Shown piece by piece: positions 1-64,000 of a stretch of 64,000 nt of DNA. A program made the translations under genes and the position numbers. The notes beneath the pieces are model-generated. The model searched no databases and was not told the origin of the DNA. It saw only the letters and a list, made by a program, of their open reading frames with translations. Numbering within the stretch: position 1 is the stretch's first letter; each line of letters opens with the position of its first letter. The DNA is from Nitrospirota bacterium (GTDB lineage: Bacteria; Nitrospirota; Thermodesulfovibrionia; UBA6902): positions 1-64,000 of the forward strand of contig JACRLN010000016.1 of assembly GCA_016215115.1 (NCBI GenBank). Reading direction: 5' to 3'.

Positions 1-46
1 ACGTCGCACTTGACGGTTTACCCGTCCCGGTGATACCCTTTCTCAT
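1..46 (-). CDS. 5' end of an unidentified gene leaving the window
   Basis: An ATG at 46 on the minus strand is preceded by AGGAG about 7 bases upstream and opens a reading frame that continues to the window edge. Fifteen residues are visible, beginning MRKGITGTGK. This is too little to assign a family. The good ribosome binding site is the main support. Confidence 0.4.
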   Translation of the reverse strand, partial: MRKGITGTGKPSSAT

Positions 47-75
47 GGTGGTGTCTCCTTTCGTTAAATTGTTGA

Positions 76-393
76 TTGATTCTCAACTTGAAAGGATACA
101 CCGCCTTTTATCTATTTACACACTTTTTGATTTTACTCCATGCTCAGACGTCAATTGACACAAGATCAAAGCTTATGGTTGAACTAAGGGATGATATTCT
201 AAATGAAGTTACCCGGCTTTATTTTGAGAGGAGAAAAATGCAGATTGAAATGTTCCTCTCTCCTCACGCAGATATTAAGGAGAAGACAGATAAAGAGCTT
301 CGCCTGCAGGAGCTTACTTCCGATATTGACGCACTCACAGGCTCTTATCTGTCAAAAAGACTTGTGCAAATCAGGAAAGCTGAAGAAATGTAA
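76..393 (+). pseudogene. C-terminal remnant of a protein with an LRDDILNEVTRLYFERR motif
   Basis: The segment from about residue 25 to the end (motifs RSKLMVELRDDILNEVTRLY, KELRLQELTSDIDALTG) looks like the conserved C-terminal helix region of a secreted or periplasmic protein family that I recall from deltaproteobacterial and Nitrospirota genomes, where it ends longer proteins. Here only about 80 conserved residues remain. The first 20 or so (from a TTG codon) look unrelated and no ribosome binding site is visible. I therefore read it as the 3' remnant of a larger gene. The function of the family is unknown to me. It could alternatively be a short expressed protein. Confidence 0.5.
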
Positions 394-450
394 GAGCGGT
401 ACGAAAATGAAAGATAAAACTATTATGCAAAAAATATTTAATGAGGGGGC

Positions 451-478
451 TTGACAAGGCAAAAAAATGAGCTAAAAT
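451..478 (+). promoter_or_regulatory. Sigma-70-like promoter of the candidate RNA
   Basis: TTGACA at 451-456, a 16-base spacer and TAAAAT at 473-478. Transcription would start near 485, just before the left arm of a 12-bp stem. No coding gene follows on this strand, which suggests the promoter serves the RNA. Confidence 0.5.
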
Positions 479-485
479 AAAATAA

Positions 486-660
486 GAAAACAGTTTGCGA
501 TACCCTGGAGCGGAATAGACCGGAGGACCAAGCAAATTGGTAAGGAGTAGGAGTTAGATAGCGGTGAGCAAGCCTCCAGAGCACAGGAGGAAGCCTAATG
601 CATCTACCAAAGCTCCATTATAAAAAGAGCTCCAAGGTTTAAACGAAACCAGGGCATCGC
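486..660 (+). ncRNA. Candidate structured RNA of unknown family
   Basis: The arms at 497-508 and 649-660 pair almost perfectly (GCGATACCCTGG with CCAGGGCATCGC, one mismatch) and would close a roughly 164-base multibranched RNA. Inside are hairpins ACCAA/TTGGT (527-541), CCTCC/GGAGG (573-590), AGCTC/GAGCT (611-631) and GGTTT/AAACC (636-650). A good promoter sits directly upstream and there is no open reading frame of note. I cannot match it to tmRNA, RNase P, SRP or 6S RNA, or to a riboswitch I know. The transcript may continue to about 790, where further inverted segments occur. Confidence 0.4.
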
Positions 661-793
661 TTCAATCTTATAGAGCCATCTGAAGGCAATTGGTCACGCT
701 GTTAAACGATGTGCATAAAAGAACGTGCCAACGTTGCAGTAGTCCAAAGAAGCAGGCCGGAAGATGACTCTATTTTATTTTGCCTTCCGATCT

Positions 794-1519
794 TCATGCT
801 TCTACGCGTTTCAGCCTGATTTCAACACGCCTGTTCTGTGCCCTGTTTGCAGGGGTATCGTTTGGAGCTACCGGCTTCTGGTCCGCATTACCCTTAATGG
901 AGAGGCGTGACGAATCAATGTAGTGGTTATTAATGAAATACTTCAGGACACTGGCGGCCCGTGCAACCGATAGTTCCCAGTTAGATGGATAGCGGAATGT
1001 GTTTATTGGGACATTGTCCGTATGGCCGGTAATCTCCACGTGGAAATAAGGATATTTGTGAATGATTTCAGCAATGGTGTCCAGTACTGGTTCAAAACTG
1101 CCCAGAATATCCGCTTCTCCGGGCCTGAAAGTGACTTTTTCTTTTATCGTGATAATTATTTCTCTATTGGTCACAAGAATAGAAATATCATCTCCCAAAT
1201 CAAGATTTTTCATCCCGGATTGTATTTTATCTCTAATCGTTTCCCCGATAACATCTGCCTTCTGGTTCAGCTCTGCAACAGGCAGCACATGATTTTGACC
1301 TTCGGCAGCCCGGGTCTTTTCATTGGCCCCGGAACCTTTTGTCATAACAACAAACATTATGAAAAAAACGAGCAGCAGAGATAACAAATCGCTTAGAGAA
1401 ATGAGCCAATTGTTGTCACTGTCCATCGTTTCATCAAATCCGTCCATAACCCTGTGGTATGATACGCTTGCGGCCCCTTCATAATGAGGCCTTATCGATT
1501 TCCCGGGCTTAGCTTTCAT
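794..1519 (-). CDS. motB: MotB-like stator protein with OmpA domain
   Basis: The N-terminal membrane segment (LISLSDLLSLLLVFF) carries the conserved proton-binding aspartate (D44). The C-terminal OmpA-like peptidoglycan-binding domain has GHTDN and the NRRVEI ending. With MotA it would form an ion-driven stator anchored to the cell wall. I chose the ATG at 1519 because GGGAG lies about 7 bases upstream; an in-frame ATG at 1558 has no such site. It lies 48 bases after motA in the same orientation. No other flagellar or motility genes are present, so the motor it drives cannot be told from here. Confidence 0.88.
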   Translation of the reverse strand: MKAKPGKSIRPHYEGAASVSYHRVMDGFDETMDSDNNWLISLSDLLSLLLVFFIMFVVMTKGSGANEKTRAAEGQNHVLPVAELNQKADVIGETIRDKIQSGMKNLDLGDDISILVTNREIIITIKEKVTFRPGEADILGSFEPVLDTIAEIIHKYPYFHVEITGHTDNVPINTFRYPSNWELSVARAASVLKYFINNHYIDSSRLSIKGNADQKPVAPNDTPANRAQNRRVEIRLKRVEA

Positions 1520-1567
1520 GTTATTTCTCCCGATGTTCACTATTTTTATGTATGGCAATGAAAATCA

Positions 1568-2371
1568 TTACGTCAAGCTGGAGACATTCGGAGCAGTCAC
1601 TGTATTGCCAATATCTGTTAACAAGTCAAATTCCTCTTCCCGGCACCCTCTTATTCTCGCCTCAATTTTTAAGGGATGCTCCATATTCTTTATAGCAAGT
1701 ATACCCTCAATAGTAATATTCATGATTAACTCAGATTCTATGGCCTGCTCTTTCAGCTTTGCACAGAGTGGCAACATAATCAGGTTGGAGATAATTATTC
1801 CGTAGAAAGTGGACATAAGGGCCACAGCCATCATAGGCGCAATCGTATCGACGGATTCCATATGTTTAAACATTTTAATGAGGCTGATGACAGTGCCTGC
1901 CAGTCCAAATGAAGGGGTAAGCCGTGCAATTGTCTTTAGCAGATTCTGGCTGAAATTCAGATTTACAATCCTGATCGTCATTTCCCTTTCCATGATATTT
2001 TTTATATCGTGGTCACCATAATTATTTATAAGCAGTTTCGCTCCGAGTCTCAGAAAATCATCATCTATGCTTTTTATTTTATTTTCCAGGTTTCTTATAC
2101 TTATTCTCATGTACGTCCTTGATATATCGAGAATATCCTTAATGACAGAATCCCTGTCCTTTTGCCTTGAATATGCATTGATTATGTCATATATGGTATT
2201 GCGTATCCTTTCAAAAGGAAAACCCACAAACAGGGCAAGAGTAGTCCCCCCGGTAACGATCAAAAAGGCATCGAGATTAAAAATCATTGACATCCCGACA
2301 TCCTTGAAAACCGTCAAGGCGAATGACACTAAGCTGATAGTTATAACTGCACCCAGGATAATGTTCATCAT
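1568..2371 (-). CDS. motA: MotA-like stator channel protein
   Basis: About 267 residues with the MotA/TolQ/ExbB architecture: two N-terminal membrane helices, a charged cytoplasmic region, then two helices containing LTPSFGLAGTV (the conserved proline of the third helix) and FYGIIISNLIMLPL (the proline of the fourth). It forms the ion channel with MotB and pushes on the rotor from the inner membrane. The gene starts with two consecutive ATGs. GGAG sits 3 bases before the first and 6 before the second, so 2368 may be the true start. It is the first gene of a motAB pair. Confidence 0.9.
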   Translation of the reverse strand: MMNIILGAVITISLVSFALTVFKDVGMSMIFNLDAFLIVTGGTTLALFVGFPFERIRNTIYDIINAYSRQKDRDSVIKDILDISRTYMRISIRNLENKIKSIDDDFLRLGAKLLINNYGDHDIKNIMEREMTIRIVNLNFSQNLLKTIARLTPSFGLAGTVISLIKMFKHMESVDTIAPMMAVALMSTFYGIIISNLIMLPLCAKLKEQAIESELIMNITIEGILAIKNMEHPLKIEARIRGCREEEFDLLTDIGNTVTAPNVSSLT

Positions 2372-2649
2372 TTCTCCACACCAATCGTTGAGTATAAGTG
2401 AATATTTTTTTTCAGAAAGGTTACAGCAATTAACATGCCAAAACTGAAATTAACTTATTTGTGGGCCAGTCCTGCGGAAAATATGGATATTGCAGAAGGT
2501 TATGCTGCGTCGTAAGGTACAGGGAAAAAGGACTATAATCGGAACAATTTTCCATGGGAGTAAATTTTTTCTGCTTCTTCACCTTCCAACTATTCGCTCA
2601 TTTATACTAAACTATGCAATTATAAATACTACTTAAAGCGAGGATGATA

Positions 2650-2961
2650 ATGAAAGAATATGTGATGATCCCTTTTCAGGTAAAAGAAGACAGGCTTGAT
2701 GAGGCGAAGAAGGTAATAAATGAACTTATCTTTAGCGTGAAGGAAAAAGAGCCCGGAACGCTGCTCTACAACTCACTTCAATTAAAGAAAGACCCGACAA
2801 GTTTTATTCACTTTATAATTTTCGCCGACAATGACGCTCACATGAAACACCGCGGCGCCCCATATGTAATGGACTTTGTGAAAAAGCTGTATGATCTTTG
2901 CCCTGATGAACCATTTCCGATCTTTCTTGAAAGTTTTGATTCATGTGGTATTGAGGTTTAA
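2650..2961 (+). CDS. ABM-domain (antibiotic biosynthesis monooxygenase-like) protein
   Basis: About 103 residues with the ferredoxin-like ABM fold pattern: an N-terminal strand (YVMIPFQV), a helix, EPGTLLYNSLQLKKD, FIIFADNDAHMKHRGAPYV and a final strand. Relatives are small cofactor-free monooxygenases or quinol-type oxidoreductases; the substrate cannot be told. I chose the second ATG (2650) because GAGG lies 6 bases upstream, whereas the ATG at 2644 overlaps that site. The gene stands alone, divergent from motA and convergent with ispG. Confidence 0.75.
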   Translation: MKEYVMIPFQVKEDRLDEAKKVINELIFSVKEKEPGTLLYNSLQLKKDPTSFIHFIIFADNDAHMKHRGAPYVMDFVKKLYDLCPDEPFPIFLESFDSCGIEV

Positions 2962-3077
2962 GCATTAGGTTATTCCGCGTCGTATGGTAGATAGGATAAA
3001 AGCACGAAAGCAAGCCTGACACTATAAGACTTAAAGAAATCCCGGATGCCCGTCCATGCCGCAGATTATAACTTATT

Positions 3078-3112
3078 CAGCCTTCAGCAATCAGCGGTCA
3101 GCTTTCAGCGCG
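3078..3112. repeat. Seven-base-period repeat (CAGCGGT/CAGCTTT units)
   Basis: CAGC-anchored units spaced 7 bases apart (cagcaat, cagcggt, cagcttt) in the gap between two convergent genes. Similar units recur at about 12.7, 27.6, 27.9, 41.3, 47.6, 48.5, 59.4 and 60.2 kb. Confidence 0.6.
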
Positions 3113-3127
3113 AGAAAAGATCTCTCT

Positions 3128-4180
3128 TTACAGCCTCTTTATCTCTCGCATCAGCGTACTGAATAAATCCTGCTCTTTGAGAGTCTTGACTACTTTGCCG
3201 TGTTTAAAGAGAATACCCATTCCCTTACCTCCGGCGATGCCGATGTCGGCCTCCCGCGCTTCACCGGGGCCGTTTACAACACACCCCATTACTGCAACTT
3301 TAAGAGGTTTTTTTATTTTTAATAAACCGGTTTCAACCTTTTCAACAATGCCTCTTATATTTATCTGGCAGCGTCCGCATGTGGGGCAGGAAATTATCTC
3401 AGGTCCCGTTTGTCTTAAATGGAGGCATTTCAGAATTTCATATGCAACCTTAACCTCTTCAACAGGGTCTGCTGTCAGCGAAACTCTGATTGTATCTCCT
3501 ATCCCTTCTGAAAGAAGTATGCCCAGCCCCACCGCACTCTTGACAGTGCCTGAAAAAGCTGGGCCTGCCTCTGAGATTCCGATATGAAGTGGATAATCAT
3601 ATTTTTTTGAAAACAGCCTGTACGCCTCCACAGTCTTCATGACATCAGACGCCTTGAGGGAGACTTTAATGGCTTTAAATTTAAGGTCTTCAAGGATCTT
3701 TATATGTCTGCCTGCGCTTTCTACAAGAGCCTTTGCAGTGGGATGTCCATATTTTCTTAAAAGGTCTTTCTCAAGCGAGCCCGCATTTACTCCGATTCGT
3801 ATCGGGACACACTTGTCCTTTGCAGCACTGACGACTTCTTTTACTTTCAACTTACTCCCGATATTGCCGGGATTTATTCTCAACCCGTCTGCCCCGCTTG
3901 CCATGGCCTCAAGCGCAAGCCTGTGGTCAAAATGCACATCTGCAATAAGAGGAATGTTGATTTTCTTTTTTATTGTCTTAATAGCCCTTGCTGCATCGGT
4001 ATTTAATATCGCAACCCTGACAATTTCACAACCGGCAGACTCAAGTCTCTTAATCTGTGATATGGTAGAAAGCACATCGCGCGTGTCGGTCTTTGTCATA
4101 GACTGAACGACAACAGGGGCGCCCCCGCCGATTTTAATATTACCGAGGGTTAATTGCTTAGTTAATTTTTTCTTTGACAT
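3128..4180 (-). CDS. ispG: 4-hydroxy-3-methylbut-2-enyl diphosphate synthase IspG
   Basis: Converts 2-C-methylerythritol 2,4-cyclodiphosphate to HMBPP in the MEP isoprenoid pathway, using a [4Fe-4S] cluster. The family opening (GGGAPVVVQSMTKTDTRD) is intact, and the cluster ligands are visible in SCPTCGRC and GCVVNGPGEA. Length (about 350 residues) is that of the short bacterial form. ATG at 4180 is preferred over an in-frame GTG at 4189; neither has a clear ribosome site. The start overlaps the end of mltG, so the two are probably co-transcribed. ispD and ispF lie at 40-41 kb. Confidence 0.95.
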   Translation of the reverse strand: MSKKKLTKQLTLGNIKIGGGAPVVVQSMTKTDTRDVLSTISQIKRLESAGCEIVRVAILNTDAARAIKTIKKKINIPLIADVHFDHRLALEAMASGADGLRINPGNIGSKLKVKEVVSAAKDKCVPIRIGVNAGSLEKDLLRKYGHPTAKALVESAGRHIKILEDLKFKAIKVSLKASDVMKTVEAYRLFSKKYDYPLHIGISEAGPAFSGTVKSAVGLGILLSEGIGDTIRVSLTADPVEEVKVAYEILKCLHLRQTGPEIISCPTCGRCQINIRGIVEKVETGLLKIKKPLKVAVMGCVVNGPGEAREADIGIAGGKGMGILFKHGKVVKTLKEQDLFSTLMREIKRL

Positions 4181-5198
4181 TTTGAGCACTATTGTTTTCG
4201 TTGTTTCGCTGATAAAGCATTACGGCGCCTGAATGCTCTTCATTTGTTCTTGAAAAATAATGAGAGCCGTCATTTTTAGAGACAAAATACAGATATTTCA
4301 CTTTTGCAGGATAAAGGGCGGCTTTAATGGATTTCAGTCCCGGCGATGCAATCGGACCAGGCGGAAGCCCCTCTATTGCGTAAGTATTGTAAGGAGTTTT
4401 TCTTTTGAGGTCTTCTTTGGTTATGCTTCGCAAATAAGTTCGAATTCCATAAACAACAGTAGGATCCGCCTGAAGTTTTATATTCTTTTTTAATCTATTA
4501 TGGTAAACAGCAGAAATTACCGGCCTCTCGACATCCAAAAAGGCTTCTTTTTCTATTATTGATGCGAGTGTTAAGACTTCATTTTCATTCATTCCGATTT
4601 CTTCCGTTCTCTTGATGAGTGTTCGGTCAAAACTTTCTCTTAATCTCTGAACCATTGTTTTAAAGATTGTTGTCGGCTCGGTCCCTTTTGCGAAATTGTA
4701 TGTGTCGGGGAATAAATAGCCCTCAAGGCTTGGGGCCTTTATGCCAAGAGAATTTAAAAAATCCCTGTCATAGACAATCCCCCAGGACTGGTCATTGATA
4801 AGACCCTTATCTTTCAGTTTTAATCTGATATCTTCAAGTGTAAAACCTTCCGGGATTGTTATGGTGAAGTAAATTGATTTACCTTTAATCAATTTATCAA
4901 AGATCTGCAAGGGTGTCATTGAGGCGCTGAGATTGTAGTAACCGGGCCTGATTTGTCTGTCTTTCATTGTTACCTTCCCAAGGAGAATAAGGGCAAAACG
5001 ATTTCCAATTATATCTTCATTTTTTAGAATAGTAACGGCCTTTGAATAGGTTGAACCTTCGGGGATATTAACCTCCTTCCATTTTTCCTCAGAGGAGGCA
5101 GGTATTATCAGATTCATAAAGACAAAAAAGGCAGCCAGAATGATAAAACTGAAAACTACAGATGCCAGTTCAGGAAAGTTCTGAAAATATTTTTTCAT
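4158..5198 (-). CDS. mltG: Endolytic murein transglycosylase MltG
   Basis: Inner-membrane lytic transglycosylase that cuts nascent glycan strands and so limits their length. An N-terminal membrane helix (about residues 13-32) is followed by a LysM-like region and the YceG catalytic domain. That domain contains LASIIEKEA with the catalytic glutamate, LQADPTVVYG and IEGLPPGPIASPG. 346 residues is normal for the family. It is upstream of, and overlaps, ispG. Confidence 0.93.
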   Translation of the reverse strand: MKKYFQNFPELASVVFSFIILAAFFVFMNLIIPASSEEKWKEVNIPEGSTYSKAVTILKNEDIIGNRFALILLGKVTMKDRQIRPGYYNLSASMTPLQIFDKLIKGKSIYFTITIPEGFTLEDIRLKLKDKGLINDQSWGIVYDRDFLNSLGIKAPSLEGYLFPDTYNFAKGTEPTTIFKTMVQRLRESFDRTLIKRTEEIGMNENEVLTLASIIEKEAFLDVERPVISAVYHNRLKKNIKLQADPTVVYGIRTYLRSITKEDLKRKTPYNTYAIEGLPPGPIASPGLKSIKAALYPAKVKYLYFVSKNDGSHYFSRTNEEHSGAVMLYQRNNENNSAQNVKEKIN

Positions 5199-5344
5199 CG
5201 TTTTGTGCTGTCAGTCCCGGGCTATCACTAAAAGCTGTGCAAATATTTTATCTTGATATAATGCCCCATTATCAGCTTTTAATGCGTATAATAAGGATGC
5301 CAGAAGGGAAAGAAAAAAGTAAACTGTGAGGTATCCATTCAGTT

Positions 5345-5451
5345 ATAAGGGGATTTGATGAATCCCCTCTTTGAAAAAGAGGGGTTAGGGGAGATTTTAT
5401 AAAATGATTTTAAAAATCCCCCCTTGCCCCCCTTTGCCAAAGGAGGGGTAA
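5345..5451. repeat. Intergenic C-tract/G-tract inverted repeat
   Basis: Between mltG and the GYD gene are two inverted modules: CCCCTCTTTGAAAAAGAGGGG at about 5364-5384 (paired arms around a GAAA-like loop) and CCCCTTTGCCAAAGGAGGGG at about 5429-5449, joined by AT-rich sequence. The layout resembles small non-autonomous palindromic elements found in many environmental bacterial genomes. It may also work as a bidirectional terminator for the two minus-strand genes around it. Confidence 0.6.
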
Positions 5452-5453
5452 TT

Positions 5454-5738
5454 TTACTTGAGGCTTTTTATAAATTCATCCACTGAAAGGGCGGGAAGGG
5501 TTATTAACTGGACAGTGCCCCGCGAACCGAGTTCTACAGACATTTTTAGAACAGCCTCATTATTTGGGGCATCGAGCAGAGTCATAAAATCATAAGGGCC
5601 GAGCACTGCATACTGGCCCAATACTCTAATTCCCATTGCTTCAATTTCTTTGTTTACTTCTTTAATTCTTTCCGGACGAGTTTTAAGGGTTTTCCTCCCC
5701 TCGTCAGTAAGCGTGCTTAATGCGATATAAATAGCCAT
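5454..5738 (-). CDS. GYD-domain protein
   Basis: About 94 residues matching the small GYD-domain family: an N-terminal strand (IYIALSTLTDEGRK), VLGQYAVLGPYDFMTLLDAP with the GxYDF core, and RGTVQLITLPALSVDEF. Members adopt a ferredoxin-like fold and have no assigned biochemical role. The ATG at 5738 has AGGAGG 5 bases upstream, so the longer frame to 5759 is not needed. It is divergent from galU. Confidence 0.8.
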   Translation of the reverse strand: MAIYIALSTLTDEGRKTLKTRPERIKEVNKEIEAMGIRVLGQYAVLGPYDFMTLLDAPNNEAVLKMSVELGSRGTVQLITLPALSVDEFIKSLK

Positions 5739-5923
5739 GATTCCTCCTTCCTGTAACAATGGTCAGTTATTACAATCTATATATTACTAATTGATTATCT
5801 TGTCAAGTAGCAATAAACATCATCGCAATTCGCCCTCTTTCAATAACTCAAACAACATGGTAGAATAAGGATTATTTTGTGTTTTTTTTGCTGTCTGATA
5901 TAAGCATTTCAAAGGAGCAACGG

Positions 5924-6811
5924 ATGACCAAAACAGTAAAAAAGGCTGTATTCCCTGCAGCAGGTCTGGGGACAAGATTTCTACCGGCAACAAAGGCATC
6001 ACCAAAGGAAATGCTGCCTATTGTTGACAAGCCGTTGATACAATATGCAGTTGAGGAGGCTGAGCGCTACAATATCAAAGAATTTATTATGATTACAGGC
6101 AAATCCAAAAGGGCTATTGAAGACCATTTTGATTATGCGTGGGAACTTGAAGAAAACCTGAAAAGCAAAGGCAAGGCAGCCATGTTAGAGGAGATAAGAC
6201 GGCTTTCACAACATCAGTTTGCATATATAAGGCAGGGCGCTCCTCTGGGACTCGGACACGCAATACTCTGTGCAAAGCCTTTTGTAAAAGACGAGCCCTT
6301 TGCAGTAATATTGAGCGATGATATTATTGATCCGGAAGACGATCTTCTTGGAAAAATGTTACATATCTATGATAAATATCAGGCAACAGTCCTGGCCCTG
6401 GAAAGGGTACCTAAGGAAGAGGTAAACCGGTACGGGATAATAGCCGGAGAGGAAGTGAAAAAAAATGTGTTCAAAATAACGGACATGGTTGAAAAACCCA
6501 AAGCTTCTTCAGCACCTTCAGATATTGCAATAATAGGCAGATATATACTTACTCCCGATATCTTTAGTGTACTTGAAAAAACACCCCCTGGAAAAGGCGG
6601 TGAAATTCAATTGACTGATGCATTAAAGGGCCTCTTGCATAATAAACCTGTTTATGGTTATCTCTTTAACGGAAAACGATATGATGCAGGCGACAAGTTT
6701 GGTTATCTCAAGGCTACTGTTGAATTTGCCTTGAAGAATGAAACTGTAAAAGATGAATTTAGAGAATATCTTTTATCTGCAGTTATACCAAGATTAAACA
6801 AGGAGTTATAA
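5924..6811 (+). CDS. galU: UTP-glucose-1-phosphate uridylyltransferase GalU
   Basis: Makes UDP-glucose from UTP and glucose-1-phosphate for envelope polysaccharides. The nucleotide-binding signature near the N terminus ([20 protein letters not shown]) is intact, followed by [13 protein letters not shown] and the conserved [17 protein letters not shown]. The ATG at 5924 follows AGGAG by about 6 bases and gives 295 residues, a normal length. Its stop codon shares one base with the lon start (TAATG), so translation of the two is probably coupled. Confidence 0.93.
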
Positions 6812-9189
6812 TGGCTGAGATAGATACAAAAGAAGAACGAGAGATTGAGATTCCGACATCTTTACCAATTCTTCCTGTCAGGGATGTCGTAATTTTTCCA
6901 TACATGATTCTTCCTCTGTTTGTGGGGAGGGATATTTCAATCAAGGCGATTGAGCATGCGGTCGGAGAGAATAAAATGATTATGCTCGTTTCGCAGAAAG
7001 ATGTTAATGTAGAGATCCCAAACGTTGAAGACCTCTATACCGTGGGCACAGTAGGGTCCCTTCTGAGAATGCTGAAACTCCCTGATGGTCGGCTAAAGAT
7101 CCTTGTACAGGGACTAGCGAAGGCAAAAATCCTCAATTATGTACAAACCGAACCTTTTTATATTGGTGAGATTGAAAAAGTCGTTGAACAGAAGCGCCCT
7201 GAGAAGACTCTGGAAGTGGAAGCATTAATGCGGAATGTGAAGGAACTCGTTGACAAGTCATTAGCGCTCGGCAAGTCCTTTCTTCCTGACATAATTGTCC
7301 TTATAGAAAATATTGAAGAACCCGGAAGACTTGCGGATCTCGTGGCATCAAATCTTGGATTAAAGGCGGATCAGGCACAGGGATTACTTGAACAGACAGA
7401 TCCAATACAACGACTTAAAAAGATCAGTGAATTACTTAACAGGGAAGTTGATCTCCTGCAGGTTCAACAAAAAATACAGTCAGACGTCAAAGGTGAAATC
7501 GACAAGACCCAGCGCGAATACTTCCTGAGAGAGCAGTTGAAAGCTATTCAGAGGGAACTCGGTGAGATAGATGAAAAAACCGAGGAAATAATGGAATTGC
7601 GCAAGAAAATAGAAAAGGCAAAGATGCCCGAAAAGGTTGAGAAAGAAGCTATAAAACAGATTAACCGCCTTGAAAAGATGCATCCGGACAGCGCTGAAGC
7701 CGGTACAATAAGAACCTATGCCGACTGGCTTGTTGAACTCCCGTGGTCCAAAAGCACAAAAGACAACCTCGACCTGAAAAAGGCAAAAAAAGTGCTTGAC
7801 GAAGACCACTATGATCTTGAGAAAGTCAAAGAACGCATACTTGAATATCTGGGAGTAAGAAAGCTCAAGGAGAAAATGAAGGGGCCGATCCTTTGTTTTG
7901 TAGGTCCTCCGGGGGTCGGAAAGACGTCACTTGGGAAATCAATTGCACGGTCGCTCGGGAGGGAGTTTTTTAGAATGTCCCTTGGCGGCATGAGAGATGA
8001 AGCCGAGATAAGAGGACACAGAAGGACCTATGTAGGGGCCATGCCGGGCAGGATAATTCAGGGGATTAAGACCTCAGGCAAGAATAATCCTGTTTTCATG
8101 CTTGATGAGGTTGATAAAATAGGCATGGACTTCAGGGGCGACCCCGCATCAGCTTTACTGGAAGTGCTGGATCCGGAACAGAACAATACTTTTGCAGATC
8201 ATTACCTGGGGGTCCCGTTTGATCTTAGCAATGTTATGTTTATTACAACTGCAAATCTCATAGATCCGATCCCTTCCCCATTAAGAGACAGGATGGAAAT
8301 TATCACCCTTTCCGGATATACTTCCGAGGAAAAAACCGGCATAGCAAAAAATTATCTCATACCTAAACAGTTAAAGGAACATGGCATTTCAGACAAGAAT
8401 TTAAAAATCAACGACAGCGCCCTGTTGCAGATTACCACCCATTATACCAGTGAAGCCGGCGTAAGAAATCTGGAGCGTGAGATCGCAAATCTCTGCCGGA
8501 AGGTTGCGAGAAGGATTGCAGAAGGCAAGATAAAAAAATACAGCATATCTTCAAAGAATCTGTCGAAATATCTCGGTGTGCCAAAATTCCTTCCTGAGGA
8601 AGAAATCAAGAAAGATGAGATTGGTGTTGCAACAGGGCTTGCATGGACCGAGGCCGGCGGAGACATAATCTATATTGAGGCAACAATGATGAAAGGTAAA
8701 GGCGGGTTGACGCTTACAGGCCAGCTTGGAGATGTAATGAAAGAGTCAGCCCATGCGGCATTAAGTTATATTCGTTCAAGGGCTAAAATCCTCGGCATCA
8801 GCAATAATCTTTTTTCTCAAAATGATATCCATATTCATGTTCCTGCCGGTGGTATCCCGAAAGACGGCCCTTCCGCCGGCATAACAATGGCTACAGCCCT
8901 TGCCTCAGTCTTTACAGGCAGACCTGTTCACAAGAGTATTGCCATGACCGGAGAGGTAACCCTGCGCGGGAAAGTGCTTCCAATCGGAGGCTTGAAAGAA
9001 AAAGCCCTTGCGGCAAAGAGAATGGGCATTAAAAAAGTTATCATACCCAAAAGGAATGAAAAGGATCTCGAAGACATCCCCAAGTACGTAAAAAAGGAAA
9101 TGATTTTTATGCCCGTTGAAACAATGGATGAAGTTTTAAAGAACGCCCTTATCACAAAGAAAAAGGGGAAGATAAAAGAACACAAATAA
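6811..9189 (+). CDS. lon: ATP-dependent protease Lon
   Basis: Cytoplasmic AAA+ serine protease for damaged and regulatory proteins. Domain order: LON substrate-binding N domain (residues about 15-210), coiled linker, AAA+ module with Walker [10 protein letters not shown] (about 364-372) and Walker [12 protein letters not shown], then the C-terminal protease domain with [10 protein letters not shown] (catalytic serine near 687) and the lysine of [11 protein letters not shown]. 792 residues is typical. A ribosome site AGGAG lies inside the end of galU. I saw none of the in-frame repeats that interrupt many later genes. Confidence 0.97.
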
Positions 9190-9300
9190 CCACAGAGACA
9201 CTGAGACACAGAAAAGGTAAGAACTAAGCAGTAAGCAGTTGGAACCAGGAACTGCTTACTCCCTACTCCTTACTTTTCTCTGTGCCCTCTGTGGTAATTT
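9189..9300. repeat. Inverted heptamer-type repeat between lon and thiL
   Basis: Outer arms ACCACAGAGACACTGAGAC and CTCTGTGCCCTCTGTGGT are roughly complementary, and inner arms AAGCAGTAAGCAGTT and AACTGCTTACTCC pair. The units step by about 7 bases (cacagag, acactga, gacacag). The structure could fold as a long hairpin in the lon-thiL transcript and may act as an attenuator or terminator. Confidence 0.65.
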
Positions 9301-9308
9301 CTTAAATT

Positions 9309-10301
9309 ATGCAACTCTCAGAAATCGGTGAATTCGGTCTTATAAAAAAACTCCGGGCAAAATGCAAAAATACCCGGAAAGAAATTCTTGCAGGAATTGG
9401 TGATGATGCAGCAGCCATAAAACAGGGGAACAAAAAAATTCTCATTACTACAGACATGCTGCTTGAAGGAATACATTTTGACCTTTCATTCACAACATTT
9501 TATCAATTGGGGTACAAATTCCTTGGAGTAAATATAAGCGATATTTTTGCAATGGGTGGAAATCCCAAATATTTTTTTATAAGCCTCGGTATTCCAAAAG
9601 ATTACAATTCAAATGATATAGATGAACTTTATTCAGGCATATTGAAAATTGCAAAAAAATTCGGTATTGCAATTGCAGGCGGTGACACATGTACTTCAAG
9701 GCAGGGGTTAGTGCTTAGCGGAACACTTGTTGGAGATGCTGACACGGTAATTACCCGTTCGGGTGCGAGAGTGGGAGACAATATATTTGTGACAAGCACA
9801 TTGGGGGATTCAGCGATGGGACTGATGCTTTTAAAAAGGCAGAAGGCAGAAGGCAGAAGGCAGAAGTTGAAATTCAAAACTCAAAACTCAAAACTCAAAA
9901 CTCAAAATTCAAAACTTATAAGGAAGCACCTGATGCCCGAACCAATTCCTTTAAAAGATACTTCTAAAATTACATCAATGATTGATATAAGCGATGGGCT
10001 TCTGATAGATTTAAGCCATATCTGTGATGAAAGCAGGGTAGGAGCAGTAATATATAAGAATAAAATTCCGATATCCGGAGAGCTTACAGATACAGCAAAA
10101 ATTCTGGGAACAGACCCGGTAAAATTTGCATTAAAAGGTGGAGAAGATTATGCATTGCTTTTCACTGCGCCGCCGGATATCAAAACAACTGCTTCTAAAA
10201 TCGGCGAAATTATTACAAGAGAACGATTCATTATTGATGAAAAAGGAAGAAAAATAAAATTTGAACCCGAAGGATATGAACACTTTAAAAATAAAATTTG
10301 A
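9309..10301 (+). CDS. thiL: Thiamine-monophosphate kinase ThiL with a repeat-encoded insert
   Basis: Phosphorylates thiamine monophosphate to the active cofactor TPP. The N-terminal GIGDDAAAI ATP/Mg motif, DMLLEGIHFDL, GGDTCTS and the C-terminal DISDGLLIDLSH and GGEDYALLF motifs of the PurM-like fold are present. Between the two halves (about residues 178-203) is a lysine- and glutamine-rich stretch encoded entirely by the heptamer repeats at 9838-9916. It lies in a surface position between conserved blocks, and the frame is kept, so the enzyme may well work. No strong ribosome site is seen before the ATG. Confidence 0.92.
   Translation: MQLSEIGEFGLIKKLRAKCKNTRKEILAGIGDDAAAIKQGNKKILITTDMLLEGIHFDLSFTTFYQLGYKFLGVNISDIFAMGGNPKYFFISLGIPKDYNSNDIDELYSGILKIAKKFGIAIAGGDTCTSRQGLVLSGTLVGDADTVITRSGARVGDNIFVTSTLGDSAMGLMLLKRQKAEGRRQKLKFKTQNSKLKTQNSKLIRKHLMPEPIPLKDTSKITSMIDISDGLLIDLSHICDESRVGAVIYKNKIPISGELTDTAKILGTDPVKFALKGGEDYALLFTAPPDIKTTASKIGEIITRERFIIDEKGRKIKFEPEGYEHFKNKI
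9838..9916 (+). repeat. In-gene heptamer array (GCAGAAG then CAAAACT units) inside thiL
   Basis: Four GCAGAAG-type units are followed by four or five CAAAACT-type units. Both have a 7-bp period, and read in frame they give (AEGRRQK) and (KTQNSKL) peptide periods. The same composite block occurs inside the BPL_N-like gene (46121-46185) in the same orientation relative to coding. Confidence 0.85.
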
Positions 10302-10320
10302 GATTTGAAATTTATCAGTT

Positions 10321-10806
10321 ATGTCTTATTTCAGAGATAAATTCAGAGGGATTTTTAATGTAAAAGATACCCCGCATCGAATTGCGCTTGCATTTGCTCT
10401 CGGGGTATTCATGGGCGTATCGCCTTTAATAGGTCTTCACTATATTGGGGGATTTTTATTTGCATGGCTTTTTCGCCTTAATAAACTCGTTACCCTTATA
10501 GGAGTAAGCGTGAACAATCCGTGGACCATAGTTCCCATATCTTCTTTCTCTGTATGGGTGGGGGCTAAATTGATTGGTATAAAACGGGTATTGCCTGGCG
10601 TTGACTGGGAAAACGTTACACTTACCAATATCATAAGCAAATTTACAGATATGGATAAATTTATCTATTTGATGAAAGAGTTAATGCCTCTTATAGCATC
10701 TTTTTTTGTCGGGTCTTTTATTATTTGTACTATTACAGCCGTAGCGAGTTATCTTATTATTCAGATTTTAGTAACAAGATACCGGAAGACACAGGATGCC
10801 GAATAA
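10321..10806 (+). CDS. DUF2062 membrane protein
   Basis: 161 residues with the DUF2062 pattern: PHRIALAFALGVFMGVSP near the N terminus, a hydrophobic hairpin, SVNNPWTIVP, and a C-terminal membrane helix. Members are small inner-membrane proteins of unknown function, often next to glycosyltransferases or membrane proteases. It overlaps the next gene by 11 bases and follows thiL closely, so it is likely in one operon with both. Confidence 0.85.
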   Translation: MSYFRDKFRGIFNVKDTPHRIALAFALGVFMGVSPLIGLHYIGGFLFAWLFRLNKLVTLIGVSVNNPWTIVPISSFSVWVGAKLIGIKRVLPGVDWENVTLTNIISKFTDMDKFIYLMKELMPLIASFFVGSFIICTITAVASYLIIQILVTRYRKTQDAE

Positions 10807-11632
10807 ACTCACCCGCACTCATGTCGTGCTTTTTATCGCGACTTTTATAACAACGACATTTGCCGGCGCACTGCTTAATGGTGTAATACCGTGGGAACAG
10901 CCGGGGAAGATATATCTCGGACTGCCATTTTCTCTCACGCTGATTTTTATTTTACTTACACACGAATTATCTCATTATTTTATGTCCCGAAGGCATAATG
11001 TATCAGCAACTCTTCCATACTTCATTCCCGCTCCTTCAATAATAGGAACGTTTGGTGCTGTTATAAAAATGAAACCGCCTATACCTGACAGACGCTCGCT
11101 CATTGATATAGGCGCTTCCGGTCCGATAGGCGGATTCATAATTGCAGTTATCGCATCTGTTATAGGACTTAGTCTGTCTGAAGTAAAACCGACAGGAGAA
11201 TTGCAGGGCGGTATCTCATTCGGCACTTCGATATTGTTTGACTTTCTGTCTAAAATGATCCTGAATATTGATGCGGAAAAGTATGATGTGCTTCTTCACC
11301 CTGTAGCCTTTGCGGGATGGATTGGCCTCCTCGTTACATCTTTAAATTTGTTGCCGATCGGACAGCTTGACGGGGGACACATCACATACGCACTTTTTGG
11401 TGAAAAACATCAATGGATTTCAAAAGGCATGATCCCCGTGCTGCTCATCCTCGGTATTTCTTTCTGGCCCGGGTGGATACTCTGGGCGGTTATAATGATT
11501 TTTTTAGGCTACAGGCACCCGCCTGTAGTTTATCCATATATCGAATTGGATAAAAAAAGAAAAATCATCGGATGGATCGCTCTTGTAATTTTTATCTTAA
11601 CCTTCACTCCAACCCCTGTTAAGGGGGTATGA
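10796..11632 (+). CDS. Site-2 protease family (M50) membrane metalloprotease
   Basis: 278 residues, about six membrane helices. The zinc motif HELSHYF (HExxH) lies at about residues 54-60 in the second helix, and NLLPIGQLDGGH, carrying the third zinc ligand and DG motif, lies near residue 190. This is the short rhomboid-like M50 form without a PDZ domain. Members cut within membrane helices of target proteins; its substrate is not evident. The start overlaps the DUF2062 gene. Confidence 0.9.
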   Translation: MPNKLTRTHVVLFIATFITTTFAGALLNGVIPWEQPGKIYLGLPFSLTLIFILLTHELSHYFMSRRHNVSATLPYFIPAPSIIGTFGAVIKMKPPIPDRRSLIDIGASGPIGGFIIAVIASVIGLSLSEVKPTGELQGGISFGTSILFDFLSKMILNIDAEKYDVLLHPVAFAGWIGLLVTSLNLLPIGQLDGGHITYALFGEKHQWISKGMIPVLLILGISFWPGWILWAVIMIFLGYRHPPVVYPYIELDKKRKIIGWIALVIFILTFTPTPVKGV

Positions 11633-11634
11633 AT

Positions 11635-11856
11635 CTACTCACACGGTCCTGTAATGCAATAGTAAATACCCTTACATTCATGTTTGCGCTGTATGAAACA
11701 CGCCCCGCAATTGCATCCTTTTTTATCTCTTGGGGACTTGCTTTTCCCCCTTGCACAGAATAATCCTTCACCTTCTATATCGGAATATGTAAGGCAGGGT
11801 TTGCAGTATTCCATGCAGATATCAAAATTCTCCTGAGTGTTTTCTACTTTTGCCAT
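11635..11856 (-). CDS. Cysteine-rich small protein (DUF2769-like)
   Basis: 73 residues with ten cysteines in pairs (CMEYCKPC, FCARGKS, CNCGAC, CKGIYYC, GPC). The spacing resembles DUF2769-type proteins and suggests metal or Fe-S binding; function unknown. I chose the ATG at 11856 because AGGAGG is 6 bases upstream; the longer frame to 11883 adds residues with no such site. It converges with the M50 protease gene. Confidence 0.75.
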   Translation of the reverse strand: MAKVENTQENFDICMEYCKPCLTYSDIEGEGLFCARGKSKSPRDKKGCNCGACFIQRKHECKGIYYCITGPCE

Positions 11857-11912
11857 GCACACCTCCTTAATTTTAAAAACCACCTTCCTCCGTACCTCTG
11901 TGTTCTCTGTGG

Positions 11913-12650
11913 CTAATCTTTTTTCAAAAGCGAACCGGCGCTTTCATCAAGCAAAAAAAACAGTTTCCCTTTTTCCGGCTCCACCATTGCAGCGGGAAGC
12001 AAATTGTTTTTCCCTTCAATTACATCTTTTACTATTTTTGCCTTGTTTCCTCCTGTTACTAAAAACACAATATTTTTTGCCATGTTGATCACAGGGAATG
12101 TAATCGTTATCCGGTCCTTTTTTGTTTTATCCTTCGGTGAGACCGTCACTGCAAAGTGTCTTATTTCTTTAAGAGACGGGGTTTCAGGGAAAAGCGACGC
12201 CGTATGTCCGTCTTCGCCGATACCGAGCAGTATGAGGTCGAATTTCGGCAATGCGGTTTCTGCTGTCCTGAAGAAAGAAATCAAATCTTCCTCATATTTT
12301 TCTGCTGATTCCAGTGGAGTAACCTCTGATGTTGAAATGGGATGTACATTTTTTTTCGGTATACTGACGCGGGTCAAGAGGGTATTGTTTATCATATGAA
12401 GGTTGTTTTCTTCATCTTCATAAGGCACATAACGTTCGTCTGTCAGGAATACATGGGTTTTATTCCAGGGCAGTGTTCTTTTGTTCGAAAGTTTTTTATA
12501 CAGAAATTCCGGAGTCCTTCCGCCTGACAGAGCGACACTAAAATATCCTTTTCCTTTTATTGCTTTTTCAGAAATTGTTTTCCATTGAGCAATAACAAAA
12601 TCCGCCATATTATCAATTGTCTTGAAGATGATTATTTTCTTATTATTCAT
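11913..12650 (-). CDS. pgl: 6-phosphogluconolactonase
   Basis: Hydrolyses 6-phosphogluconolactone in the oxidative pentose phosphate pathway. 245 residues of the DevB/SOL type, with ALSGGRTPEFLYKKL, FLTDERYVP and LLGIGEDGHTASLFP. It sits just downstream of zwf, separated by a repeat, and gnd is upstream of zwf, so all three oxidative-branch enzymes are clustered on one strand. Confidence 0.93.
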   Translation of the reverse strand: MNNKKIIIFKTIDNMADFVIAQWKTISEKAIKGKGYFSVALSGGRTPEFLYKKLSNKRTLPWNKTHVFLTDERYVPYEDEENNLHMINNTLLTRVSIPKKNVHPISTSEVTPLESAEKYEEDLISFFRTAETALPKFDLILLGIGEDGHTASLFPETPSLKEIRHFAVTVSPKDKTKKDRITITFPVINMAKNIVFLVTGGNKAKIVKDVIEGKNNLLPAAMVEPEKGKLFFLLDESAGSLLKKD

Positions 12651-12684
12651 CTTTATTGCAGACTATGGTATCTGTCTCCTCCCG

Positions 12685-12760
12685 GCTGTCAGCGTTCAGC
12701 TATCAGCTTTCAGCGAAAAAATCTGGGACTGACGAGCTGACCGCTGATTGCTGATCGCTT
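12685..12760. repeat. Inverted 7-bp-period repeat between zwf and pgl
   Basis: Units CAGCGTT, CAGCTAT, CAGCTTT on the left pair with GACCGCTGATTGCTGATCGC on the right, forming a probable hairpin between the two genes. Confidence 0.65.
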
Positions 12761-12763
12761 GTT

Positions 12764-14320
12764 TTACCATATCCGCCATTGACGGCCTTCGCTTCCGATT
12801 AATTCCTCCGCTATTCCAGGTCCCCACGTTCCTGCAATGTAATTGGGGAATTCGGTAGCCGGGTTTTCTTCCCATCTTTTTATTATTGGGTCTACAACAG
12901 CCCACATGGCCTCAATGCCATCCTGTCGTGCAAAAAGCGTCTGGTCCCCTTTCATACAGTCCAGCAGCAAGCGTTCATACGGCTGGGGGAAGTGAACAGC
13001 GCCGGGGAAATCGCTTCCGTAGTTAAAGTTCATATTAACAGGATACAACTGATTGCCGATACCGGGATGTTTCACACCGAAATGCAGTATTATTTTTTCC
13101 TGCGGCTGTACCCCCAGCACGAGGGTATTCGGCTCCCTTATTTCACAAACGGTACTGAATAATTTCAATGGCGGTTGTTTGAAATGGATGCTTATTTCAG
13201 TAATCCGTTTTTTCAACCGCTTACCTGTCCGCAGATAGAATGGGACCCCTGCCCAGCGCCAGTTATCAATATATAATTTGCCGGCAAAAAAAGTCGAAGT
13301 ATTCGAATTCGGCGCAATATCTTTCTCATCGCGGTAAGCAGGAACTTTTTTTTCAGTTATCTCTCCTGCCCCATATTGGCCGCGTACGGTAAATCTGTCT
13401 ATATATTCATTATCCATCATTCTCATAGTGCGGTAGACCTTCACCTTCTCATCTCTGATATAGTCTGCTTCAAAACCTATCGGCGGCTCCATTGCCACAA
13501 GAGAAAGGAGCTGCATCATGTGGTTCTGTACGATATCTCTAACAACTCCGGCCTTTTCGTAAAACCGCGCCCTGTTTTCGACGCCGATAGATTCCGCAAC
13601 AGTTAATTGCACATGATCGATATAGCGTCGGCTCCACAGTGGTTCAAAGATGCTGTTTGCAAACCGGAAAAAAAGAATATTCTGGACCGTTTCTTTTCCA
13701 AGGTAATGATCGATGCGGTATATCTGTTTTTCATCAAAAGCCTTAGCAATAAGAGTGTTAAGTTCTCCGGCTGATTTTCTATCATGCCCGAAAGGTTTTT
13801 CCACAACCAGCCGGGTATTAAAAGTTCCTTTGCAGAGGTTGCATTGTGATAAACCTTCAATAATATCCGAAAGGAACTGGGGAGGAACAGCCATATAATA
13901 AATTACTTCTTTTGTTCCCCGGACAGCAGGTTTTGCAAGCTCCGCAAGGCGTTCGGAAAGTTTTTTATAGCTGTTCCTGTCATCAAAGCGGCCTGAAACA
14001 TAAAAAAGTTTTCGGCTAAAGCGTTCCCAGCAGGGCCAATGAATGGTTTCTTCACTGTATTCTTCAATAGCCCGCTTTACAAACAGGCGATAATCATCAT
14101 CTGAACGTTCTGTGGAGCCCACCCCGATAATTGAAAACTCTTCAGGGAGATTTTGATCGTGACAGAGATGAAAAAGAGTGGGTAGGAGCTTACGTCTGCT
14201 TAAATCGCCGGTGCCCCCGAATATGACCAGTGTGAATGGCTCGATGTCAAATTTCTCCGGAGCAATCTCGCAGAAGGGAACTGTATTTTCAATGACAGGG
14301 TTTTGTCCAGCGGATACCAT
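12764..14320 (-). CDS. zwf: Glucose-6-phosphate 1-dehydrogenase
   Basis: Oxidises glucose-6-phosphate to 6-phosphogluconolactone with NADP. IFGGTGDLSRRKLLP is the nucleotide-binding motif (about residues 34-48) and RIDHYLGKE the active-site signature (about 200). 518 residues is usual. The N terminus is about 25 residues longer than in many homologues; ATG at 14320 has GAGGG about 9 bases upstream. It is flanked by heptamer repeats and by gnd and pgl in the same orientation. Confidence 0.96.
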   Translation of the reverse strand: MVSAGQNPVIENTVPFCEIAPEKFDIEPFTLVIFGGTGDLSRRKLLPTLFHLCHDQNLPEEFSIIGVGSTERSDDDYRLFVKRAIEEYSEETIHWPCWERFSRKLFYVSGRFDDRNSYKKLSERLAELAKPAVRGTKEVIYYMAVPPQFLSDIIEGLSQCNLCKGTFNTRLVVEKPFGHDRKSAGELNTLIAKAFDEKQIYRIDHYLGKETVQNILFFRFANSIFEPLWSRRYIDHVQLTVAESIGVENRARFYEKAGVVRDIVQNHMMQLLSLVAMEPPIGFEADYIRDEKVKVYRTMRMMDNEYIDRFTVRGQYGAGEITEKKVPAYRDEKDIAPNSNTSTFFAGKLYIDNWRWAGVPFYLRTGKRLKKRITEISIHFKQPPLKLFSTVCEIREPNTLVLGVQPQEKIILHFGVKHPGIGNQLYPVNMNFNYGSDFPGAVHFPQPYERLLLDCMKGDQTLFARQDGIEAMWAVVDPIIKRWEENPATEFPNYIAGTWGPGIAEELIGSEGRQWRIW

Positions 14321-14341
14321 ACTTAAAATCCCTCATTATAT

Positions 14342-14475
14342 AAACTTTTGAAAACCACTGAGTCCCTGAGACGAGAAAAGTGCGGAAGTCTGGAAGCTCG
14401 GAAGTAAAAGACTTCCTAACTTCTGAACTTCCGCGCTTCCGAACTTCATACTCCGTGCCTCTGTGACTCCGTGGT
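14342..14475. repeat. Composite inverted repeat with CGGAAGT heptamers
   Basis: Outer arms of the ACCACTGAGTCCCTGAGAC / GCCTCTGTGACTCCGTGGTT type enclose CGGAAGT-like heptamers (GTGCGGAAGTCTGGAAGCTC) and their complements. Nearly the same block occurs in the opposite orientation at 40690-40785. It sits between gnd and zwf. Confidence 0.75.
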
Positions 14476-15377
14476 TATTCAACTTTTTTTACAGCGTGGC
14501 CTCCGAATTCATTGCGCAGCGCGGCGATCACCTTTGCACTGAAAGATTCATCCTGACGCGAATGGAAACGCTCTAATAGTGATAATGTAATCAACGGAGC
14601 AGGGATATTTTGTTCAATTGCTTCCGCAACGGTCCAGCGACCCTCTCCTGAGTCCTCAACAAAGCCGCTTATTGAAGATAATGTGGGGTCTTTACTGAAA
14701 GCATTTTCTGCAAGCTCCAGCAGCCATGAGCGTATAACACTGCCATGATTCCATAAGTTGGTTATCTTTTGAAGGTCCAGGTTGAATTCTTTCTTGGCAT
14801 TCATGATCTCAAAGCCCTCAGCATATCCCTGAAGTAATGCGTATTCGATTCCATTGTGAACCATTTTTACAAAATGACCGGCTCCATTTGGGCCCACATG
14901 AGCATAACCGTTTTCCGGTGACAGAGCTTTAAATATCGGTTCTACGCCCCGCAAGACATTTTTTTCACCGCCAATCATTAAACAATAGCCTTTTTTAAGT
15001 CCCCATATCCCGCCGCTTGTTCCGACGTCAAAGAATGCAATTTTTCTTTTTTTCAGTTCCTCCGCCCTGCGTATTGAGTCTTTGTAAAAAGAGTTACCCC
15101 CGTCAACCAGGATATCCCCATCCTCCAAAAGGGGAACGATCTTGTTTATAGTCTCTTCAGTTGCGTCCCCGGCAGGGACCATAAACCAGATTAGACGAGG
15201 TTTTTGCAGTTTATCCACAAGGTCCTGTAGAGACAAGGCCCCGACAGCGCCTTTATCTTCCGCTTTTTTTACCGTTTCAGATGTCCTCGAATATGCAACA
15301 ATTTCATGGCCGCTGCTCAGCAAACGCTGCACCATATTCATTCCCATTCTGCCAAGACCAATAAAACCGATTCTCAT
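14475..15377 (-). CDS. gnd: 6-phosphogluconate dehydrogenase, decarboxylating (short GndA/YqeC type)
   Basis: Produces ribulose-5-phosphate and CO2 from 6-phosphogluconate. GFIGLGRMGMNMVQRLL is the dinucleotide motif, DGGNSFYKDS and GTSGGIWGLKKGYCLMIGG the substrate region, and GHFVKMVHNGIEY contains the catalytic lysine. At 300 residues it is the short, often NAD-preferring form. ATG at 15377 has GGAG about 8 bases upstream. It is the first gene of the gnd-zwf-pgl group. Confidence 0.94.
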   Translation of the reverse strand: MRIGFIGLGRMGMNMVQRLLSSGHEIVAYSRTSETVKKAEDKGAVGALSLQDLVDKLQKPRLIWFMVPAGDATEETINKIVPLLEDGDILVDGGNSFYKDSIRRAEELKKRKIAFFDVGTSGGIWGLKKGYCLMIGGEKNVLRGVEPIFKALSPENGYAHVGPNGAGHFVKMVHNGIEYALLQGYAEGFEIMNAKKEFNLDLQKITNLWNHGSVIRSWLLELAENAFSKDPTLSSISGFVEDSGEGRWTVAEAIEQNIPAPLITLSLLERFHSRQDESFSAKVIAALRNEFGGHAVKKVE

Positions 15378-15663
15378 TGTTTCATCTCCAGAAAAACAAG
15401 CTTACATTGAATTTATACCATAAATTTAACAGTTTTAAAATAATTATTTTAAGGAATCCTGTGAATCTTAAAAGAACTTGTTAATTTGTTTTTAAAACAG
15501 TTATAATGAATTGCGTTAAGTGAGTATTTTCCCTATGTTTAATATTTCCTCTTTCTTTATATCTCAAGTTCTTAGAGTTTTATCATGTCTAATAACGAAG
15601 AGCAATATTTTTTATCTATTATAAAGGAGATTAGATCTAATATATAAACATTAAAGTTGAAAC
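15378..15663. other. AT-rich intergenic region with a 12-bp palindrome
   Basis: No gene is visible. The stretch is much richer in A and T than its neighbours. It holds a perfect palindrome ATTAGATCTAAT at 15630-15641, 22 bases before the -35 box, which could be an operator. A weaker possible promoter (TTGTTA at 15478, TATAAT at 15502) also lies here. Confidence 0.4.
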
Positions 15664-15692
15664 TTGACATATTTGATTCCAATTCTTAAATT
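15664..15692 (+). promoter_or_regulatory. Promoter of the radical SAM-ArsM operon
   Basis: TTGACA at 15664-15669, a 17-base spacer and TAAATT at 15687-15692, leaving an AT-rich leader of about 90 bases before the fusion gene. Confidence 0.5.
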
Positions 15693-15790
15693 AAATTTAT
15701 TAATTTATAAAAATATCATATAAAACATTAAGTTCATAATATTATTTGAGAAATAAACAGCAAAAATAAATTTACTTACTGGAGTTATAA

Positions 15791-18205
15791 ATGGCACGAG
15801 GTTGTTGCGGGACAAAAAGAGAGGAAAGAATCAAGAAGTACAGTCTGGATTACTGGAAGGTTGCAAAGCCTACTCTTAGGACTTTTAAAGCGAACGACAG
15901 TTTATTTTCACCCGAATATATCGAAAAGCGAAAAAACGGGATATCCCTCTTTATAGATCCTAAATTGCCGAACTGGATCAGTGTTAATAATACGGGAGCG
16001 GAGATAATCAGGCTTTGTGACGGCAAACATACGGTATCCGGGATTCAGGAAGCTATTTGCAAGAGATACAATCCTTCCAATAGGGAACAGGTAAAAAGAG
16101 AGGTCTTAGAATTTCTCAGTGCAGCAGGACTTCTTGAGTTTGTATCTGATAATAAACTCAGTAGACCCGAATATCCAGGCAGAAGCAAAGCAATTGCCCC
16201 ATACAAGTTAGATGAACTGTGGATATATTCTACACTTGCCTGTAATTTAAGGTGCAAGCACTGTCTTGTTAGCGCAGGAACAAGCCTGAAAAAGGAATTA
16301 ACTACAGAAGAGATTAAAGAGATTGTAGACGAAGCGATAAAACTCGGGGTTAAACGGTTTTACATCACAGGCGGCGAACCGTTTATAAAAGATGGGATTT
16401 TTGAACTTATAAAATATATTACAAAAACAAAAAATCGTGATCTCATTGTACTCACAAACGCCACACTCTTTGACGATAAAAAGATAAAAGCGCTGAAAAA
16501 GGTGATGAGTCCCAAACTTCTCCTTCAGGTAAGTCTGGAAGGGCCCAATGCCGGAATTCATGACAAACTACGCGGCGAGGGAAGTTTTTATGCGGCCTTG
16601 AACGGGATCAAAAAACTGATCGGCATCGGAATAGTCCCCATTATCTCAACTGCGATCAGTAAATACAATGAAAAGGAGATCGCAAAGACCTCCCGCTTCT
16701 TATCAAAACTTGGCATAAAAGAGCACAATCTTCTCTGGATGCATGCAAAGGGACGGGGTGCAAATAATGTAAACGAACTGCTTGTGCCTTCAGATAGAAT
16801 TGCACATATAATGAAAGATCTCAAAAAGTCATATAAAGAACAGGAAGTTATTTTAGACAATATCGAATCCTTGAAGGTCCGCGTACGCGCCAAGAGAGGG
16901 AGAAAAAATGACCTTTGCAACAATTGTTATGAAAAAATTTGCGTGAATTCAGATGGTCATGTATATCCATGCGCATCTTTGAATGGCGACCCGAAATTTG
17001 ATGCAGGTTCTGTAAGAAAAAAATCTTTGAAGGAAATCTGGCTTAATTCTAAGGTTATGATCAGAGGCCGGGGAAACAGCGTTCACAATAAAGCCGAATG
17101 TAGCGCCTGCTATCTTCAGTACTTCTGCGGCGGCGGATGCACCTCTCACAGTTATTATGCAAGCGAGGTCGAAACCGGCAAGGGGGCTGTAACAGCTTGT
17201 GACCCTTATTGTTCCACTTATAAGTCAATGTTTAAAGACATTATTTGGGAATTGGCTTCTGAAGGAGTTCCTCCGCAGAATGGAAAAGGCTATTCTGCAG
17301 CCCTTGTTTATAATGCGATGGACTCAAAACTCCCGTCGCATCTGGGCGCCGGTATTAAATCAATTAACAAGGAATTCGAGGTCGGATGCTACCACTGTTC
17401 CTGTGTGCTGTCAGTTGATGTTGAAGGTGACGAGGAGGTTTGCAAACCTGAAATAAAAGGGCATGTAACGAAGACCGTGAAAAAGAAATTTTCAAAAGCC
17501 GCCTACATGCCGGTTGCTGATTATTACTGCCCTACCGGTTATGATCCAAAAGAACTGAAGCATATTCCCAATGAAGTGCTGGAAGTTTCATATGGATGCG
17601 GAAATCCCGCGGCACTTGCAGATATAAAAGAAGGCGAGACCATTGTGGATTTGGGCGCAGGCGGCGGCATTGACTGCTTTATTGCCGCAAAAAAACTTGG
17701 CATAAAAGGGAAGGTGATCGGCATAGACATGACCGATGAAATGGTGGAAACAGCAACTGCCAATGCTGAGAAAGTTGCTAAAGTTTTGGGATACAATGTC
17801 GTAGAGTTTAGAAAAGGGAATATTATGGAACTCCCTGTTGATAGCAATTCGGTGGATCTTGTCATATCCAATTGCGTTATTAATTTAACGGAGGATAAGA
17901 CAAAGGTGCTTGATGAAATATACAGGATATTGAAGCCGGGCGGCAGATTTATTATCTCTGATATTGTTTCTGACAAGCCGGTGCCGGGCTACCTGAAAAG
18001 AGACAAGGAACTATGGAATGCATGTCTTTCCGGAGCGCTTACGGATATGAGGTTTAAAGAGGCGGCGGAAAACGCAGGTTTCCCCGACGTTCAATTGACA
18101 AAAAACTATCTCTATAAAAAAGTAGAGTATATACAGTTTTATTCAGTAACCATGAAAGGCACAAAACCCCTGAAAGTCGCGTCCGGGTGTTATGCCTGTG
18201 GTTAA
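15791..18205 (+). CDS. PqqD-like / radical SAM-SPASM / ArsM-like methyltransferase fusion
   Basis: 804 residues in three parts. Residues 40-115 resemble a PqqD-type peptide- or substrate-binding domain. Residues 145-480 form a radical SAM domain with CNLRCKHC (C151, C155, C158) and a SPASM region with clustered cysteines (CNNCYEKIC, CSACYLQYFCGGGC). Residues 575-780 are an arsenite S-adenosylmethionine methyltransferase-like domain with VDLGAGGGID. Cysteines in YGCGNP (C603), SNCVINL (C695) and CLSGAL (C745) match the As(III)-binding cysteines of ArsM, and the 50-residue gap between the last two equals the 174-224 spacing in known ArsM. Cysteine motifs also cap both ends (GCCG and SGCYACG). 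ATG 15791 follows GGAG by 7 bases. Reaction and product are unknown; organoarsenic chemistry is my inference. Confidence 0.85.
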   Translation: MARGCCGTKREERIKKYSLDYWKVAKPTLRTFKANDSLFSPEYIEKRKNGISLFIDPKLPNWISVNNTGAEIIRLCDGKHTVSGIQEAICKRYNPSNREQVKREVLEFLSAAGLLEFVSDNKLSRPEYPGRSKAIAPYKLDELWIYSTLACNLRCKHCLVSAGTSLKKELTTEEIKEIVDEAIKLGVKRFYITGGEPFIKDGIFELIKYITKTKNRDLIVLTNATLFDDKKIKALKKVMSPKLLLQVSLEGPNAGIHDKLRGEGSFYAALNGIKKLIGIGIVPIISTAISKYNEKEIAKTSRFLSKLGIKEHNLLWMHAKGRGANNVNELLVPSDRIAHIMKDLKKSYKEQEVILDNIESLKVRVRAKRGRKNDLCNNCYEKICVNSDGHVYPCASLNGDPKFDAGSVRKKSLKEIWLNSKVMIRGRGNSVHNKAECSACYLQYFCGGGCTSHSYYASEVETGKGAVTACDPYCSTYKSMFKDIIWELASEGVPPQNGKGYSAALVYNAMDSKLPSHLGAGIKSINKEFEVGCYHCSCVLSVDVEGDEEVCKPEIKGHVTKTVKKKFSKAAYMPVADYYCPTGYDPKELKHIPNEVLEVSYGCGNPAALADIKEGETIVDLGAGGGIDCFIAAKKLGIKGKVIGIDMTDEMVETATANAEKVAKVLGYNVVEFRKGNIMELPVDSNSVDLVISNCVINLTEDKTKVLDEIYRILKPGGRFIISDIVSDKPVPGYLKRDKELWNACLSGALTDMRFKEAAENAGFPDVQLTKNYLYKKVEYIQFYSVTMKGTKPLKVASGCYACG

Positions 18206-18234
18206 AAAATAACTAAGAAAAAGGGAAGGGAACT

Positions 18235-19719
18235 ATGAGAGTCACTTTGGTAAATGCACAGGTATTAGACGGCAATAACGTTGTTCCGCCATTAGGACTT
18301 ATGTATATTGCCGCTGTTTTAGAAAAAGCAGGGCATGCCGTTCAGATTTATGATTCAGACCCGGATTATCAGGCAAGTATGATAAAAGATATAAAGGATT
18401 TTAATCCTGATTTGATAGGACTCAGTTTCTTGACCGTAGGATACCAGAGGGCTTTACACCTGATGCAAAACCTGAAAAAGGAACTGCCTAATAAAATATT
18501 CTGCTCCGGCGGTGTTCATACAACTGTTAAGCCCAAAGAGACATTGGAAGAGTTTGGGGTTGACTTTATCGTAGTAGGAGAAGGAGAAGACACTATTATT
18601 GAAGCATGTCAGAAATTGGGAAATAACGAGGGTCTCGCAGGTGTAAAAGGTGTGATGTACCGTGATAACGGCACTGTTATAGACAATGGCAGACGTGACA
18701 TGATACAGGACCTTGACACAATCCCATTCCCCGCACGCCATTTAATAGATATGAAGCCCTATCTCAAGCCGCCGGGAATAATAAGGGGCTATGCAACTAA
18801 AAACCAGACGACAATTGTTACAAGCAGGGGCTGCCCCTTCAAATGCATATACTGCGGCAGTCACAACATCTTTGGCCGGAAGACAAGGAGACGCTCGGTT
18901 AAAAACGTTGTTGATGAAATAGAGCATCTCTACAAAAATTACGATATAAAAGGAATATATTACTGTGATGATACATTCACGTTGAGTCCTAAATGGGTAA
19001 TGGAATATTGCGAGGAGCTAAAGCGGAGAAACCTGAACATAAAATGGGGCTGCCAGTCAAGGGTGGACCAGACAGACATGGCATTAATGAAATTGATGAA
19101 AGAATCAGGCCTGGTCCAGCTTGATTTCGGCGTTGAAAGCGGCTCCGAAAAAATTCTCAGGGTTTTGGGCAAGGGCGGCGCCGGAGACAGAACTGCGCAG
19201 ATTAAACATTCATTCAAACTCTGCCAGGATCTTGACATCAGAACACTGGCAACATTCATTATCGGAAACCCGGAAGAAACCAGAGAAGATATCGAGCAGA
19301 GTTTTCAGGTAGCAAAAGATATTAATGCAGATTATACAGCCTTCTATTTCCTGACGCCTTATCCGGGAACAGATATTTATGATATGGCTATTAAAAACGG
19401 GTGGCTGGACCCCAATCTCCCTTTCTCGGAGATATGGGCGCACAGGCAACCTGAACTGCCTCTCATGGCAATAACATTTCAGCAGGAGGAACTCAGGGAT
19501 ATCCGCAGAAAACTGCAGAACGCTTTCTTTGTAAAAAATTATTTCACCCGGAAGAGCAACATAAGCTTTTATTCCATACTGTTCACTATACTTTTCAGAC
19601 ATCCAAAGGTTTTCCTCGATGCTTTCGGGAAGCTGATAAGAACCCGCAGGATTGATTATATTGTTGAGACCCTCAATGCAGAATACTGGAGGATGAAAAA
19701 ATACGAGGGCCTTGGGTAA
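18235..19719 (+). CDS. B12-binding radical SAM protein
   Basis: 494 residues. An N-terminal cobalamin-binding Rossmann domain (PPLGLMYIAAVLEKAGH, then FNPDLIGLSF and GGVHTTVKP) is followed by a radical SAM domain with SRGCPFKCIYCGS and a C-terminal helical region. Members of this class methylate unactivated carbon or phosphorus centres, or carry out other radical steps, in lipid and natural-product synthesis. It starts 29 bases after the fusion gene behind a good ribosome site (AAGGGAAGGG), so the two form an operon and probably one pathway. The substrate is unknown. Confidence 0.87.
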   Translation: MRVTLVNAQVLDGNNVVPPLGLMYIAAVLEKAGHAVQIYDSDPDYQASMIKDIKDFNPDLIGLSFLTVGYQRALHLMQNLKKELPNKIFCSGGVHTTVKPKETLEEFGVDFIVVGEGEDTIIEACQKLGNNEGLAGVKGVMYRDNGTVIDNGRRDMIQDLDTIPFPARHLIDMKPYLKPPGIIRGYATKNQTTIVTSRGCPFKCIYCGSHNIFGRKTRRRSVKNVVDEIEHLYKNYDIKGIYYCDDTFTLSPKWVMEYCEELKRRNLNIKWGCQSRVDQTDMALMKLMKESGLVQLDFGVESGSEKILRVLGKGGAGDRTAQIKHSFKLCQDLDIRTLATFIIGNPEETREDIEQSFQVAKDINADYTAFYFLTPYPGTDIYDMAIKNGWLDPNLPFSEIWAHRQPELPLMAITFQQEELRDIRRKLQNAFFVKNYFTRKSNISFYSILFTILFRHPKVFLDAFGKLIRTRRIDYIVETLNAEYWRMKKYEGLG

Positions 19720-19761
19720 TAATTGTTAATTAGAGCATGTTTATAAAGTCAATCTTAATAC

Positions 19762-19867
19762 GTCATTCCCGAGGTCTTTATCGGGAATCCAGTTTCTTTA
19801 ATATTATGGTTCCCCATTTTCACGGTGACGACGTCTGGATTCCCGCTCAACGGACTGCGGGAATGAC
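19762..19867. repeat. GTCATTCCCG inverted repeat (dRS3-like)
   Basis: Begins GTCATTCCCGAGGTC and ends GACTGCGGGAATGAC. Each side itself contains an inner palindrome of the ATTCCCG..CGGGAAT type. It occupies the 318-base gap after the radical SAM operon. Six other copies lie in the window (25.5, 41.3, 42.7, 43.7, 56.0 and 61.5 kb). Confidence 0.75.
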
Positions 19868-20037
19868 AGTGCTTATCCACACAATTCCAGGAAGAATTAA
19901 TTAATCCAACGTAAAATAATTGAGTTTCCCCTCACATTTTAAGCCGATTTGCTGACACAAAAAGCGCCCTGTGCAATTGACTTTAATCAGATATTTTAGT
20001 ATCCTTTTAACCACATAGGTTAAGGACTGAATACATA

Positions 20038-20661
20038 ATGATCAAGAAGATCTTCCCTAAAGAAATCAATTTCTTTGAAATGTTTGAAAAGGCCGCTCTG
20101 AACGTCAATAGAGGCGCAACCTCGCTTGTCGAAATGATGGATAATTTTGGAGTTGCTGAAGCAAAGGCAAAAGAGATATATGAAGCGGAGCAGGAAGGAG
20201 ACATGCTTACCCATGAAGTTCTGCGGAGGCTTAACAAAACCTTTATTACGCCGCTTGACAGGGAGGATATTCATTCCCTTATCAGCCGTCTGGATGATAT
20301 CCTTGATTTAATCTGGGCCTCGGCAGACAGGGCCGTTTTGTTCAAGTTAAATAATCCCCTGCCGGATGCTGCTGAACTGGCAAAAACCCTCCATGAAACC
20401 ACAGAGATAATCACAAAGGCTATCAGTTGCCTTAAAGGTAAGAAATATTCATATATCCAGGAATACTGTATTGAAATTAACAGGCTTGAAAACAGGAGTG
20501 ACAGGATTTTTCGGGAAGGGCTTGTTAAATTATTTGATAATATAAAAGACCCCATCATTGTTATTAAGTGGAAAGAGGTTTATGAACATCTCGAAGACGC
20601 CAGCGACACATGCGAAGACGTTGCAAACATCCTCGAAAGTATAGTTCTTAAACATGCATGA
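20038..20661 (+). CDS. DUF47/PhoU-like regulator of phosphate transport
   Basis: 207 residues, all helical, of the DUF47 (YkaA-type) family: FFEMFEKAALNVNRGA near the start, EAEQEGDMLTHEVLRRLNKTFITPLDREDI and DRIFREGLVKLF. Such proteins pair with PiT transporters and are thought to control them. It overlaps the pit gene by 8 bases. Confidence 0.9.
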   Translation: MIKKIFPKEINFFEMFEKAALNVNRGATSLVEMMDNFGVAEAKAKEIYEAEQEGDMLTHEVLRRLNKTFITPLDREDIHSLISRLDDILDLIWASADRAVLFKLNNPLPDAAELAKTLHETTEIITKAISCLKGKKYSYIQEYCIEINRLENRSDRIFREGLVKLFDNIKDPIIVIKWKEVYEHLEDASDTCEDVANILESIVLKHA

Positions 20662-21646
20662 TACCTATTTTCTCCTTGTTTGTGTAATAGTCCTTGCCAC
20701 CATTTTTGATTTCATTAATGGCTTTCACGACACTGCAAATGCAATAGCCACATCTGTATCGACAAGGGTTTTATCACCCAGAGTTGCCGTTTCGATGGCT
20801 GCGATACTAAATCTGGTTGGAGCCCTGACGGGGACAGCGGTTGCTAAAACAGTGGGAGCAGGACTTGTGGAGGCTGTAAGTATCACACAACTTACGGTAG
20901 TTTCCGCCCTTCTGTCTGCAATTATATGGGATCTGATCACATGGTATTTTGGATTGCCTACATCTTCAAGTCACGCACTTTTGGCAAGCATACTCGGTGC
21001 GACGGTAGCTACCGCCGGAACAGAAGTTATAATCCAAAAAGGCGTATATAAGGTATTAATAGGACTTGTTTTTTCCCCCCTTATTGGGTTTTTGCTCGGA
21101 TTTCTTCTTATGTTATTCCTCATATGGCTGTTCGGAAGGTCACCGATTGCATTTGTAAATTCATTCTTCAACAGGGCACAGATAATATCAGCGGCTTATA
21201 TGGCATTTAGTCATGGCAATAATGACGCTCAAAAGACAATGGGCATCATCACAATGGCGATCGTAAGTTATTATAAGCTTCCGGACTTTAATGTGCCGTT
21301 GTGGGTGATGATTCTGTGCGCAACAGCTATGGCGCTTGGCACGGCGATCGGCGGCTGGAGGATAATAAAAACACTTGGGGTGCGTCTGGTCCACCTGCAG
21401 CCTATTCACGGTTTTGCAGCAGAGGCGTCGGCTGCCACAGTCATAGAAATCGCATCCAGAATCGGGCTTCCTCTTTCAACAACCCATATAATTTCCTCCA
21501 CAATTTTGGGAGTCGGGTCTACAAAAAGAGCCTCTGCAGTCAGATGGGGAATTGCAAAAAATATCGTGATGGCATGGATCCTCACTTTACCAATGTGCGC
21601 AATCCTGGCCTGGCTGATTTATAAAGCGTTGGTAATGGTGTTATGA
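20654..21646 (+). CDS. pit: Low-affinity inorganic phosphate transporter PiT
   Basis: 330 residues, about ten membrane helices, with the duplicated PiT signature: GFHDTANAIATSVSTRVLSP at the N side and SHGNNDAQKTMGII in the second half. It would import metal-phosphate complexes using the proton or sodium gradient. It lies directly after, and overlaps, the DUF47 gene. Confidence 0.92.
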   Translation: MHDTYFLLVCVIVLATIFDFINGFHDTANAIATSVSTRVLSPRVAVSMAAILNLVGALTGTAVAKTVGAGLVEAVSITQLTVVSALLSAIIWDLITWYFGLPTSSSHALLASILGATVATAGTEVIIQKGVYKVLIGLVFSPLIGFLLGFLLMLFLIWLFGRSPIAFVNSFFNRAQIISAAYMAFSHGNNDAQKTMGIITMAIVSYYKLPDFNVPLWVMILCATAMALGTAIGGWRIIKTLGVRLVHLQPIHGFAAEASAATVIEIASRIGLPLSTTHIISSTILGVGSTKRASAVRWGIAKNIVMAWILTLPMCAILAWLIYKALVMVL

Positions 21647-21647
21647 C

Positions 21648-22271
21648 CTATTTCTGTTTCCACTTCCCCTCGCTGTTCTGAAACCACCAGTCCTGCTTTG
21701 CGTTCTTTATCCAGCTTCCGGCAAATATTTTCTTTATGTCTGAAATCTTCTCGGTCGGGAAATTATTAGCCTTTGCAATCTCCACGTAAAGGGAATTTCT
21801 GTCCTTGTTTTCAGCTTCGATAAGACGGGTTAGATTAGCCTTGTCTTTCAGGTTCAATCCATCGGTGTTACGGGCGACAAGAAGACCGTCATTGGAGATT
21901 CCCACATTTCCGCTGTCCATGTAAGGTTTAATCGAATCCGCCCTCTTCTGTATGGATTCTTTCAAGGCCCGAATGGCGGGAGTCGTAACGTTTATATCAA
22001 CATCCTGTGCAAATGCCTGTGCAGGGCCTATCAATGAAATGGCAAATCTCATCGGGTACTGAATCATGCTCTGCGGTTCACCCTGCTGCTTTTGTTCATT
22101 CTGTTTCTTTTGTTCTTCTTTTTTCTGCTTTTCACCCCACACCTCTTCTACAATTTTATCTGCTGCCTTTTCGACAGCAGCCGCGGGGAAATATATATTT
22201 ATCGTCACGCATGAAGTAATAAAAAATATCAACGAATAAAGAAATGGTTTTTTTAGTGTTCTGCTCTTCAT
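21648..22271 (-). CDS. Lipoprotein joining YnbE-like and YdbL-like (DUF1318) parts
   Basis: 207 residues. A lipobox (ITSC) at residues 18-21 starts the mature lipoprotein with CVTINIYFPAAAVEKAADKI, the YnbE/DUF1318 opening. After a glutamine- and lysine-rich linker the C-terminal part (IRALKESIQKRADSIKPYMDSGNVGISNDGLL) looks like YdbL. In Escherichia coli YdbH, YnbE and YdbL work together in an intermembrane bridge for lipid transport; here YnbE and YdbL appear as one chain, 71 bases after the ydbH-like gene. Confidence 0.72.
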   Translation of the reverse strand: MKSRTLKKPFLYSLIFFITSCVTINIYFPAAAVEKAADKIVEEVWGEKQKKEEQKKQNEQKQQGEPQSMIQYPMRFAISLIGPAQAFAQDVDINVTTPAIRALKESIQKRADSIKPYMDSGNVGISNDGLLVARNTDGLNLKDKANLTRLIEAENKDRNSLYVEIAKANNFPTEKISDIKKIFAGSWIKNAKQDWWFQNSEGKWKQK

Positions 22272-22342
22272 TGTTTTACCTCCGTATTATGGCTTTACAC
22301 AAAACATTATAGAACATTTATATCCCAACCGCTACAATTCAC

Positions 22343-24772
22343 CTACTTCTCCGCCTGTTTTATCCGTTTCAACCTGCTGACCATTTCCTGAAAAGAGACG
22401 TTCTGGGTGTAACTGATAACATCCACCTTTGGAGGGAAAAGCCCGCCCTTCACAAGATATTCCTTGTTTCCCTCATTCTCGATACCAAGGAGCAGAAGCT
22501 TGTCGTTTTTCAGGAATGCCTTGAAACCGAGCTTGTCGTACCTGTATTCCTTGAAAAATTGATATATCCCCCTGTCAAGAATAGAGGTTGAGGAGCCTGT
22601 TCCGAGAATAGATATCTTTTTCAGGGCATCCACGCTTATTTTTTGCTCTACCCCTTTCTTTTTATAAGTCTCCATATATGCTTTAAAACTCTCTGCCTGT
22701 CCTTTTACAATAACAAGCTCAGTAATGTTGCCTTTAATTATTCCTGAAATATGTCCAAAATCAAAAGCTCCTGTCAGTTTGCCAAGGTCAATCTCTTCAA
22801 GTTCAATGCTGGATTTAAATGAAGAGACAGGGCCGAAAACGTTATCGACGGATAAATTGCTGACCTTTATTTTTCCATCGAAAAGTTCAAGAATAATTTT
22901 CCCATCTGTTATCAGGTGATTATCAGCAAGATTTACCATTGGAATAACGCCTGAAAGCCTTCCACTGAAGCGGGGCCATGTCATAGCCGTGCTTGCCTGT
23001 TCAAGATCAAGGCCCTGTATATCAACTGATAGACGCAGTTGCTTTTCAGGGGAAAAGATATCACTGTATAAAATATTTTTTAACACGATATCCCCTCCCA
23101 GGACCGGAAGTTTAATATCTTCTTTAAAAAGAACTGCATTGTGCCAGACAGAAGGGAATATCTCAATATCTTTCAATTTAAGCGCTGACCATGAAAGGGC
23201 CTTCATTTTTAAAAACCCAAATACTGCTCTTCCGCCGGGATGAGAATCCTGCGGGAAGGATAACTCAACAGGAAGATGAATATTTATCTCTTTCAGAGCT
23301 TTATCAGGGCTGTTGCCGAGTATATTCATGTCGGCAATATTGACTTCCCCGCTAACAGTAAAATACTTTGGCGTACCCCTGACAGACAGTCTCATGGAGC
23401 TTTCTCCATTTACATCAAGTTGTGAAAAAATGGGGAACTGTTCCTGAAAAGTTTCGCGGATAAAAAAATTATAAACCTCTTTATTCTGGAGACTGTCAAG
23501 CTTAATATCAGCGTTAAAAAGCGGAGATGTTGCAAGTCCTGATATGTTACCTGAAATAAAAATATTTCCTGTATGAGTAAGCGCTGTTTTTGATTCAGTT
23601 ATATTGAGTGAATTATTTGCCCTGGTGTAATTGCCTTTGGCAGAAAAACTCAGCACTTTGTCCCTGAAATTGCCGTAAAACCTGCCTATCAGGAGTTCAA
23701 AGTTTGCAGCTTCCGAATATAAAGTGAAATCTACCCGGCCGGCAGGCAACAAAAATTCAAAACTATTTGAAACTTTCATATCTATCCCTTCACCAGCCAC
23801 TACTCCATCAGAAGAGGAGAAACCTGCATTTAAGAGATTTAAATACGCTGTTCCCGATATTTGAGGGGTAGAATTTTCAGGGATGGTTACTTTCAGTACA
23901 ACCTGTAAGGCCCCGCCTCCTTTTACGTTTAAACCTTTCTGTCCAAGAAAATCATGAAATAATGTTTGCGATAATTTCTCAACATCAATGCCGTTATATT
24001 TAAAAATTGCATCAATAGTCCATTGTTTGTTCAAAACAAAAAAGATATCTCCGGTGACGCCTTTTGCGAAATCCGTATCTATGGACAAGTTCTTTACCTT
24101 AAACTGTTTCTCTTTATATTCAAAGGGCAATTTCATCGCAAAAGATTGCAATTTAATGCCCTTCCACGCAAGCCTTTCTCCCCGCAAAGAGAGTTCACCT
24201 CTAACTTCCGGAGCATTCAATTCTCCTGTAACTATTTCTGCTGTTAGTGATACGGTTGAACCAAGTTCAGAGATAAAAGCGCTGCCGCGTAATTCCGCAT
24301 CTTTCCCGTTCGGCAGTTTATCAAGCGAGATCGTGATTGGATGGACATGAAAAGATTTTCCCTTTTCAAGCTGAAGTGTCACATCGGCATCAGTGACTGA
24401 CAGTTTGTTGAAAGTGAACGGCAGTGATGTTGCACCTTTTTTTTCTTTTTTATAAGCAAAAGAGAGTCTTGGCTTGACTAAAATGAGCTCTTCAATATTT
24501 TTCCTGATAATACCTTTAAGATTTGCCCGGATTTCCGAGTATGGAAGGATGAGCTGGAAACCGTCTTTCTTTTTCTCTTCTATGACGAGGTCTTTGATAA
24601 TAATGCGGTTTCCTTCACCAAACGACAGAGAGCCTATCTCTACATACAGACTGGTATGAGTATTAATAAAGTTCGCAGCAACCTTTAAAAACGAAGGGCT
24701 TTTAATAAAAGCAAGGAGAGAGACAAAAAGGATAACGACTGTTGCAAGTATGATGAGAAATAATTTCTTCAT
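22343..24772 (-). CDS. ydbH: YdbH-like AsmA-family envelope protein
   Basis: 809 residues: an N-terminal membrane anchor (about 5-25), then a long beta-rich repeat region typical of AsmA-like bridge proteins, with the C-terminal part matching the YdbH/dicarboxylate-transport domain (GVIPMVNLADNHLITDGKI, GSSTSILDRGIYQFFKEYRYDKLGF). It would span the periplasm and move phospholipid to the outer membrane. The gene is upstream of the YnbE/YdbL-like lipoprotein, as in the E. coli ydbH-ynbE-ydbL operon. Confidence 0.78.
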   Translation of the reverse strand: MKKLFLIILATVVILFVSLLAFIKSPSFLKVAANFINTHTSLYVEIGSLSFGEGNRIIIKDLVIEEKKKDGFQLILPYSEIRANLKGIIRKNIEELILVKPRLSFAYKKEKKGATSLPFTFNKLSVTDADVTLQLEKGKSFHVHPITISLDKLPNGKDAELRGSAFISELGSTVSLTAEIVTGELNAPEVRGELSLRGERLAWKGIKLQSFAMKLPFEYKEKQFKVKNLSIDTDFAKGVTGDIFFVLNKQWTIDAIFKYNGIDVEKLSQTLFHDFLGQKGLNVKGGGALQVVLKVTIPENSTPQISGTAYLNLLNAGFSSSDGVVAGEGIDMKVSNSFEFLLPAGRVDFTLYSEAANFELLIGRFYGNFRDKVLSFSAKGNYTRANNSLNITESKTALTHTGNIFISGNISGLATSPLFNADIKLDSLQNKEVYNFFIRETFQEQFPIFSQLDVNGESSMRLSVRGTPKYFTVSGEVNIADMNILGNSPDKALKEINIHLPVELSFPQDSHPGGRAVFGFLKMKALSWSALKLKDIEIFPSVWHNAVLFKEDIKLPVLGGDIVLKNILYSDIFSPEKQLRLSVDIQGLDLEQASTAMTWPRFSGRLSGVIPMVNLADNHLITDGKIILELFDGKIKVSNLSVDNVFGPVSSFKSSIELEEIDLGKLTGAFDFGHISGIIKGNITELVIVKGQAESFKAYMETYKKKGVEQKISVDALKKISILGTGSSTSILDRGIYQFFKEYRYDKLGFKAFLKNDKLLLLGIENEGNKEYLVKGGLFPPKVDVISYTQNVSFQEMVSRLKRIKQAEK

Positions 24773-24787
24773 ACCCGGATTGTTTTA

Positions 24788-25390
24788 TTACAAAACAATA
24801 CTTCCCTCTCTTAAAACTTTAGGCGGTGTAACAGTTACGTCTATAATTGTAGATGGTTTTCCGCCAGGGGCTTTTCCTGCATCAATAATTAAATCTATTT
24901 TATCACCAAAATATTTCAGAATTGCTTCAGTATCTTCAGCAGGGGGGGCTCCTGATGGATTGGCACTTGTCGAAGTAATAGGTAATTGTAACGCCCTTGC
25001 CAAATGAAGGGCAACACTATCACCGGGGATTCTTACTGCAACCTTGCCTTTGCCCCCGGTTAATAATGAAGGAACCGTTTCTTTCGCATCAAATATCAAG
25101 GTTAATGGACCTGGCCAAAATCTTTTCATCAGGGCTCCTGCCTGCAGAGGGATATTTTTAACAATGGCTGAAATGGAGTTAATATCACCAACAATTATTG
25201 GCAGGGGTTTATCTGCCGGTCTTTTTTTAAGGTCATACAATTTTCTTACCGCCGCCTCATCTGTTGCCAGAACTCCAAGGGCATAAAAGCTTTCTGTGGG
25301 ATATGCTATAATACCACTGCTTTTAAGTATCTCTGATGATTTTTTTAGAATACTGTCAGAGTTTTTTTCTGTAATAGACAGAATCAGCAT
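24788..25390 (-). CDS. tsaC: L-threonylcarbamoyladenylate synthase TsaC/Sua5
   Basis: 200 residues of the YrdC fold. It makes threonylcarbamoyl-AMP for the t6A37 modification of tRNAs that read ANN codons. Motifs: GIIAYPTESFYALGVLA, KKRPADKPLPIIV (lysine and arginine that bind the substrates), FWPGPLTLIF and TSTSANPSGAPP. Length is that of the single-domain TsaC form. It ends 16 bases upstream of the ydbH-like start. Confidence 0.92.
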   Translation of the reverse strand: MLILSITEKNSDSILKKSSEILKSSGIIAYPTESFYALGVLATDEAAVRKLYDLKKRPADKPLPIIVGDINSISAIVKNIPLQAGALMKRFWPGPLTLIFDAKETVPSLLTGGKGKVAVRIPGDSVALHLARALQLPITSTSANPSGAPPAEDTEAILKYFGDKIDLIIDAGKAPGGKPSTIIDVTVTPPKVLREGSIVL

Positions 25391-25532
25391 GGGTAAATTG
25401 TAACATAATAATTTAACCTGTAAATTTTTTTGCTTGTAATTTATTTAAATTTCTGGTATTCCTTTTATATTTTAGAAACAGTAATATTTTAAAAACGGTT
25501 CTTCTGGGAAGAGTGTGGATAAGCTAAACGCT

Positions 25533-25618
25533 GTCATTCCCGCAGTCCTTAAGCGGGAATCCAGAAGCATCTGATTTAAAAGAATACTGGATTCCCGATA
25601 AAAAACTTCGGGAATGAC
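25533..25618. repeat. GTCATTCCCG inverted repeat (dRS3-like)
   Basis: GTCATTCCCGCAGTCC at the left pairs with CTTCGGGAATGAC at the right. It ends about 88 bases before the DUF3568 gene. Confidence 0.75.
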
Positions 25619-25706
25619 GAGACGACACTTTGCATATATCTTGATTGATATAAACAGGTTATACCCACAGAAATGTCGGACGAACGTTAAAAACAGAGGA
25701 GGGTTT

Positions 25707-26102
25707 ATGAAAAAAGTTGCAGGGTTGCTGGTTTTATTATTTTCACTAACTGTTTTATGGGGATGTGAATTATTTCTGATAGGAGTTGGCGCTGGTTTAG
25801 GTGTAGGAACATATAAGTTTATAGAAGGAAAACTGGAAAGGCAATATCCTCTCGAATATAAAAAAGCATGGGATTCAGCTAATACTGCGCTTGCAAACCT
25901 TCAAATCAGCATATCAGGAAGTTTGAATGAAGGAGTAAAAGGAGAAATCGAAGCTGTCAGGAAAGACGGAGTAAAAGTTTTTATTTCATTGAAAGATATG
26001 GGGCAGAAAGTCACATCTATCGGCGTAAGAGTTGGAATATTTGGGGACCGCAGTGAATCTGAGAGAATACATAACGAGATAGCGTCGGTAGCAGGGATTT
26101 AA
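25707..26102 (+). CDS. DUF3568-type lipoprotein
   Basis: 131 residues from the ATG at 25707, which follows GAGGAGGG by 3-5 bases. A hydrophobic signal peptide ends in a lipobox (LWGC, cysteine about residue 20). The mature part, with GVGTYKFIEGKLERQYPLEYKKAWDSA split across its first 50 residues, fits the small DUF3568 family. Function unknown; likely periplasmic and lipid-anchored. It converges with the precorrin-2 dehydrogenase gene. Confidence 0.75.
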   Translation: MKKVAGLLVLLFSLTVLWGCELFLIGVGAGLGVGTYKFIEGKLERQYPLEYKKAWDSANTALANLQISISGSLNEGVKGEIEAVRKDGVKVFISLKDMGQKVTSIGVRVGIFGDRSESERIHNEIASVAGI

Positions 26103-26735
26103 TCATCCCTGTATTTCACTCTCCAGCGCAGCTGATATTTTTTTAGACACCGCATTGAATCCTTTATTTCTGAGAGCGCTGAATATTTCTTCAGATGCAA
26201 GGGATTTAAGAAATCTTTCTCTCTTTTTATGATCTGCTATTTTCTTTATTGCCGTTTTACGTATTGATTCCACAAACTTCAGATAGAGCGCAAACTCTTT
26301 GCAATAAAGGTTTTCAATTTCCTTCCTTATTGCTTTTGATATTGCCGGACTTGCGCCTTCTGTTGAGATGGCGATTGTCAGCGATCCGCTCCTGACAATC
26401 GAAGGGGCAATAAAATTCCCCTCCGAAGGCTTATCAATCACATTGATAAGAAATTCTGCATCTCGTGCGACTTTTGTATTTGTTTGTGGTGAAGAAGTGG
26501 CAGCAATTACAAGAAAGGCTTTATTAACGTCTACTCTTTTATAACTTCGTTTTATGTGTGAAAGTTTTCCCTTCTCACTTAATGTCTTCAGATTATGTGT
26601 GAGAGAAGGGCTTATTATTTTAACTGCGGCCCCTGCCTTTATGAGTGTACGCGCCTTTCTCTCAGCAACCCTTCCGCCGCCTATTACTGCTGTTTTTTTA
26701 TCCTTCAAATTTAGAAAGACTGGATAATATTTCAC
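26103..26735 (-). CDS. Precorrin-2 dehydrogenase / sirohydrochlorin ferrochelatase-type protein
   Basis: 210 residues matching the N-terminal part of CysG (SirC/Met8 type): YPVFLNLKDKKTAVIGGGRVAERKA is the NAD-binding Rossmann motif, followed by NVIDKPSEGNFIAPS and STEGASPAISKAIRKEI. It oxidises precorrin-2 to sirohydrochlorin, which feeds siroheme and, through CbiX, cobalamin. The start overlaps the bamD stop by 4 bases. It therefore supplies the substrate for the cluster at 45-64 kb from a separate site. Confidence 0.9.
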   Translation of the reverse strand: MKYYPVFLNLKDKKTAVIGGGRVAERKARTLIKAGAAVKIISPSLTHNLKTLSEKGKLSHIKRSYKRVDVNKAFLVIAATSSPQTNTKVARDAEFLINVIDKPSEGNFIAPSIVRSGSLTIAISTEGASPAISKAIRKEIENLYCKEFALYLKFVESIRKTAIKKIADHKKRERFLKSLASEEIFSALRNKGFNAVSKKISAALESEIQG

Positions 26736-27538
26736 TTCTCGTTATCGCTTTTTATTATCAAATAACCAAATGAAACAAGATGTTTTTGGGCCTCTTTGGA
26801 AAGTTCTAAGGAGGGAAACTTGTCAGTAAGGATTTTCAAAGTTTTTATAGCCAGGCCCTTCTGCCCCATTTTTTCATAAGAAAGCCCGAGATAATACAAA
26901 GCCTCCGGCACTTTCATGACGTCAGGATAATTATTAAGCAGTTTATTAAAACGCTGCGCGGCCGCTTCATACGAGCCCTTTTTAAAGTAGAAACTCCCCA
27001 CATAAAATTCATACTCAGAAAGCATACGCTGGCATGCTTTTATCCTGTTTTCGGTAACATCCATATAAGGATTTCTCGGATAATTTCTCTGAAGTCTCTC
27101 AAATTCCTCTAACGCTTTTAGCGCCGTGGAATAACTTATGTCAATGGTTTTTACTTGTTTAAAAAAACTCATAGCCAGTTTATACTGCGCATAAGAAGCA
27201 TATTTATTGTATGGATCTGCTTTAAGAAAGGTCTCATACTCGGTAGCAGCTTCTTCATAAGATTCGTTTTCAAAATAGGTGTCGGCAATACGTAATTTTG
27301 CCAATGTTGCATATTGTTGAGAGGCATCCCTTGCTTTAACATTCTCAAGAATCTCCCTTGCCTCTTCATAGTTTCCGCGCTCGATAAGATCGTTTGCCTT
27401 TTTTAAAGACTCTTCAGAATTGAAAGCCTGGTTTTCTTTTACTGCTGCTTTATTTGAAGAGCATCCAAAAATAAAGAGAATGCTTATAAAAAGCAGAAAA
27501 ACTCTTTTCACAAACTTTATTGTTTTATATAATTCCAT
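26732..27538 (-). CDS. bamD: Outer membrane assembly lipoprotein BamD
   Basis: 268 residues. The signal peptide ends in IFGC (lipobox), followed by five TPR-like repeats, including NYEEAREILENV, SYEEAATEYETFL, SYEAAAQRFNKLL and QKGLAIKTLKIL. This is the BamD/YfiO pattern of the BAM complex that folds outer-membrane barrels. The gene confirms a diderm envelope. It overlaps the following gene by 4 bases. Confidence 0.9.
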   Translation of the reverse strand: MELYKTIKFVKRVFLLFISILFIFGCSSNKAAVKENQAFNSEESLKKANDLIERGNYEEAREILENVKARDASQQYATLAKLRIADTYFENESYEEAATEYETFLKADPYNKYASYAQYKLAMSFFKQVKTIDISYSTALKALEEFERLQRNYPRNPYMDVTENRIKACQRMLSEYEFYVGSFYFKKGSYEAAAQRFNKLLNNYPDVMKVPEALYYLGLSYEKMGQKGLAIKTLKILTDKFPSLELSKEAQKHLVSFGYLIIKSDNEK

Positions 27539-27589
27539 GAATAAAACCTCTTAAATTGTTAATGCTAACCCCCAAAATGCATTTAAATA

Positions 27590-27665
27590 AAACCACAGAG
27601 GGCAAAGAAAAGCTGAGAGCTGTCAGCTATTAGCTTTCAGCTTTTAAAACTCTGTGTTCTCTGTG
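27590..27665. repeat. Inverted heptamer-type repeat upstream of bamD
   Basis: Outer arms ACCACAGAGGGCAAAG and CTCTGTGTTCTCTGTGGT enclose AGCTGAGAGCTGTCAGC and its complement AGCTTTCAGCTTTT. It is the same composite type as at 9189-9300. Confidence 0.65.
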
Positions 27666-27780
27666 GTTAATTGCATTATTCAGGTTAAGTAATTGTATCT
27701 TAATAAATGTATTTTTATCAAACAGACTTTAATTTTTTCATAGTTATCTGGTATAGTAATTAGCCTGAAGATTTTATATT

Positions 27781-27856
27781 GGGCGGATAGCTCAGTTGGG
27801 AGAGCACAGCCCTTACAAGGCTGGGGTCACAGGTTCGAGCCCTGTTCCGCCTACCA
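27781..27856 (+). tRNA. tRNA-Val (anticodon TAC)
   Basis: 76 bases with an encoded CCA. The acceptor stem GGGCGGA pairs with TCCGCCT (one G-T), the D-arm is GCTCAGTTGGGAGAGC, the anticodon stem-loop is CAGCC-CTTACAA-GGCTG giving TAC, and the T-arm is ACAGGTTCGAGCCCTGT. Confidence 0.96.
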
Positions 27857-27863
27857 TTTTTAA

Positions 27864-27935
27864 TAGCGGTCAGCGATCAGCAGTTAGCGGTCAGCTTTTT
27901 TTAGCTGGCTGCTGTGTGCTAATGGCTGACAGCTA
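27864..27935. repeat. Inverted heptamer repeat between two tRNA genes
   Basis: AGCGGTCAGCGATCAGCAGTT steps by 7 bases and pairs with the right half, AGCTGGCTGCTGTGTGCTAA onwards. It lies in the spacer between tRNA-Val and tRNA-Asp, so it would be part of the tRNA precursor. Confidence 0.65.
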
Positions 27936-27940
27936 AAAAT

Positions 27941-28017
<77 letters not shown>

Positions 28018-28096
28018 TTTTTTCCTCTGAGAGTTCAGAGGGTTTCCTCTCGGTAACGCCTCTTTTTATGGTGCACAAATGGTTCACAAAATATGA

Positions 28097-28267
28097 TTCT
28101 GTATCTCCAATGCACAGGCCCCCGAACTTAAGGGCTGTCATACACAGGCAAAGTCTCTTGATACTTTAATGAAAAGGATTAAAGAGGCAGTGTTGCTTTG
28201 TCTTGAGGTGCAGGGAGAAAAGCGCACTAAAACGCATCTTGTAGGTGTTCAGAAGATCGCAGTATGA
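28097..28267 (+). pseudogene. Remnant of a HicB-type antitoxin
   Basis: A frame open from a TGA at 28094 to a TGA at 28265 encodes PELKGCHTQAKSLDTLM, then RIKEAVLLCLEV and VGVQKIAV. This is the core and C terminus of the HicB partial RNase H-fold antitoxin (PGCHTQ..IKEAI..CLE..VGVQ.I.V). The N-terminal strand that should precede it is gone and no start codon or ribosome site is usable. No hicA is present. I read it as a decayed toxin-antitoxin remnant at the border of the island. Confidence 0.7.
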
Positions 28268-28431
28268 GCAAATTCCCATCGTTGTCCGGAAAAGAAATTA
28301 TTTCTCCAGCCTTACGCTCTTCCCACTTTCTGTCTTTCACGCTTATTATATTCTGCAAGGGAGGTATAAAATAAGTATAATAATCATATGCTCTTTATGT
28401 ATAAAGTCATATAAAAGAAACGGAGGGTTAT

Positions 28432-28623
28432 ATGAAGGTGATCATTGAGATAGAAAATGATAAAGAAATTGATAAGATCAAAAAAGCGTTCAAGGGTGAA
28501 GCCATAACAGTCATTAGACCTCGCAAGAAAAAGAATAAGATACTGGAAGCTATTTTCAAGAAATACAATGTGAAGCTTCCCAAGAACTATACTTTTGACA
28601 GAGAAGCGATACATGCCCGATAG
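28432..28623 (+). CDS. Putative VapB-like antitoxin
   Basis: 63 residues, lysine-rich, with an N-terminal strand (MKVIIEIEND) and a C-terminal tail (YTFDREAIHAR) like those antitoxins use to bind PIN toxins. A strong ribosome site (CGGAGGG) precedes the ATG. The stop lies inside the following PIN gene (overlap about 11 bases), the usual vapBC arrangement. The assignment rests mostly on this context. Confidence 0.65.
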   Translation: MKVIIEIENDKEIDKIKKAFKGEAITVIRPRKKKNKILEAIFKKYNVKLPKNYTFDREAIHAR

Positions 28624-28867
28624 GATTTTTGTTGACAGAAATATCCTTATATATTTCATCAGCGATGAAAAAAAGAAAAAGCTGCGGGCACGGGATATTA
28701 TCTTCACCAGCGATGATGTCTTTGTCAGCTCGCAGGTAATCAGTGAGTTCATCAGCGTATGTTTTTCAAAGAAACTATTAAAGGCGGATGATGTATCAGC
28801 AGTAACAAATCATTTCCTTGAGGCATTAAGTTTCGCTCCTGTTGATTCAAGGCATAATCAATATTGA
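28613..28867 (+). pseudogene. Truncated PIN-domain toxin (VapC-like)
   Basis: From the ATG at 28613 the 84 residues show the first half of a PIN domain: IFVDRNILIYFISDE with the first acidic residue (D6) and VFVSSQVISEFISVCFSKKLL with the conserved glutamate. The protein stops after SFAPVDSRHNQY, where a normal PIN domain (about 130 residues) would continue to its second acidic cluster. The C-terminal catalytic aspartates are therefore missing. A degenerate heptamer-like stretch begins just after the stop. Probably inactive. Confidence 0.7.
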
Positions 28868-29094
28868 TTTCGATCCTCTGACCTTCTGACTTCCTAACTT
28901 TCCCGCTACCGCACTTGCGCTCTTTTCCCCCCTTATCCCTTAATCCATTCTCCTACCCGCTTCCTCTCTAGTTGAAATATATGATCAGCAGGGTTAAAAT
29001 TAGGCGTTGAATTTTACGGGGACAGGCAAAACCAAATAATGAAGTAAGACCTGATATTCCCCGATAATACATCAGAATTGATGTTGACATTAAT

Positions 29095-29448
29095 ATGGAT
29101 TTTACGGTAGAATTTTATGAGACCGAGACAGGAGTATGTCCTGTTCGTGATTTTCTGGATGATTTAAAGGCCAGTGATCCGGACGATTTTGCGGCAGTGA
29201 TCGCAGGCCTGGTAAAACTCCGGAATCGGCAGTATCACAGGGAGCCCTTATGTAAGGCACTTGGCAAAGGGCTGTTTGAACTGCGCCATGTGGGCAAGCT
29301 CAATACTCGCGTGCTCTGGTTTTTCGTTAAGAATTGCCGAATCATCGCTATGCACGGCATCCGTAACAAAGGTCAAGCTATTTCTGCCCGTGATATTAAA
29401 ACTGCGGCAGACCGGATGCTCGACTGGCGGAAAAGAGTGGAAAGATGA
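29095..29448 (+). CDS. higB: RelE/HigB-family toxin (Gp49-like)
   Basis: 117 residues of the phage-derived Gp49-like/HigB family: FTVEFYETETGVCPVRDFLDDL at the start, GLFELRHVGKLNTRVLWFF in the core, and MHGIRNKGQAISARDI at the end, where the basic catalytic region lies. Such toxins cut mRNA on the ribosome. It overlaps the antitoxin gene by 4 bases (ATGA), the inverted toxin-first order typical of higBA. Confidence 0.87.
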   Translation: MDFTVEFYETETGVCPVRDFLDDLKASDPDDFAAVIAGLVKLRNRQYHREPLCKALGKGLFELRHVGKLNTRVLWFFVKNCRIIAMHGIRNKGQAISARDIKTAADRMLDWRKRVER

Positions 29449-29807
29449 AAAAAACAAATTTTGATCGTTACATCCAGGAGCAGATGAAGGACCCGGCATT
29501 TGCCTCCCGCTTTAAGCAGGCAGGCGAAGCATGGGATGTAGCGCTGCAGATCGCGGCACTCCGCGAGAAGGCCGGACTTTCCCAGAAAGCCCTCGCGAAG
29601 ATCCTCAAGACCTCACAGCAACAGATCAGCCGCATGGAGTCTCCAAACTACGAAGGACACTCCCTCAGCGCCTTGCGCCGTGTGGCTGAAGCACTGCATG
29701 CAAGGGTCCGAGTTGTATTCGAGCCTGAGGGGAAAGGGACCGGAATGCGCGTTGCCGAGGCAAGCGTGGCTTACCGTACAAAACGCGCGAAGAAAAAAAG
29801 GTCATGA
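29445..29807 (+). CDS. higA: HigA-family antitoxin with XRE DNA-binding domain
   Basis: 120 residues. The central helix-turn-helix reads LREKAGLSQKALAKILKTSQQQISRMES (positions about 38-65 as separate helices), followed by LSALRRVAEALHARVRVVFEP. It would neutralise the preceding toxin and repress the operon. The last codons overlap the next small gene by 4 bases. Confidence 0.88.
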   Translation: MKKTNFDRYIQEQMKDPAFASRFKQAGEAWDVALQIAALREKAGLSQKALAKILKTSQQQISRMESPNYEGHSLSALRRVAEALHARVRVVFEPEGKGTGMRVAEASVAYRTKRAKKKRS

Positions 29808-30052
29808 AATATAAAATGTCTTATCAGAATATCAACATTGTGCATACGACGTATTGTCCCCATTGCAGAGTCGTCACCAACCTGAGCGTGTCCGTTGCTC
29901 TGCAGACCATCCCCAGACCGGACGGGAAAACGAGAATGCTTATCTCACGAACGTATCATTGCGAATCCTGCTACTCATTTATACGAAGCGAAAATGATGT
30001 ATCCAGTCCCACAGGAGATGGGGAAAGCGACTTTTCAGGACTACTTGTTTAA
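29804..30052 (+). CDS. Small protein with two CxxC motifs, third gene of the higBA operon
   Basis: 82 residues with CPHC near residue 20 and CESC near residue 53, separated by a beta-like stretch (RPDGKTRMLISRTYH): a plausible zinc ribbon. It overlaps higA by 4 bases, so it is translated with the toxin-antitoxin pair. I do not recognise the family. It may be a cargo gene or a third component. Confidence 0.55.
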   Translation: MKYKMSYQNINIVHTTYCPHCRVVTNLSVSVALQTIPRPDGKTRMLISRTYHCESCYSFIRSENDVSSPTGDGESDFSGLLV

Positions 30053-30187
30053 TGAAAAATAAAATGAAACCACAGATGACAAAACTCGTTCAGGCTATTG
30101 GCGAATTAGCTTACCTCATGTTTGCTCGTAATTCGTAATTCTAAGATTAAAAATTACTGATCCTATCTCTCAAATTCCCAGATTGAG

Positions 30188-30298
30188 ATGCTGCAGAAGT
30201 GTAAGTATATTTCTGTTGTATGTGAGAATGGGAATATGGAAGAGATTAGGAAACAGTTATTTGAGAGTTTCAATAACTACATCAGGTTTATAAAATAA
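30188..30298 (+). pseudogene. 36-residue C-terminal-looking fragment
   Basis: An ATG-initiated frame encodes 36 residues (MLQKCKYISVVCENG, then RKQLFESFNNYIRFIK). Composition is protein-like, and a terminator-like hairpin follows 10 bases later, but there is no ribosome site. It resembles the end of a lost gene; family not recognised. The rest of the 455-base gap 30053-30507 shows nothing I can name. Confidence 0.35.
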
Positions 30299-30307
30299 AC
30301 ATAACTC

Positions 30308-30342
30308 AAAAAAACCTCCTCTAACATGAGGGTTTTTAACTT
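30308..30342 (+). terminator. Rho-independent terminator
   Basis: AAAAACCTC and GAGGGTTTTT pair around CTCTAACAT, ending in a run of T. It follows the 36-residue fragment and precedes the Nudix gene. Confidence 0.6.
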
Positions 30343-30507
30343 TTCTTCTTTTCCGACATTCTGAACTATTACTTTTCTGCAATATTACTGCAATATTTTC
30401 TTGCTGTTTATCCTGATATTAGATTAATATTATGCGTGGATTTTTCAAGGGGAAAAGGGAAAAAAGATTCTGAGTTCAATAATCAATACCCTTCATTTTT
30501 ACTTTAA

Positions 30508-30918
30508 ATGAAACATAAACATGTTGCGTGTGCCATTATCGAACTCGAGGGAAAAATTCTCTGTACTCAACGAAGTGAATCCATGAGCTTGCCGTTGAAG
30601 TGGGAGTTTCCGGGTGGCAAGATAAATGATGGAGAGAGCCCTGAAGAATGTCTCAAGCGTGAATTGCGTGAAGAGCTTGGGATGGAAGCTTCCATCGGAC
30701 AGGCACTCCCTGCAACAACTCATCATTATCCCGCTTTTTCCGTAACTCTTCATCCTTTCATCTGCAAGATTGTCTCAGGAGAAATTACGCTTCACGAACA
30801 CAGTGCCATTGTTTGGTTATCAATAGACGAATTACATACGCTTGATTGGGCTGAAGCAGACTTGCCTGTTATTAGAGAGTACCAGGAGCAGTTTGTCAGG
30901 AATAACATAGTAGGATAG
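30508..30918 (+). CDS. Nudix hydrolase, MutT-like
   Basis: 136 residues with an intact Nudix box (GGKINDGESPEECLKRELREE plus LGM, residues about 36-58). The protein resembles the short (d)NTP pyrophosphohydrolases, including MutT and the CTP/dCTP-type enzyme. It likely sanitises nucleotide pools; substrate not determinable. It lies 35 bases before the DUF2075 gene, so the pair may be co-transcribed. Confidence 0.87.
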   Translation: MKHKHVACAIIELEGKILCTQRSESMSLPLKWEFPGGKINDGESPEECLKRELREELGMEASIGQALPATTHHYPAFSVTLHPFICKIVSGEITLHEHSAIVWLSIDELHTLDWAEADLPVIREYQEQFVRNNIVG

Positions 30919-30953
30919 AATGAAGAAATAAGAAGATATAATTATAACGGATC

Positions 30954-32924
30954 ATGAAACGAGATTATTATTCTGACTCTATAGCCAATTTTCTGCAAAC
31001 ATCATCCGATGAACTAATCGGCAAGCTGACTGAAAGTGCTGGTGACTTACAAAAAACTCAGACTCATGCGTGGCACGAAGAGATAAAAATCCTAAGCGAG
31101 ACCTTGCGCTCGTACAAAGGATTTATCTATTTCGAGTACTCAATCCCTCGTATGGGGCGGCGGATTGACGTTGTCCTTTTAATAGGGTCAGTTATTTTTG
31201 TTCTGGAATTTAAGGTTGGAGATGATGCATTCCATTTACATGCTGTTGATCAGGTATGGGATTATGCCTTAGATTTAAAAAACTTCCATGAATCAAGTCA
31301 CCATCAATTCATAGCCCCCATTCTTATTGCAACTGAAGCAAAACATATAGATTCTAATATTACCGTTAATCATCAAAATGACAAGCTCTTACTCCCAATC
31401 AAAACAAATGGCAGGCTACTTGGTTCAACAATTGAAAATGTGCTACGTTTTGCCAGTGGAGAGAGCATTGATCCATCACAGTGGGAGAGTGGACGATACT
31501 GTCCAACTCCAACAATCATTGAAGCAGCAATGGCGCTATATAATAATCACTCAGTAGCTGATATCTCTCGCAGTGATGCCAGTGCGATCAATCTAAGCCA
31601 AACATCCAACGCTATTTCTAAAATAATCCGATTATCTCGCCATAACTCTCATAAGACTATCTGCTTTGTTACCGGGGTCCCGGGCGCAGGTAAAACATTA
31701 GTTGGGCTTAACATTGCAACAACACATATTAATAAGTCCGATGACTTGTACAGTGTATTTCTGTCTGGAAATGGACCACTTGTTGCAATTCTTCGTGAGG
31801 CACTTGCTCGCGATAAGGTATTGCGTGAGAAAGAGAACGGATTAAAAAGCAGGAAGGGCGCAGCACTAAGTGAAGTAAAGATGTTTATTCAAAATGTGCA
31901 TCACTTCCGTGATGCTTGCCTTGTGGACTTAAATCCACCAATTGAACATGTTGCACTATTTGATGAGGCTCAGCGAGCATGGAATCGTGAGAAGACTGTA
32001 GATTTCATGCGCAGAAAAAAGAAAAGAACGGACTTTCGCCTGTCTGAGCCTGAATTCCTTATTTCCTGTCTTGATCGTCATGCTGATTGGGCGGTAGTAG
32101 TGTGTCTTGTCGGAGGAGGACAAGAAATTAATACTGGTGAAGCTGGAATCAGTGAATGGATTGAATCGCTGAATCGTTCATTTCCTAATTGGCATGTCTA
32201 CATTTCTCCACGCCTGACTGACAGTGAGTACGGCGCAGGCGAGGTATTGAGATCATTAGACTCGCGAAAAAATGTTGTGTACAAAGAAGACTTGCACCTC
32301 GCAGTATCAATGCGCTCATTTCGTGCGGAACATGTCTCCCTTTTAGTCAAACAATTGCTCGATTTGGAGGTTGAATTAGCTCAAGAGACTTTCAAGAAAG
32401 TAAGCCCGAAATACCCCATCGCTCTTACGCGAGATATTGGCAAAGCTAAACTGTGGTTGAAAATGCAGGCGCGTGGTTCGGAGCGATATGGTATCGTTGT
32501 CTCATCTCAGGCTGAGCGTCTAAAGCCACACGCGATTGATGTAAAATCACCTATGAATCCAATTCATTGGTTCCTCGATAATAAGGATGATGTGCGGTCA
32601 TCGTACTATCTTGAAGATGTCGCTACCGAATTTGATGTGCAGGGATTGGAACTCGACTGGGTGTGTGTGACATGGGATGCTGACTTTCGCTATTCTAAGA
32701 AAGGTTGGGAGCATCGGTCATTTTGTGGCACACGCTGGAATCGCATAAATAAAGGTGAGAGAAAGATCTATCTGAAAAATGCCTATCGTGTTTTGCTAAC
32801 TAGGGCACGACAAGGAATGATAATCGTTGTTCCGAATGGAGATACTGAGGACCCAACACGCGCCCCTGCGTTTTATGATGATACTTTCCATTACCTGAAA
32901 AATATTGGGTTTCCTGTAATTTAG
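30954..32924 (+). CDS. DUF2075 nuclease-helicase-like protein
   Basis: 656 residues. The N-terminal region has a PD-(D/E)xK-like signature ([20 protein letters not shown], about residues 65-84). The ATPase core has Walker A GVPGAGKT (about 241-248), Walker B FDEAQRAW (about 325) and late helicase motifs ([30 protein letters not shown]), as in DUF2075/Schlafen-like superfamily 1 helicases. The predicted role is nucleic-acid cleavage or remodelling, plausibly phage defence given the island around it. No known defence system is complete here. Intact, with no frameshifts. Confidence 0.8.
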
Positions 32925-32937
32925 GATTTAGTTTCCT

Positions 32938-33231
32938 ATGGCAAATAATGGGTATGAAATTGTGCAGTATTCTCTGTGCGAAGGATGGGTTAATAATCTA
33001 TACGACGGCAATGATGACCCTTATGTTTTTACTACTATAGAAGAGGCAATAGCAGAGTTGCAAGAAGAGTACGATGATTGGCAGGCTGAAATTGAGGCTG
33101 GTGAGCGCGGAAAGGACTACGGGTATGACATTAGATCATTTCAAATTATATGCAATGCAACTGGAGTGATGTATGAACTTGATTTAATCGAGGCAAAAGT
33201 TATTGTTACTCATGGATTTTCATTCCATTAA
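32938..33231 (+). CDS. Acidic small protein of unknown function
   Basis: 97 residues, strongly acidic (AIAELQEEYDDWQAEIEAGE), starting 14 bases after the DUF2075 gene, so probably in its operon. I do not recognise the family. Its stop is followed directly, in the same frame, by a restriction-endonuclease remnant, which suggests a recombination joint at this point. Confidence 0.55.
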   Translation: MANNGYEIVQYSLCEGWVNNLYDGNDDPYVFTTIEEAIAELQEEYDDWQAEIEAGERGKDYGYDIRSFQIICNATGVMYELDLIEAKVIVTHGFSFH

Positions 33232-33918
33232 TGCACGACTTTGGGGATCATTCCTAACGGAATTTCTGATCCCGATTTTCTCGGTTGGGAAGTCAAGTAG
33301 CACCACGTTTCCAAATTCGACAAGTATGAGAGCGGCGTCCTGACACTCATGACGCCTGAACCCAAAGGAGGCTATTACAGAGATGAGGGCGTTGAGGCGT
33401 TTATTGTAAAATACGGTTATGCCGACAAAGTTGGAAGGGCAGACCGATACAACTTTGGCGGACTTCACTATATAGACAAACTGCACCCTTCCACCGGATT
33501 AATCCTGAACCTGTTGGGCTATGATCCGGACAAAAGAAAAATTATTGATGAAAATGGTTCCATTGCTCTTGTTGGTGCGGGTGGCGATGTAGCTGCGGCA
33601 TGGTACTTTTCCGACCTGCTGAACCACTGGAACAGGAAACACAATCAGGCTGTTTATGTGCCCTCAATGAAGAGGGATATGCCTCGGCTTCAATATTCTT
33701 ACGGTAACATTGTCAGACTTTGCGAAGATACTGATTTCCTGAAACTTCTTGCTGCATTTGCTGACGGTAAAGTATATTATGATCTTGGAATAAAACTCGA
33801 AAATGCTTCAGACCCCAAGAAGAAAAAAACAAAAAGAAGAAGCCAGTTCAGGATCAAATCGAAGGATATCGCAGCACTATATAAGCTTATGACACCCGTT
33901 GATGTTAGGGCTATATAG
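33232..33918 (+). pseudogene. Truncated MvaI/BcnI-like restriction endonuclease with internal stop
   Basis: The frame starting at 33232 encodes PNGISDPDFLGWEVK, then a TAG at 33298-33300, then HHVSKFDKYESGVLTLMTPEP and a further 190 residues (EGVEAFIVKYGYADK, FNFGGLHY, GIALVGAGG-like SIALVGAGGD, YYDLGIKLE, RSQFRI). D..(E)VK fits the catalytic core of this type II endonuclease family. The N-terminal part is absent and an amber codon interrupts the catalytic motif. No partner methyltransferase is in the window. A start at the internal ATG (33349) would lack the catalytic residues. Confidence 0.7.
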
Positions 33919-34333
33919 AGGGATGTGATAGGGCTTAAAAATTGAGATTAGAATTTTTCCGGAACCCTCCTTGACAACCTTCCATAATCTGCAACCATAA
34001 AGATGCTGCTTTTTTCTTTGCATTCCAATCCTCTATATACATTATTAACACATCGGGTTTATAGGCTATAACGAGCAGGTGTTCGGAAGCGCGCAAGCGT
34101 GAAAGCTGGAAAGCGCATCAGTTCGTAAGAACGGAAGCGAATGCACTGTACTTGCGAGCTTACGCTCTTATGAACTTGCAGACTATGACGACGAGACCAT
34201 GCTTGAGAGGCCTTATCTTCCTGTAAATCTGATTGTCGTTAGGCCTTCTCTCCGCGTAATATACTTATGCAAAATAAATAATTCTATTGACCCATATCTC
34301 AAAATGTTATATTATGTAAGCCATAGGTAGGCT
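33919..34333. other. Gap with degenerate heptamer repeats
   Basis: No gene is supported. At about 34090-34175 there are scattered GGAAGCG/CAAGCGT-like units, a decayed form of the 7-bp repeats. From about 34164 a short open stretch (SYELADYDDETMLERPYLP) is protein-like, but it has no start and I cannot place it. Confidence 0.4.
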
Positions 34334-35149
34334 ATGGAGATGACAAATGGCATGCAAAATATAACGAGAAGTCCTTTGGGCAGAACGGAAGCGCGATTTC
34401 TTGCCAGGATAGGCATTCGTCCGACTTTTAGCATCGAGGATGCACGCCGCCTGCTTGGACACAAGGAAAGCGATCCAACCAGACAATTCCTTGAACGTCT
34501 TCAGCGTAAAGGCTGGATCAGGCGCATCAAACGCGGACGATTCGCTGTCATCCCGCTCTCATCAGGAGAAAGCCGGACTCCGCAACTTCATGAGTTCATT
34601 GTAGCCATGGAACTGGTATCACCTGCAGCTATTGCGTACTGGTCTGCTCTTAATCATCACGGTATGACTGAACAGCTTCCCCGGACCGTGTTTGTAGCCA
34701 CCGACCATCCTGTGCGCCGGCATCCCGGTGAGGTGCTCGGCACAAATTACAAGATTATCTCTTTGAAGCCCGGAAAGTTTTTCGGCGTAGTCAAAGATTG
34801 GATCGATGAAATGCCCTTTTCAATCACTGACAGAGAAAAAACAATCATAGATGGATTGGATCTTCCGCAATACGTTGGAGGGGTGGATGAGATCGCTAAA
34901 GCGCTTTCATCTGCCTGGGCGCAGCTCGATGAATCCAAACTGCGGAAATACGCTGTCAAGATTGGAAACAGCGCGGCTGCCAAGCGTCTTGGGTTTCTGA
35001 TGGAAACGCTTGGATTAGGGGATGTTGAAAAACTCCGAAAGGTAGTCACTCTTGCGCCGGGCTTCTCTTCACTTGATCCTGCACTCCCTCGTCATGGAAA
35101 ATTCAATCGCCGGTGGGACCTCTTGGTTAATACAGAGATAAAGGTATGA
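34334..35149 (+). CDS. AbiEi-like antitoxin of an AbiE type IV toxin-antitoxin system
   Basis: 271 residues. The N-terminal winged helix (FSIEDARRLLGHKESDPTRQFLERL in two helices) binds DNA, followed by LHEFIVAMELVSPAAIAYWSALNHHG and ITDREKTIIDGLDLPQYVGG, the typical AbiEi C-terminal region. It would repress its operon and counteract AbiEii. Several ATGs lie near the start (34334, 34340, 34352) and the choice is uncertain. The next gene, the toxin, overlaps by 4 bases but is broken. Confidence 0.82.
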   Translation: MEMTNGMQNITRSPLGRTEARFLARIGIRPTFSIEDARRLLGHKESDPTRQFLERLQRKGWIRRIKRGRFAVIPLSSGESRTPQLHEFIVAMELVSPAAIAYWSALNHHGMTEQLPRTVFVATDHPVRRHPGEVLGTNYKIISLKPGKFFGVVKDWIDEMPFSITDREKTIIDGLDLPQYVGGVDEIAKALSSAWAQLDESKLRKYAVKIGNSAAAKRLGFLMETLGLGDVEKLRKVVTLAPGFSSLDPALPRHGKFNRRWDLLVNTEIKV

Positions 35150-35366
35150 TCACGACTGCTGAATTGCATCGCTTGTCTGAAGAAGAAGGTCTCCGTTTTG
35201 ATCAGACAGACTGTTTCAGGAGAAATGCCGTGTCAGGGAAATCAAACCTGATACAGCCGGGCTAACATCCGCTAAACTCAAGGAATGGAATAAAAATGCC
35301 TGGCGAGACCGTCTTGGGCCTATGCTGAATGATCTTCCGGATTTTGATCTTGCATGGAGAGAATGA
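35146..35366 (+). pseudogene. Gutted AbiEii nucleotidyltransferase toxin
   Basis: The start at 35146 (overlapping the antitoxin stop) encodes MITTAELHRLSEEEGLRFDQ, the N terminus expected for AbiEii. After about 25 residues the frame shifts, and the second frame gives REIKPDTAGLTSAKLKEW, then RDRLGPMLNDLPDFDLAWRE, the C terminus, to a TGA at 35364. The nucleotidyltransferase core of some 200 residues between them is deleted. The toxin cannot function. Confidence 0.7.
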
Positions 35367-35562
35367 ACAACGACGTTTCAAAAAATTACGGGAAAAAAGA
35401 GATAATAATCCCTTACGTCACCGAGGGGCGAAGGTGCAGACTTAAAAATTCAAATTAGAATTCTTTCAGACCTTCCTGCTTCAGCCTTTTTCACTAAAGC
35501 TTTCCTCCTGATATTCCGATAAGTAAAACAGAAGACAGAGAATATTGGAGAGAGGAGAGAAC

Positions 35563-35724
35563 ATGTACAGCTTCATGGTATTTAACTCGATGTGCAAAAG
35601 ATTATACAGGGATTTCTTATCATACTACAAACGCGATCCGGAGGATGATTTCTATATCGTCTCAGTGAATAACCCGAAGTTAGTCCAATATCTCGAGGAA
35701 TTTATAGAGAGAAGATTAAACTGA
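35563..35724 (+). CDS. Small hypothetical protein, 53 residues
   Basis: An ATG at 35563 follows GGAGAG. The frame encodes MYSFMVFNSMCKRLYRDFLS, then YYKRDPEDDFYIVSVN and a charged helix ending EEFIERRLN. Good start signals and natural-looking composition support expression. It converges with bioA. Family not recognised. Confidence 0.45.
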   Translation: MYSFMVFNSMCKRLYRDFLSYYKRDPEDDFYIVSVNNPKLVQYLEEFIERRLN

Positions 35725-35733
35725 AAACCCCTT

Positions 35734-37179
35734 TTATTCGGTGACTTTCATGAGGGCCTCGGCGGTTATCCGCACGAGGCTTTTTAGTTCCTGATAAGAT
35801 ATGCTGAGCGGCGGCATAAGGACCACAACATTCCCGAGAGGCCTTATTATCAGCCCCTTCTCTCTTGCCTTGCAGCAAACCTCCCAGCCCATCTTGTCTT
35901 CAAGCGGATAAGGCTCCTTTGTTTTCTTGTTTTTTACGAGCTCGATCCCAACCATGAAACCTTTTTGCCTGATATCTCCAATATGATGAAGACCTTTAAT
36001 CTTATCCATTTCTTTTTTGAGGAAGTTAATCTTTCCCTGCATCTTATTTAATGTTTTTTCTTTTTTAAACAATTCGATATTAGCAATAGCTGCTGCGCAG
36101 GCAAGCTGGTTCCCAGTATAGGTATGTCCGTGGAAAAAGGTTTTTAAATCCCTGAGTTCCCCAAGAAAAGCGTTATAAATTTTCTCGCTTGCAATTGTTG
36201 CGGCAAGCGGGAGGTAACCGCCGGTAATTCCCTTTGCAAGACAGAGGATATCGGGGCTTATGTCTTCATGTTCACAGGCAAACATCTTCCCGGTCCTTCC
36301 AAAGCCTGTTGCAACCTCATCGGCAATCATGAGAATATTATATTTACTGCACAGCCTCCTGACACCCTTCAAATATCCTGATGGAGCCACTATCATGCCT
36401 GCTGCTCCCTGGACAATCGGCTCAATAATTAATGCAGCTATTTCCTTGTGATGTTTCCGCATAATTTTTTCCATCTCCTGAAGACAAAGAAGTTTGCACG
36501 ACGGATATTCTTTACCAAGCTCACAGCGGTAACAATAGGGTGAAGGCGCTTTATATGTTTTGAAAAGCAGAGGAGAAAATATATTATGAAACAGGTCGAT
36601 TCCCCCGACGCTTACCGCGCCTATTGTATCGCCATGATACGCGTTAGTAAGTGAAAGAAATGTTTTTTTGCCCTTGATCCTTTTGTGCTGCCAATACTGA
36701 AAAGCCATTTTAAGTCCTATCTCCACAGCAGTCGAACCGTTATCGGAATAGAAGACCCTGGAGAGTTCAGGAAGTTGAGAAGTTGAGAAGTTAAGAGGTT
36801 GGGAGACGGATGGCTTCTTAGCCTCCCATCTTCTCAACTGCGTACCTTCTGAAATTTGAATTAGCTTTATAAGCTTTTCTGCCAAAATTGCCGCAGGCGG
36901 GTGTGTCAGCCCGAGCAGGGTTGAGTGACTGATCCTGTCTACCTGTTCTTTTATGGCATCATTTATCTCTTTTTTTCTGTGGCCATGAACAGAGACCCAG
37001 ATAGATGAAACACCATCAATGTACCATTTTCCCGTGATGTCTTTCAGGAAAGAACCTCGCCCCTCAGTAATTATTAGGGGGTTCGCTTCCATCCATTCTT
37101 TCATCTGAGTGAAAGGATGCCAGAGATAATGTTTGTCGAGTTTTTCAATATGGTATTTAAAGGATTGAATTTTAGTCAT
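35734..37179 (-). CDS. bioA: Adenosylmethionine-8-amino-7-oxononanoate aminotransferase BioA, with repeat insert
   Basis: PLP enzyme that makes 7,8-diaminopelargonate for biotin. Motifs: WHPFTQMKEW at the start, SNGS-like YSDNGSTAVEIGLKMA, DEVATGFGRTGKMFACEH and LAKGITGGYLPLAATIA with the PLP lysine. Between LIQISEGT and RVFYSDNG, about 28 extra residues (QLRRWEAKK, NFSTSQLPEL) are encoded by an inverted heptamer repeat at 36765-36852. The frame is kept. 481 residues exceeds the usual 420-455 by about the insert. No other bio genes are nearby. Confidence 0.93.
   Translation of the reverse strand: MTKIQSFKYHIEKLDKHYLWHPFTQMKEWMEANPLIITEGRGSFLKDITGKWYIDGVSSIWVSVHGHRKKEINDAIKEQVDRISHSTLLGLTHPPAAILAEKLIKLIQISEGTQLRRWEAKKPSVSQPLNFSTSQLPELSRVFYSDNGSTAVEIGLKMAFQYWQHKRIKGKKTFLSLTNAYHGDTIGAVSVGGIDLFHNIFSPLLFKTYKAPSPYCYRCELGKEYPSCKLLCLQEMEKIMRKHHKEIAALIIEPIVQGAAGMIVAPSGYLKGVRRLCSKYNILMIADEVATGFGRTGKMFACEHEDISPDILCLAKGITGGYLPLAATIASEKIYNAFLGELRDLKTFFHGHTYTGNQLACAAAIANIELFKKEKTLNKMQGKINFLKKEMDKIKGLHHIGDIRQKGFMVGIELVKNKKTKEPYPLEDKMGWEVCCKAREKGLIIRPLGNVVVLMPPLSISYQELKSLVRITAEALMKVTE
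36765..36852 (-). repeat. In-gene heptamer array (GAAGTTG-type) inside bioA
   Basis: GAAGTTGAGAAGTTGAGAAG and its complement (CTTCTCAACTGCG) flank a short spacer, giving a hairpin with 7-bp steps that is translated in frame. Confidence 0.75.
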
Positions 37180-37187
37180 ATAAAAAG

Positions 37188-37300
37188 TGCGAAAGCGGGG
37201 AAGCGAGGAAGTACTAAAGAACAGAGGTTGCTTCCTGACTTCCCAACTTCCGAACTTCCGAACTTCCGCACTTCAAACTCCGCGCAACTGTGTCTCTGAC
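37188..37300. repeat. Intergenic heptamer inverted repeat upstream of bioA
   Basis: GTGCGAAAGCGGGGAAGCGA on one side and CTTCCGAACTTCCGAACTTC on the other, with 7-bp spacing, followed by a CTCTGACC-type end. It lies in the leader between bioA and htrA. Confidence 0.7.
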
Positions 37301-37369
37301 CTGTTAAGTAAGGATATAACATGTCGTTTCCTGTAATCAACACTAAAAATATGATTTATTGAGCAGGTG

Positions 37370-37399
37370 TTTACAAGCTCAAACAATCGGATGTATAAT
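37370..37399 (+). promoter_or_regulatory. Promoter of htrA, possibly giving a leaderless mRNA
   Basis: TTTACA at 37370-37375, an 18-base spacer and TATAAT at 37394-37399. The ATG of htrA begins at 37407, 7 bases after the -10 box and so about at the expected transcription start. No ribosome binding site lies between. Confidence 0.55.
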
Positions 37400-37406
37400 T
37401 TGATTA

Positions 37407-38879
37407 ATGAAAAAAACCACATTCCTGCTTTTTGTTGTAATTGCATTAATCTCGGGATACTTAATTGGGAAGCGTGCAAATATATTTTCGAATAAGCCGG
37501 TGCTCCCACCGTATACCTACAATTTTCAAACCCCTAAAGAGCTATCTGGAGAAAGCACAGCCTTTTCAGAAATTGTAAAGGTTGTTAGCCCTGTAGTGGT
37601 AAATATTTCTACCTCAAAGATAGTAGAGAGAGACGCCAGTCCCTTTTCTGATCTCTTTGATGATCAATTTTTTGATTTCATGGACCCTCATTACAAGCCC
37701 AAAAAGTGGAAAGAACGGAGTCTTGGTTCAGGAGTTATAGTTTCTTCAGATGGACTCATCCTTACTAATGCACATGTTGTTGAAAAGGCTGATGAGATAC
37801 AGGTTACTTTATACGACCAGCAAAACTTAAAAGGCAAGATTATCGGCTCTGATCCCAAGACGGATATTGCAGTCATAAAGATTTCCGCTCAAAATCTGCC
37901 TGCAATAAAATGGGGGAATTCAGACAAAATCCGGGTTGGTGAATTTGTGCTTGCATTTGGGAATCCGTTCAGCTTGAGTAATACAGTTACAATGGGTATT
38001 GTCAGCGCGGTGGGCAGGGCCAATGTCGGCATTGCAGATTATGAGGATTTTATTCAGACGGATGCAGCCATTAATCCAGGTAATTCGGGCGGACCGCTTG
38101 TAAATATAAAAGGGGAATTGATCGGGATAAATACAGCAATTTTTTCAAAAACCGGGGGTTATCAGGGAATAGGTTTTGCAGTTCCCAGTAATATGGCACA
38201 GTCGGTTATGAATCAGCTTATAAATCAGGGCAAGGTTATACGAGGCTGGCTTGGAATAACAATACAAAATTTCACCCCCGAGCTTGCCAAAGAATTTGGG
38301 CTTGGTAAGTCGGCCGGCGCTCTTGTCACAGAGATATTAAAAGGAAGTCCGGCAGAAAAGGCAGGCATTAGAAGGGGTGATATTATAACTGAAGTTGATG
38401 ACAAGGAAATTAAAAACGTGGAATCCTTGCGGAATACAATTGCACAGAGCAAAGTGGGAAGCAGGATTCAATTAAAGATCATAAGGGAGGGGAAACATCT
38501 TCTTCTCACCGCAATTATTACAGAACTTCCCCAGGATATGGCGCAAACGGTTCCCAAGCAACCTGAAGAAAAATTCTCTATAGAGGAAAACGCACTTGCC
38601 GGTTTTAACGTAATGAACCTGACACAGGAGATAGCAAAACAGCTTGATATCTCAAAAGATGAAAAAGGTGTTGTAATAGTCAGGGTTGAACCTTACAGCG
38701 CTGCTGAGGATGCCGGATTGAAAAAAGGCGATTTAATCCAGGAAATCAATAAGAAGAGTATAAAAAATATACAGGACTTTAATAACATTGTCTCCAAAGT
38801 GAAAAAGGGAGATACCTTGCTTTTATTTATTAACAGAGGCGGCAACAGGTTTTACATTACCCTAAAAGTTTACTCTTAA
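37407..38879 (+). CDS. degP: Do-like serine protease HtrA/DegP
   Basis: 490 residues. An N-terminal signal or anchor helix (about 5-22) is followed by a trypsin-like domain with the triad H123 (TNAHVV), D153 (TDIAVIKI) and S227 (GNSGGPL), then two PDZ domains (GWLGITIQ.. and AGFNVMNLTQEIAKQL..). It acts in the periplasm as protease and chaperone for misfolded envelope proteins. It starts the group htrA, PIN-TRAM, ispD, ispF on the plus strand. Confidence 0.95.
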   Translation: MKKTTFLLFVVIALISGYLIGKRANIFSNKPVLPPYTYNFQTPKELSGESTAFSEIVKVVSPVVVNISTSKIVERDASPFSDLFDDQFFDFMDPHYKPKKWKERSLGSGVIVSSDGLILTNAHVVEKADEIQVTLYDQQNLKGKIIGSDPKTDIAVIKISAQNLPAIKWGNSDKIRVGEFVLAFGNPFSLSNTVTMGIVSAVGRANVGIADYEDFIQTDAAINPGNSGGPLVNIKGELIGINTAIFSKTGGYQGIGFAVPSNMAQSVMNQLINQGKVIRGWLGITIQNFTPELAKEFGLGKSAGALVTEILKGSPAEKAGIRRGDIITEVDDKEIKNVESLRNTIAQSKVGSRIQLKIIREGKHLLLTAIITELPQDMAQTVPKQPEEKFSIEENALAGFNVMNLTQEIAKQLDISKDEKGVVIVRVEPYSAAEDAGLKKGDLIQEINKKSIKNIQDFNNIVSKVKKGDTLLLFINRGGNRFYITLKVYS

Positions 38880-38893
38880 AAAAAGGACGAGAT

Positions 38894-39898
38894 ATGCTAT
38901 ACAGAATAATATTTTTCCTGATTTTTGCTGCAGGGGGTTATATTATCGGAACAAGAGAAACTATGTCTTATCAAGGGGTTATATGGGGTTCAGGCGTCGG
39001 TATAATCGCCCTCATTTTAGAATATGTCCTTACCATGGTAGGTTTTGGTACAGTGATTGCCGGTTTAATCGGCTTATCGTTAGGGCTGTTATTTGCAAAA
39101 CTGATCTATTTCCCCATAAAAACAATTTTTAACAATATGGATGGAACATATATCGGGGTAATTTTTAATGCGCTATTCGGCTACAGCGGATTACTTCTGG
39201 GATTGAGGGCAGGGAGGGATTTCACATTGGCAAGCATAGTGAAGGCATTTAAAACCCGGGTTGAAGAAGAGCATGCCAAGATTATTGATACCAGTGTAAT
39301 AATAGACGGCAGAATAGTGGATGTCTGCGAGGCAGGATTCATTGAGGGGACCTTTATTATCCCGCAGTTTATCCTTCAGGAGCTTCAGCATATTGCGGAT
39401 TCCTCTGATTCTCTGAGAAGGGCACGGGGCAGAAGAGGGCTTGACGTTCTCCATAAGATACAGAAAATGTCCGATATTACGGTAAAGATCATAGATGAGG
39501 ATTTCCCGAAAATAAAAGAAGTTGACGCCAAACTGGTAGCGCTTGCGAGACTGCTTGGCGCAAAGATAATCACAAACGATTTCAATCTCAATAAAGTTGC
39601 TGAACTTCAGGGAGTCACGGTGCTCAACCTCAATGAGCTTGCAAACGCCCTGAAACCTGTTGTGCTTCCCGGGGAAACAATGAATATCTTTATTGTCAAA
39701 GAAGGTAAGGAATTTAATCAGGGAGTGGGTTATCTTGATGACGGTACAATGGTTGTTGTGGATAACGCAAGAAAATTGATAAACCAGCAGGTGGATGTTG
39801 TTGTAACAAGCGTACTGCAGACCACAGCAGGGAGAATGATATTTGCAAAACTGAAAGAAGACGCTGATAGAGAAGAGATGAGGATGGCGCGGCATTAA
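38894..39898 (+). CDS. PIN-TRAM membrane protein (YacL-like)
   Basis: 334 residues. Four N-terminal membrane helices (about 1-110) precede a PIN nuclease-like domain beginning IIDTSVIIDGRIVDVCEAGFIEGTF and containing KIITNDFNLNKVAELQGV, then a C-terminal TRAM domain (GETMNIFIVKEGKEFNQGVGYLDDGTMVVV). Homologues sit next to ispD in many bacteria, as here. The presumed RNA target is unknown. Confidence 0.9.
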   Translation: MLYRIIFFLIFAAGGYIIGTRETMSYQGVIWGSGVGIIALILEYVLTMVGFGTVIAGLIGLSLGLLFAKLIYFPIKTIFNNMDGTYIGVIFNALFGYSGLLLGLRAGRDFTLASIVKAFKTRVEEEHAKIIDTSVIIDGRIVDVCEAGFIEGTFIIPQFILQELQHIADSSDSLRRARGRRGLDVLHKIQKMSDITVKIIDEDFPKIKEVDAKLVALARLLGAKIITNDFNLNKVAELQGVTVLNLNELANALKPVVLPGETMNIFIVKEGKEFNQGVGYLDDGTMVVVDNARKLINQQVDVVVTSVLQTTAGRMIFAKLKEDADREEMRMARH

Positions 39899-39904
39899 AA
39901 TCCA

Positions 39905-39945
39905 ATTCACCACAGAGGACACAGATCTCTGTGTTCTGTGAATAA
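39905..39945. repeat. Short CACAGAG inverted repeat
   Basis: CACCACAGAGGACACAGA pairs with TCTGTGTTCTGTG in the 50-base gap before ispD. Confidence 0.55.
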
Positions 39946-39953
39946 TACAGTTG

Positions 39954-40655
39954 ATGAAGAATAAAATAATCGCCATAGTCCCCGCTGCAGGTCTCGGTAA
40001 AAGATTTAACGCATCAATTAAGAAAACTTTTGTTAATTTAAAAGGTGTCCCCCTCTTAATTCATACCTTAAAAAGACTTTGTGAGGAAAAATTTATAACA
40101 GAAGTTATTCCAGTACTCCTGGAGGAGGATATCGATAATGGCTTTCAGATGGTTAAAAAATATAATATGAAAAAAATTAAAAGGATCGCAGCCGGCGGGA
40201 AGGAAAGGCAGGATTCTATTTATAATGCACTGAAACTTCTCGAAAAAAATGGAACCGGGACAGACGGCATTGTATTGATTCATGATGGTGTAAGGCCGTT
40301 TATTCCCAAGGGCTTGATTGAAAATCTTATTGCAGAACTAAAAAACGCTGACGGAGCGATCCCCGGCATTCCTGTGAAAGAAACTCTTAAGGAAGCGGCT
40401 GCAGATGGTACCGTTGTTTCCACAATGAATCGTGAAAAATTTTGGGCGGTCCAGACACCGCAGGCTTTCTTTTTCAGGGTAATTAAAAAAGCATATGACA
40501 CGGCATATGCAGAAGGTTTTTACGCAACAGACGATGCAGCGCTTATTGAAAGAATAGGCGGTAGAGTGAAAATTATCCCTGGCAGCCCTTATAACATCAA
40601 AGTTACGACGCCGGAGGACATGGAGATGGTGGAGTGGATACTGGGGAAAAATTAA
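39954..40655 (+). CDS. ispD: 2-C-methyl-D-erythritol 4-phosphate cytidylyltransferase IspD
   Basis: Transfers CMP to MEP in isoprenoid synthesis. IVPAAGLGKRF is the CTP-binding motif, KTFVNLKGVPLLIHTL follows, then VLIHDGVRPFIP and WAVQTPQAF. 233 residues is standard. I prefer the ATG at 39954 over the in-frame TTG at 39951. ispF follows after a repeat-filled gap of about 170 bases. Confidence 0.94.
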   Translation: MKNKIIAIVPAAGLGKRFNASIKKTFVNLKGVPLLIHTLKRLCEEKFITEVIPVLLEEDIDNGFQMVKKYNMKKIKRIAAGGKERQDSIYNALKLLEKNGTGTDGIVLIHDGVRPFIPKGLIENLIAELKNADGAIPGIPVKETLKEAAADGTVVSTMNREKFWAVQTPQAFFFRVIKKAYDTAYAEGFYATDDAALIERIGGRVKIIPGSPYNIKVTTPEDMEMVEWILGKN

Positions 40656-40689
40656 ATTCGAAACAGTTTTAGTTGAATAACATGTAAGC

Positions 40690-40785
40690 AAACACAGAGG
40701 CACGGAGTATGAAGTTCGGAAGCCTTTTACTTCCGAGCTTCCAGACTTCCGCACTTTTCTCGTCTCTGTGACTCAGTGGTTATTA
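40690..40785. repeat. Composite inverted repeat, opposite copy of 14342-14475
   Basis: ACACAGAGGCACGGAGTATG at the left, CGGAAGT heptamers and their complements in the middle, and GTCTCTGTGACTCAGTGGTT at the right. Read on the other strand it matches the gnd-zwf spacer closely, including the order of units. Confidence 0.75.
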
Positions 40786-40827
40786 AGAGGCGCTTTTCAA
40801 CAAAGACACGAATGAGAGGAAATTTTT

Positions 40828-41301
40828 ATGAGAATAGGTATCGGTTACGACTCGCACAGATTAGTTGAAGGAAAAAAACTCATCCTTGGAGGGATAGAAA
40901 TCCCTTTTGGAAAGGGGTTGCTCGGACATTCGGATGCTGATGTGCTGAGCCATGCAATAATTGATGCAATAATAGGTGCGCTTGGATTGGGAGACATCGG
41001 CAAGCATTTTCCTGATACCGATGAAAAATGGAAAGACGTATCCAGCATCCATTTGCTTTCACAGACTGTGGAGTTGATGGAACAAAAAGGTTTTAATATC
41101 GTCCATGTTGATTCAATAATCATAGCAGAAAAACCGAAGCTTCAGCCCTTTGTTGAGAAGATGAGAGAGACAATTTCAAAGGCAGGAATCCCTTTGACTT
41201 CGATTAATATAAAAGCAAAGTCAAATGAAGGCATGGGTTTTATCGGAAAAGGTGAGGGCATGGCAGCACAGGCAGTGTGTCTTTTAAAGAAAAGTAATTA
41301 G
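40828..41301 (+). CDS. ispF: 2-C-methyl-D-erythritol 2,4-cyclodiphosphate synthase IspF
   Basis: 157 residues, next MEP pathway step after IspD and IspE. IGYDSHRLVEGKKLILGGI carries the metal-binding Asp-x-His, LGHSDADVLSHAIIDA the third ligand region, and GMGFIGKGEGMAAQAV the C-terminal end. AGAGGAAATTTTT precedes the ATG. Confidence 0.96.
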   Translation: MRIGIGYDSHRLVEGKKLILGGIEIPFGKGLLGHSDADVLSHAIIDAIIGALGLGDIGKHFPDTDEKWKDVSSIHLLSQTVELMEQKGFNIVHVDSIIIAEKPKLQPFVEKMRETISKAGIPLTSINIKAKSNEGMGFIGKGEGMAAQAVCLLKKSN

Positions 41302-41339
41302 CGATTAGCCGTTAGCTATCAGTCAAGGATCGTAGCTTT

Positions 41340-41421
41340 GTCATTCCGGCAGTCCTTAAGCCGGAATCCAGTTCCTTATGAAAAGACTCTGGATTCCCGC
41401 TCAAAAAACTGCGGGAATGAC
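41340..41421. repeat. GTCATTCCGG inverted repeat (dRS3-like)
   Basis: GTCATTCCGGCAGTCC to ACTGCGGGAATGAC, with inner ATTCCGG..CCGGAAT pairing, between ispF and the tlpA-like gene. Confidence 0.75.
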
Positions 41422-41475
41422 GGCCAAAGGAAATCATCATTAACCCCGAAGCAGAGCTTCGAGGAATTCTCTTGA

Positions 41476-41505
41476 TTAACTTACTACTCTTTTTTAGGTT
41501 ATAAT
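41476..41505 (+). promoter_or_regulatory. Possible promoter of the tlpA-like gene
   Basis: TTAACT at 41476-41481, an 18-base spacer and TATAAT at 41500-41505, 31 bases before the GTG start. Confidence 0.4.
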
Positions 41506-41535
41506 AATTTTAATTTAGCTATTCGGGAGGTATTT

Positions 41536-42051
41536 GTGAAACATAAAGGTCTTATCCTTGTCATTGTCATAGCAGTTTGCCTGGCTGTAGTGCTGCTTCT
41601 TCCTAAAGAAAAGAGGTATGAAGAAATTGCGGCAGTAGGCAAGCCTGCACCGGCGTTTGAACTAAAGGATGCAAATGGAAATCTGTGGAATTTATCGGAT
41701 CTCAGAGGAAAAGTTGTATTTCTCAATTTCTGGGCAACATGGTGTGTTACGTGCAAGTCAGAAGCACCACATAAGGAAGCCCTCTTTCAAAAGATGCAGG
41801 GCAAACCATTGCAGATGCTCGGCGTCCTTTTCAGGGATGATCCCGGAAATCTCCCGGCCTATTACAGAATGCATAATCTAAGTTTTCCGTCACTCATAAG
41901 TCCTGGCAACGAGGCTGCAAAGCGTTACGGGATAACAGGTGTCCCCGAGACTTTCATCATAGACAAAAATGGCATAGTCAGGGAAAAGATAGTCGGTCCG
42001 CTTGAATGGAGCAATACTGAAAATATCAAAATGATTGAAAAGTATTTGTAG
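41536..42051 (+). CDS. TlpA/ResA-like thioredoxin-fold protein
   Basis: 171 residues from a GTG preceded by GGGAGG. An N-terminal membrane anchor (about 4-22) carries a periplasmic thioredoxin domain with FWATWCVTCKSEAPH (CxxC) and GVPETFIIDKNGIV with the cis-proline. It is likely a membrane-tethered disulfide reductase of the type used in cytochrome c maturation. The QueG-like gene starts 5 bases after its stop. Confidence 0.88.
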   Translation: MKHKGLILVIVIAVCLAVVLLLPKEKRYEEIAAVGKPAPAFELKDANGNLWNLSDLRGKVVFLNFWATWCVTCKSEAPHKEALFQKMQGKPLQMLGVLFRDDPGNLPAYYRMHNLSFPSLISPGNEAAKRYGITGVPETFIIDKNGIVREKIVGPLEWSNTENIKMIEKYL

Positions 42052-42056
42052 GGGGC

Positions 42057-42713
42057 ATGTACAACGAACTTAAAGAAATCGCAGACTCATCGGGATTGAT
42101 CGCATTTGGCGTTGGATATATTGATGACTTAAGATCTCATTTTGATGCACTTCCATTAGATCAGACAGAAGGATTGTTATATGGGATTTCCATAGGAGCA
42201 AGAGTTTCAGCTTCTGTTCTAAAAAGTTGCATCATCGGCCCCACCCGTCATTATCTACATCATTATAAGATGCTTAATCTCCTGCTCGACCAGACTGCTT
42301 TGAAAATATCGCTTGCCATTCAGGACAGAGGGTATAATGCACTTCCAATTCCAGCGAGTCAGATCGTTGACTGGGAAAAACAGACAGCTCATCTCTCGCA
42401 TAAGATGATCGCTCTGCGTGCAGGAATAGGATGGATAGGCAGAAACAACCTGCTTGTAAATCCTGTTGTTGGCTCTAAAATAAGGATTGCAACCGTGCTG
42501 ACGGACATGCCTCTTCAAACAGATAAGCCTCTTGAAAGAGACTGTGGTACATGTAAAAGATGCATTGAGATATGTCCTGTGTCGGCGATTAAAGAGTCAC
42601 AAATGGAGTGGAACAAGGCAGCCTGTCTTGCAAAATTAAAATACTTCGCCAAAGAACATAACGTGGGACAATACATCTGCGGGCTTTGCGTCAAGGTATG
42701 CCGGCCGATGTAA
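42057..42713 (+). CDS. Short QueG-like 4Fe-4S protein
   Basis: 218 residues with the C-terminal 2x[4Fe-4S] pattern of epoxyqueuosine reductase: CGTCKRCIEICP and CGLCVKVCRP, plus GWIGRNNLLVNPVVGSKIRI in the middle. QueG itself is longer (350 or more residues) with a cobalamin-binding region; this short paralogue ends just after the second cluster. A specific substrate is not evident. It is co-transcribed with the thioredoxin-like gene. Confidence 0.78.
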   Translation: MYNELKEIADSSGLIAFGVGYIDDLRSHFDALPLDQTEGLLYGISIGARVSASVLKSCIIGPTRHYLHHYKMLNLLLDQTALKISLAIQDRGYNALPIPASQIVDWEKQTAHLSHKMIALRAGIGWIGRNNLLVNPVVGSKIRIATVLTDMPLQTDKPLERDCGTCKRCIEICPVSAIKESQMEWNKAACLAKLKYFAKEHNVGQYICGLCVKVCRPM

Positions 42714-42745
42714 ATATCAATCGAGACCTGCAAAGGTTTCAATTC

Positions 42746-42821
42746 GTCATGCCCGAAGTTTTAATCGGGCATCCAGTTCCCTTGAATTCTGGATTCCCGC
42801 TCAACAGACTGCGGGAATGAC
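42746..42821. repeat. GTCATGCCCG / CGGGAATGAC repeat
   Basis: Mixed element: the left module uses GTCATGCCCG..CGGGCAT and the right CTGGATTCCCGC..GCGGGAATGAC. The same mixture appears at 43717-43848. Confidence 0.7.
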
Positions 42822-42863
42822 AACGTTTGTCTTATCCACACTATTCACAGAAGAACCAATTTT

Positions 42864-43661
42864 TTATTTCCGATAGTGCAGCTCGCACCTGATCGGGGAA
42901 TCCCCGGCCAGTCTCTTCGCTTCTTCCTCAACAGCCTTATGCTGTTTTGGATTATGTACAACACCGCGCAGGACAAGCCCTTCTCCATCATGAAAGACAT
43001 CCAATGTAGGGATAAAAATATTGGGATTTGTAAGCAGCGCTGCCTTGACCCTTGCTGCTTCTGCCCGCATTCGAAGCTCTTTGATTTCAGAAACAAATTG
43101 TTCTTTTTCCAGGAGAACGTCTTTAATAATTTTTACAATCTCATCTTCATTCCGGGTCCCGGTATCAAATATCATATCGTATTCAGCGGGGTCGTTCCAC
43201 TCTTTACCGTAAATGGAACGTATAAAACAAGCCCTTTCATTATCTGTCTTTTCCGCAAGCCACTTTGCGGTTTCTCGATCAACCGAGTCACGAACCATGA
43301 TTCTTTCAATCCTTTTGTCAATCGGCGCAATAATACGTAACCTCAATGCTGACGGGATGTCTTTCAGTAAAAAATTCCCTCCTCGCCCCATGATAACTAC
43401 CTTATCTTTGAGCGCATAATTAAAGATACAACTCTGGATAAGCGCTGAGAATCCCTTGAAGGACCAGTCGTGTTTTTCCCATATGGTGGGGCAATGTTCA
43501 TCAAGCTCTCTCCCCCACTTTTCCCATTTTTTGCCGGCAGCTTTTAAATCGGAGAGAATCCGGCGCTTATCTAAATATGCATAATTTAAAAGTGCAGCTA
43601 CCGCCTGACCGATTTCCCTTCCGCCGCTCCCAAATTCCCGCGATATAGTTAGTATAGCCAT
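42864..43661 (-). CDS. Cytidylate-kinase-like protein with C-terminal BON-like domain
   Basis: 265 residues. Residues 1-190 resemble the cytidylate kinase-like family (MAILTISREFGSGGREIGQ as P-loop, then VVIMGRGGNFLL, RIERIMVRDSVDRETA). Residues about 205-265 (VKAALLTNPNIFIPTLDVFHDGEGLVLRGVV split by a turn) look like a BON domain. The combination suggests regulation by a ligand or membrane surface. The ATG at 43661 follows GGGAG; the longer frame to 43748 runs into a repeat and is rejected. Confidence 0.78.
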   Translation of the reverse strand: MAILTISREFGSGGREIGQAVAALLNYAYLDKRRILSDLKAAGKKWEKWGRELDEHCPTIWEKHDWSFKGFSALIQSCIFNYALKDKVVIMGRGGNFLLKDIPSALRLRIIAPIDKRIERIMVRDSVDRETAKWLAEKTDNERACFIRSIYGKEWNDPAEYDMIFDTGTRNEDEIVKIIKDVLLEKEQFVSEIKELRMRAEAARVKAALLTNPNIFIPTLDVFHDGEGLVLRGVVHNPKQHKAVEEEAKRLAGDSPIRCELHYRK

Positions 43662-43716
43662 ATAAATTCTCCCGTCACAATATTTGAGTTCATAAGTAAA
43701 GACACATAAATTAGTC

Positions 43717-43848
43717 GTCATGCCCGAAATTCTTAATCGGGCATCCATGACTCGACAAGCTCACCATGACACTGTTACCTCGGAATCGAGTCGTACCGAC
43801 CTGAGCCTGTCGAAGGGTGGATTCCCGCTTACTGACTGCGGGAATGAC
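43717..43848. repeat. Long GTCATGCCCG / CGGGAATGAC repeat
   Basis: About 132 bases: left module GTCATGCCCGAAATTC..CGGGCATCC, a middle insert with CTCGACAAGCTCACCATGAC and GAGCCTGTCGAAGG, and right module ATTCCCGC..GCGGGAATGAC. Confidence 0.7.
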
Positions 43849-43893
43849 AAGCTATGTAGCCTTACTTATGAACGTCTTAATAGCTGTTAGCTG

Positions 43894-44622
43894 TCAGCTT
43901 TCTTCATGCACATGCTCAGCCTTCTCTTCTCTCGAAATTTTCCAATTCATCCAAAGCTTCCCTGCTACAATCACGCCGATTGCAAAGATTATCTCTATTG
44001 AGTATTTTACCATCTTGCCGGGGTTCAGCATATCCACTACAACAGGGTCTGTAATTATCATCTCACCTCCAACCTTTCCGAGTATGGCAGCCCCTATGTA
44101 GATAATGATCGGGTATTTATCCATCAGTATAGATAATAAATTGCTTGTTAAAACGACAAAAGGTATGCTTAACCCAAGTCCGAAAAGGAGGAGAAATAAA
44201 TTGCCATGAGAGGCGCCGGCTACAGCCAGCATATTGTCTGTTGACATGGTAATATCAGCAATCACTACAAGCTTCATTGCCTGAATCATTGTCTTAGCCT
44301 CTTTTGCAGCACCCTCCTCAGGTACTCCTTCCATAAAAAGCTTTACAGCTATCCACGTAATCAATATGCCGCCGATAAGTTTAATATAATTTACCTGAAG
44401 GAGCTGTGCAACAAAAAAAGTTAGTATTACTCTTAGTAAAACAGCAGCGCCGGCCCCCCAGAATATTCCTTTCCTTCTTTGTGCATGAGGTAGAGACCTT
44501 ACTGCCATGGCGATAACTACGGCATTGTCACCGGCCAGTATCAGATCGATTATAAGGATAGTTACAAGACTTGAAAAAAATTTAAGGTCAAATGTTATGT
44601 TGCCAAGAGAACCAAGATCCAA
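43894..44622 (-). CDS. TerC-family integral membrane protein
   Basis: 242 residues, about seven membrane helices. The TerC signature IDLILAGDNAVVIAMAVRSLP includes the acidic metal-binding motif, repeated in TMSTDNMLAVAGASHGN. Relatives export manganese or other cations, or affect tellurite resistance; the substrate is unknown. TTG at 44622 follows AGGTGG by 4 bases. An acidic/histidine tail (EEKAEHVHEES) closes the protein. Confidence 0.88.
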   Translation of the reverse strand: MDLGSLGNITFDLKFFSSLVTILIIDLILAGDNAVVIAMAVRSLPHAQRRKGIFWGAGAAVLLRVILTFFVAQLLQVNYIKLIGGILITWIAVKLFMEGVPEEGAAKEAKTMIQAMKLVVIADITMSTDNMLAVAGASHGNLFLLLFGLGLSIPFVVLTSNLLSILMDKYPIIIYIGAAILGKVGGEMIITDPVVVDMLNPGKMVKYSIEIIFAIGVIVAGKLWMNWKISREEKAEHVHEES

Positions 44623-44749
44623 ATGTCCACCTGATATTATTATCTTTATCTGAGATATTTGTGATTAATTATAAAATAATGAGAAGGCCAAATGCTTTTC
44701 CATATCATAACAAAAATCATGTCTGGATGTTTGTTATAATTACAACTGT

Positions 44750-45304
44750 ATGAATAAAATACTCCGAGATCCGCATCAGGTTAAATTGTTTGTCGGGATG
44801 CTTTCACAGGATGTCTCTCTTTTTGAACAGGCCGGGGAAATACTCAAAAATATTTTTGGCCCTTCTGATATGGAAAGCCTGGTGTGGCCATGGGAGCATA
44901 CAGAGTATTATTCAAAGGAAATGGGTACAGGCTTGAAAAGGAAGTTTATGTTTTTCAAAAATCTGATAGACCCGGGAACTATTTCAGAGACTAAACTGAA
45001 AACTATTGAGATTGAAAGACAATACCTGAATGAAAAAGGCGGCAGAACGATAAACCTTGACCCGGGATATTTAGATTCAGCAAAGATTGTTCTGGTTTCA
45101 ACTAAAGATTTTTCCCACAGAATCTATCTTGGCAATGGAATATATGGAGAAGTTACACTTATTTATTCAGGCAAGAACTATCAAATACTTCCATTTACAT
45201 ATCCTGATTTTAGAACTTCGGAATATCTTGATATTTTCAGGAAAGCGAGAGAGATTTATAAAGATGCCAGTAGGGGCGGGGGAACCCCGCCCCTACTTTA
45301 TTAA
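44750..45304 (+). CDS. DUF4416 protein
   Basis: 184 residues matching DUF4416: HQVKLFVGMLSQDVSLFEQA at the start, YYSKEMGTGLKRKFMFFKNL, KGGRTINLDPGYL and FTYPDFRTSEYLDIF. Function unknown, common in Nitrospirota and deltaproteobacteria. The last residues (SRGGGTPPLL) are encoded by a 27-bp palindrome at 45270-45296, so the natural C terminus has been changed. The gene converges with, and overlaps, the BPL_N-like gene by 12 bases. Confidence 0.85.
   Translation: MNKILRDPHQVKLFVGMLSQDVSLFEQAGEILKNIFGPSDMESLVWPWEHTEYYSKEMGTGLKRKFMFFKNLIDPGTISETKLKTIEIERQYLNEKGGRTINLDPGYLDSAKIVLVSTKDFSHRIYLGNGIYGEVTLIYSGKNYQILPFTYPDFRTSEYLDIFRKAREIYKDASRGGGTPPLLY
45270..45296. repeat. GTAGGGGC-family palindrome at two gene ends
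   Basis: GTAGGGGCGG...CCGCCCCTAC with a GGGAACCCC-like core. It encodes the tail of the DUF4416 protein on the plus strand and supplies the TAG stop codon (45293-45295) of the BPL_N-like gene on the minus strand. Confidence 0.85.
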
Positions 45305-46591
45305 AGAAAATAAAACCTTATCCACTTCGTCAATCAACTCTTTAAACATACCACCGTGACTTTTTGATCCGGAAAACAGTTCTGCCCGCATCTTTTGAAT
45401 CTCAGGGTCGTCGCATTTTTCGTATGTAATATGTCCTTTTTGCAAAGCATAGCGTTCCAATATAAGAAGCTTTTTGGCTTTTTCGGTAAATGAAATTAGT
45501 AAGTTTTTAATGCTATTAAGATCATTCATTTGTAGGGGCAATTCATGAATTGCCCCTACATTTATTCTTGTTCTTCTGACAATTTCCTTTATCATAATAT
45601 ACAGCGTATTGTATTCAAGCCCTCTAACACCCCGTCTCCACTGTAAGAGCATCGGATTCCTCCGGAACCAGAGGAAATTCCGCTCGCCAAGGGAGATGAG
45701 GTCAGAACACAGGGCGAAGAGCTCGGAAGCTCGGAAGCTCGGAAGCTCGGAAGTTTTTGCTTTTGCACTTCCGCACTTCCGCGCTTCCGCACCCCTCTGT
45801 TTACCTCCAAGGTATCCCCACAAGTTTCTCAAAACCTGATGCCCGTTGTTATCTTCCGGGGTATCAAAGTGGATAAGCGATAAGATTACTTTCCCTTTGC
45901 CATAGCGTCCTTCTAATAGTGCCGGTTCGTTTAGTAACTGTTCCGGATTAAGTTTTATCTGGTAAACCTTTTCATATTCTGTCCATCCTCCATGAGCTTC
46001 AACATCCCCGGCATTCAGGTCTGAGCTGAAGGAATCAGGCAGTGCTTTTCCGTATGTGGCAAGTACCCTAACGCGTTTATCTTTAATCACAAATTGCGAG
46101 GGCCACCAGGCGTGAAATACAAGTTTTGAGTTTTGAGTTTTGAATTTTGAGTTAACTTCTGCCTTCTGCCTTCTGCCTTCTGCCCTTAAAAAGTCTTTCC
46201 ATACCGGATGTTCGTTCAGATTTAGATAAATTCTTCCGCTGAAACTCGGTACCCTTTCTTTTGTCGGCTTTCGTGTAATATTCAGAAGCCCGATGCCGTC
46301 GAGGGTGGCAAGCCCGGCGCCTCCGCAGAAGCCAAGATAATTGCCGCCATTTTTTACAAACTCTCGTATCGCCTCTGTCCCTTTGTCACTCAGTGCCTTT
46401 TTTTTGTTTGACGCCCACCCGCCAGGGACAAAGAGCATTTTGTAATGCTTAAGGCATCCATTTTTAATGTCATCTGCCCTCACAAGATCAAACAGCAGGC
46501 CGAGATTTTGTAATGCCCTGTGTGCCATTAACCCCCAGAGAAATGATTCGTCCCAGAGAAAGGCGACTTTACACTCCATATTTCTTTTCAT
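45293..46591 (-). CDS. BPL_N-like (class I glutamine amidotransferase-like) protein with three repeat inserts
   Basis: 432 residues. The N-terminal 260 match the biotin-protein-ligase N-terminal (BPL_N) type of amidotransferase-like fold (VAFLWDESFLWGLMAHRAL, MLFVPGGWASNK, NYLGFCGGAGLAT). Three blocks are repeat-encoded: one with RRQKAEVNSKFKTQNSKL, one with RKCGSAKAKTSELPSFRASE, and RINVGAIHELPLQ. All keep the frame. It overlaps the cbiG-cbiH gene by 23 bases and ends the cobalamin operon. Its role there is unknown. The stop codon comes from a palindrome copy. An alternative ATG lies at 46579. Confidence 0.72.
   Translation of the reverse strand: MKRNMECKVAFLWDESFLWGLMAHRALQNLGLLFDLVRADDIKNGCLKHYKMLFVPGGWASNKKKALSDKGTEAIREFVKNGGNYLGFCGGAGLATLDGIGLLNITRKPTKERVPSFSGRIYLNLNEHPVWKDFLRAEGRRQKAEVNSKFKTQNSKLVFHAWWPSQFVIKDKRVRVLATYGKALPDSFSSDLNAGDVEAHGGWTEYEKVYQIKLNPEQLLNEPALLEGRYGKGKVILSLIHFDTPEDNNGHQVLRNLWGYLGGKQRGAEARKCGSAKAKTSELPSFRASELFALCSDLISLGERNFLWFRRNPMLLQWRRGVRGLEYNTLYIMIKEIVRRTRINVGAIHELPLQMNDLNSIKNLLISFTEKAKKLLILERYALQKGHITYEKCDDPEIQKMRAELFSGSKSHGGMFKELIDEVDKVLFSLIK
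45531..45560. repeat. GTAGGGGC palindrome with AATTCATGAATT core, in frame in the BPL_N-like gene
   Basis: A perfect 30-bp palindrome read as V-G-A-I-H-E-L-P-L-Q. The other two frames contain TGA or TAG. Confidence 0.95.
45717..45794 (-). repeat. In-gene CGGAAGC heptamer array, BPL_N-like gene
   Basis: Five CTCGGAAG units and complementary CTTCCGC units around a TTTTTGCTTTTG spacer, translated in frame. Confidence 0.85.
46121..46185 (-). repeat. In-gene array of GCAGAAG and CAAAACT units, BPL_N-like gene
   Basis: Same composite block as in thiL (9838-9916), in the same orientation relative to coding; both encode FKTQNSKL. Confidence 0.85.
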
Positions 46592-48539
46592 ATCCTCTCG
46601 GCGTTATCATCAGGTTATTCCACACAAATGTCTGTGAATTACCAATTATCACGGTTGTCTGCATATCAATTTTGTGCTCAAGCATATTTTTAAGATTTGT
46701 AATGACTATCTCCTCATTTTCTCTCATAGCGCCTTTTACTATTCCTGCAGGGGTGTCAGGATTTCTGTATTTCAAGATAATATCCCGTGCCTTGTTAATA
46801 TGTTCCGGTCTCCCTTTGCTTTTGGGATTGTATAACACAATAACAAAGTCAGCCATCGCAGCGGATTCGAGCCTTTTTTCTATAAGCTTCCATGGCGTTA
46901 ATCTATCTGAAAGACTTATTGACGCAAAGTCATGCATAAGAGGAGAGCCGAGTCGGGCAGCACAAGCATTCAAAGCAGATATGCCGGGAATGACTTCAAC
47001 GGAAAGCGATGAAGCGAGGAAGCGGGGAAGTTCGTAAGTCTTTTCTTGCGCACTTCCGCGCTTCCGCACTTTCACGCTTCCGCGCTTCATCGCTTCCGCG
47101 CTTAATAATTCAAACACCAGTCCCGCCATTGCGTATATGCCCGGGTCTCCTCCGCTGATAATGGAGACCGTTTTCCCTGACAGCGCAAGTTCAACCGCTT
47201 TCCTGCACCTGTCAACCTCCTGGGTCATGCCGGTTGAAACGATCTCCTTGTCCTTAATCAAGCCTTCTATCAAATCAAGGTAGGTCCCGTATCCGACGAT
47301 AGCATCCGATTCCCTGATAGCTTCCTGCGCACGCGGCGTGATGTGCTCAATGCCTCCCGGGCCTGTACCGACGATGAAAAGTTTACCGTAAGCGGGTAAG
47401 TTCGTAAGCGTGGAAGTTCGTAAGCTTTTTCTTTCCCGCTTCCGCGCTTCCGCGCTTCCGCGCTTTCTCTGCTCTGCCACTGCCACTGTCACATTCCCTC
47501 TTTTTTGTTTTTTTACAAGCAATGTATCAGCTTCTGCCGCAAGCAATGCCGCAGGCTCTGCCACCGCATAGGCGCCTGTTGCCTTGAACGCGGCATTTGA
47601 AAGGCTGATTGCTGATTGCTGACGGCTGAATGCTGAATTAAGTTCATCGGGAGTGAACGTATTAACTTTAAACTTGTATTTTCTGGCAAATGAAATTAGA
47701 CCGGGCTCATTCCCCTTCTTGTCAATAGTTGCGATGGAGTGAATGGAAGCGAAAGCAAGGTTGTTTGCTCCCAAGGTCTTTTTAACTGTATTCTCTATCT
47801 CATCTGCTGAGGTCCTGCTGTTACATCCGATGCCGATGACAAGATTTTTGGGACGCAGATAGAGTTTTGAGTTTTGCAGTTTAAATTTTGAATTTTTGTT
47901 AGTAATTAACATATCTGCGTGAGCCGGATTATCAACCTGTATGAATTCTTTGGGTAGGGGCAATTCATGAATTGCCCCTACATCTGCATATACTTTCAAA
48001 ACACCTTTATTGATAAGTTTTGTGGCAATCTTCGGAATGAGCTTCCAATTCTCAATAACAAGATTGTTCTTTCTTGCCCACATGTCAATGGATGGCAGAT
48101 TGTTCACATCTGAAGCTGTAGTTATCACTGCATTACCTTTCAGAAAATCCGCAAGCTCTTCCGCAATCCTGTTGGCCCCGCCAAGATGACCGCTTAGAAA
48201 GCTGACGGCATATCGGCCTTTTTCATCAACTACGACGACCGCCGGATCGGTATTTTTGTCTTTTACAAGAGAGGAAATTGTCCTTACGACAATGCCTGCC
48301 GCCATGATGAAGATAAGACTTCCTGATTCATTCCAATATCGTCGTAAAGGCGAACGGCTGTTCGCCCCTACGGATGTAAATTTTATAATCCGTGCGTCAG
48401 GATACAAAGTTTGAATTCGCTGCGCAAGCTTGAGACTGTTATTTGTAATATAAAATATTGCGGTGGTGACAGACGTTTTCTTGTTTTCGCTGACTGCTGA
48501 CCGCTGACTGCTAATCGCTGTTTTATTTTCTGTAGCCAT
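46569..48539 (-). CDS. CbiG-CbiH fusion: cobalt-precorrin-5A hydrolase and precorrin-3B C17-methyltransferase
   Basis: 656 residues. Residues about 25-330 are CbiG (LIFIMAAGIVVRTISSLVKDKNTDPAVVV, FLSGHLGGANRIA, VIGIGCNSRTSADEIE), which opens the delta-lactone of cobalt-precorrin-5A. Residues about 385-656 are CbiH/CobJ (FIVGTGPGGIEHITPRAQEA, IISGGDPGIYAMAGLVFELL), which contracts the ring at C17. At least six blocks are repeat-encoded: SSQRSAVSE, GANSRSPLRR, DVGAIHELPLP, FKLQNSKL, SRQQSAIS and two heptamer arrays giving RKRGSAEARKR and VRKRGSAQEK. All keep the frame. Confidence 0.88.
   Translation of the reverse strand: MATENKTAISSQRSAVSENKKTSVTTAIFYITNNSLKLAQRIQTLYPDARIIKFTSVGANSRSPLRRYWNESGSLIFIMAAGIVVRTISSLVKDKNTDPAVVVVDEKGRYAVSFLSGHLGGANRIAEELADFLKGNAVITTASDVNNLPSIDMWARKNNLVIENWKLIPKIATKLINKGVLKVYADVGAIHELPLPKEFIQVDNPAHADMLITNKNSKFKLQNSKLYLRPKNLVIGIGCNSRTSADEIENTVKKTLGANNLAFASIHSIATIDKKGNEPGLISFARKYKFKVNTFTPDELNSAFSRQQSAISLSNAAFKATGAYAVAEPAALLAAEADTLLVKKQKRGNVTVAVAEQRKRGSAEARKRERKSLRTSTLTNLPAYGKLFIVGTGPGGIEHITPRAQEAIRESDAIVGYGTYLDLIEGLIKDKEIVSTGMTQEVDRCRKAVELALSGKTVSIISGGDPGIYAMAGLVFELLSAEAMKRGSVKVRKRGSAQEKTYELPRFLASSLSVEVIPGISALNACAARLGSPLMHDFASISLSDRLTPWKLIEKRLESAAMADFVIVLYNPKSKGRPEHINKARDIILKYRNPDTPAGIVKGAMRENEEIVITNLKNMLEHKIDMQTTVIIGNSQTFVWNNLMITPRGYEKKYGV
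47008..47105 (-). repeat. In-gene heptamer array 1, cbiG-cbiH
   Basis: GAAGCGAGGAAGCGGGGAAG on one side and repeated CTTCCGCG/CTTTCACG units on the other; encodes the region around VRKRGSAQEK in the CbiH half. Confidence 0.85.
47392..47465 (-). repeat. In-gene heptamer array 2, cbiG-cbiH
   Basis: GTAAGTTCGTAAGCGTGGAA and CTTCCGCG units; encodes the linker between the CbiG and CbiH halves. Confidence 0.85.
47954..47981. repeat. GTAGGGGC palindrome with AATTCATGAATT core, in frame in cbiG-cbiH
   Basis: A perfect palindrome encoding V-G-A-I-H-E-L-P-L in the CbiG half. Confidence 0.95.
48344..48371. repeat. GTAGGGGC-family palindrome with a different core, in frame in cbiG-cbiH
   Basis: Same ends (one mismatch) with a GAACGGCTGTTC-like core. 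It encodes V-G-A-N-S-R-S-P-L. Confidence 0.85.
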
Positions 48540-49287
48540 GTTTGAAATCTTTATGATAAAGCTTCGATTCCTTTTTCAATTGCTTTTCAGATGCTCTCAA
48601 TGCTTCACCAATATATATTAATGCGGTTTTCTGAATGGTTGCATTCTTAACCAGTTCTACAATATCTTTCAAGGTCCCCCTGACAATCTTCTCTTCGGGC
48701 CATGATACTTTTTCTACAACCACCACCGGTGTATCTTCAGTATAACCCTCTAACAATTCATCCCTGACTTTTTCAATCAAGCCGACACTTAAAAATATCA
48801 CCATCGACGTCCCGTGTTTCGCAAGGTCCCCGAGTCTTTCTTTCTCAGGAACAGGAGTCCTGCCTTCAATACGGGTGAATATAACGGACTGACTTATTTC
48901 AGGGATGGTAAGTTCCTGTCCTAACAATGCTGCGCCTGCAGAGGCGGAAGATACACCGGGGATGACCTCGTATGGAATATTCAATTCACGTAGTCTCTCT
49001 ATCTGTTCCGATATTGCGCTGTAAAAAGCGGTGTCTCCGGTATGAAGCCTGACAATAAGTTTGCCGTTATCAAAAGATTTTTTAATGAGATTGATTATTT
49101 CGTCAAGAGTCATTCCTGCTGAATCATATATCACCGCCCTGATTCCCGTAAGCAGCTCCGGATTAATAAGGCTTCCTGCATAAATAACAACATCAGCTTT
49201 GTATAATAAATTCCTTCCTTTGATGGTGATCAACTCCGGATCGCCCGGGCCTGCGCCGATGAAAAAGACTTTATTTTGTTTGGACAC
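48523..49287 (-). CDS. cbiF: Precorrin-4 / cobalt-precorrin-4 C11-methyltransferase
   Basis: 254 residues of the corrin SAM methyltransferase fold: VFFIGAGPGDPELITIKGRNLL at the start, LHTGDTAFYSAISEQI, YEVIPGVSSASAGAALLGQELT and TPVVVVEKVSWPEEKIVRGTL. It adds the methyl at C11 in the ring-building sequence. It overlaps both neighbours slightly (16 and 17 bases). No repeat insert is seen. Confidence 0.93.
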   Translation of the reverse strand: MSKQNKVFFIGAGPGDPELITIKGRNLLYKADVVIYAGSLINPELLTGIRAVIYDSAGMTLDEIINLIKKSFDNGKLIVRLHTGDTAFYSAISEQIERLRELNIPYEVIPGVSSASAGAALLGQELTIPEISQSVIFTRIEGRTPVPEKERLGDLAKHGTSMVIFLSVGLIEKVRDELLEGYTEDTPVVVVEKVSWPEEKIVRGTLKDIVELVKNATIQKTALIYIGEALRASEKQLKKESKLYHKDFKHGYRK

Positions 49288-50068
49288 TTTGCAACCTTTC
49301 AGATATATATTTGTTAATTTCCGCTACTGCCTTTAAGATATCATTTGTTTGCGGCAATTTTTGAGCCAGACTTTTTATATAGTCACGTTCCTTCAGTAAC
49401 CGGAAGGAACCATTAAAATGCAGGTCATAAACCCATGACAGCTTCATCAGCTTGAAATCATTTATATTCTTTACCTTCGAATAGGAAGCGATCTTTCTGT
49501 CATTTATTCTTAATAATATATCTTTTGAATATTCCGGAGTATCCGGTTTGTTATGAGCTGTTGCAGAGGCACGTTCCTCTTCGGGGGCTTCGTAAAATAC
49601 AATGAATACGCGCCAGATATCAAGTTTGTCGGCATCCCGTATCATTTTTAAAAAGAATAAAGTTTTATTATTTATTGATTTTGGTATGGTAAGGGCACAA
49701 TGGAATTTCACAACCTGTTTTATTAAATCCTGTTCATCTTTAGGGATTTGTCCAAGTACATCACTGTGAATCAATGTCTTTGTCCCAAGAAGACCGTGGT
49801 TGATAGAATCTGCATCTCTGAAGGTCTTGTACTTTGCATATTGCGGGAACCTTCCCACATCATGAAAAAGCGCCAAGGTCTCAGCAAGTCTTTTATCATT
49901 ATCATCGAGAGAAAGATCATTAGTTATTTCAATTATATTTTTACATACATTGCGTGTATGGTCTACTTTAAGCATGATGTTTTTCTGATCTTCTTCATTG
50001 GAAGAATAAAAGGATTTTGTAAAATCAGAAAACCAGTTTTTGAAATATTCCAGATCCTTTTCGGTCAT
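49271..50068 (-). CDS. HD-domain hydrolase within the corrin operon
   Basis: 265 residues. HD phosphohydrolase signatures: LKVDHTRNVCKNI, LALFHDVGRFPQYAKY (HD), NHGLLGTKTLI, VKFHCAL and IRDADKLDIW. The family removes phosphate from nucleotides or similar substrates. It overlaps cbiL by 4 bases (ATGA) and cbiF by 17, so it is translated together with the ring methyltransferases. That suggests a function tied to the pathway, which is not known. No repeat insert is seen. Confidence 0.83.
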   Translation of the reverse strand: MTEKDLEYFKNWFSDFTKSFYSSNEEDQKNIMLKVDHTRNVCKNIIEITNDLSLDDNDKRLAETLALFHDVGRFPQYAKYKTFRDADSINHGLLGTKTLIHSDVLGQIPKDEQDLIKQVVKFHCALTIPKSINNKTLFFLKMIRDADKLDIWRVFIVFYEAPEEERASATAHNKPDTPEYSKDILLRINDRKIASYSKVKNINDFKLMKLSWVYDLHFNGSFRLLKERDYIKSLAQKLPQTNDILKAVAEINKYISERLQSVQTK

Positions 50069-50862
50069 TTTCTCACTATCACCATTGAAAAGTAACTCAA
50101 ATCTTCCTGTTTTACATCTTTGATATTTTTAAATATCTTCTCATCTTCCATGCCTGCCTGCGAAATACAGGCAGCTTTATTAATTAGATTCATCTCCTGC
50201 AGCAGATCAACGATCTGGTCGAATGCCTTATGAACCTTCATCAGCACAACCGTATCGAATGCCTCTAAAGTCGATTTGAGATTATTCATATAATTTGCTG
50301 GTAATATGGCAATCCCGTCATCTCCAAGACCTAAAGAAATTTTAGCCCTTGCAGCCGAGGCGTTTATGGAAGAAACCCCCGGGATTATCTCTATATTCAA
50401 GTCAGGATGAAGTGCGACGAGTTTGTTGTACAGGTAATAAAATGTACTGTAAAACGAAGGATCACCGAGGGTAAGAAAAGCTACGTTCCTGCCCGCTTTT
50501 AATTTATTTAAAATTGTTTCGGCTGTCTGATTCCATTTAGCGTCAAGGTCGGAGGAAAGTGCGGAAGAGCGGAAGTCCGGAAGTCCGGAAGTGACATCGT
50601 CAGAAGTTTTTACTTCTGCACTTCTGCACTTTTGCACTTCCGTACTTGTTCTCGTCTTCCTCATCGGGAAATATGCCTCGATAATTTCCTTATCATTAAG
50701 GTTTATTATTTTCTGCACAATCGACAGTGCGAGGCTGCTGCCTTCTTCTCTTCCTTTGGGTACGCAAATAACCTGTGATTCCCTGATAATCCTCACTGCC
50801 TTAAGCGTCAAAAGCTCCGGGTCTCCCGGGCCGACACCGATAACATTCAGTTTACCTGTCAT
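50065..50862 (-). CDS. cbiL: Precorrin-2 / cobalt-factor II C20-methyltransferase
   Basis: 265 residues: LNVIGVGPGDPELLTLKAVRII at the start, VAFLTLGDPSFYSTFYYLY, IEIIPGVSSINASAARAKISL. It adds the C20 methyl early in ring synthesis. A block of about 30 residues between the second helix and DAKWNQTAE (TSTEVQKCRSAEVKT, LPDFRSSALSSD) is encoded by the heptamer array 50555-50650. The core motifs on both sides are intact. Confidence 0.92.
   Translation of the reverse strand: MTGKLNVIGVGPGDPELLTLKAVRIIRESQVICVPKGREEGSSLALSIVQKIINLNDKEIIEAYFPMRKTRTSTEVQKCRSAEVKTSDDVTSGLPDFRSSALSSDLDAKWNQTAETILNKLKAGRNVAFLTLGDPSFYSTFYYLYNKLVALHPDLNIEIIPGVSSINASAARAKISLGLGDDGIAILPANYMNNLKSTLEAFDTVVLMKVHKAFDQIVDLLQEMNLINKAACISQAGMEDEKIFKNIKDVKQEDLSYFSMVIVRK
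50555..50650 (-). repeat. In-gene CGGAAGT heptamer array, cbiL
   Basis: GGAAAGTGCGGAAGAGCGGA on one side and CTTCTGCACTTCTGCACTTT on the other, with a GACATCGTCAGAAG spacer; an inverted hairpin translated in frame. Confidence 0.85.
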
Positions 50863-52172
50863 GCCGGCTCGTTCCTTCCTGTAATAACAAACACCGGATT
50901 CAATGCGCTCATGTGCCTTTTATTACCGACCATCTTTGACCGTGAAACCGATATTTCGCTTAGTTCAAATATAAAATTGCTGTTTCCAAAACTATGCACC
51001 GCCTCATTCAGCGTTTCAATTGTAATTGTATTTATAACAATAATGCCTGAACCCATCTTTTCAGAAATCAGGTTCACAATTGCATCCATCCTCCCCCCGC
51101 TGCCGCCGATAAAGACCCTGTCCGGAGACGGCAAGGCCCTCAATGCCTCCGGCGCCTCTCCTTTTACAACCTCGATATTTGTGATATTGAATCTGTTTAT
51201 GTTTACAACAATGTTATTAAGCTGTTCTTCATCTTTTTCAACCGCAAAGACTTTAAGGTCAGGAGAAAGCCGCGCGGCCTCAACAGATACGGAGCCTGAA
51301 CCGGCGCCAATGTCCCACAGCACGCCCTTTTGCGGCAGCCTTAGTTTATGTATTGTAACCGCCCGCACTTCGTCTTTGGTGATCAATCCTTTTGTATGCT
51401 GAAACTCATATTCTTTGATCCCGAAGACGTGTAGGGGCAATTCATGAATTGCCCCTACGGCGCTGTTGCACTGTTGCGCTGTTGTATTCTTTATTATCAC
51501 CACATTAGGGTCTGCAAAGGACATCCCGGCAATGTCCTCCGGCGCTCCCTCCGTAATTTTTTCATCAGGGTAACCAAGCTTCTCGCATACATACATGACG
51601 AATGTAGGGGCGTAAGGCAATACGCCCTTACGATATCTGGAAGCAAGAACCTCAGCAATCCTGGCCGGGTTATTCACTTTATCAGTCAAAATTGCAATCT
51701 TGTCATGTTCGGCGAGCAATGATGGGATATCATCCAATTCATATTCAAGCTTTCTCCTTTTTGCAGGGTCCGGGCCTCCGTGAAGGCTTACGAGGAGGGC
51801 ATTTTGCGATGTCTCCCGGATTTTTGAGAACGCTGCCTGTATGCTTGACAGGTCAGGATAAATTTCTACCGCGTCCTTGCCGAATCTCTCTATGACCAGC
51901 CGTCCAATGCCGAAAAACATCGGGTCGCCCGCAGCGAGAAGGGCTATCTTTTTTCCTCTGTAATTATCCCTGATATAATCCAGCATTTCGTAAACGCTTT
52001 TATGCACAATTATCTTATCCTTTACCGCATTATACTCACTATAGTCCCTGAACACATCAAGAAGTCTGCTATTAGCGAGGACTACATCCGACGCAAGCAG
52101 GGCGTCCGCAGCCTTCCTGTCAAGGGGTCTGAAGCCGATTCCTATAACATGGACCTTATTCACTGCCTGCAA
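50859..52172 (-). CDS. cobL: CbiE-CbiT fusion (CobL-like): cobalt-precorrin-7 C5-methyltransferase and cobalt-precorrin-6B C15-methyltransferase
   Basis: 437 residues. The N-terminal CbiE half (VHVIGIGFRPLDRKAADALL, ALLAAGDPMFFGIGRLV) is joined to a C-terminal CbiT half (VLWDIGAGSGSVSVEAARL, PDRVFIGGSGGRMDAIV), which methylates and decarboxylates. Two palindromes are translated: RKGVLPYAPT in CbiE and VGAIHELPLH between the halves. Overlaps cbiL by 4 bases and cbiD by 17. Confidence 0.92.
   Translation of the reverse strand: MQAVNKVHVIGIGFRPLDRKAADALLASDVVLANSRLLDVFRDYSEYNAVKDKIIVHKSVYEMLDYIRDNYRGKKIALLAAGDPMFFGIGRLVIERFGKDAVEIYPDLSSIQAAFSKIRETSQNALLVSLHGGPDPAKRRKLEYELDDIPSLLAEHDKIAILTDKVNNPARIAEVLASRYRKGVLPYAPTFVMYVCEKLGYPDEKITEGAPEDIAGMSFADPNVVIIKNTTAQQCNSAVGAIHELPLHVFGIKEYEFQHTKGLITKDEVRAVTIHKLRLPQKGVLWDIGAGSGSVSVEAARLSPDLKVFAVEKDEEQLNNIVVNINRFNITNIEVVKGEAPEALRALPSPDRVFIGGSGGRMDAIVNLISEKMGSGIIVINTITIETLNEAVHSFGNSNFIFELSEISVSRSKMVGNKRHMSALNPVFVITGRNEPA
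51431..51458. repeat. GTAGGGGC palindrome with AATTCATGAATT core, in frame in cbiE-cbiT
   Basis: A perfect palindrome encoding V-G-A-I-H-E-L-P-L between the two enzyme halves. Confidence 0.95.
51604..51631. repeat. GTAGGGGC-family palindrome, variant core, in cbiE-cbiT
   Basis: GTAGGGGCGTAAGG...CGCCCTTAC, with one mismatch between the arms. It is read in a different but open frame as R-K-G-V-L-P-Y-A-P-T. Confidence 0.75.
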
Positions 52173-53409
52173 TTATCTCTCCATCGTACGACACAAGATA
52201 AGTGATGACATAAACACCCTCTGCTATTTCCTTAGCGTATTGCCTTGCAGCGTTGCAGACCTTTTGTAGGGGCAATTCATGAATTGCCCCTACATCGCGC
52301 TTCAATAGTATAAAATCAAAAATCTCCCGCGCCGTGTTAAATTCCCGTACCGGCATAATTATTCCGTTAGAGTTCAGAAATTCTACCGCCTTCTTAATAT
52401 CAATCGCCCCGAACCTTACATGCGTTTGCGGCGTCGCCATTGCTATTTTAACCATCTTTGCCCACTGGGCGCAAAGGTGGATCCTTTTAAAACCGTGTTT
52501 CTTTGCCTCTCGCAGGGAGAACTCAAGGTAATCACCCATCAACACGTATGATTCTTCAGGAAAGTTGAATTTCTTCATGTGCGCCTTTTCCGAGGTCCGT
52601 CCTGCTGAAAGGACAACCTCTTTCCGTCCTGCCGCCCTTGCGACGTCCATTGATGAAGTGATGGTTGCCGTCCACGCCTCTGAAGAAACCGGTTTTACAA
52701 TACCTGTTGTGCCGAGTATCGAGATGCCCCCGTCTATGCCGAGCCTGCTGTTCAGTGTCTTCTTCGCCAATTCTTCGCCGTTCGGGACGAAAATGGTTAT
52801 TTCCATGGTGCAGCGTGTAGCGTATAGCGTGTAGGGTGTAGGGTCTTTAAACTTGTCACTTTTCACTTGTAACTTGTAACTGTCTTCAATCGCTTCCATC
52901 ACCGCTTCTGTTATCATTTTTTTGGGAACAGGATTTATCGCGGGCTCTCCGACAGGTACCGGGAGGCCCGGTTTTGTAACCATTCCGACCCCTTTGCCGC
53001 CTTTTATGTCTATCCGTAGGGGCAATTCATGAATTGCCACTACAGTCACTTCCTCGCTTCTACACTTCCGAGCTATCCTCGCTTCCGCCACTATTTCAGC
53101 TCCATTGGTTACATCAGGGTCATCTCCAGCGTCTTTGACAACAGAAGCCCATGCTGCTAAAGCATTCCGACCCTTGTCCCTTACCCCTTGTCCCTTAACC
53201 CTGAATTTTACTCTGCTTCCATCAGGAAAGGGGATCTCAACTTCAGAGCCCGGAACCCGGAGCCCAGAACCCAGACTATCTTCTTTTTTTCCAATGTCTG
53301 TGTTCTGAACTCTGTCCTCTGTATTCTGCAGCAGCAGTGTCACTGCTGCCTTCGCTGCCGCCGCTGCGCACGCGCCTGTCGTATAACCCGACCTTAATTT
53401 CTTCTTCAT
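52156..53409 (-). CDS. cbiD: Cobalt-precorrin-5B C1-methyltransferase CbiD with several repeat inserts
   Basis: 417 residues. LRSGYTTGACAAAAAKAA is the family opening, DAGDDPDVTNGAEIVAEA and GKGVGMVTKPGLPVPVGEPAINPVP follow, then GGISILGTTGIVKPVSSEAW and LCAQWAKMVKIAMA. CbiD methylates C1. At least five blocks are repeat-encoded (EDRVQNTD, LGSGLRVPGSEVEI, GQGVRDKGRNA, VAIHELPLR, KLQVKSDKFKDPTPYTLYATR, DVGAIHELPLQ), which explains the length above the usual 360-380. All motif blocks remain in order. Confidence 0.92.
   Translation of the reverse strand: MKKKLRSGYTTGACAAAAAKAAVTLLLQNTEDRVQNTDIGKKEDSLGSGLRVPGSEVEIPFPDGSRVKFRVKGQGVRDKGRNALAAWASVVKDAGDDPDVTNGAEIVAEARIARKCRSEEVTVVAIHELPLRIDIKGGKGVGMVTKPGLPVPVGEPAINPVPKKMITEAVMEAIEDSYKLQVKSDKFKDPTPYTLYATRCTMEITIFVPNGEELAKKTLNSRLGIDGGISILGTTGIVKPVSSEAWTATITSSMDVARAAGRKEVVLSAGRTSEKAHMKKFNFPEESYVLMGDYLEFSLREAKKHGFKRIHLCAQWAKMVKIAMATPQTHVRFGAIDIKKAVEFLNSNGIIMPVREFNTAREIFDFILLKRDVGAIHELPLQKVCNAARQYAKEIAEGVYVITYLVSYDGEIIAGSE
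52265..52294. repeat. GTAGGGGC palindrome with AATTCATGAATT core, in frame in cbiD (copy 1)
   Basis: A perfect 30-bp palindrome encoding V-G-A-I-H-E-L-P-L-Q near the C terminus. Confidence 0.95.
52803..52885 (-). repeat. In-gene arrays of GTGTAGC and CACTTGT units, cbiD
   Basis: GTGTAGCGTATAGCGTGTAG followed by CACTTTTCACTTGTAACTTG, both with 7-bp steps. Read on the coding strand they give PTPYTLYATR and KLQVKSDKFK. The opposite strand of the first array would contain TAG. Confidence 0.8.
53016..53043. repeat. GTAGGGGC palindrome with AATTCATGAATT core, in frame in cbiD (copy 2)
   Basis: One mismatch (GCCAC for GCCCC). It encodes V-V-A-I-H-E-L-P-L, in the same frame as the other copies. Confidence 0.92.
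53165..53335 (-). repeat. In-gene arrays of CCCTTGT, GGAACCC and CTGTGTT units, cbiD
   Basis: Three successive 7-bp-period arrays near the 5' part of cbiD, giving GQGVRDKGRN, SGLRVPGSE and EDRVQNTD in the protein. Confidence 0.75.
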
Positions 53410-53434
53410 GTTAAATCATATCCGACCTATCACG

Positions 53435-53464
53435 TGTAGGGGCAATTCATGAATTGCCCCTACA
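53435..53464. repeat. GTAGGGGC palindrome with AATTCATGAATT core, between genes
   Basis: A perfect copy, extended by ACG/CGT on both sides, in the 87-base gap between the radical SAM/SPASM gene and cbiD. Confidence 0.95.
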
Positions 53465-53496
53465 CGTCTGTGTTCTGTATTCTTTTTGTCTGCCTT

Positions 53497-54825
53497 TTAA
53501 TATTTATACTCCATCACCATCTGGTCCATGGAATCCTTCCGCAAGAGGTACTTTACCTTATCCTCCGCTATCATCTTGAAGGCCTGCCTGATTATCTCTT
53601 TATAGAATTCGCAGAACTCTGCTTTTTTATACATATTCCCTCTTGCGTGCATCTCAGCGGGACAAGGCGAGCCGCATATATGTCTGAAATCACAAGTGTC
53701 GCACTCATCAATCTTTTCGACCATCCTCTCCCGGATCTGTTTGAACGGTTTTGAATTCATTGCCTTATTAATCGAGGTCTTGAAAATATTGCCGCCTGAG
53801 AATTCCTTGAAGCCGATGAACTCTCCGCACGGCACCATCTCTCCGTCCGCTGTGACAGTGAGGAAAGTCCTGCCGCCTCCGCATGGTGAAATGTCGCACA
53901 TCATGCGCCTTGCGGTAGGCGAAATGATCGCCAGAATCACGTTGGCGAAGTTGCCGATCACGATCTGGCGTCCTGTCTTCTGCGTCAGCTCCATGGCGGT
54001 TTCAACCGCCTTCATCAGGTTTTTTGCATAAACCATGTCGTCCGGCTTCAGTCCCCATGAGCGCTTCTGTGTAAGCCTCACAGGGTTTAGAAGCACGCAG
54101 GGGACTTTTTTCTTATGGAGAAATGTTACAAGTTCCGAAAGCTTATTCACGTTGTATTTTGAGACTGTCGCGATTACGTTCAATCCTTCATAACCTTTAA
54201 ACCAGTCCAGCGCCTGCGCTGCTTTTTTGAAATTGCCGTCTCCCTTTACCGACACACGAGAACGGTTGTTGACGGCAGCGGTTGCAGCGTCAAGAGATAT
54301 GCCTACGCCTACACGGTATTGCTTCATAAAAGCCACATCCTTCTTTTCAAGCAAGAGCGAATTGGTCTGAATGCCGAAGAGCATTTTCCCGTGATACTTC
54401 CTGATGGCCTGAAAAAGGATGTCTTTGACAAGCAGCGGCTCTGCCGCGTGAAAAACGATGACCGGTTTTTTCTTTATGCCTTTGAAATGCCCTGCGATTT
54501 TGGAGAGCGTCATATCCAACTGTTTCCATGTCATCTGCGTGCCGTGCTTTCTTATCTTTGAAGGTATATAGCAGTAAGGGCAGTTGGCGTTGCACCTGTC
54601 CGTAGGGTCGATATACACGCAGTTCAGAGGCTCATTGAACCTGAAGTTGCGCATCTCGGTGTCAAGGTGTTCGAGCTCTTTTTTGTAGAGGCTGATTAAA
54701 TCATCGGGGAGCATGAAGTCCCCGTTGCTTCGTGGAAGCAGGCTCCAGAAAATGTTCTCAGGATCCAGCGCCAGTTTCCATTCTGCGTCAATGTTTGAAA
54801 ACGAAATCCCGCGTGTGTTGCTCAT
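53497..54825 (-). CDS. Peptide-modifying radical SAM/SPASM enzyme, CbpB-like
   Basis: 442 residues. The radical SAM motif CNANCPYCYIP lies at about residue 78, and a SPASM region with CDISPCGGG, MVPCGEF, CDTCDFRHICGSPC and a final C (KKAEFCEF) follows. A SPASM domain usually means modification of a ribosomal peptide. A 44-residue candidate peptide gene lies 126 bases upstream on the same strand, and cobalt transport and corrin genes flank the pair. This fits what I recall of the CbpB family, named for its link to cobalamin genes. The name is from memory and not checked. The chemistry is unknown. Confidence 0.78.
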   Translation of the reverse strand: MSNTRGISFSNIDAEWKLALDPENIFWSLLPRSNGDFMLPDDLISLYKKELEHLDTEMRNFRFNEPLNCVYIDPTDRCNANCPYCYIPSKIRKHGTQMTWKQLDMTLSKIAGHFKGIKKKPVIVFHAAEPLLVKDILFQAIRKYHGKMLFGIQTNSLLLEKKDVAFMKQYRVGVGISLDAATAAVNNRSRVSVKGDGNFKKAAQALDWFKGYEGLNVIATVSKYNVNKLSELVTFLHKKKVPCVLLNPVRLTQKRSWGLKPDDMVYAKNLMKAVETAMELTQKTGRQIVIGNFANVILAIISPTARRMMCDISPCGGGRTFLTVTADGEMVPCGEFIGFKEFSGGNIFKTSINKAMNSKPFKQIRERMVEKIDECDTCDFRHICGSPCPAEMHARGNMYKKAEFCEFYKEIIRQAFKMIAEDKVKYLLRKDSMDQMVMEYKY

Positions 54826-54951
54826 GTTGTGTTGCTCTCCTTTTAAATTAAAATAGGTTCAATAGATCAAACCGTCCAAAACGTTCAAGCGGATTAAACT
54901 GCTTGAGCGGCTTGAACGGTTCAAGCGGCGGATGCCGCCTGAACCATTCTC
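54826..54951. repeat. Inverted repeats between the small peptide and radical SAM genes
   Basis: GTTCAAGCGG, GAGCGGC, TTGAACGGTTCAAGC and a strong hairpin TTCAAGCGGCGGATGCCGCC..GAA (about 54921-54944). It follows the peptide gene, so it may partly terminate transcription and favour peptide over enzyme. Confidence 0.55.
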
Positions 54952-55086
54952 CTACAATGGCATCTTCTTCTTCGGCACGTCGCCGTACATCACGAAGTGC
55001 GTAAGCCCGTTGGCTGTCTTGGCGCATTTCATGTGAAATGAAATGGCGGCTTTTGTCTTTTTCTCAGCCTTATTTGCCTTGTTCAA
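54952..55086 (-). CDS. Small peptide, candidate CbpA-like precursor for the radical SAM enzyme
   Basis: 44 residues from a TTG at 55086, with a very strong ribosome site (AGGAGGTG) 9 bases upstream. It begins MNKANKAEKKTKAAISF and continues HMKCAKTANGLTHFVMYGD, ending PKKKMPL. The lysine-rich first part could be a leader and the rest a core with one cysteine, two histidines and two tyrosine/phenylalanine side chains. Together with the SPASM enzyme just downstream it forms a typical precursor-maturase pair. Too short for most gene callers. Confidence 0.7.
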   Translation of the reverse strand: MNKANKAEKKTKAAISFHMKCAKTANGLTHFVMYGDVPKKKMPL

Positions 55087-55112
55087 TATTTTTCACCTCC
55101 TTTCTCTTATTA

Positions 55113-55140
55113 TTAGGGGCAATTCATGAATTGCCCCTAC
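55113..55140. repeat. GTAGGGGC palindrome with AATTCATGAATT core that ends cbiO
   Basis: A near-perfect copy. In this frame it reads S-R-G-N-S then TGA, so the palindrome supplies the cbiO stop codon (55124-55126). The first base of the left end differs (TTAGGGG). Confidence 0.92.
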
Positions 55141-55993
55141 TGTCTGTGTTCTGTGCTCTGTGATCTTTATTCTCTATTATTTTCAATATCTCCCTCCTTG
55201 CCTCACCGATAGTGAGGGGGATGCGATCAAAATGTATTTCATCTTCGTGCTTCAGTTTATAAATCAATTCTGCAATATGCGGCAGCCTGAGCTTTATATT
55301 CGCCATATCTTCAGGCGCGTCAAATACTTCTTCCGGCGTGCCTCCCCTTGTGATCCTTCCTTTGCTTAGTATGTAAAGCCTGTCAAGAAAGACCGGTACA
55401 AGGTCTACGCTGTGGGTAGCCATCACAATCGTCACGCCGTTTTCCTTATTGAGTTTCTGAAGTAGCTTCATCATCCTGTATTCGCCCATCGGATCAAGTC
55501 CTGCAGTCGGTTCATCAAGCAAAAGCATTTCATGTCCCATCGCAAGGAGTCCCGCGATACACGCCCTTTTCCTCTGGCCGAAACTCAGGTTGTGTACGGA
55601 TTTTTTCTCCAACCCTGTCAACTCAACCTCTTTCAGCGCAGCCGACACCCTTTGCTTTACTTCATTGTCATCAAATCCCATATTCAAAGGGCCAAAGGCG
55701 ACATCCTCAAAGAGCGTAGGCGCAAAGAGCTGGTCATCCGGATTCTGAAATACAAGTCCTACCTTTTTATATATTTCCTTTGGCGACAGGGTACTGATAT
55801 CAACACCACTCAAGCGGATACGGCCCTCAACTCCCTTAAGCAGCTTGTCCATCGCCCTAAGCAGGGTTGTCTTGCCGGAACCGTTAGCCCCTAACAGTCC
55901 GACAAATGCTCCCTTTCTCACCTCAAGGTTTATGCCGGCGAGGGCGCTTGTGCCATCCGGGTATTTGTATGAAACGTTTTTGACTGAATACAT
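55124..55993 (-). CDS. cbiO: Cobalt ECF transporter ATPase CbiO, with repeat-made C terminus
   Basis: 289 residues: Walker A GANGSGKTTLL, Q-loop VFQNPDDQLFAPT, signature LSFGQRKRACIAG, Walker B MLLLDEPTAGLDP, H-loop ATHSVDLV. It energises cobalt uptake with CbiQ and CbiM. The last residues (KDHRAQNTDSRGNS) come from a CACAGAAC-type repeat and the palindrome that follows, so the native end is lost or replaced. It is transcribed after cbiQ, with one repeat between. Confidence 0.94.
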   Translation of the reverse strand: MYSVKNVSYKYPDGTSALAGINLEVRKGAFVGLLGANGSGKTTLLRAMDKLLKGVEGRIRLSGVDISTLSPKEIYKKVGLVFQNPDDQLFAPTLFEDVAFGPLNMGFDDNEVKQRVSAALKEVELTGLEKKSVHNLSFGQRKRACIAGLLAMGHEMLLLDEPTAGLDPMGEYRMMKLLQKLNKENGVTIVMATHSVDLVPVFLDRLYILSKGRITRGGTPEEVFDAPEDMANIKLRLPHIAELIYKLKHEDEIHFDRIPLTIGEARREILKIIENKDHRAQNTDSRGNS

Positions 55994-56011
55994 TGCTTAT
56001 CTCCTGTATCC

Positions 56012-56093
56012 GTCATTCCCGCAATCTGTTGAGCGGGAATCCATGGTCTTTTTTAAAGGAACTGGATTCCGGCTTAAGGACTGCCGGAATGAC
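56012..56093. repeat. GTCATTCCCG inverted repeat (dRS3-like)
   Basis: GTCATTCCCGCAATC to GACTGCCGGAATGAC between cbiQ and cbiO. Confidence 0.75.
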
Positions 56094-56118
56094 AATCTTA
56101 ACTTGTAAACAATTCTTC

Positions 56119-56895
56119 TTAAATCATCCATACTGCCCCTCCGGTAATCACCACTATAAAGGCAATGGCAAGCTCAGCGGCCTTTAAGGGCTGATTTTTT
56201 AACATAGGCATATCGCCGGTGTAGCCCCTCTGGATCATCGCATCAGCCGTCTTTTGGCTCTGCTCAAAACCGCGCAGAACAAGTGAGCCTGTCAATACCC
56301 CAAAGGAATTCAGCCCCTTTCTGATTCCGCTATATCCAAGCCGGTTCTTCTGGGCGCTGTAGATAGTTTCAGCGTCCTCAAGAAAGACGAATAAATACCT
56401 GTAGGCAAACATCATAATCTCAATGAAAGGTCTTGGCACCCGTAACCATGAGAGCGCCGCAACGAACTCGATAAAGGGCGTTGCAAACCCGAGGGCTATT
56501 ACAAGAGAGACCCCTCCCAGGATTTTCGAGGTTATCCTGACACCCTCCATGAGACCGTCCCTGTGACCTGTTAAAGTAAGAAGTGAGAAGTGAGAAGTAG
56601 GAAGCGAGATGAAAAACATCGTATCTTCTCCCGTAAAAAAGCACTTCAATACTAAAACTATAACTGATAGAAGTAACGGCTGCGCCATCCTCATAAGCAG
56701 GACTTTAACGGATATACGCATTTTCGCGCAAAGCATGAGGGCCCCGCCGGCCACAAGCAAAGGGAAAAAGATTCCCTGATAGCTGAGCACCATAAGCAGA
56801 AGGGCCAGCACTACAAGCAGCTTGACCCTTGCATCTATGCCTGAAAGGAAATGCTTCTTGCTGAAATGTTCGGAAAGACATTCACACGGAGCCAT
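56119..56895 (-). CDS. cbiQ: Cobalt ECF transporter permease CbiQ
   Basis: 258 residues with about five membrane helices, IDARVKLLVVLALLLMV at the start and the coupling motif region (LNSFGVLTGSLVLRGFEQSQKTADAMIQRGY) near the C terminus. A block (SLPTSHFSLLTLT) between two helices is encoded by AAGTGAG heptamers at about 56575-56608, read on the strand where the units lack stops. It overlaps the CbiN-like gene by 14 bases. Confidence 0.92.
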   Translation of the reverse strand: MAPCECLSEHFSKKHFLSGIDARVKLLVVLALLLMVLSYQGIFFPLLVAGGALMLCAKMRISVKVLLMRMAQPLLLSVIVLVLKCFFTGEDTMFFISLPTSHFSLLTLTGHRDGLMEGVRITSKILGGVSLVIALGFATPFIEFVAALSWLRVPRPFIEIMMFAYRYLFVFLEDAETIYSAQKNRLGYSGIRKGLNSFGVLTGSLVLRGFEQSQKTADAMIQRGYTGDMPMLKNQPLKAAELAIAFIVVITGGAVWMI

Positions 56896-57199
56896 TAGCT
56901 TTCTCCTCTCCGGCCCTGTTCCGGGCTTTACCCTCTGTCAGCGACCTCCAGTAGTATCCGGCGGCGAATCCAGCGGCTGCTCCGCCCGCAAGGAACATAA
57001 ACAAAAGCAGGTCTCCCTGGTCTGTGTTGATGAAAGGGGCCCTCGCCACTCTTCCATGATCCTCCGCGTACTTTTCAACTACAGACTCATCCACGCCGCT
57101 CCACTGAGCAGCAGTAACAAGTGATGACGAGTGACAAGTGACAAGTAAAAAGAAAGTCAGGAAAATTTGAAATTTGAAATTTGAGATTTGAAATTTCAT
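56882..57199 (-). CDS. CbiN/NikN-like small membrane component of the cobalt transporter
   Basis: 105 residues. A signal-like N terminus is followed by the segment WSGVDESVVEKYAEDHGR and one membrane helix (LLLFMFLAGGAAAGFAAGYYW), as in small accessory proteins of CbiM-type transporters. The position between cbiM and cbiQ supports this. Residues 1-35 are encoded by repeats (CAAATTT-type, then GTGACAA-type), so its signal peptide is made of repeat DNA. It overlaps cbiM by 4 bases. Confidence 0.75.
   Translation of the reverse strand: MKFQISNFKFQIFLTFFLLVTCHSSSLVTAAQWSGVDESVVEKYAEDHGRVARAPFINTDQGDLLLFMFLAGGAAAGFAAGYYWRSLTEGKARNRAGEEKANGSV
57117..57199 (-). repeat. Heptamer arrays forming the start of the CbiN-like gene
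   Basis: GTGACAAGTGACAAGTAAAA followed by AAATTTGAAATTTGAGATTT units; on the coding strand they read KFQISNFKFQIF and LLVTCHSSSLVT. Confidence 0.8.
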
Positions 57200-57981
57200 A
57201 TAGCACCTCCTGCGTGTTCCGGCTTAATCACTCCCAGTTTCACGAGCAGGTCTGCCCGTCGTTTAAATAGCAGGTTAACCATGCCCGCTGTCATAGCGCC
57301 TTCAACAATACCGAGAGGGAGTTGTGTTGGGACAAACGCTATCGCTATCTTGCTGAATAACGGCCAGAACGGCGAGTCTCCCCGGATTCCGGCTGCAAGC
57401 TCCACGGATGTCGTAAGGTAAATGGCCCAGTCCGAAATAATTCCCGCAAAGAATGCCGAGACTGCGAGCCCGGCATTGAATTTTCTCAGAAGCCTGAAAA
57501 CGCCGTATCCTGCAAACGACCCCACTACTCCCATTGATACTACATCAGCGCCCCATGTGCTTAGTCCGCCATGGGCAAAGAAAAGCGCCTGAATGAGCAG
57601 GGCAACGCCGGTGACAAGAATGCTGATTGTGGGACTTATGAGTATTGCAGGGATCGCCGTGCCCCCGGGATGAGAACAGGTGCCGGCTGTCGGCACCGGT
57701 ATCGGCATAAGTGATACAACAAAAACAATCGCAGCCATTAAACCGACGAGCGGCTTGATTGACAAATCCTGCGCTGAAAGGATTTTGAGTTTCCTCAGCC
57801 CTAACGCAACAAAAGGAATTGCAACTGCAAACCACAGCGCCGCCCAGTTAAGCGGCAGAATGCCCTCGGAGATGTGCATTGCATGAGCTTCGCCTGCGGT
57901 AAGCAGTAGGCAGTAAGCGGTAAGCAGAAAAATAAATATCCCACAATTTTGATTTTTGATTTTTGATTTTTGATTTTTCAT
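57196..57981 (-). CDS. cbiM: Cobalt ECF transporter substrate-binding membrane protein CbiM
   Basis: 261 residues. The mature start MHISEGILPLNWAALW, where the N-terminal methionine-histidine binds Co(II), comes after a signal peptide cut near EAHA-MHI (about residue 35). FVVSLMPIPVPTAGTCSHPGGTAIPAI carries further metal ligands. The first 30 residues (KNQKSKIKNQN, LLTAYCLLLTAG) are encoded by heptamer repeats. It lies next to the outer-membrane barrel gene and downstream of the riboswitch. Confidence 0.93.
   Translation of the reverse strand: MKNQKSKIKNQNCGIFIFLLTAYCLLLTAGEAHAMHISEGILPLNWAALWFAVAIPFVALGLRKLKILSAQDLSIKPLVGLMAAIVFVVSLMPIPVPTAGTCSHPGGTAIPAILISPTISILVTGVALLIQALFFAHGGLSTWGADVVSMGVVGSFAGYGVFRLLRKFNAGLAVSAFFAGIISDWAIYLTTSVELAAGIRGDSPFWPLFSKIAIAFVPTQLPLGIVEGAMTAGMVNLLFKRRADLLVKLGVIKPEHAGGAI
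57896..57981 (-). repeat. Heptamer arrays forming the signal-peptide region of cbiM
   Basis: GGTAAGCAGTAGGCAGTAAG units, then TTTTGATT units up to the start codon. Read on the coding strand they give hydrophobic AYCLLLT and basic KSKIKNQ, together a working signal-peptide layout. Confidence 0.8.
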
Positions 57982-58767
57982 TTAAAACCTCCTCGCAAGT
58001 CCTGCAAGAATTGTATAGTCTGTTTCAGATTTATTAATTCCGGCTTTGACGCCAAAATCCACATCAAGCCCTTCTGATACAGAATAAATTAATCCTCCCA
58101 GGATAAACGCAGGATGTGTATGTGATTCCTTATCGGCATTCCTCTCCATGCCGGTGTTTGCAACAAGCCGGAGGTTTTTTACGACTTCCACTTCAGTAGC
58201 AAGAGATGCATGCCAGATGTTTTTTCTATTGGCATCTTCGTCTTCTTCGAGTTTATATTCATTATGTGTATAGGCAACATTAAGATGAAAAGCCCATGGC
58301 TCAATCTCTTTTGTAGTTATTAAAGTAAGCCCGTATGATGTCCTGCCATTGCAGAGTCCTTTTTCTTCATCGCCTGTAGGCAGGGTAAGCCCCGGTTTTA
58401 ACGCAAGGCTTAGACCGTCTCTTTCAAAAAATCTCCATTTGATCTCCAGAGATATGTCGGAGACACCTTCCTCGTCAAATGTGATATCGCCATCTTCTTT
58501 AACCCTGCTCCATTGATAAGGCAAGCCGATGACAACATCCGCACTGTCTGCAATTCCGTAAGACAGTATTGCCGCCACCTCACCGCCGGTCTCTTTGATG
58601 ATTACATCATCTTCTGTTTCTTTGTTATGTGTGAATTTACTATTCATCTCAATCAATAATTTCCCTTTGCCCTGTGACCCTGTGTCATCGGTTATAAGCG
58701 GGTGAGCAGCAAACGCCGCTCCATACCATAATACGATTACAATCATTGTAAAAACTTTCTTAATCAT
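57982..58767 (-). CDS. Outer-membrane beta-barrel protein, first gene after the cobalamin riboswitch
   Basis: 261 residues: a signal peptide (about 1-21), AHPLITDDTGSQGKGK, then about ten amphipathic strands ending in an aromatic terminus (ILAGLARRF). The pattern resembles the MetA-pathway/transporter barrel family. The riboswitch directly upstream and cbiM directly downstream suggest a pore for cobalt or corrinoid entry. The substrate is inferred from context only. Confidence 0.72.
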   Translation of the reverse strand: MIKKVFTMIVIVLWYGAAFAAHPLITDDTGSQGKGKLLIEMNSKFTHNKETEDDVIIKETGGEVAAILSYGIADSADVVIGLPYQWSRVKEDGDITFDEEGVSDISLEIKWRFFERDGLSLALKPGLTLPTGDEEKGLCNGRTSYGLTLITTKEIEPWAFHLNVAYTHNEYKLEEDEDANRKNIWHASLATEVEVVKNLRLVANTGMERNADKESHTHPAFILGGLIYSVSEGLDVDFGVKAGINKSETDYTILAGLARRF

Positions 58768-58784
58768 TTTTTCTCTCCTTCCGT

Positions 58785-58935
58785 CGAGGTTGCGGGAACA
58801 AACGGTCTTCCGGCTCAGGGCTGCCTACTTACCCGTCTTCCCATGCCGAAGATTCGGCACAGTGACTTCTGTTGGGTTTTCGTTCCCTTTACGGCTGCGG
58901 GACAGCAGGGGATTCTCACCCCTTTCCTCGTTTTT
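58785..58935 (-). promoter_or_regulatory. Cobalamin riboswitch
   Basis: Read on the minus strand it has GGTGAGAATCCCCTGCTGTC followed by CCGCAGCCGTAAAGGGAACG (the conserved core), an inner hairpin GCCGAATCTTCGGC, then GCCCTGAGCCGGAAGACCG. This is the order of the adenosylcobalamin aptamer. It lies 20 bases upstream of the barrel gene, so B12 would switch off the barrel-cbiMNQO and downstream genes. Confidence 0.93.
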
Positions 58936-58995
58936 ATTCCCTTGAATTTTTTAATTTACACTTTTTACTTCATACTTCTTCTTGTTTTTTATCTA

Positions 58996-60021
58996 TCACC
59001 TCCCTTCCTCCCCCGCCATTTTTAACAATGCATTAACAATCGCTACTGCTACAGGCGTTCCCCCTTTTCTGCTCAGGTTTGTTATGAAAGGGAAGCTCTG
59101 TTGAGCAAGCAGCGCCTTTGCTTCCAACGCTTTTACAAAGCCGACCGGAACGCCGACAACGAGGGGCAAGGAGGGGTCAGGTTTTAAACCTGACCCCCCA
59201 AGGGGTAAGGAAAAAATTTCAATTACCTTCAATAATGCAGTCGGTGCATTGCCGATAGCGACAATGCCGATGTTGTTGTTCTCTCTCAACGCTGATTCAA
59301 TGCCAATCTCCGCTTTTGTCTTCTGTACGGGCGAGCGGCCGCTCGCCCCTACGACCGCTGACTGCTGAATATTGCATATAACCTTTCCACCCCATTTAGA
59401 TAAAAGCCTTTTGTTTATTCCTGCCCTGACCATTTCAATGTCTGTGAGGATATCTTTGCCTGCCTTTATTGCAGAAAGTCCGGCAGTTACTGCACCCGGA
59501 TGAAACATGAGGCTGTTCTTAAATTCAAAATCAGCAGTTGAATGTATTACGCGCTTTATAATAGGCAGTCTGTCTGATGGAACATCGCTTAGGTCCATCT
59601 CTTCCGATATTATCTCGAAGCTCCTCTTTTCTATTTCATCAGGTTTGAGACCGGATGCGGAATGAATCCTTTCAAGCACAACCTGCGCCATATTGTTATG
59701 AACGCCGAGAGGTTCGGTATAAACAAACTCCACATTCGGAAATGTCCCCGCTGCTTCTTTCACAATCGCAGGTATATCTGTTGTAACATGCATGCCGCTG
59801 CTTAAAAAATAGGGATGAATAATTATCTTCTTTGCTCCATCCTTGACGCATCCATTTATAGCCTCCATTATGTCAGGCTTTGCAAATTGCAGATATGCTG
59901 TTCTAACACAAGCATTGCTGCATCCCGGATGTATCGTGTTATGCAGCAGACTTGCCACATGCTCAAGATTATTTGCTTCTTTCCTGGGACTGCCGTGTCC
60001 TGCGATAAGAATTATTTCCAT
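58996..60021 (-). CDS. CbiX-CbiC fusion: sirohydrochlorin cobaltochelatase and precorrin-8X methylmutase
   Basis: 341 residues. The N-terminal part (ILIAGHGSPRKEANN, YLQFAKPDIMEAI, IIIHPYFLSSGMHVTTDIP) is a short CbiX that inserts cobalt. The C-terminal part (VIHSTADFEFKNSLMFHPGAV, GKDILTDIEMVRAGI, GNAPTALLKVIE, VGVPVGFVKALEAK) is CbiC/CobH, which moves the C11 methyl to C12. Two palindromes are translated in frame: VVGASGRSPV at 59325-59352 and GGSGLKPDPS at 59173-59197. ATG at 60021 follows GGGAG. Confidence 0.92.
   Translation of the reverse strand: MEIILIAGHGSPRKEANNLEHVASLLHNTIHPGCSNACVRTAYLQFAKPDIMEAINGCVKDGAKKIIIHPYFLSSGMHVTTDIPAIVKEAAGTFPNVEFVYTEPLGVHNNMAQVVLERIHSASGLKPDEIEKRSFEIISEEMDLSDVPSDRLPIIKRVIHSTADFEFKNSLMFHPGAVTAGLSAIKAGKDILTDIEMVRAGINKRLLSKWGGKVICNIQQSAVVGASGRSPVQKTKAEIGIESALRENNNIGIVAIGNAPTALLKVIEIFSLPLGGSGLKPDPSLPLVVGVPVGFVKALEAKALLAQQSFPFITNLSRKGGTPVAVAIVNALLKMAGEEGR
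59173..59197. repeat. GGGGTCAGG palindrome, in frame in cbiX-cbiC
   Basis: A 25-bp inverted repeat (GGGGTCAGG and CCTGACCCC around TTTTAAA). Only one of its three frames on the coding strand lacks a stop, and that is the frame used (G-S-G-L-K-P-D-P). Confidence 0.9.
59325..59352. repeat. GTAGGGGC-family palindrome with GAGCGGCCGCTC core, in cbiX-cbiC
   Basis: Ends GTACGGGC/GCCCCTAC; encodes V-G-A-S-G-R-S-P-V in the same frame as the VGAIHELPL copies. A QQSAV-encoding heptamer stretch adjoins it. Confidence 0.9.
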
Positions 60022-61481
60022 AATGCTCCCATACAAAATTTTATAAAGTTTTCTGCTGTTGAATAATTGCTTCCAAAGTGTATATGTATATAGCTGCCGA
60101 GTGTATTCTTAATACTGTATCCTTCATTCTGAATAATATTGCCAGAGCCATCCTTAACAGAATAAATTAACTGCTGACCGCTGACTGCTGACCGCTGATC
60201 GCTATTTATTACTTCCGAATAATGAAATTCATGACCCCGCAATGACGCTCCTTTAGCGCCAAGGATAGAGTCATGTTTCAAAGTCACTTCTCTGTAACCG
60301 AGTTTTACCCTTCCTTTTGTCATCTTTGTTTTCAGTGGAAAGGCTCCGGCCATTGGATAAAAAAGATCTCCAAAATCATATATCCCCTCCGTGAGATACA
60401 TGAATCCCCCGCATTCCGCATACACAGGTTTCCCTTCATCTGCCCAGCTTCTGACGGATTCCAGCATGGCTCTATTCTCAGACAATTGTTTTGCATAAAG
60501 TTCGGGGTATCCCCCGCCGATGTATATGGCATCTGTGTCATCAGGAAATTTTTTGTCTGTCAATGGACTGAATAACAAAACTTGTACCCCTGCCGCTTTA
60601 AGCAAATCAAGATTGTCTTCGTAATAAAAACAGAAGGCCTTGTCATAGGCAACAGCAACTTTGAGCGTGGAAGTGCGGAAGCTCGGAAGTTCAGAAGTTG
60701 GGAAGTCAGGAAGCAACCTCTGTTCTTCAGTACTTCCTCGCTTCCCCGCTTCCCCGCTTTTACTCTTCCGCACTATCTCATCCACATCAACATACTTCAA
60801 AACCGTATCCGATAGCTTGTCTATGTTCTCAGCCGTAATCGGCTCCTCTTCCGCTACTGTCAATCCAAGATGTCTGTGAGGAATTTCAAAATCCAGATCC
60901 CTCGGCAGATAACCGAGGACGGGAACGTCGAGAACGCTGTCTTTCAGTCTTTTAAAGTGATTCTCAGATGCTACACGGTTGAAGATAACGCCGGCAAATT
61001 CAGTCCGGAAGTTCGGAAGCTCGGAAGTTCGGAAGTCCTCTTTCCCGCTTCCGCGCTTTCCCGCTTCCGCGCTATATTCTGTAAACCCTCTCACAACTGC
61101 TCCTGCGCTCTCTGCTATTCCGTATGCGTCAACAACAAGCAGGACCGGCAGGTTAAGCGCAGATGCCAAATGTGCTGTGCTGAATTTTCCATCATATAAT
61201 CCCATCACGCCTTCCACAACTGAGATATCTGCATCCGCCGAAAATTTTTGAAAACAGTCCCTGACATAATCTTCTCCGCACATCCAGAGGTCGAGGTTTC
61301 TTGATGGTCTCCCGATAATAAGTTTATGAAGACCGGCATCGATGAAATCAGGGCCTGTCTTGAACGACTGGACTTTCAAATCCTTCTTCTTCAATGCTGC
61401 AAGGATACCAAGCGTTACCGTTGTCTTTCCGCATCCGCTGTGTGTGCCGGCTATTACTAATCCTTTTGTGATATTCCTCAT
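60012..61481 (-). CDS. cobB: Cobyrinate a,c-diamide synthase CobB/CbiA with repeat inserts
   Basis: 489 residues. The N-terminal ATPase domain (VIAGTHSGCGKTTVTLG) and C-terminal glutamine amidotransferase (YIGGGYPELYAKQLS, YAECGGFMYL with the catalytic cysteine, GHEFHYSE) are intact. It amidates the a and c side chains. Three repeat-encoded blocks lie at surface positions: KRGSGKEDFRTSELPNFR, RGSTEEQRLLPDF with SELPSFRTS, and SDQRSAVSGQQ. They account for about 80 residues above the usual length. Confidence 0.94.
   Translation of the reverse strand: MRNITKGLVIAGTHSGCGKTTVTLGILAALKKKDLKVQSFKTGPDFIDAGLHKLIIGRPSRNLDLWMCGEDYVRDCFQKFSADADISVVEGVMGLYDGKFSTAHLASALNLPVLLVVDAYGIAESAGAVVRGFTEYSAEAGKRGSGKEDFRTSELPNFRTEFAGVIFNRVASENHFKRLKDSVLDVPVLGYLPRDLDFEIPHRHLGLTVAEEEPITAENIDKLSDTVLKYVDVDEIVRKSKSGEAGKRGSTEEQRLLPDFPTSELPSFRTSTLKVAVAYDKAFCFYYEDNLDLLKAAGVQVLLFSPLTDKKFPDDTDAIYIGGGYPELYAKQLSENRAMLESVRSWADEGKPVYAECGGFMYLTEGIYDFGDLFYPMAGAFPLKTKMTKGRVKLGYREVTLKHDSILGAKGASLRGHEFHYSEVINSDQRSAVSGQQLIYSVKDGSGNIIQNEGYSIKNTLGSYIHIHFGSNYSTAENFIKFCMGALWK
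60661..60770 (-). repeat. In-gene CGGAAGT heptamer array, cobB (1)
   Basis: GGAAGTGCGGAAGCTCGGAA on the left and CTTCCTCGCTTCCCCGCTTC on the right around CTCTGTTC: an inverted pair of 7-bp arrays, translated through. Confidence 0.85.
61001..61072 (-). repeat. In-gene CGGAAGT heptamer array, cobB (2)
   Basis: CGGAAGTTCGGAAGCTCGGA and CTTCCGCGCTTTCCCGCTTC on opposite sides of a CTCTTT spacer, in frame. Confidence 0.85.
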
Positions 61482-62701
61482 TTCATTCCGTCATTCCGGC
61501 AGTCTTTAAGCCGGGATCCAGTTCCTTTTCCCTGGATTCCCGCCTTCGCGGGAATGACACTCCAGACATCTTTTATTTCTTTAAGCAGAATCTCGTTGTC
61601 CCTGCGTGACTTCACCGCAACCCGTATGTATGAACCGTCGAGTCCATTGAAATTTGAGCAGTCCCTGACGAGGATGCCTTTCCTTCTCAGTAGTGACACA
61701 GCATGCTGTACTTCTATCTTCAATAAATAATAATTTGTATCCGATGGGAAATATTCTATTCCCGTTTTTTTAAAACCCGCTTCAAGAAAATTCTTTTCTC
61801 TTCCAATCATGCCGAATGTTTTATCAGCATACTCTACGTCTTCAAGTGCGGCAATCGCAGCCTTTTGAGCTAAATTATTTACAGTCCATGGTTCTTTAAA
61901 AATCTTTATCTTAGAAATTAAACCAGGATGAAAGACGCCATATCCAATCCTCAATCCCGTAAGGGCGTAGAACTTTGTCATGGACCGTAGCACAATTAAA
62001 TACGGATTATTCTGAACGTGTTTGATAACTGATTCTTCATGATGAAAATCAATAAACGCCTCATCAACGACAAGATAACATTTCATCTTTCTTGCGGCTT
62101 CGGCGATCCTAAATACATCAGTTCTTTTAAGAAGATGCCCGGTCGGATTGTTGGGATTGCATAGGAAAATGAGTTTGGAGTTTAAAGAAAGTTTCTTGAT
62201 TGCAGCTATGAATTCGTCAGTGATTATCCTGAAACTATTTTCTTCTCTTAACTCATAACTCTCAACTCTTAACTCACAACTCAATTTACACGCTCTTTCG
62301 TATTCCGAAAAAGTCGGCGCAGGGATCAATGCAATCTCCGGCTTCAGTGCGCGCGGAATAAGATAAATAAGCTCTGTGCTTCCGTTTCCGCAGATGATTG
62401 TTTCAGGATCAATGTCATGATATTGTGCCAAATTATTCCTCAAGCTATTTGTATCAGGGTCTGGATAATTCACCAGGTTGCGAAATTCTTTTTTAATGGC
62501 ATCCAATACCTTCTTTGAAATTCCGAGAGAGTTGATCGATGCGCTGAAGTCAATAAGCTTGCTCTCAGGAATTCCAAGCTCTTTTGCAAGTTTGTAGATG
62601 TTCCCGCCATGTTCGGAATCAGAACCAAGAGCACAGAACACAGAACACAGACTTTTCCTGCTCTTTTTATTATTTATGTCCTGTCCTTTAATTAATTCCA
62701 T
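61478..62701 (-). CDS. cobD: Threonine-phosphate decarboxylase-like aminotransferase (CobD) with repeat-made ends
   Basis: 407 residues of the HisC/CobD PLP fold: HGGNIYKLAKELGIPESKLIDFSASIN, GNGSTELIYLIPRAL, FLCNPNNPTGHLL, VVDEAFIDFH, RSMTKFYALTGLRIGY with the PLP lysine. It provides aminopropanol phosphate for the nucleotide loop. Repeat-encoded blocks: residues about 15-30 (SLCSVFCALGSDSE), one in the middle (LRVESYELREE), and the last 28, which include VIPAKAGIQ and CRNDGMK from a dRS3-like element at 61490-61558. Overlaps cobB by 4 bases. Confidence 0.92.
   Translation of the reverse strand: MELIKGQDINNKKSRKSLCSVFCALGSDSEHGGNIYKLAKELGIPESKLIDFSASINSLGISKKVLDAIKKEFRNLVNYPDPDTNSLRNNLAQYHDIDPETIICGNGSTELIYLIPRALKPEIALIPAPTFSEYERACKLSCELRVESYELREENSFRIITDEFIAAIKKLSLNSKLIFLCNPNNPTGHLLKRTDVFRIAEAARKMKCYLVVDEAFIDFHHEESVIKHVQNNPYLIVLRSMTKFYALTGLRIGYGVFHPGLISKIKIFKEPWTVNNLAQKAAIAALEDVEYADKTFGMIGREKNFLEAGFKKTGIEYFPSDTNYYLLKIEVQHAVSLLRRKGILVRDCSNFNGLDGSYIRVAVKSRRDNEILLKEIKDVWSVIPAKAGIQGKGTGSRLKDCRNDGMK
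61490..61558. repeat. GTCATTCCGG repeat (dRS3-like) forming the cobD 3' end
   Basis: GTCATTCCGGCAGTC to CGCGGGAATGAC; it encodes the terminal VIPAKAGIQ-type tail of CobD, whose stop lies just beyond. Confidence 0.85.
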
Positions 62702-63735
62702 AATCTTGTCCTCAAATACAGCAATAATATGGTAAATCCAAAACCAAGCAAAGAAGTGAGTTTGATAATAGAGATCGCATCCTCTGTAGCATTAAGATAC
62801 ATATGGTCGTACATCTGTTCTTTAACTTCTGACCTTTCTTCCCCGATATACGGTTTCTCAACGAGTATCCCTCCATACATCGAAGGGCCGCCGAGTCTAA
62901 TCCCGAGCGCTCCTGCCATCGCAGCCTCCGGGATGCCGCTGTTGGGGCTTAAATGTTTCCTGCCGTCGCGGAGCATGGTCTTAAATGACAAGTGACAAGT
63001 GAAGAGTGACGTGTTAAGAATGAATGATGACGCCGCAATCATTATCCCGGTTATCCTCGCCGGAATGTAATTGGCGATGTCATCGAGTCTTGCTGCTGCC
63101 CATCCAAAGTTTTTGTACCTTTCATTTTTGTACCCGACCATAGAATCAAGTGTGTTGATAGCCTTGTACGTCATTGCCAGCGGCAGTCCGCCTATTGCAA
63201 AATAAAACATCGGCGCGATTATCCCGTCAGAGGTGTTTTCAGAAAGCGTTTCGATGGTCGCCTTCAGGATGCCTTTATTGTCAAGCAGATTTGTATCTCT
63301 GCCGACAATCATACCGAGTTTGTTCTGCGCATCTTCTTTTTCACCTGCATTTACGGCGTTTATTACAGCCTTGCCGGACGTTATGAGATCGTGTGTCGCA
63401 AAGGTTGTTGAAGTAAGATAGACAAGGATCGCAAGAAGCAAGTAAGAATTGAGAGGTGAGAAACGAGAAGTGAGAAAAAGCGAATTTAGCGCATTGAATA
63501 TTAAATATGTCGCACCGACAATTATTGCAACAAGTAATATCCCGTATAACTTTTCTGCCAGGATTTTTCCTTTTACTTCCGTGCTTCCGCACTTGCGTAC
63601 TTCTGCACTTCTCAGCACCCTTTCCACCTTCTCAATCGCCCATCCGATAATTCTCACGGGATGAGGCAGCCACCTCGGATCGCCGATCATCAGATCAAGA
63701 ATATATGCTGAGATAAATATTGCAATCTCGATCAT
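62692..63735 (-). CDS. cbiB: Adenosylcobinamide-phosphate synthase CbiB with repeat inserts
   Basis: 347 residues, several membrane helices: YILDLMIGDPRWLPHPVRIIG at the start, GRDTNLLDNKGILKATIETLSENTSDG in consecutive blocks, FYFAIGGLPLAMTYKAINTLDSMVGY, and SPNSGIPEAAMAGALGIRLGG. It attaches aminopropanol (phosphate) to the f side chain. Repeat-encoded blocks: RSAEVRKCGSTEVKG from heptamers at 63572-63614, LFLTSRFSPLNSYLL (63445-63480) and SLFTCHLSFKT (62984-63012). Overlaps cobD by 10 bases. Confidence 0.93.
   Translation of the reverse strand: MIEIAIFISAYILDLMIGDPRWLPHPVRIIGWAIEKVERVLRSAEVRKCGSTEVKGKILAEKLYGILLVAIIVGATYLIFNALNSLFLTSRFSPLNSYLLLAILVYLTSTTFATHDLITSGKAVINAVNAGEKEDAQNKLGMIVGRDTNLLDNKGILKATIETLSENTSDGIIAPMFYFAIGGLPLAMTYKAINTLDSMVGYKNERYKNFGWAAARLDDIANYIPARITGIMIAASSFILNTSLFTCHLSFKTMLRDGRKHLSPNSGIPEAAMAGALGIRLGGPSMYGGILVEKPYIGEERSEVKEQMYDHMYLNATEDAISIIKLTSLLGFGFTILLLYLRTRLWN
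63572..63614 (-). repeat. In-gene CTTCCGT/GCACTTC heptamer array, cbiB
   Basis: ACTTCCGTGCTTCCGCACTT and further 7-bp units; translated in frame as RSAEVRKCGSTEV. Confidence 0.8.
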
Positions 63736-64000
63736 CTTATATCCTTAACAAGGTTTTCCTTGCAGTATTCCATGCCGATCTGCCGCAGCATAAAACAGAT
63801 GTCAACGCTGCTTTTTAGAACATTAGCCCATTTATTGATCGCCTCTTCTTTTTGGGCCTGATAGTTAAATCCGGCTTGAGCAGGAAGCCCTTTCTTTTTT
63901 CTAAGCGAATTCAACAGTGACGTGCGAAACTCATCGTTATCGAATATCCCATGTATATACGTGCCCCAGACGTTATCTTTTGCAGAACCATCAGGAATAA
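63732..64000 (-). CDS. cbiP: C-terminal end of cobyric acid synthase CbiP/CobQ
   Basis: The partial frame entering from the right edge reads IPDGSAKDNVWGTYIHGIFDN, then DEFRTSLLNSLRKKKGL. GTYIHGIFDN is the conserved C-terminal histidine motif of the CobQ glutamine amidotransferase domain. It amidates side chains b, d, e and g. It overlaps cbiB by 4 bases and is the first cobalamin gene of the window in transcription order. The rest lies outside. Confidence 0.9.
   Translation of the reverse strand, partial: IPDGSAKDNVWGTYIHGIFDNDEFRTSLLNSLRKKKGLPAQAGFNYQAQKEEAINKWANVLKSSVDICFMLRQIGMEYCKENLVKDIR

Follow-up and report, generated by a model that had tools for sequence, protein, structure and literature searches.

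Radical SAM routes to arsenic-carbon bonds

The literature that we searched contains two radical SAM routes to natural arsenic-carbon bonds beyond methylation, those of ArsS and ArsL, and in each an ArsM-type methyltransferase works with the radical SAM enzyme. The arsenosugar pair, ArsM and ArsS, is represented by SsArsM and SsArsS of Synechocystis (Xue et al. 2019, as cited in PMC8552651). Arsinothricin requires ArsL (NF040542) and ArsM (NF040538) (PMC8552651), which are separate proteins, just as the original prediction for the present locus had noted. Our literature search found no paper linking ArsM with PqqD, and its sole co-mention of ArsM and SPASM was unrelated. PqqD and SPASM modules are normally linked to peptides. 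In SPASM maturases of ribosomal peptides with an RRE (CteB, SuiB, SkfB, AlbA), a PqqD-like domain precedes the radical SAM and SPASM domains.

A PqqD/radical SAM-SPASM/ArsM fusion in Nitrospirota

We analyzed a 64,000-nucleotide stretch of Nitrospirota contig JACRLN010000016.1 (the window). On its forward strand, positions 15791 to 18205 encode an 804-amino-acid protein that joins PqqD, radical SAM-SPASM, and ArsM modules; the open reading frame, Pfam, and NCBIfam all agree on this fusion, which had been proposed from the sequence alone. A PqqD-like (RRE-type) domain occupies residues 56 to 110 (positions 15956 to 16120; PF05402, 4.4e-10, above cut-off), followed by the radical SAM core at residues 146 to 304 (16226 to 16702; PF04055, 7.1e-26), with CNLRCKHC at 151 to 158, and by a SPASM region at residues 376 to 474 (16916 to 17212; PF13186, 1.8e-8 over 376 to 441) that has nine conserved cysteines in the close group of homologs. 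The ArsM arsenite-methyltransferase domain covers approximately residues 558 to 793 (17462 to 18169) and includes a Pfam methyltransferase match at 612 to 754 (2e-33). The same fusion recurs in 38 loci among the genomic contigs searched, all of them Nitrospirota by name or relatedness, and it is therefore not a chance artifact. Its carriers are deep-branching soil and groundwater Nitrospirota.

Twenty-nine base pairs past the fusion, on the same strand, positions 18235 to 19719 encode a 494-amino-acid protein with the features of its class, a B12-binding domain (PF02310, 1e-24) and a radical SAM domain (PF04055, 2e-22). The prediction that the next gene is a B12-binding radical SAM enzyme holds here and across the window's order of Nitrospirota, where the pair is kept throughout (the second gene follows the fusion in 31 loci), but not for diverged fusions (35 to 42% identity) in other Nitrospirota, which lack the enzyme. 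Flanking the pair, the window carries pentose-phosphate genes (pgl-zwf-gnd), Lon, a ThiL-like gene, and Pit, none of them arsenic specific and none telling much alone; we rejected these immediate neighbors as functional clues, as they are conserved with the fusion only in near relatives.

The ArsM domain retains the arsenic site

For the C-terminal third, NCBIfam gives PRK11873, "arsenite methyltransferase," as the best match (3.8e-75; 252.9 bits, just below the cut-off of 263). The cysteines C603 of YGCGNP (17597 to 17599), C695 of SNCVINL (17873 to 17875), and C745 of CLSGAL (18023 to 18025) align with YGCG, SNCV, and CLGGAL of solved ArsMs (4kw7, 5evj) and are the equivalents of CmArsM C72 and of the As(III) ligands C174 and C224, respectively. 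The original prediction had matched these three residues to the As(III) site of ArsM, and both the match and the 50-residue spacing of the last two (695 to 745) are borne out by alignment to the crystallographic site. C580 (17528 to 17530) lies in a segment aligned with the cysteine-bearing N-terminal region of ArsM, with CmArsM C44 as its candidate equivalent. All 33 aligned proteins have C580, C603, and C695, and all 30 that extend to position 745 have C745.

In the structural comparison that had been suggested, the top Foldseek match of the ArsM part was CmArsM with As(III) and SAH bound (6cx6; 1.2e-19, 2.2 Å, 37% identity), from an AF2 model with a pLDDT of 83.8; an earlier model built from close homologs only (pLDDT 60.7) was set aside. 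By alignment and modeling this part is a true arsenite-methyltransferase fold with an arsenic site, and methylation activity is predicted. The cysteines sit at the arsenic site, homologs keep them, and neighbors in related genomes are metalloid linked, the reverse of what had been named as grounds for abandoning the idea. The C-terminal domain of ArsM is missing in the window's clade; a CC-ended C-terminal extension resembling it is present in diverged fusions and in a split version described below.

Additional cysteines and the radical SAM half

Conserved cysteines extend beyond the arsenic site. An N-terminal vicinal pair, C5-C6 of MARGCCG (15803 to 15808), is a putative metalloid-binding element present in 33 of 33 proteins of the close group and lacking in most diverged fusions. 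The radical SAM half ends in a CYHCSC tail (C533, C536, C538; 17387 to 17404) whose C538 is universal and whose C536 occurs in close and split versions. The variable C-terminal end is also cysteine rich (GCYACG at 18188 to 18199, GCCACG in several relatives); as for a possible C-terminal selenocysteine, many relatives close this end with a TAA stop, others use TGA, and there is no sign of read-through.

No close, diverged, or split version lacks the CxxxCxxC of the radical SAM core, which together with the SPASM cysteine pattern places this half in the radical SAM/SPASM class. The auxiliary-cluster cysteines are degenerate in diverged fusions, where C384 is nevertheless kept (14 of 14). Against the ArsS model TIGR04167 the fusion scores 68.7 bits (cut-off, 300), over model residues 5 to 147 only.

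Split halves, glycosyltransferases, and exclusion of ArsS

In one family (f23) the two halves are separate genes. The radical SAM gene overlaps a TIGR04282 gene (203 bits; cut-off, 134) followed by GDPD, a layout found in three genomes, and its product terminates in ...GYHCSCVL[TS]V (e.g., ...YHCSCVLTV), matching the CYHCSC tail of the fusion. The split ArsM gene abuts a VTT gene and TIGR04283 (275 bits; cut-off, 182). At six or more loci a diverged fusion has a gene with a VTT domain beside it, and at one locus (L065) a Pit-type permease as well as a TIGR04283 gene (227 bits) lies within 3 kb of a diverged fusion. TIGR04282 and TIGR04283 are "arsenosugar biosynthesis glycosyltransferases" by NCBI naming only; our search turned up no assay of either. 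An independent precedent for joining the two activities comes from the fusion's own class, where ArsM-ArsS fusions lie inside a TIGR04283/VTT/TIGR04282 cluster.

Among 369 genomes outside the window's order, 21 encode the fusion or its split version and 207 encode ArsS, and none encodes both (Fisher test, 1.4e-8, phylogeny ignored); the exclusion is stronger among the TIGR04282-positive genomes of this set (5.9e-16, phylogeny likewise ignored). TIGR04282 occurs in 95% of genomes with ArsS only, 88% of those with the fusion only, and 16% of those with neither. Two families (f34 and f37) each include some members with ArsS and others with the fusion. Co-occurrence with TIGR04282 and exclusion of ArsS, the pattern expected of a protein in the role of ArsS, were thus both found outside the window's order. 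Inside it exclusivity fails, because about one-third to one-half of the sampled fusion-bearing genomes, this one included, also carry ArsS.

The complementary distribution supports the radical SAM half as a nonorthologous replacement of ArsS. We consider it reasonably probable that the whole fusion works as a bifunctional synthase of arsenosugar-type organoarsenicals, its PqqD-SPASM radical SAM half taking the place of ArsS. It shares with the ArsM and ArsS pair the TIGR04282/TIGR04283 families and VTT genes, nearby or elsewhere in the genome, but differs in that its radical SAM half is of the PqqD/SPASM type, lies N-terminal to ArsM, and scores far below the ArsS cut-off. Several observations weigh against this reading: the overlap with ArsS inside the window's order, the low ArsS-model score, the lack of arsenic-specific neighbors in the window, the usual peptide link of PqqD and SPASM, and the naming-only basis of the two glycosyltransferase families, some of whose TIGR04282 genes in these genomes adjoin moeA.

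Proposed mechanism and alternatives

We infer the chemistry and final product from these comparisons. The ArsM half would bind As(III) via C603, C695, and C745, as its fold and residues indicate, and methylate it with SAM. The PqqD-SPASM radical SAM half would cleave SAM and join a carbon radical, most likely 5′-deoxyadenosyl as in ArsS, to trivalent arsenic, and the cysteine tail (C538, plus C536 in most versions) may take arsenic from ArsM or hand it over. The TIGR04282 and TIGR04283 glycosyltransferases, encoded elsewhere in the genome, may then act on the product.

The radical SAM half might instead attach a different piece of SAM (3-amino-3-carboxypropyl, as with ArsL) or some other carbon radical to arsenic; ArsM would then methylate the resulting amino-acid-like arsenical, as in arsinothricin. 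ArsL and ArsM offer a precedent for As-carbon bond formation by such a pair, ArsL as named in NCBIfam also has a cysteine motif (RCCLKC), and the fusion's ArsM domain matches the arsinothricin ArsM model (208 bits; cut-off, 500). We nonetheless regard this as unlikely: the radical SAM half is of the SPASM type, which ArsL is not, and has no ArsL (NF040542) among its NCBIfam matches listed, while no arsQ-like or other matching neighbor was seen and linkage is to glycosyltransferases and VTT genes.

If the enzyme served to detoxify arsenic by methylating it, with the radical SAM half adding an accessory reductive or volatilizing step, the intact ArsM site and the Pit-type permeases that adjoin some copies would fit. 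This reading is quite unlikely, given that the source genome already has a separate acr3-arsM-LMWPc resistance operon, as well as a further ArsM next to an ArsR-family gene, that near-universal conservation across the order suits a core pathway better than patchy resistance, and that ArsS is excluded outside the order.

Architecture and the Foldseek likeness to CteB, SuiB, and SkfB would fit a peptide maturase whose PqqD and SPASM modules modify a ribosomal peptide that the methyltransferase half methylates or metalates. Unlike known maturases, however, the fusion carries ArsM, and a search of 35 loci, reaching 800 bp ahead of the fusion and 700 bp beyond the second gene, found no conserved small ORF or precursor peptide; all that recurred was an upstream gene read in antisense or out of frame. 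A peptide scaffold is therefore unsupported, and a maturase is very unlikely: diverged fusions lose the SPASM auxiliary cysteines but keep those for arsenic, and split halves accompany glycosyltransferases, not peptides. Of the proposal that arsenic is placed on an organic or peptide scaffold, the organic part is supported by the glycosyltransferase-linked split version and by ArsS exclusion outside the order.

That the in vivo substrate is not arsenic but a different soft element (Se, Sb, or Te) or a thiol (cysteine) is hardly probable, for although several such elements bind thiolate sites and the ArsM domain also matches ArsM-like methyltransferases found in selenoprotein fusions (NF041536, NF041537, NF047649), the full ArsM arsenic-site set is invariant, the model fits the As(III)-bound state, and linkage is to arsenosugar-named genes.

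The B12-binding partner and wider implications

The second gene has the domain order of the HpnJ/BchE/AprD4 class but stays far under every equivalog cut-off (NCBIfam matches of 130 to 216 bits), and its constant pairing with the fusion is confined to a single order. Its nearest solved relative is AprD4 (6fd2), and it scores 60.7 bits against ArsL NF040542 (cut-off, 450). Its closest relatives, BchE, HpnJ, and AprD4, are not methylases. Since HpnJ and AprD4 rework sugar moieties, the organoarsenical synthase reading suggests that in the window's order the enzyme might modify the ribose-derived part of the product.

More broadly, we see an even balance for and against a third radical SAM family that forms As-carbon bonds after ArsS and ArsL, of PqqD/SPASM type and fused to ArsM, in which one polypeptide would produce an organoarsenical of adenosyl or sugar type from arsenite and SAM. 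On this reading, one order of Nitrospirota would retain the pathway as a core trait by vertical descent, with a dedicated B12 radical SAM enzyme for tailoring, and would make an arsenic metabolite not yet described. If so, life would have a new way to form arsenic-carbon bonds, widening organoarsenical biosynthesis; hidden production of organoarsenic would be suggested for groundwater and subsurface Nitrospirota; and the fusion would offer a tractable one-protein system for studying how a thiolate methyltransferase site and a radical enzyme pass trivalent arsenic to each other.

A divergent GAF/sigma-54 activator in 14 fusion loci suggested a sigma-54 promoter ahead of the fusion, but none was found in 35 upstream regions.

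Gene pair and arsenic site

The fusion gene (804 aa; window 15791 to 18205) and the gene for the B12-binding radical SAM protein (494 aa; 18235 to 19719) form open reading frames on the forward strand, 29 bp apart, confirming the two-gene arrangement originally predicted. Pfam agrees with the domain layout claimed for them, assigning PqqD, Radical_SAM, SPASM, and a class I methyltransferase to the first and B12-binding and Radical_SAM to the second, whose nearest relatives are BchE, HpnJ, and AprD4. By NCBIfam, whose family names are used throughout, the methyltransferase best matches arsenite methyltransferase (252.9 bits; cut-off, 263), and the arsinothricin and arsenosugar ArsM models rank below. 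The three cysteines singled out in the original prediction are those of the arsenic site: YGCGNP, SNCVINL, and CLSGAL align with YGCG, SNCV, and CLGGAL of solved ArsMs, with the expected 50-residue spacing between the last two. A structure model of the fusion, based on an alignment of 44 relatives (mean pLDDT, 83.8), is closest in the PDB to CmArsM with As(III) and SAH bound (6cx6; 2.2 Å, 37% identity); its other half matches SkfB, SuiB, and CteB. The fusion is not ArsL, the arsinothricin radical SAM enzyme, which is absent from its listed NCBIfam matches, nor is it the arsenosugar enzyme ArsS (TIGR04167; 68.7 bits versus the 300 that the model requires).

Fused and split forms across Nitrospirota

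An exact-peptide scan of 84,980 species genomes, which is the sole coverage of other phyla and would miss relatives at 40% identity, found 38 loci with the fusion (63 to 94% identical), all from Nitrospirota or relatives apparently mistitled. The B12 radical SAM gene is a conserved neighbor, directly following the fusion in 31 loci; the remaining loci mostly stop or are truncated close to it. It is also more conserved than the fusion (mean column identity, 88%). About 43 genomes in the class sample belong to the window's order; 38 of these carry the fusion, which no genome outside the order has, and the distribution of the second gene is almost identical. The fusion is inherited as a core trait rather than as mobile resistance. 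Invariant cysteines in the close group (n = 33) are C5, C6, C76, the radical SAM triad, nine in the SPASM region, and residues 536, 538, 551, 580, 603, 629, and 695, along with C745 in every sequence long enough to include it.

Searching the whole phylum with the segment between the fusion's domains recovered complete diverged fusions (35 to 42% identity) in six more families (f33, f35, f36, f37, f40, and f42; loci L054 to L070) and a fragmentary one in f34 (L071). Diverged fusions have no B12 radical SAM partner and carry a C-terminal extension with a terminal CC, resembling the ArsM C-terminal domain. In family f23 the halves are separate genes: the PqqD-like/radical SAM-SPASM protein ends exactly in GYHCSCVL[TS]V (L072, L076, L077, L078), and the ArsM (L081, L111) shares 54 to 56% identity with the ArsM domain in the window. 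Because the split proteins end there, the fusion's CYHCSC motif is the cysteine tail at the C-terminus of its radical SAM half. Across all versions the radical SAM triad, C538, and ArsM cysteines 580, 603, 695, and 745 never vary; C384 is kept everywhere except in one split protein, and SPASM C394 and C450 are missing from 14 of 14 diverged fusions. From this comparison we infer that the SPASM auxiliary clusters are dispensable and that a metalloid may be relayed by C538, perhaps together with C384. Two fusions (L069:4239-6908 and L070:5440-8106) retain the triad with most SPASM cluster cysteines replaced and offer a natural test of the need for auxiliary clusters. One genome, G290, holds three diverged copies (L066, L067, L068).

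Linkage to arsenosugar genes

The radical SAM gene of f23 shares 16 bp with a TIGR04282 gene (203 bits; cut-off, 134) that itself overlaps a GDPD gene, a layout repeated in L076, L077, and L078. After the f23 ArsM gene come a VTT-domain gene and a TIGR04283 gene (275 bits; cut-off, 182). TIGR04282 and TIGR04283 are each "arsenosugar biosynthesis glycosyltransferase" by NCBI naming, not by assay. A VTT gene adjoins the fusion in at least six diverged loci, and VTT, Pit-type permease, and TIGR04283 (227 bits) genes all lie within 3 kb of the L065 fusion. In ArsS-bearing relatives ArsM adjoins ArsS, with the TIGR04283-TIGR04282 pair located elsewhere (L122 to L125). Some members of the same class have an ArsM-ArsS fusion of about 660 to 700 aa, in which ArsM has been joined independently to a radical SAM enzyme. 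The one at L104:5780-7828 is shown directly and is flanked by TIGR04283 and VTT/TIGR04282 genes; the others are judged from open-frame length (frames in G014, G052, G072, G082, G086, G093, G095). Two genomes of the window's family, G004 and G083, each carry several paralogous ArsS-like radical SAM genes above the TIGR04167 cut-off, possibly reflecting expanded organoarsenic or other chemistry.

Among 396 genomes drawn evenly from the phylum, those that fall outside the window's order include 21 with the fusion or split form, 207 with ArsS, and none with both (Fisher P values, which ignore phylogeny, 1.4e-8 and, for TIGR04282-positive genomes only, 5.9e-16). This is not one clade effect, since f34 and f37 each include both ArsS members and fusion members. 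Exclusivity fails within the window's order, where fusion and ArsS occur together in 10 of 22 genomes (phylum sample) and 14 of 41 (class sample). TIGR04282 is present in 196 of 207 ArsS-only genomes, 29 of 33 with only the fusion or split form, 10 of 10 with both, and 23 of 146 with neither.

Proposed chemistry

Alongside the established architecture, arsenic-site residues, fold, fusion and splitting, genomic linkage, and complementary distribution, we propose that the ArsM half would methylate As(III); the radical SAM half, replacing ArsS, would attach a carbon fragment derived from SAM, with 5'-deoxyadenosyl the likeliest; and the glycosyltransferases would then act on the organoarsenical product. 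ArsS and ArsL are precedents for such chemistry (PMC8552651). A literature search that took in few subscription journals found no description of an ArsM-SPASM fusion. The peptide scaffold also raised in the original prediction finds no backing, a search for a RiPP precursor near the operon in 35 loci having given no sign of one. The B12 radical SAM protein could conceivably tailor the ribose part of the product, since its relatives HpnJ and AprD4 have sugar-like groups as their targets.

Genomic surroundings

The window's own genome (GCA_016215115.1) encodes ArsS on a separate contig with an ArsR-family regulator, an HpnH-like radical SAM gene, and TIGR04283; ArsM is absent from this cluster, and TIGR04282 lies on a third contig. 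The HpnH-like gene (adenosyl-hopene transferase, 109 bits; L094:8036-9127) is beside ArsS; HpnH likewise transfers 5'-deoxyadenosyl. An ordinary acr3-arsM-LMWPc resistance operon lies 77 kb from the fusion.

Reverse-strand cobalamin biosynthesis genes in the window (45293 to 54825 and 60012 to 61481: CbiD, a CbiG-tetrapyrrole methylase fusion, further TP_methylases, and a CobQ-type amidotransferase) plausibly supply B12 to the second gene; a radical SAM/SPASM protein is encoded beside CbiD (53497 to 54825, reverse strand). Divergent from the fusion are the oxidative pentose phosphate genes pgl-zwf-gnd (11913 to 15377, reverse strand), a neighborhood that recurs only in the close relative L009. 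Just downstream, on the forward strand, are a DUF47 (PhoU-like) gene and a Pit-type phosphate permease (20038 to 21646), which could be an arsenate entry route; Pit-type permeases also adjoin two diverged fusions (L065, L067). A copy of an interspersed palindromic repeat, GTCATTCCCG...CGGGAATGAC, separates the fusion operon from the Pit operon; the repeat occurs at 19762 to 19867 and eight more sites (10 matches to its 10-mer versus 0.07 expected). A forward-strand gene at 30954 to 32924 encodes a Schlafen group 3 type helicase-domain protein that is possibly defense related.
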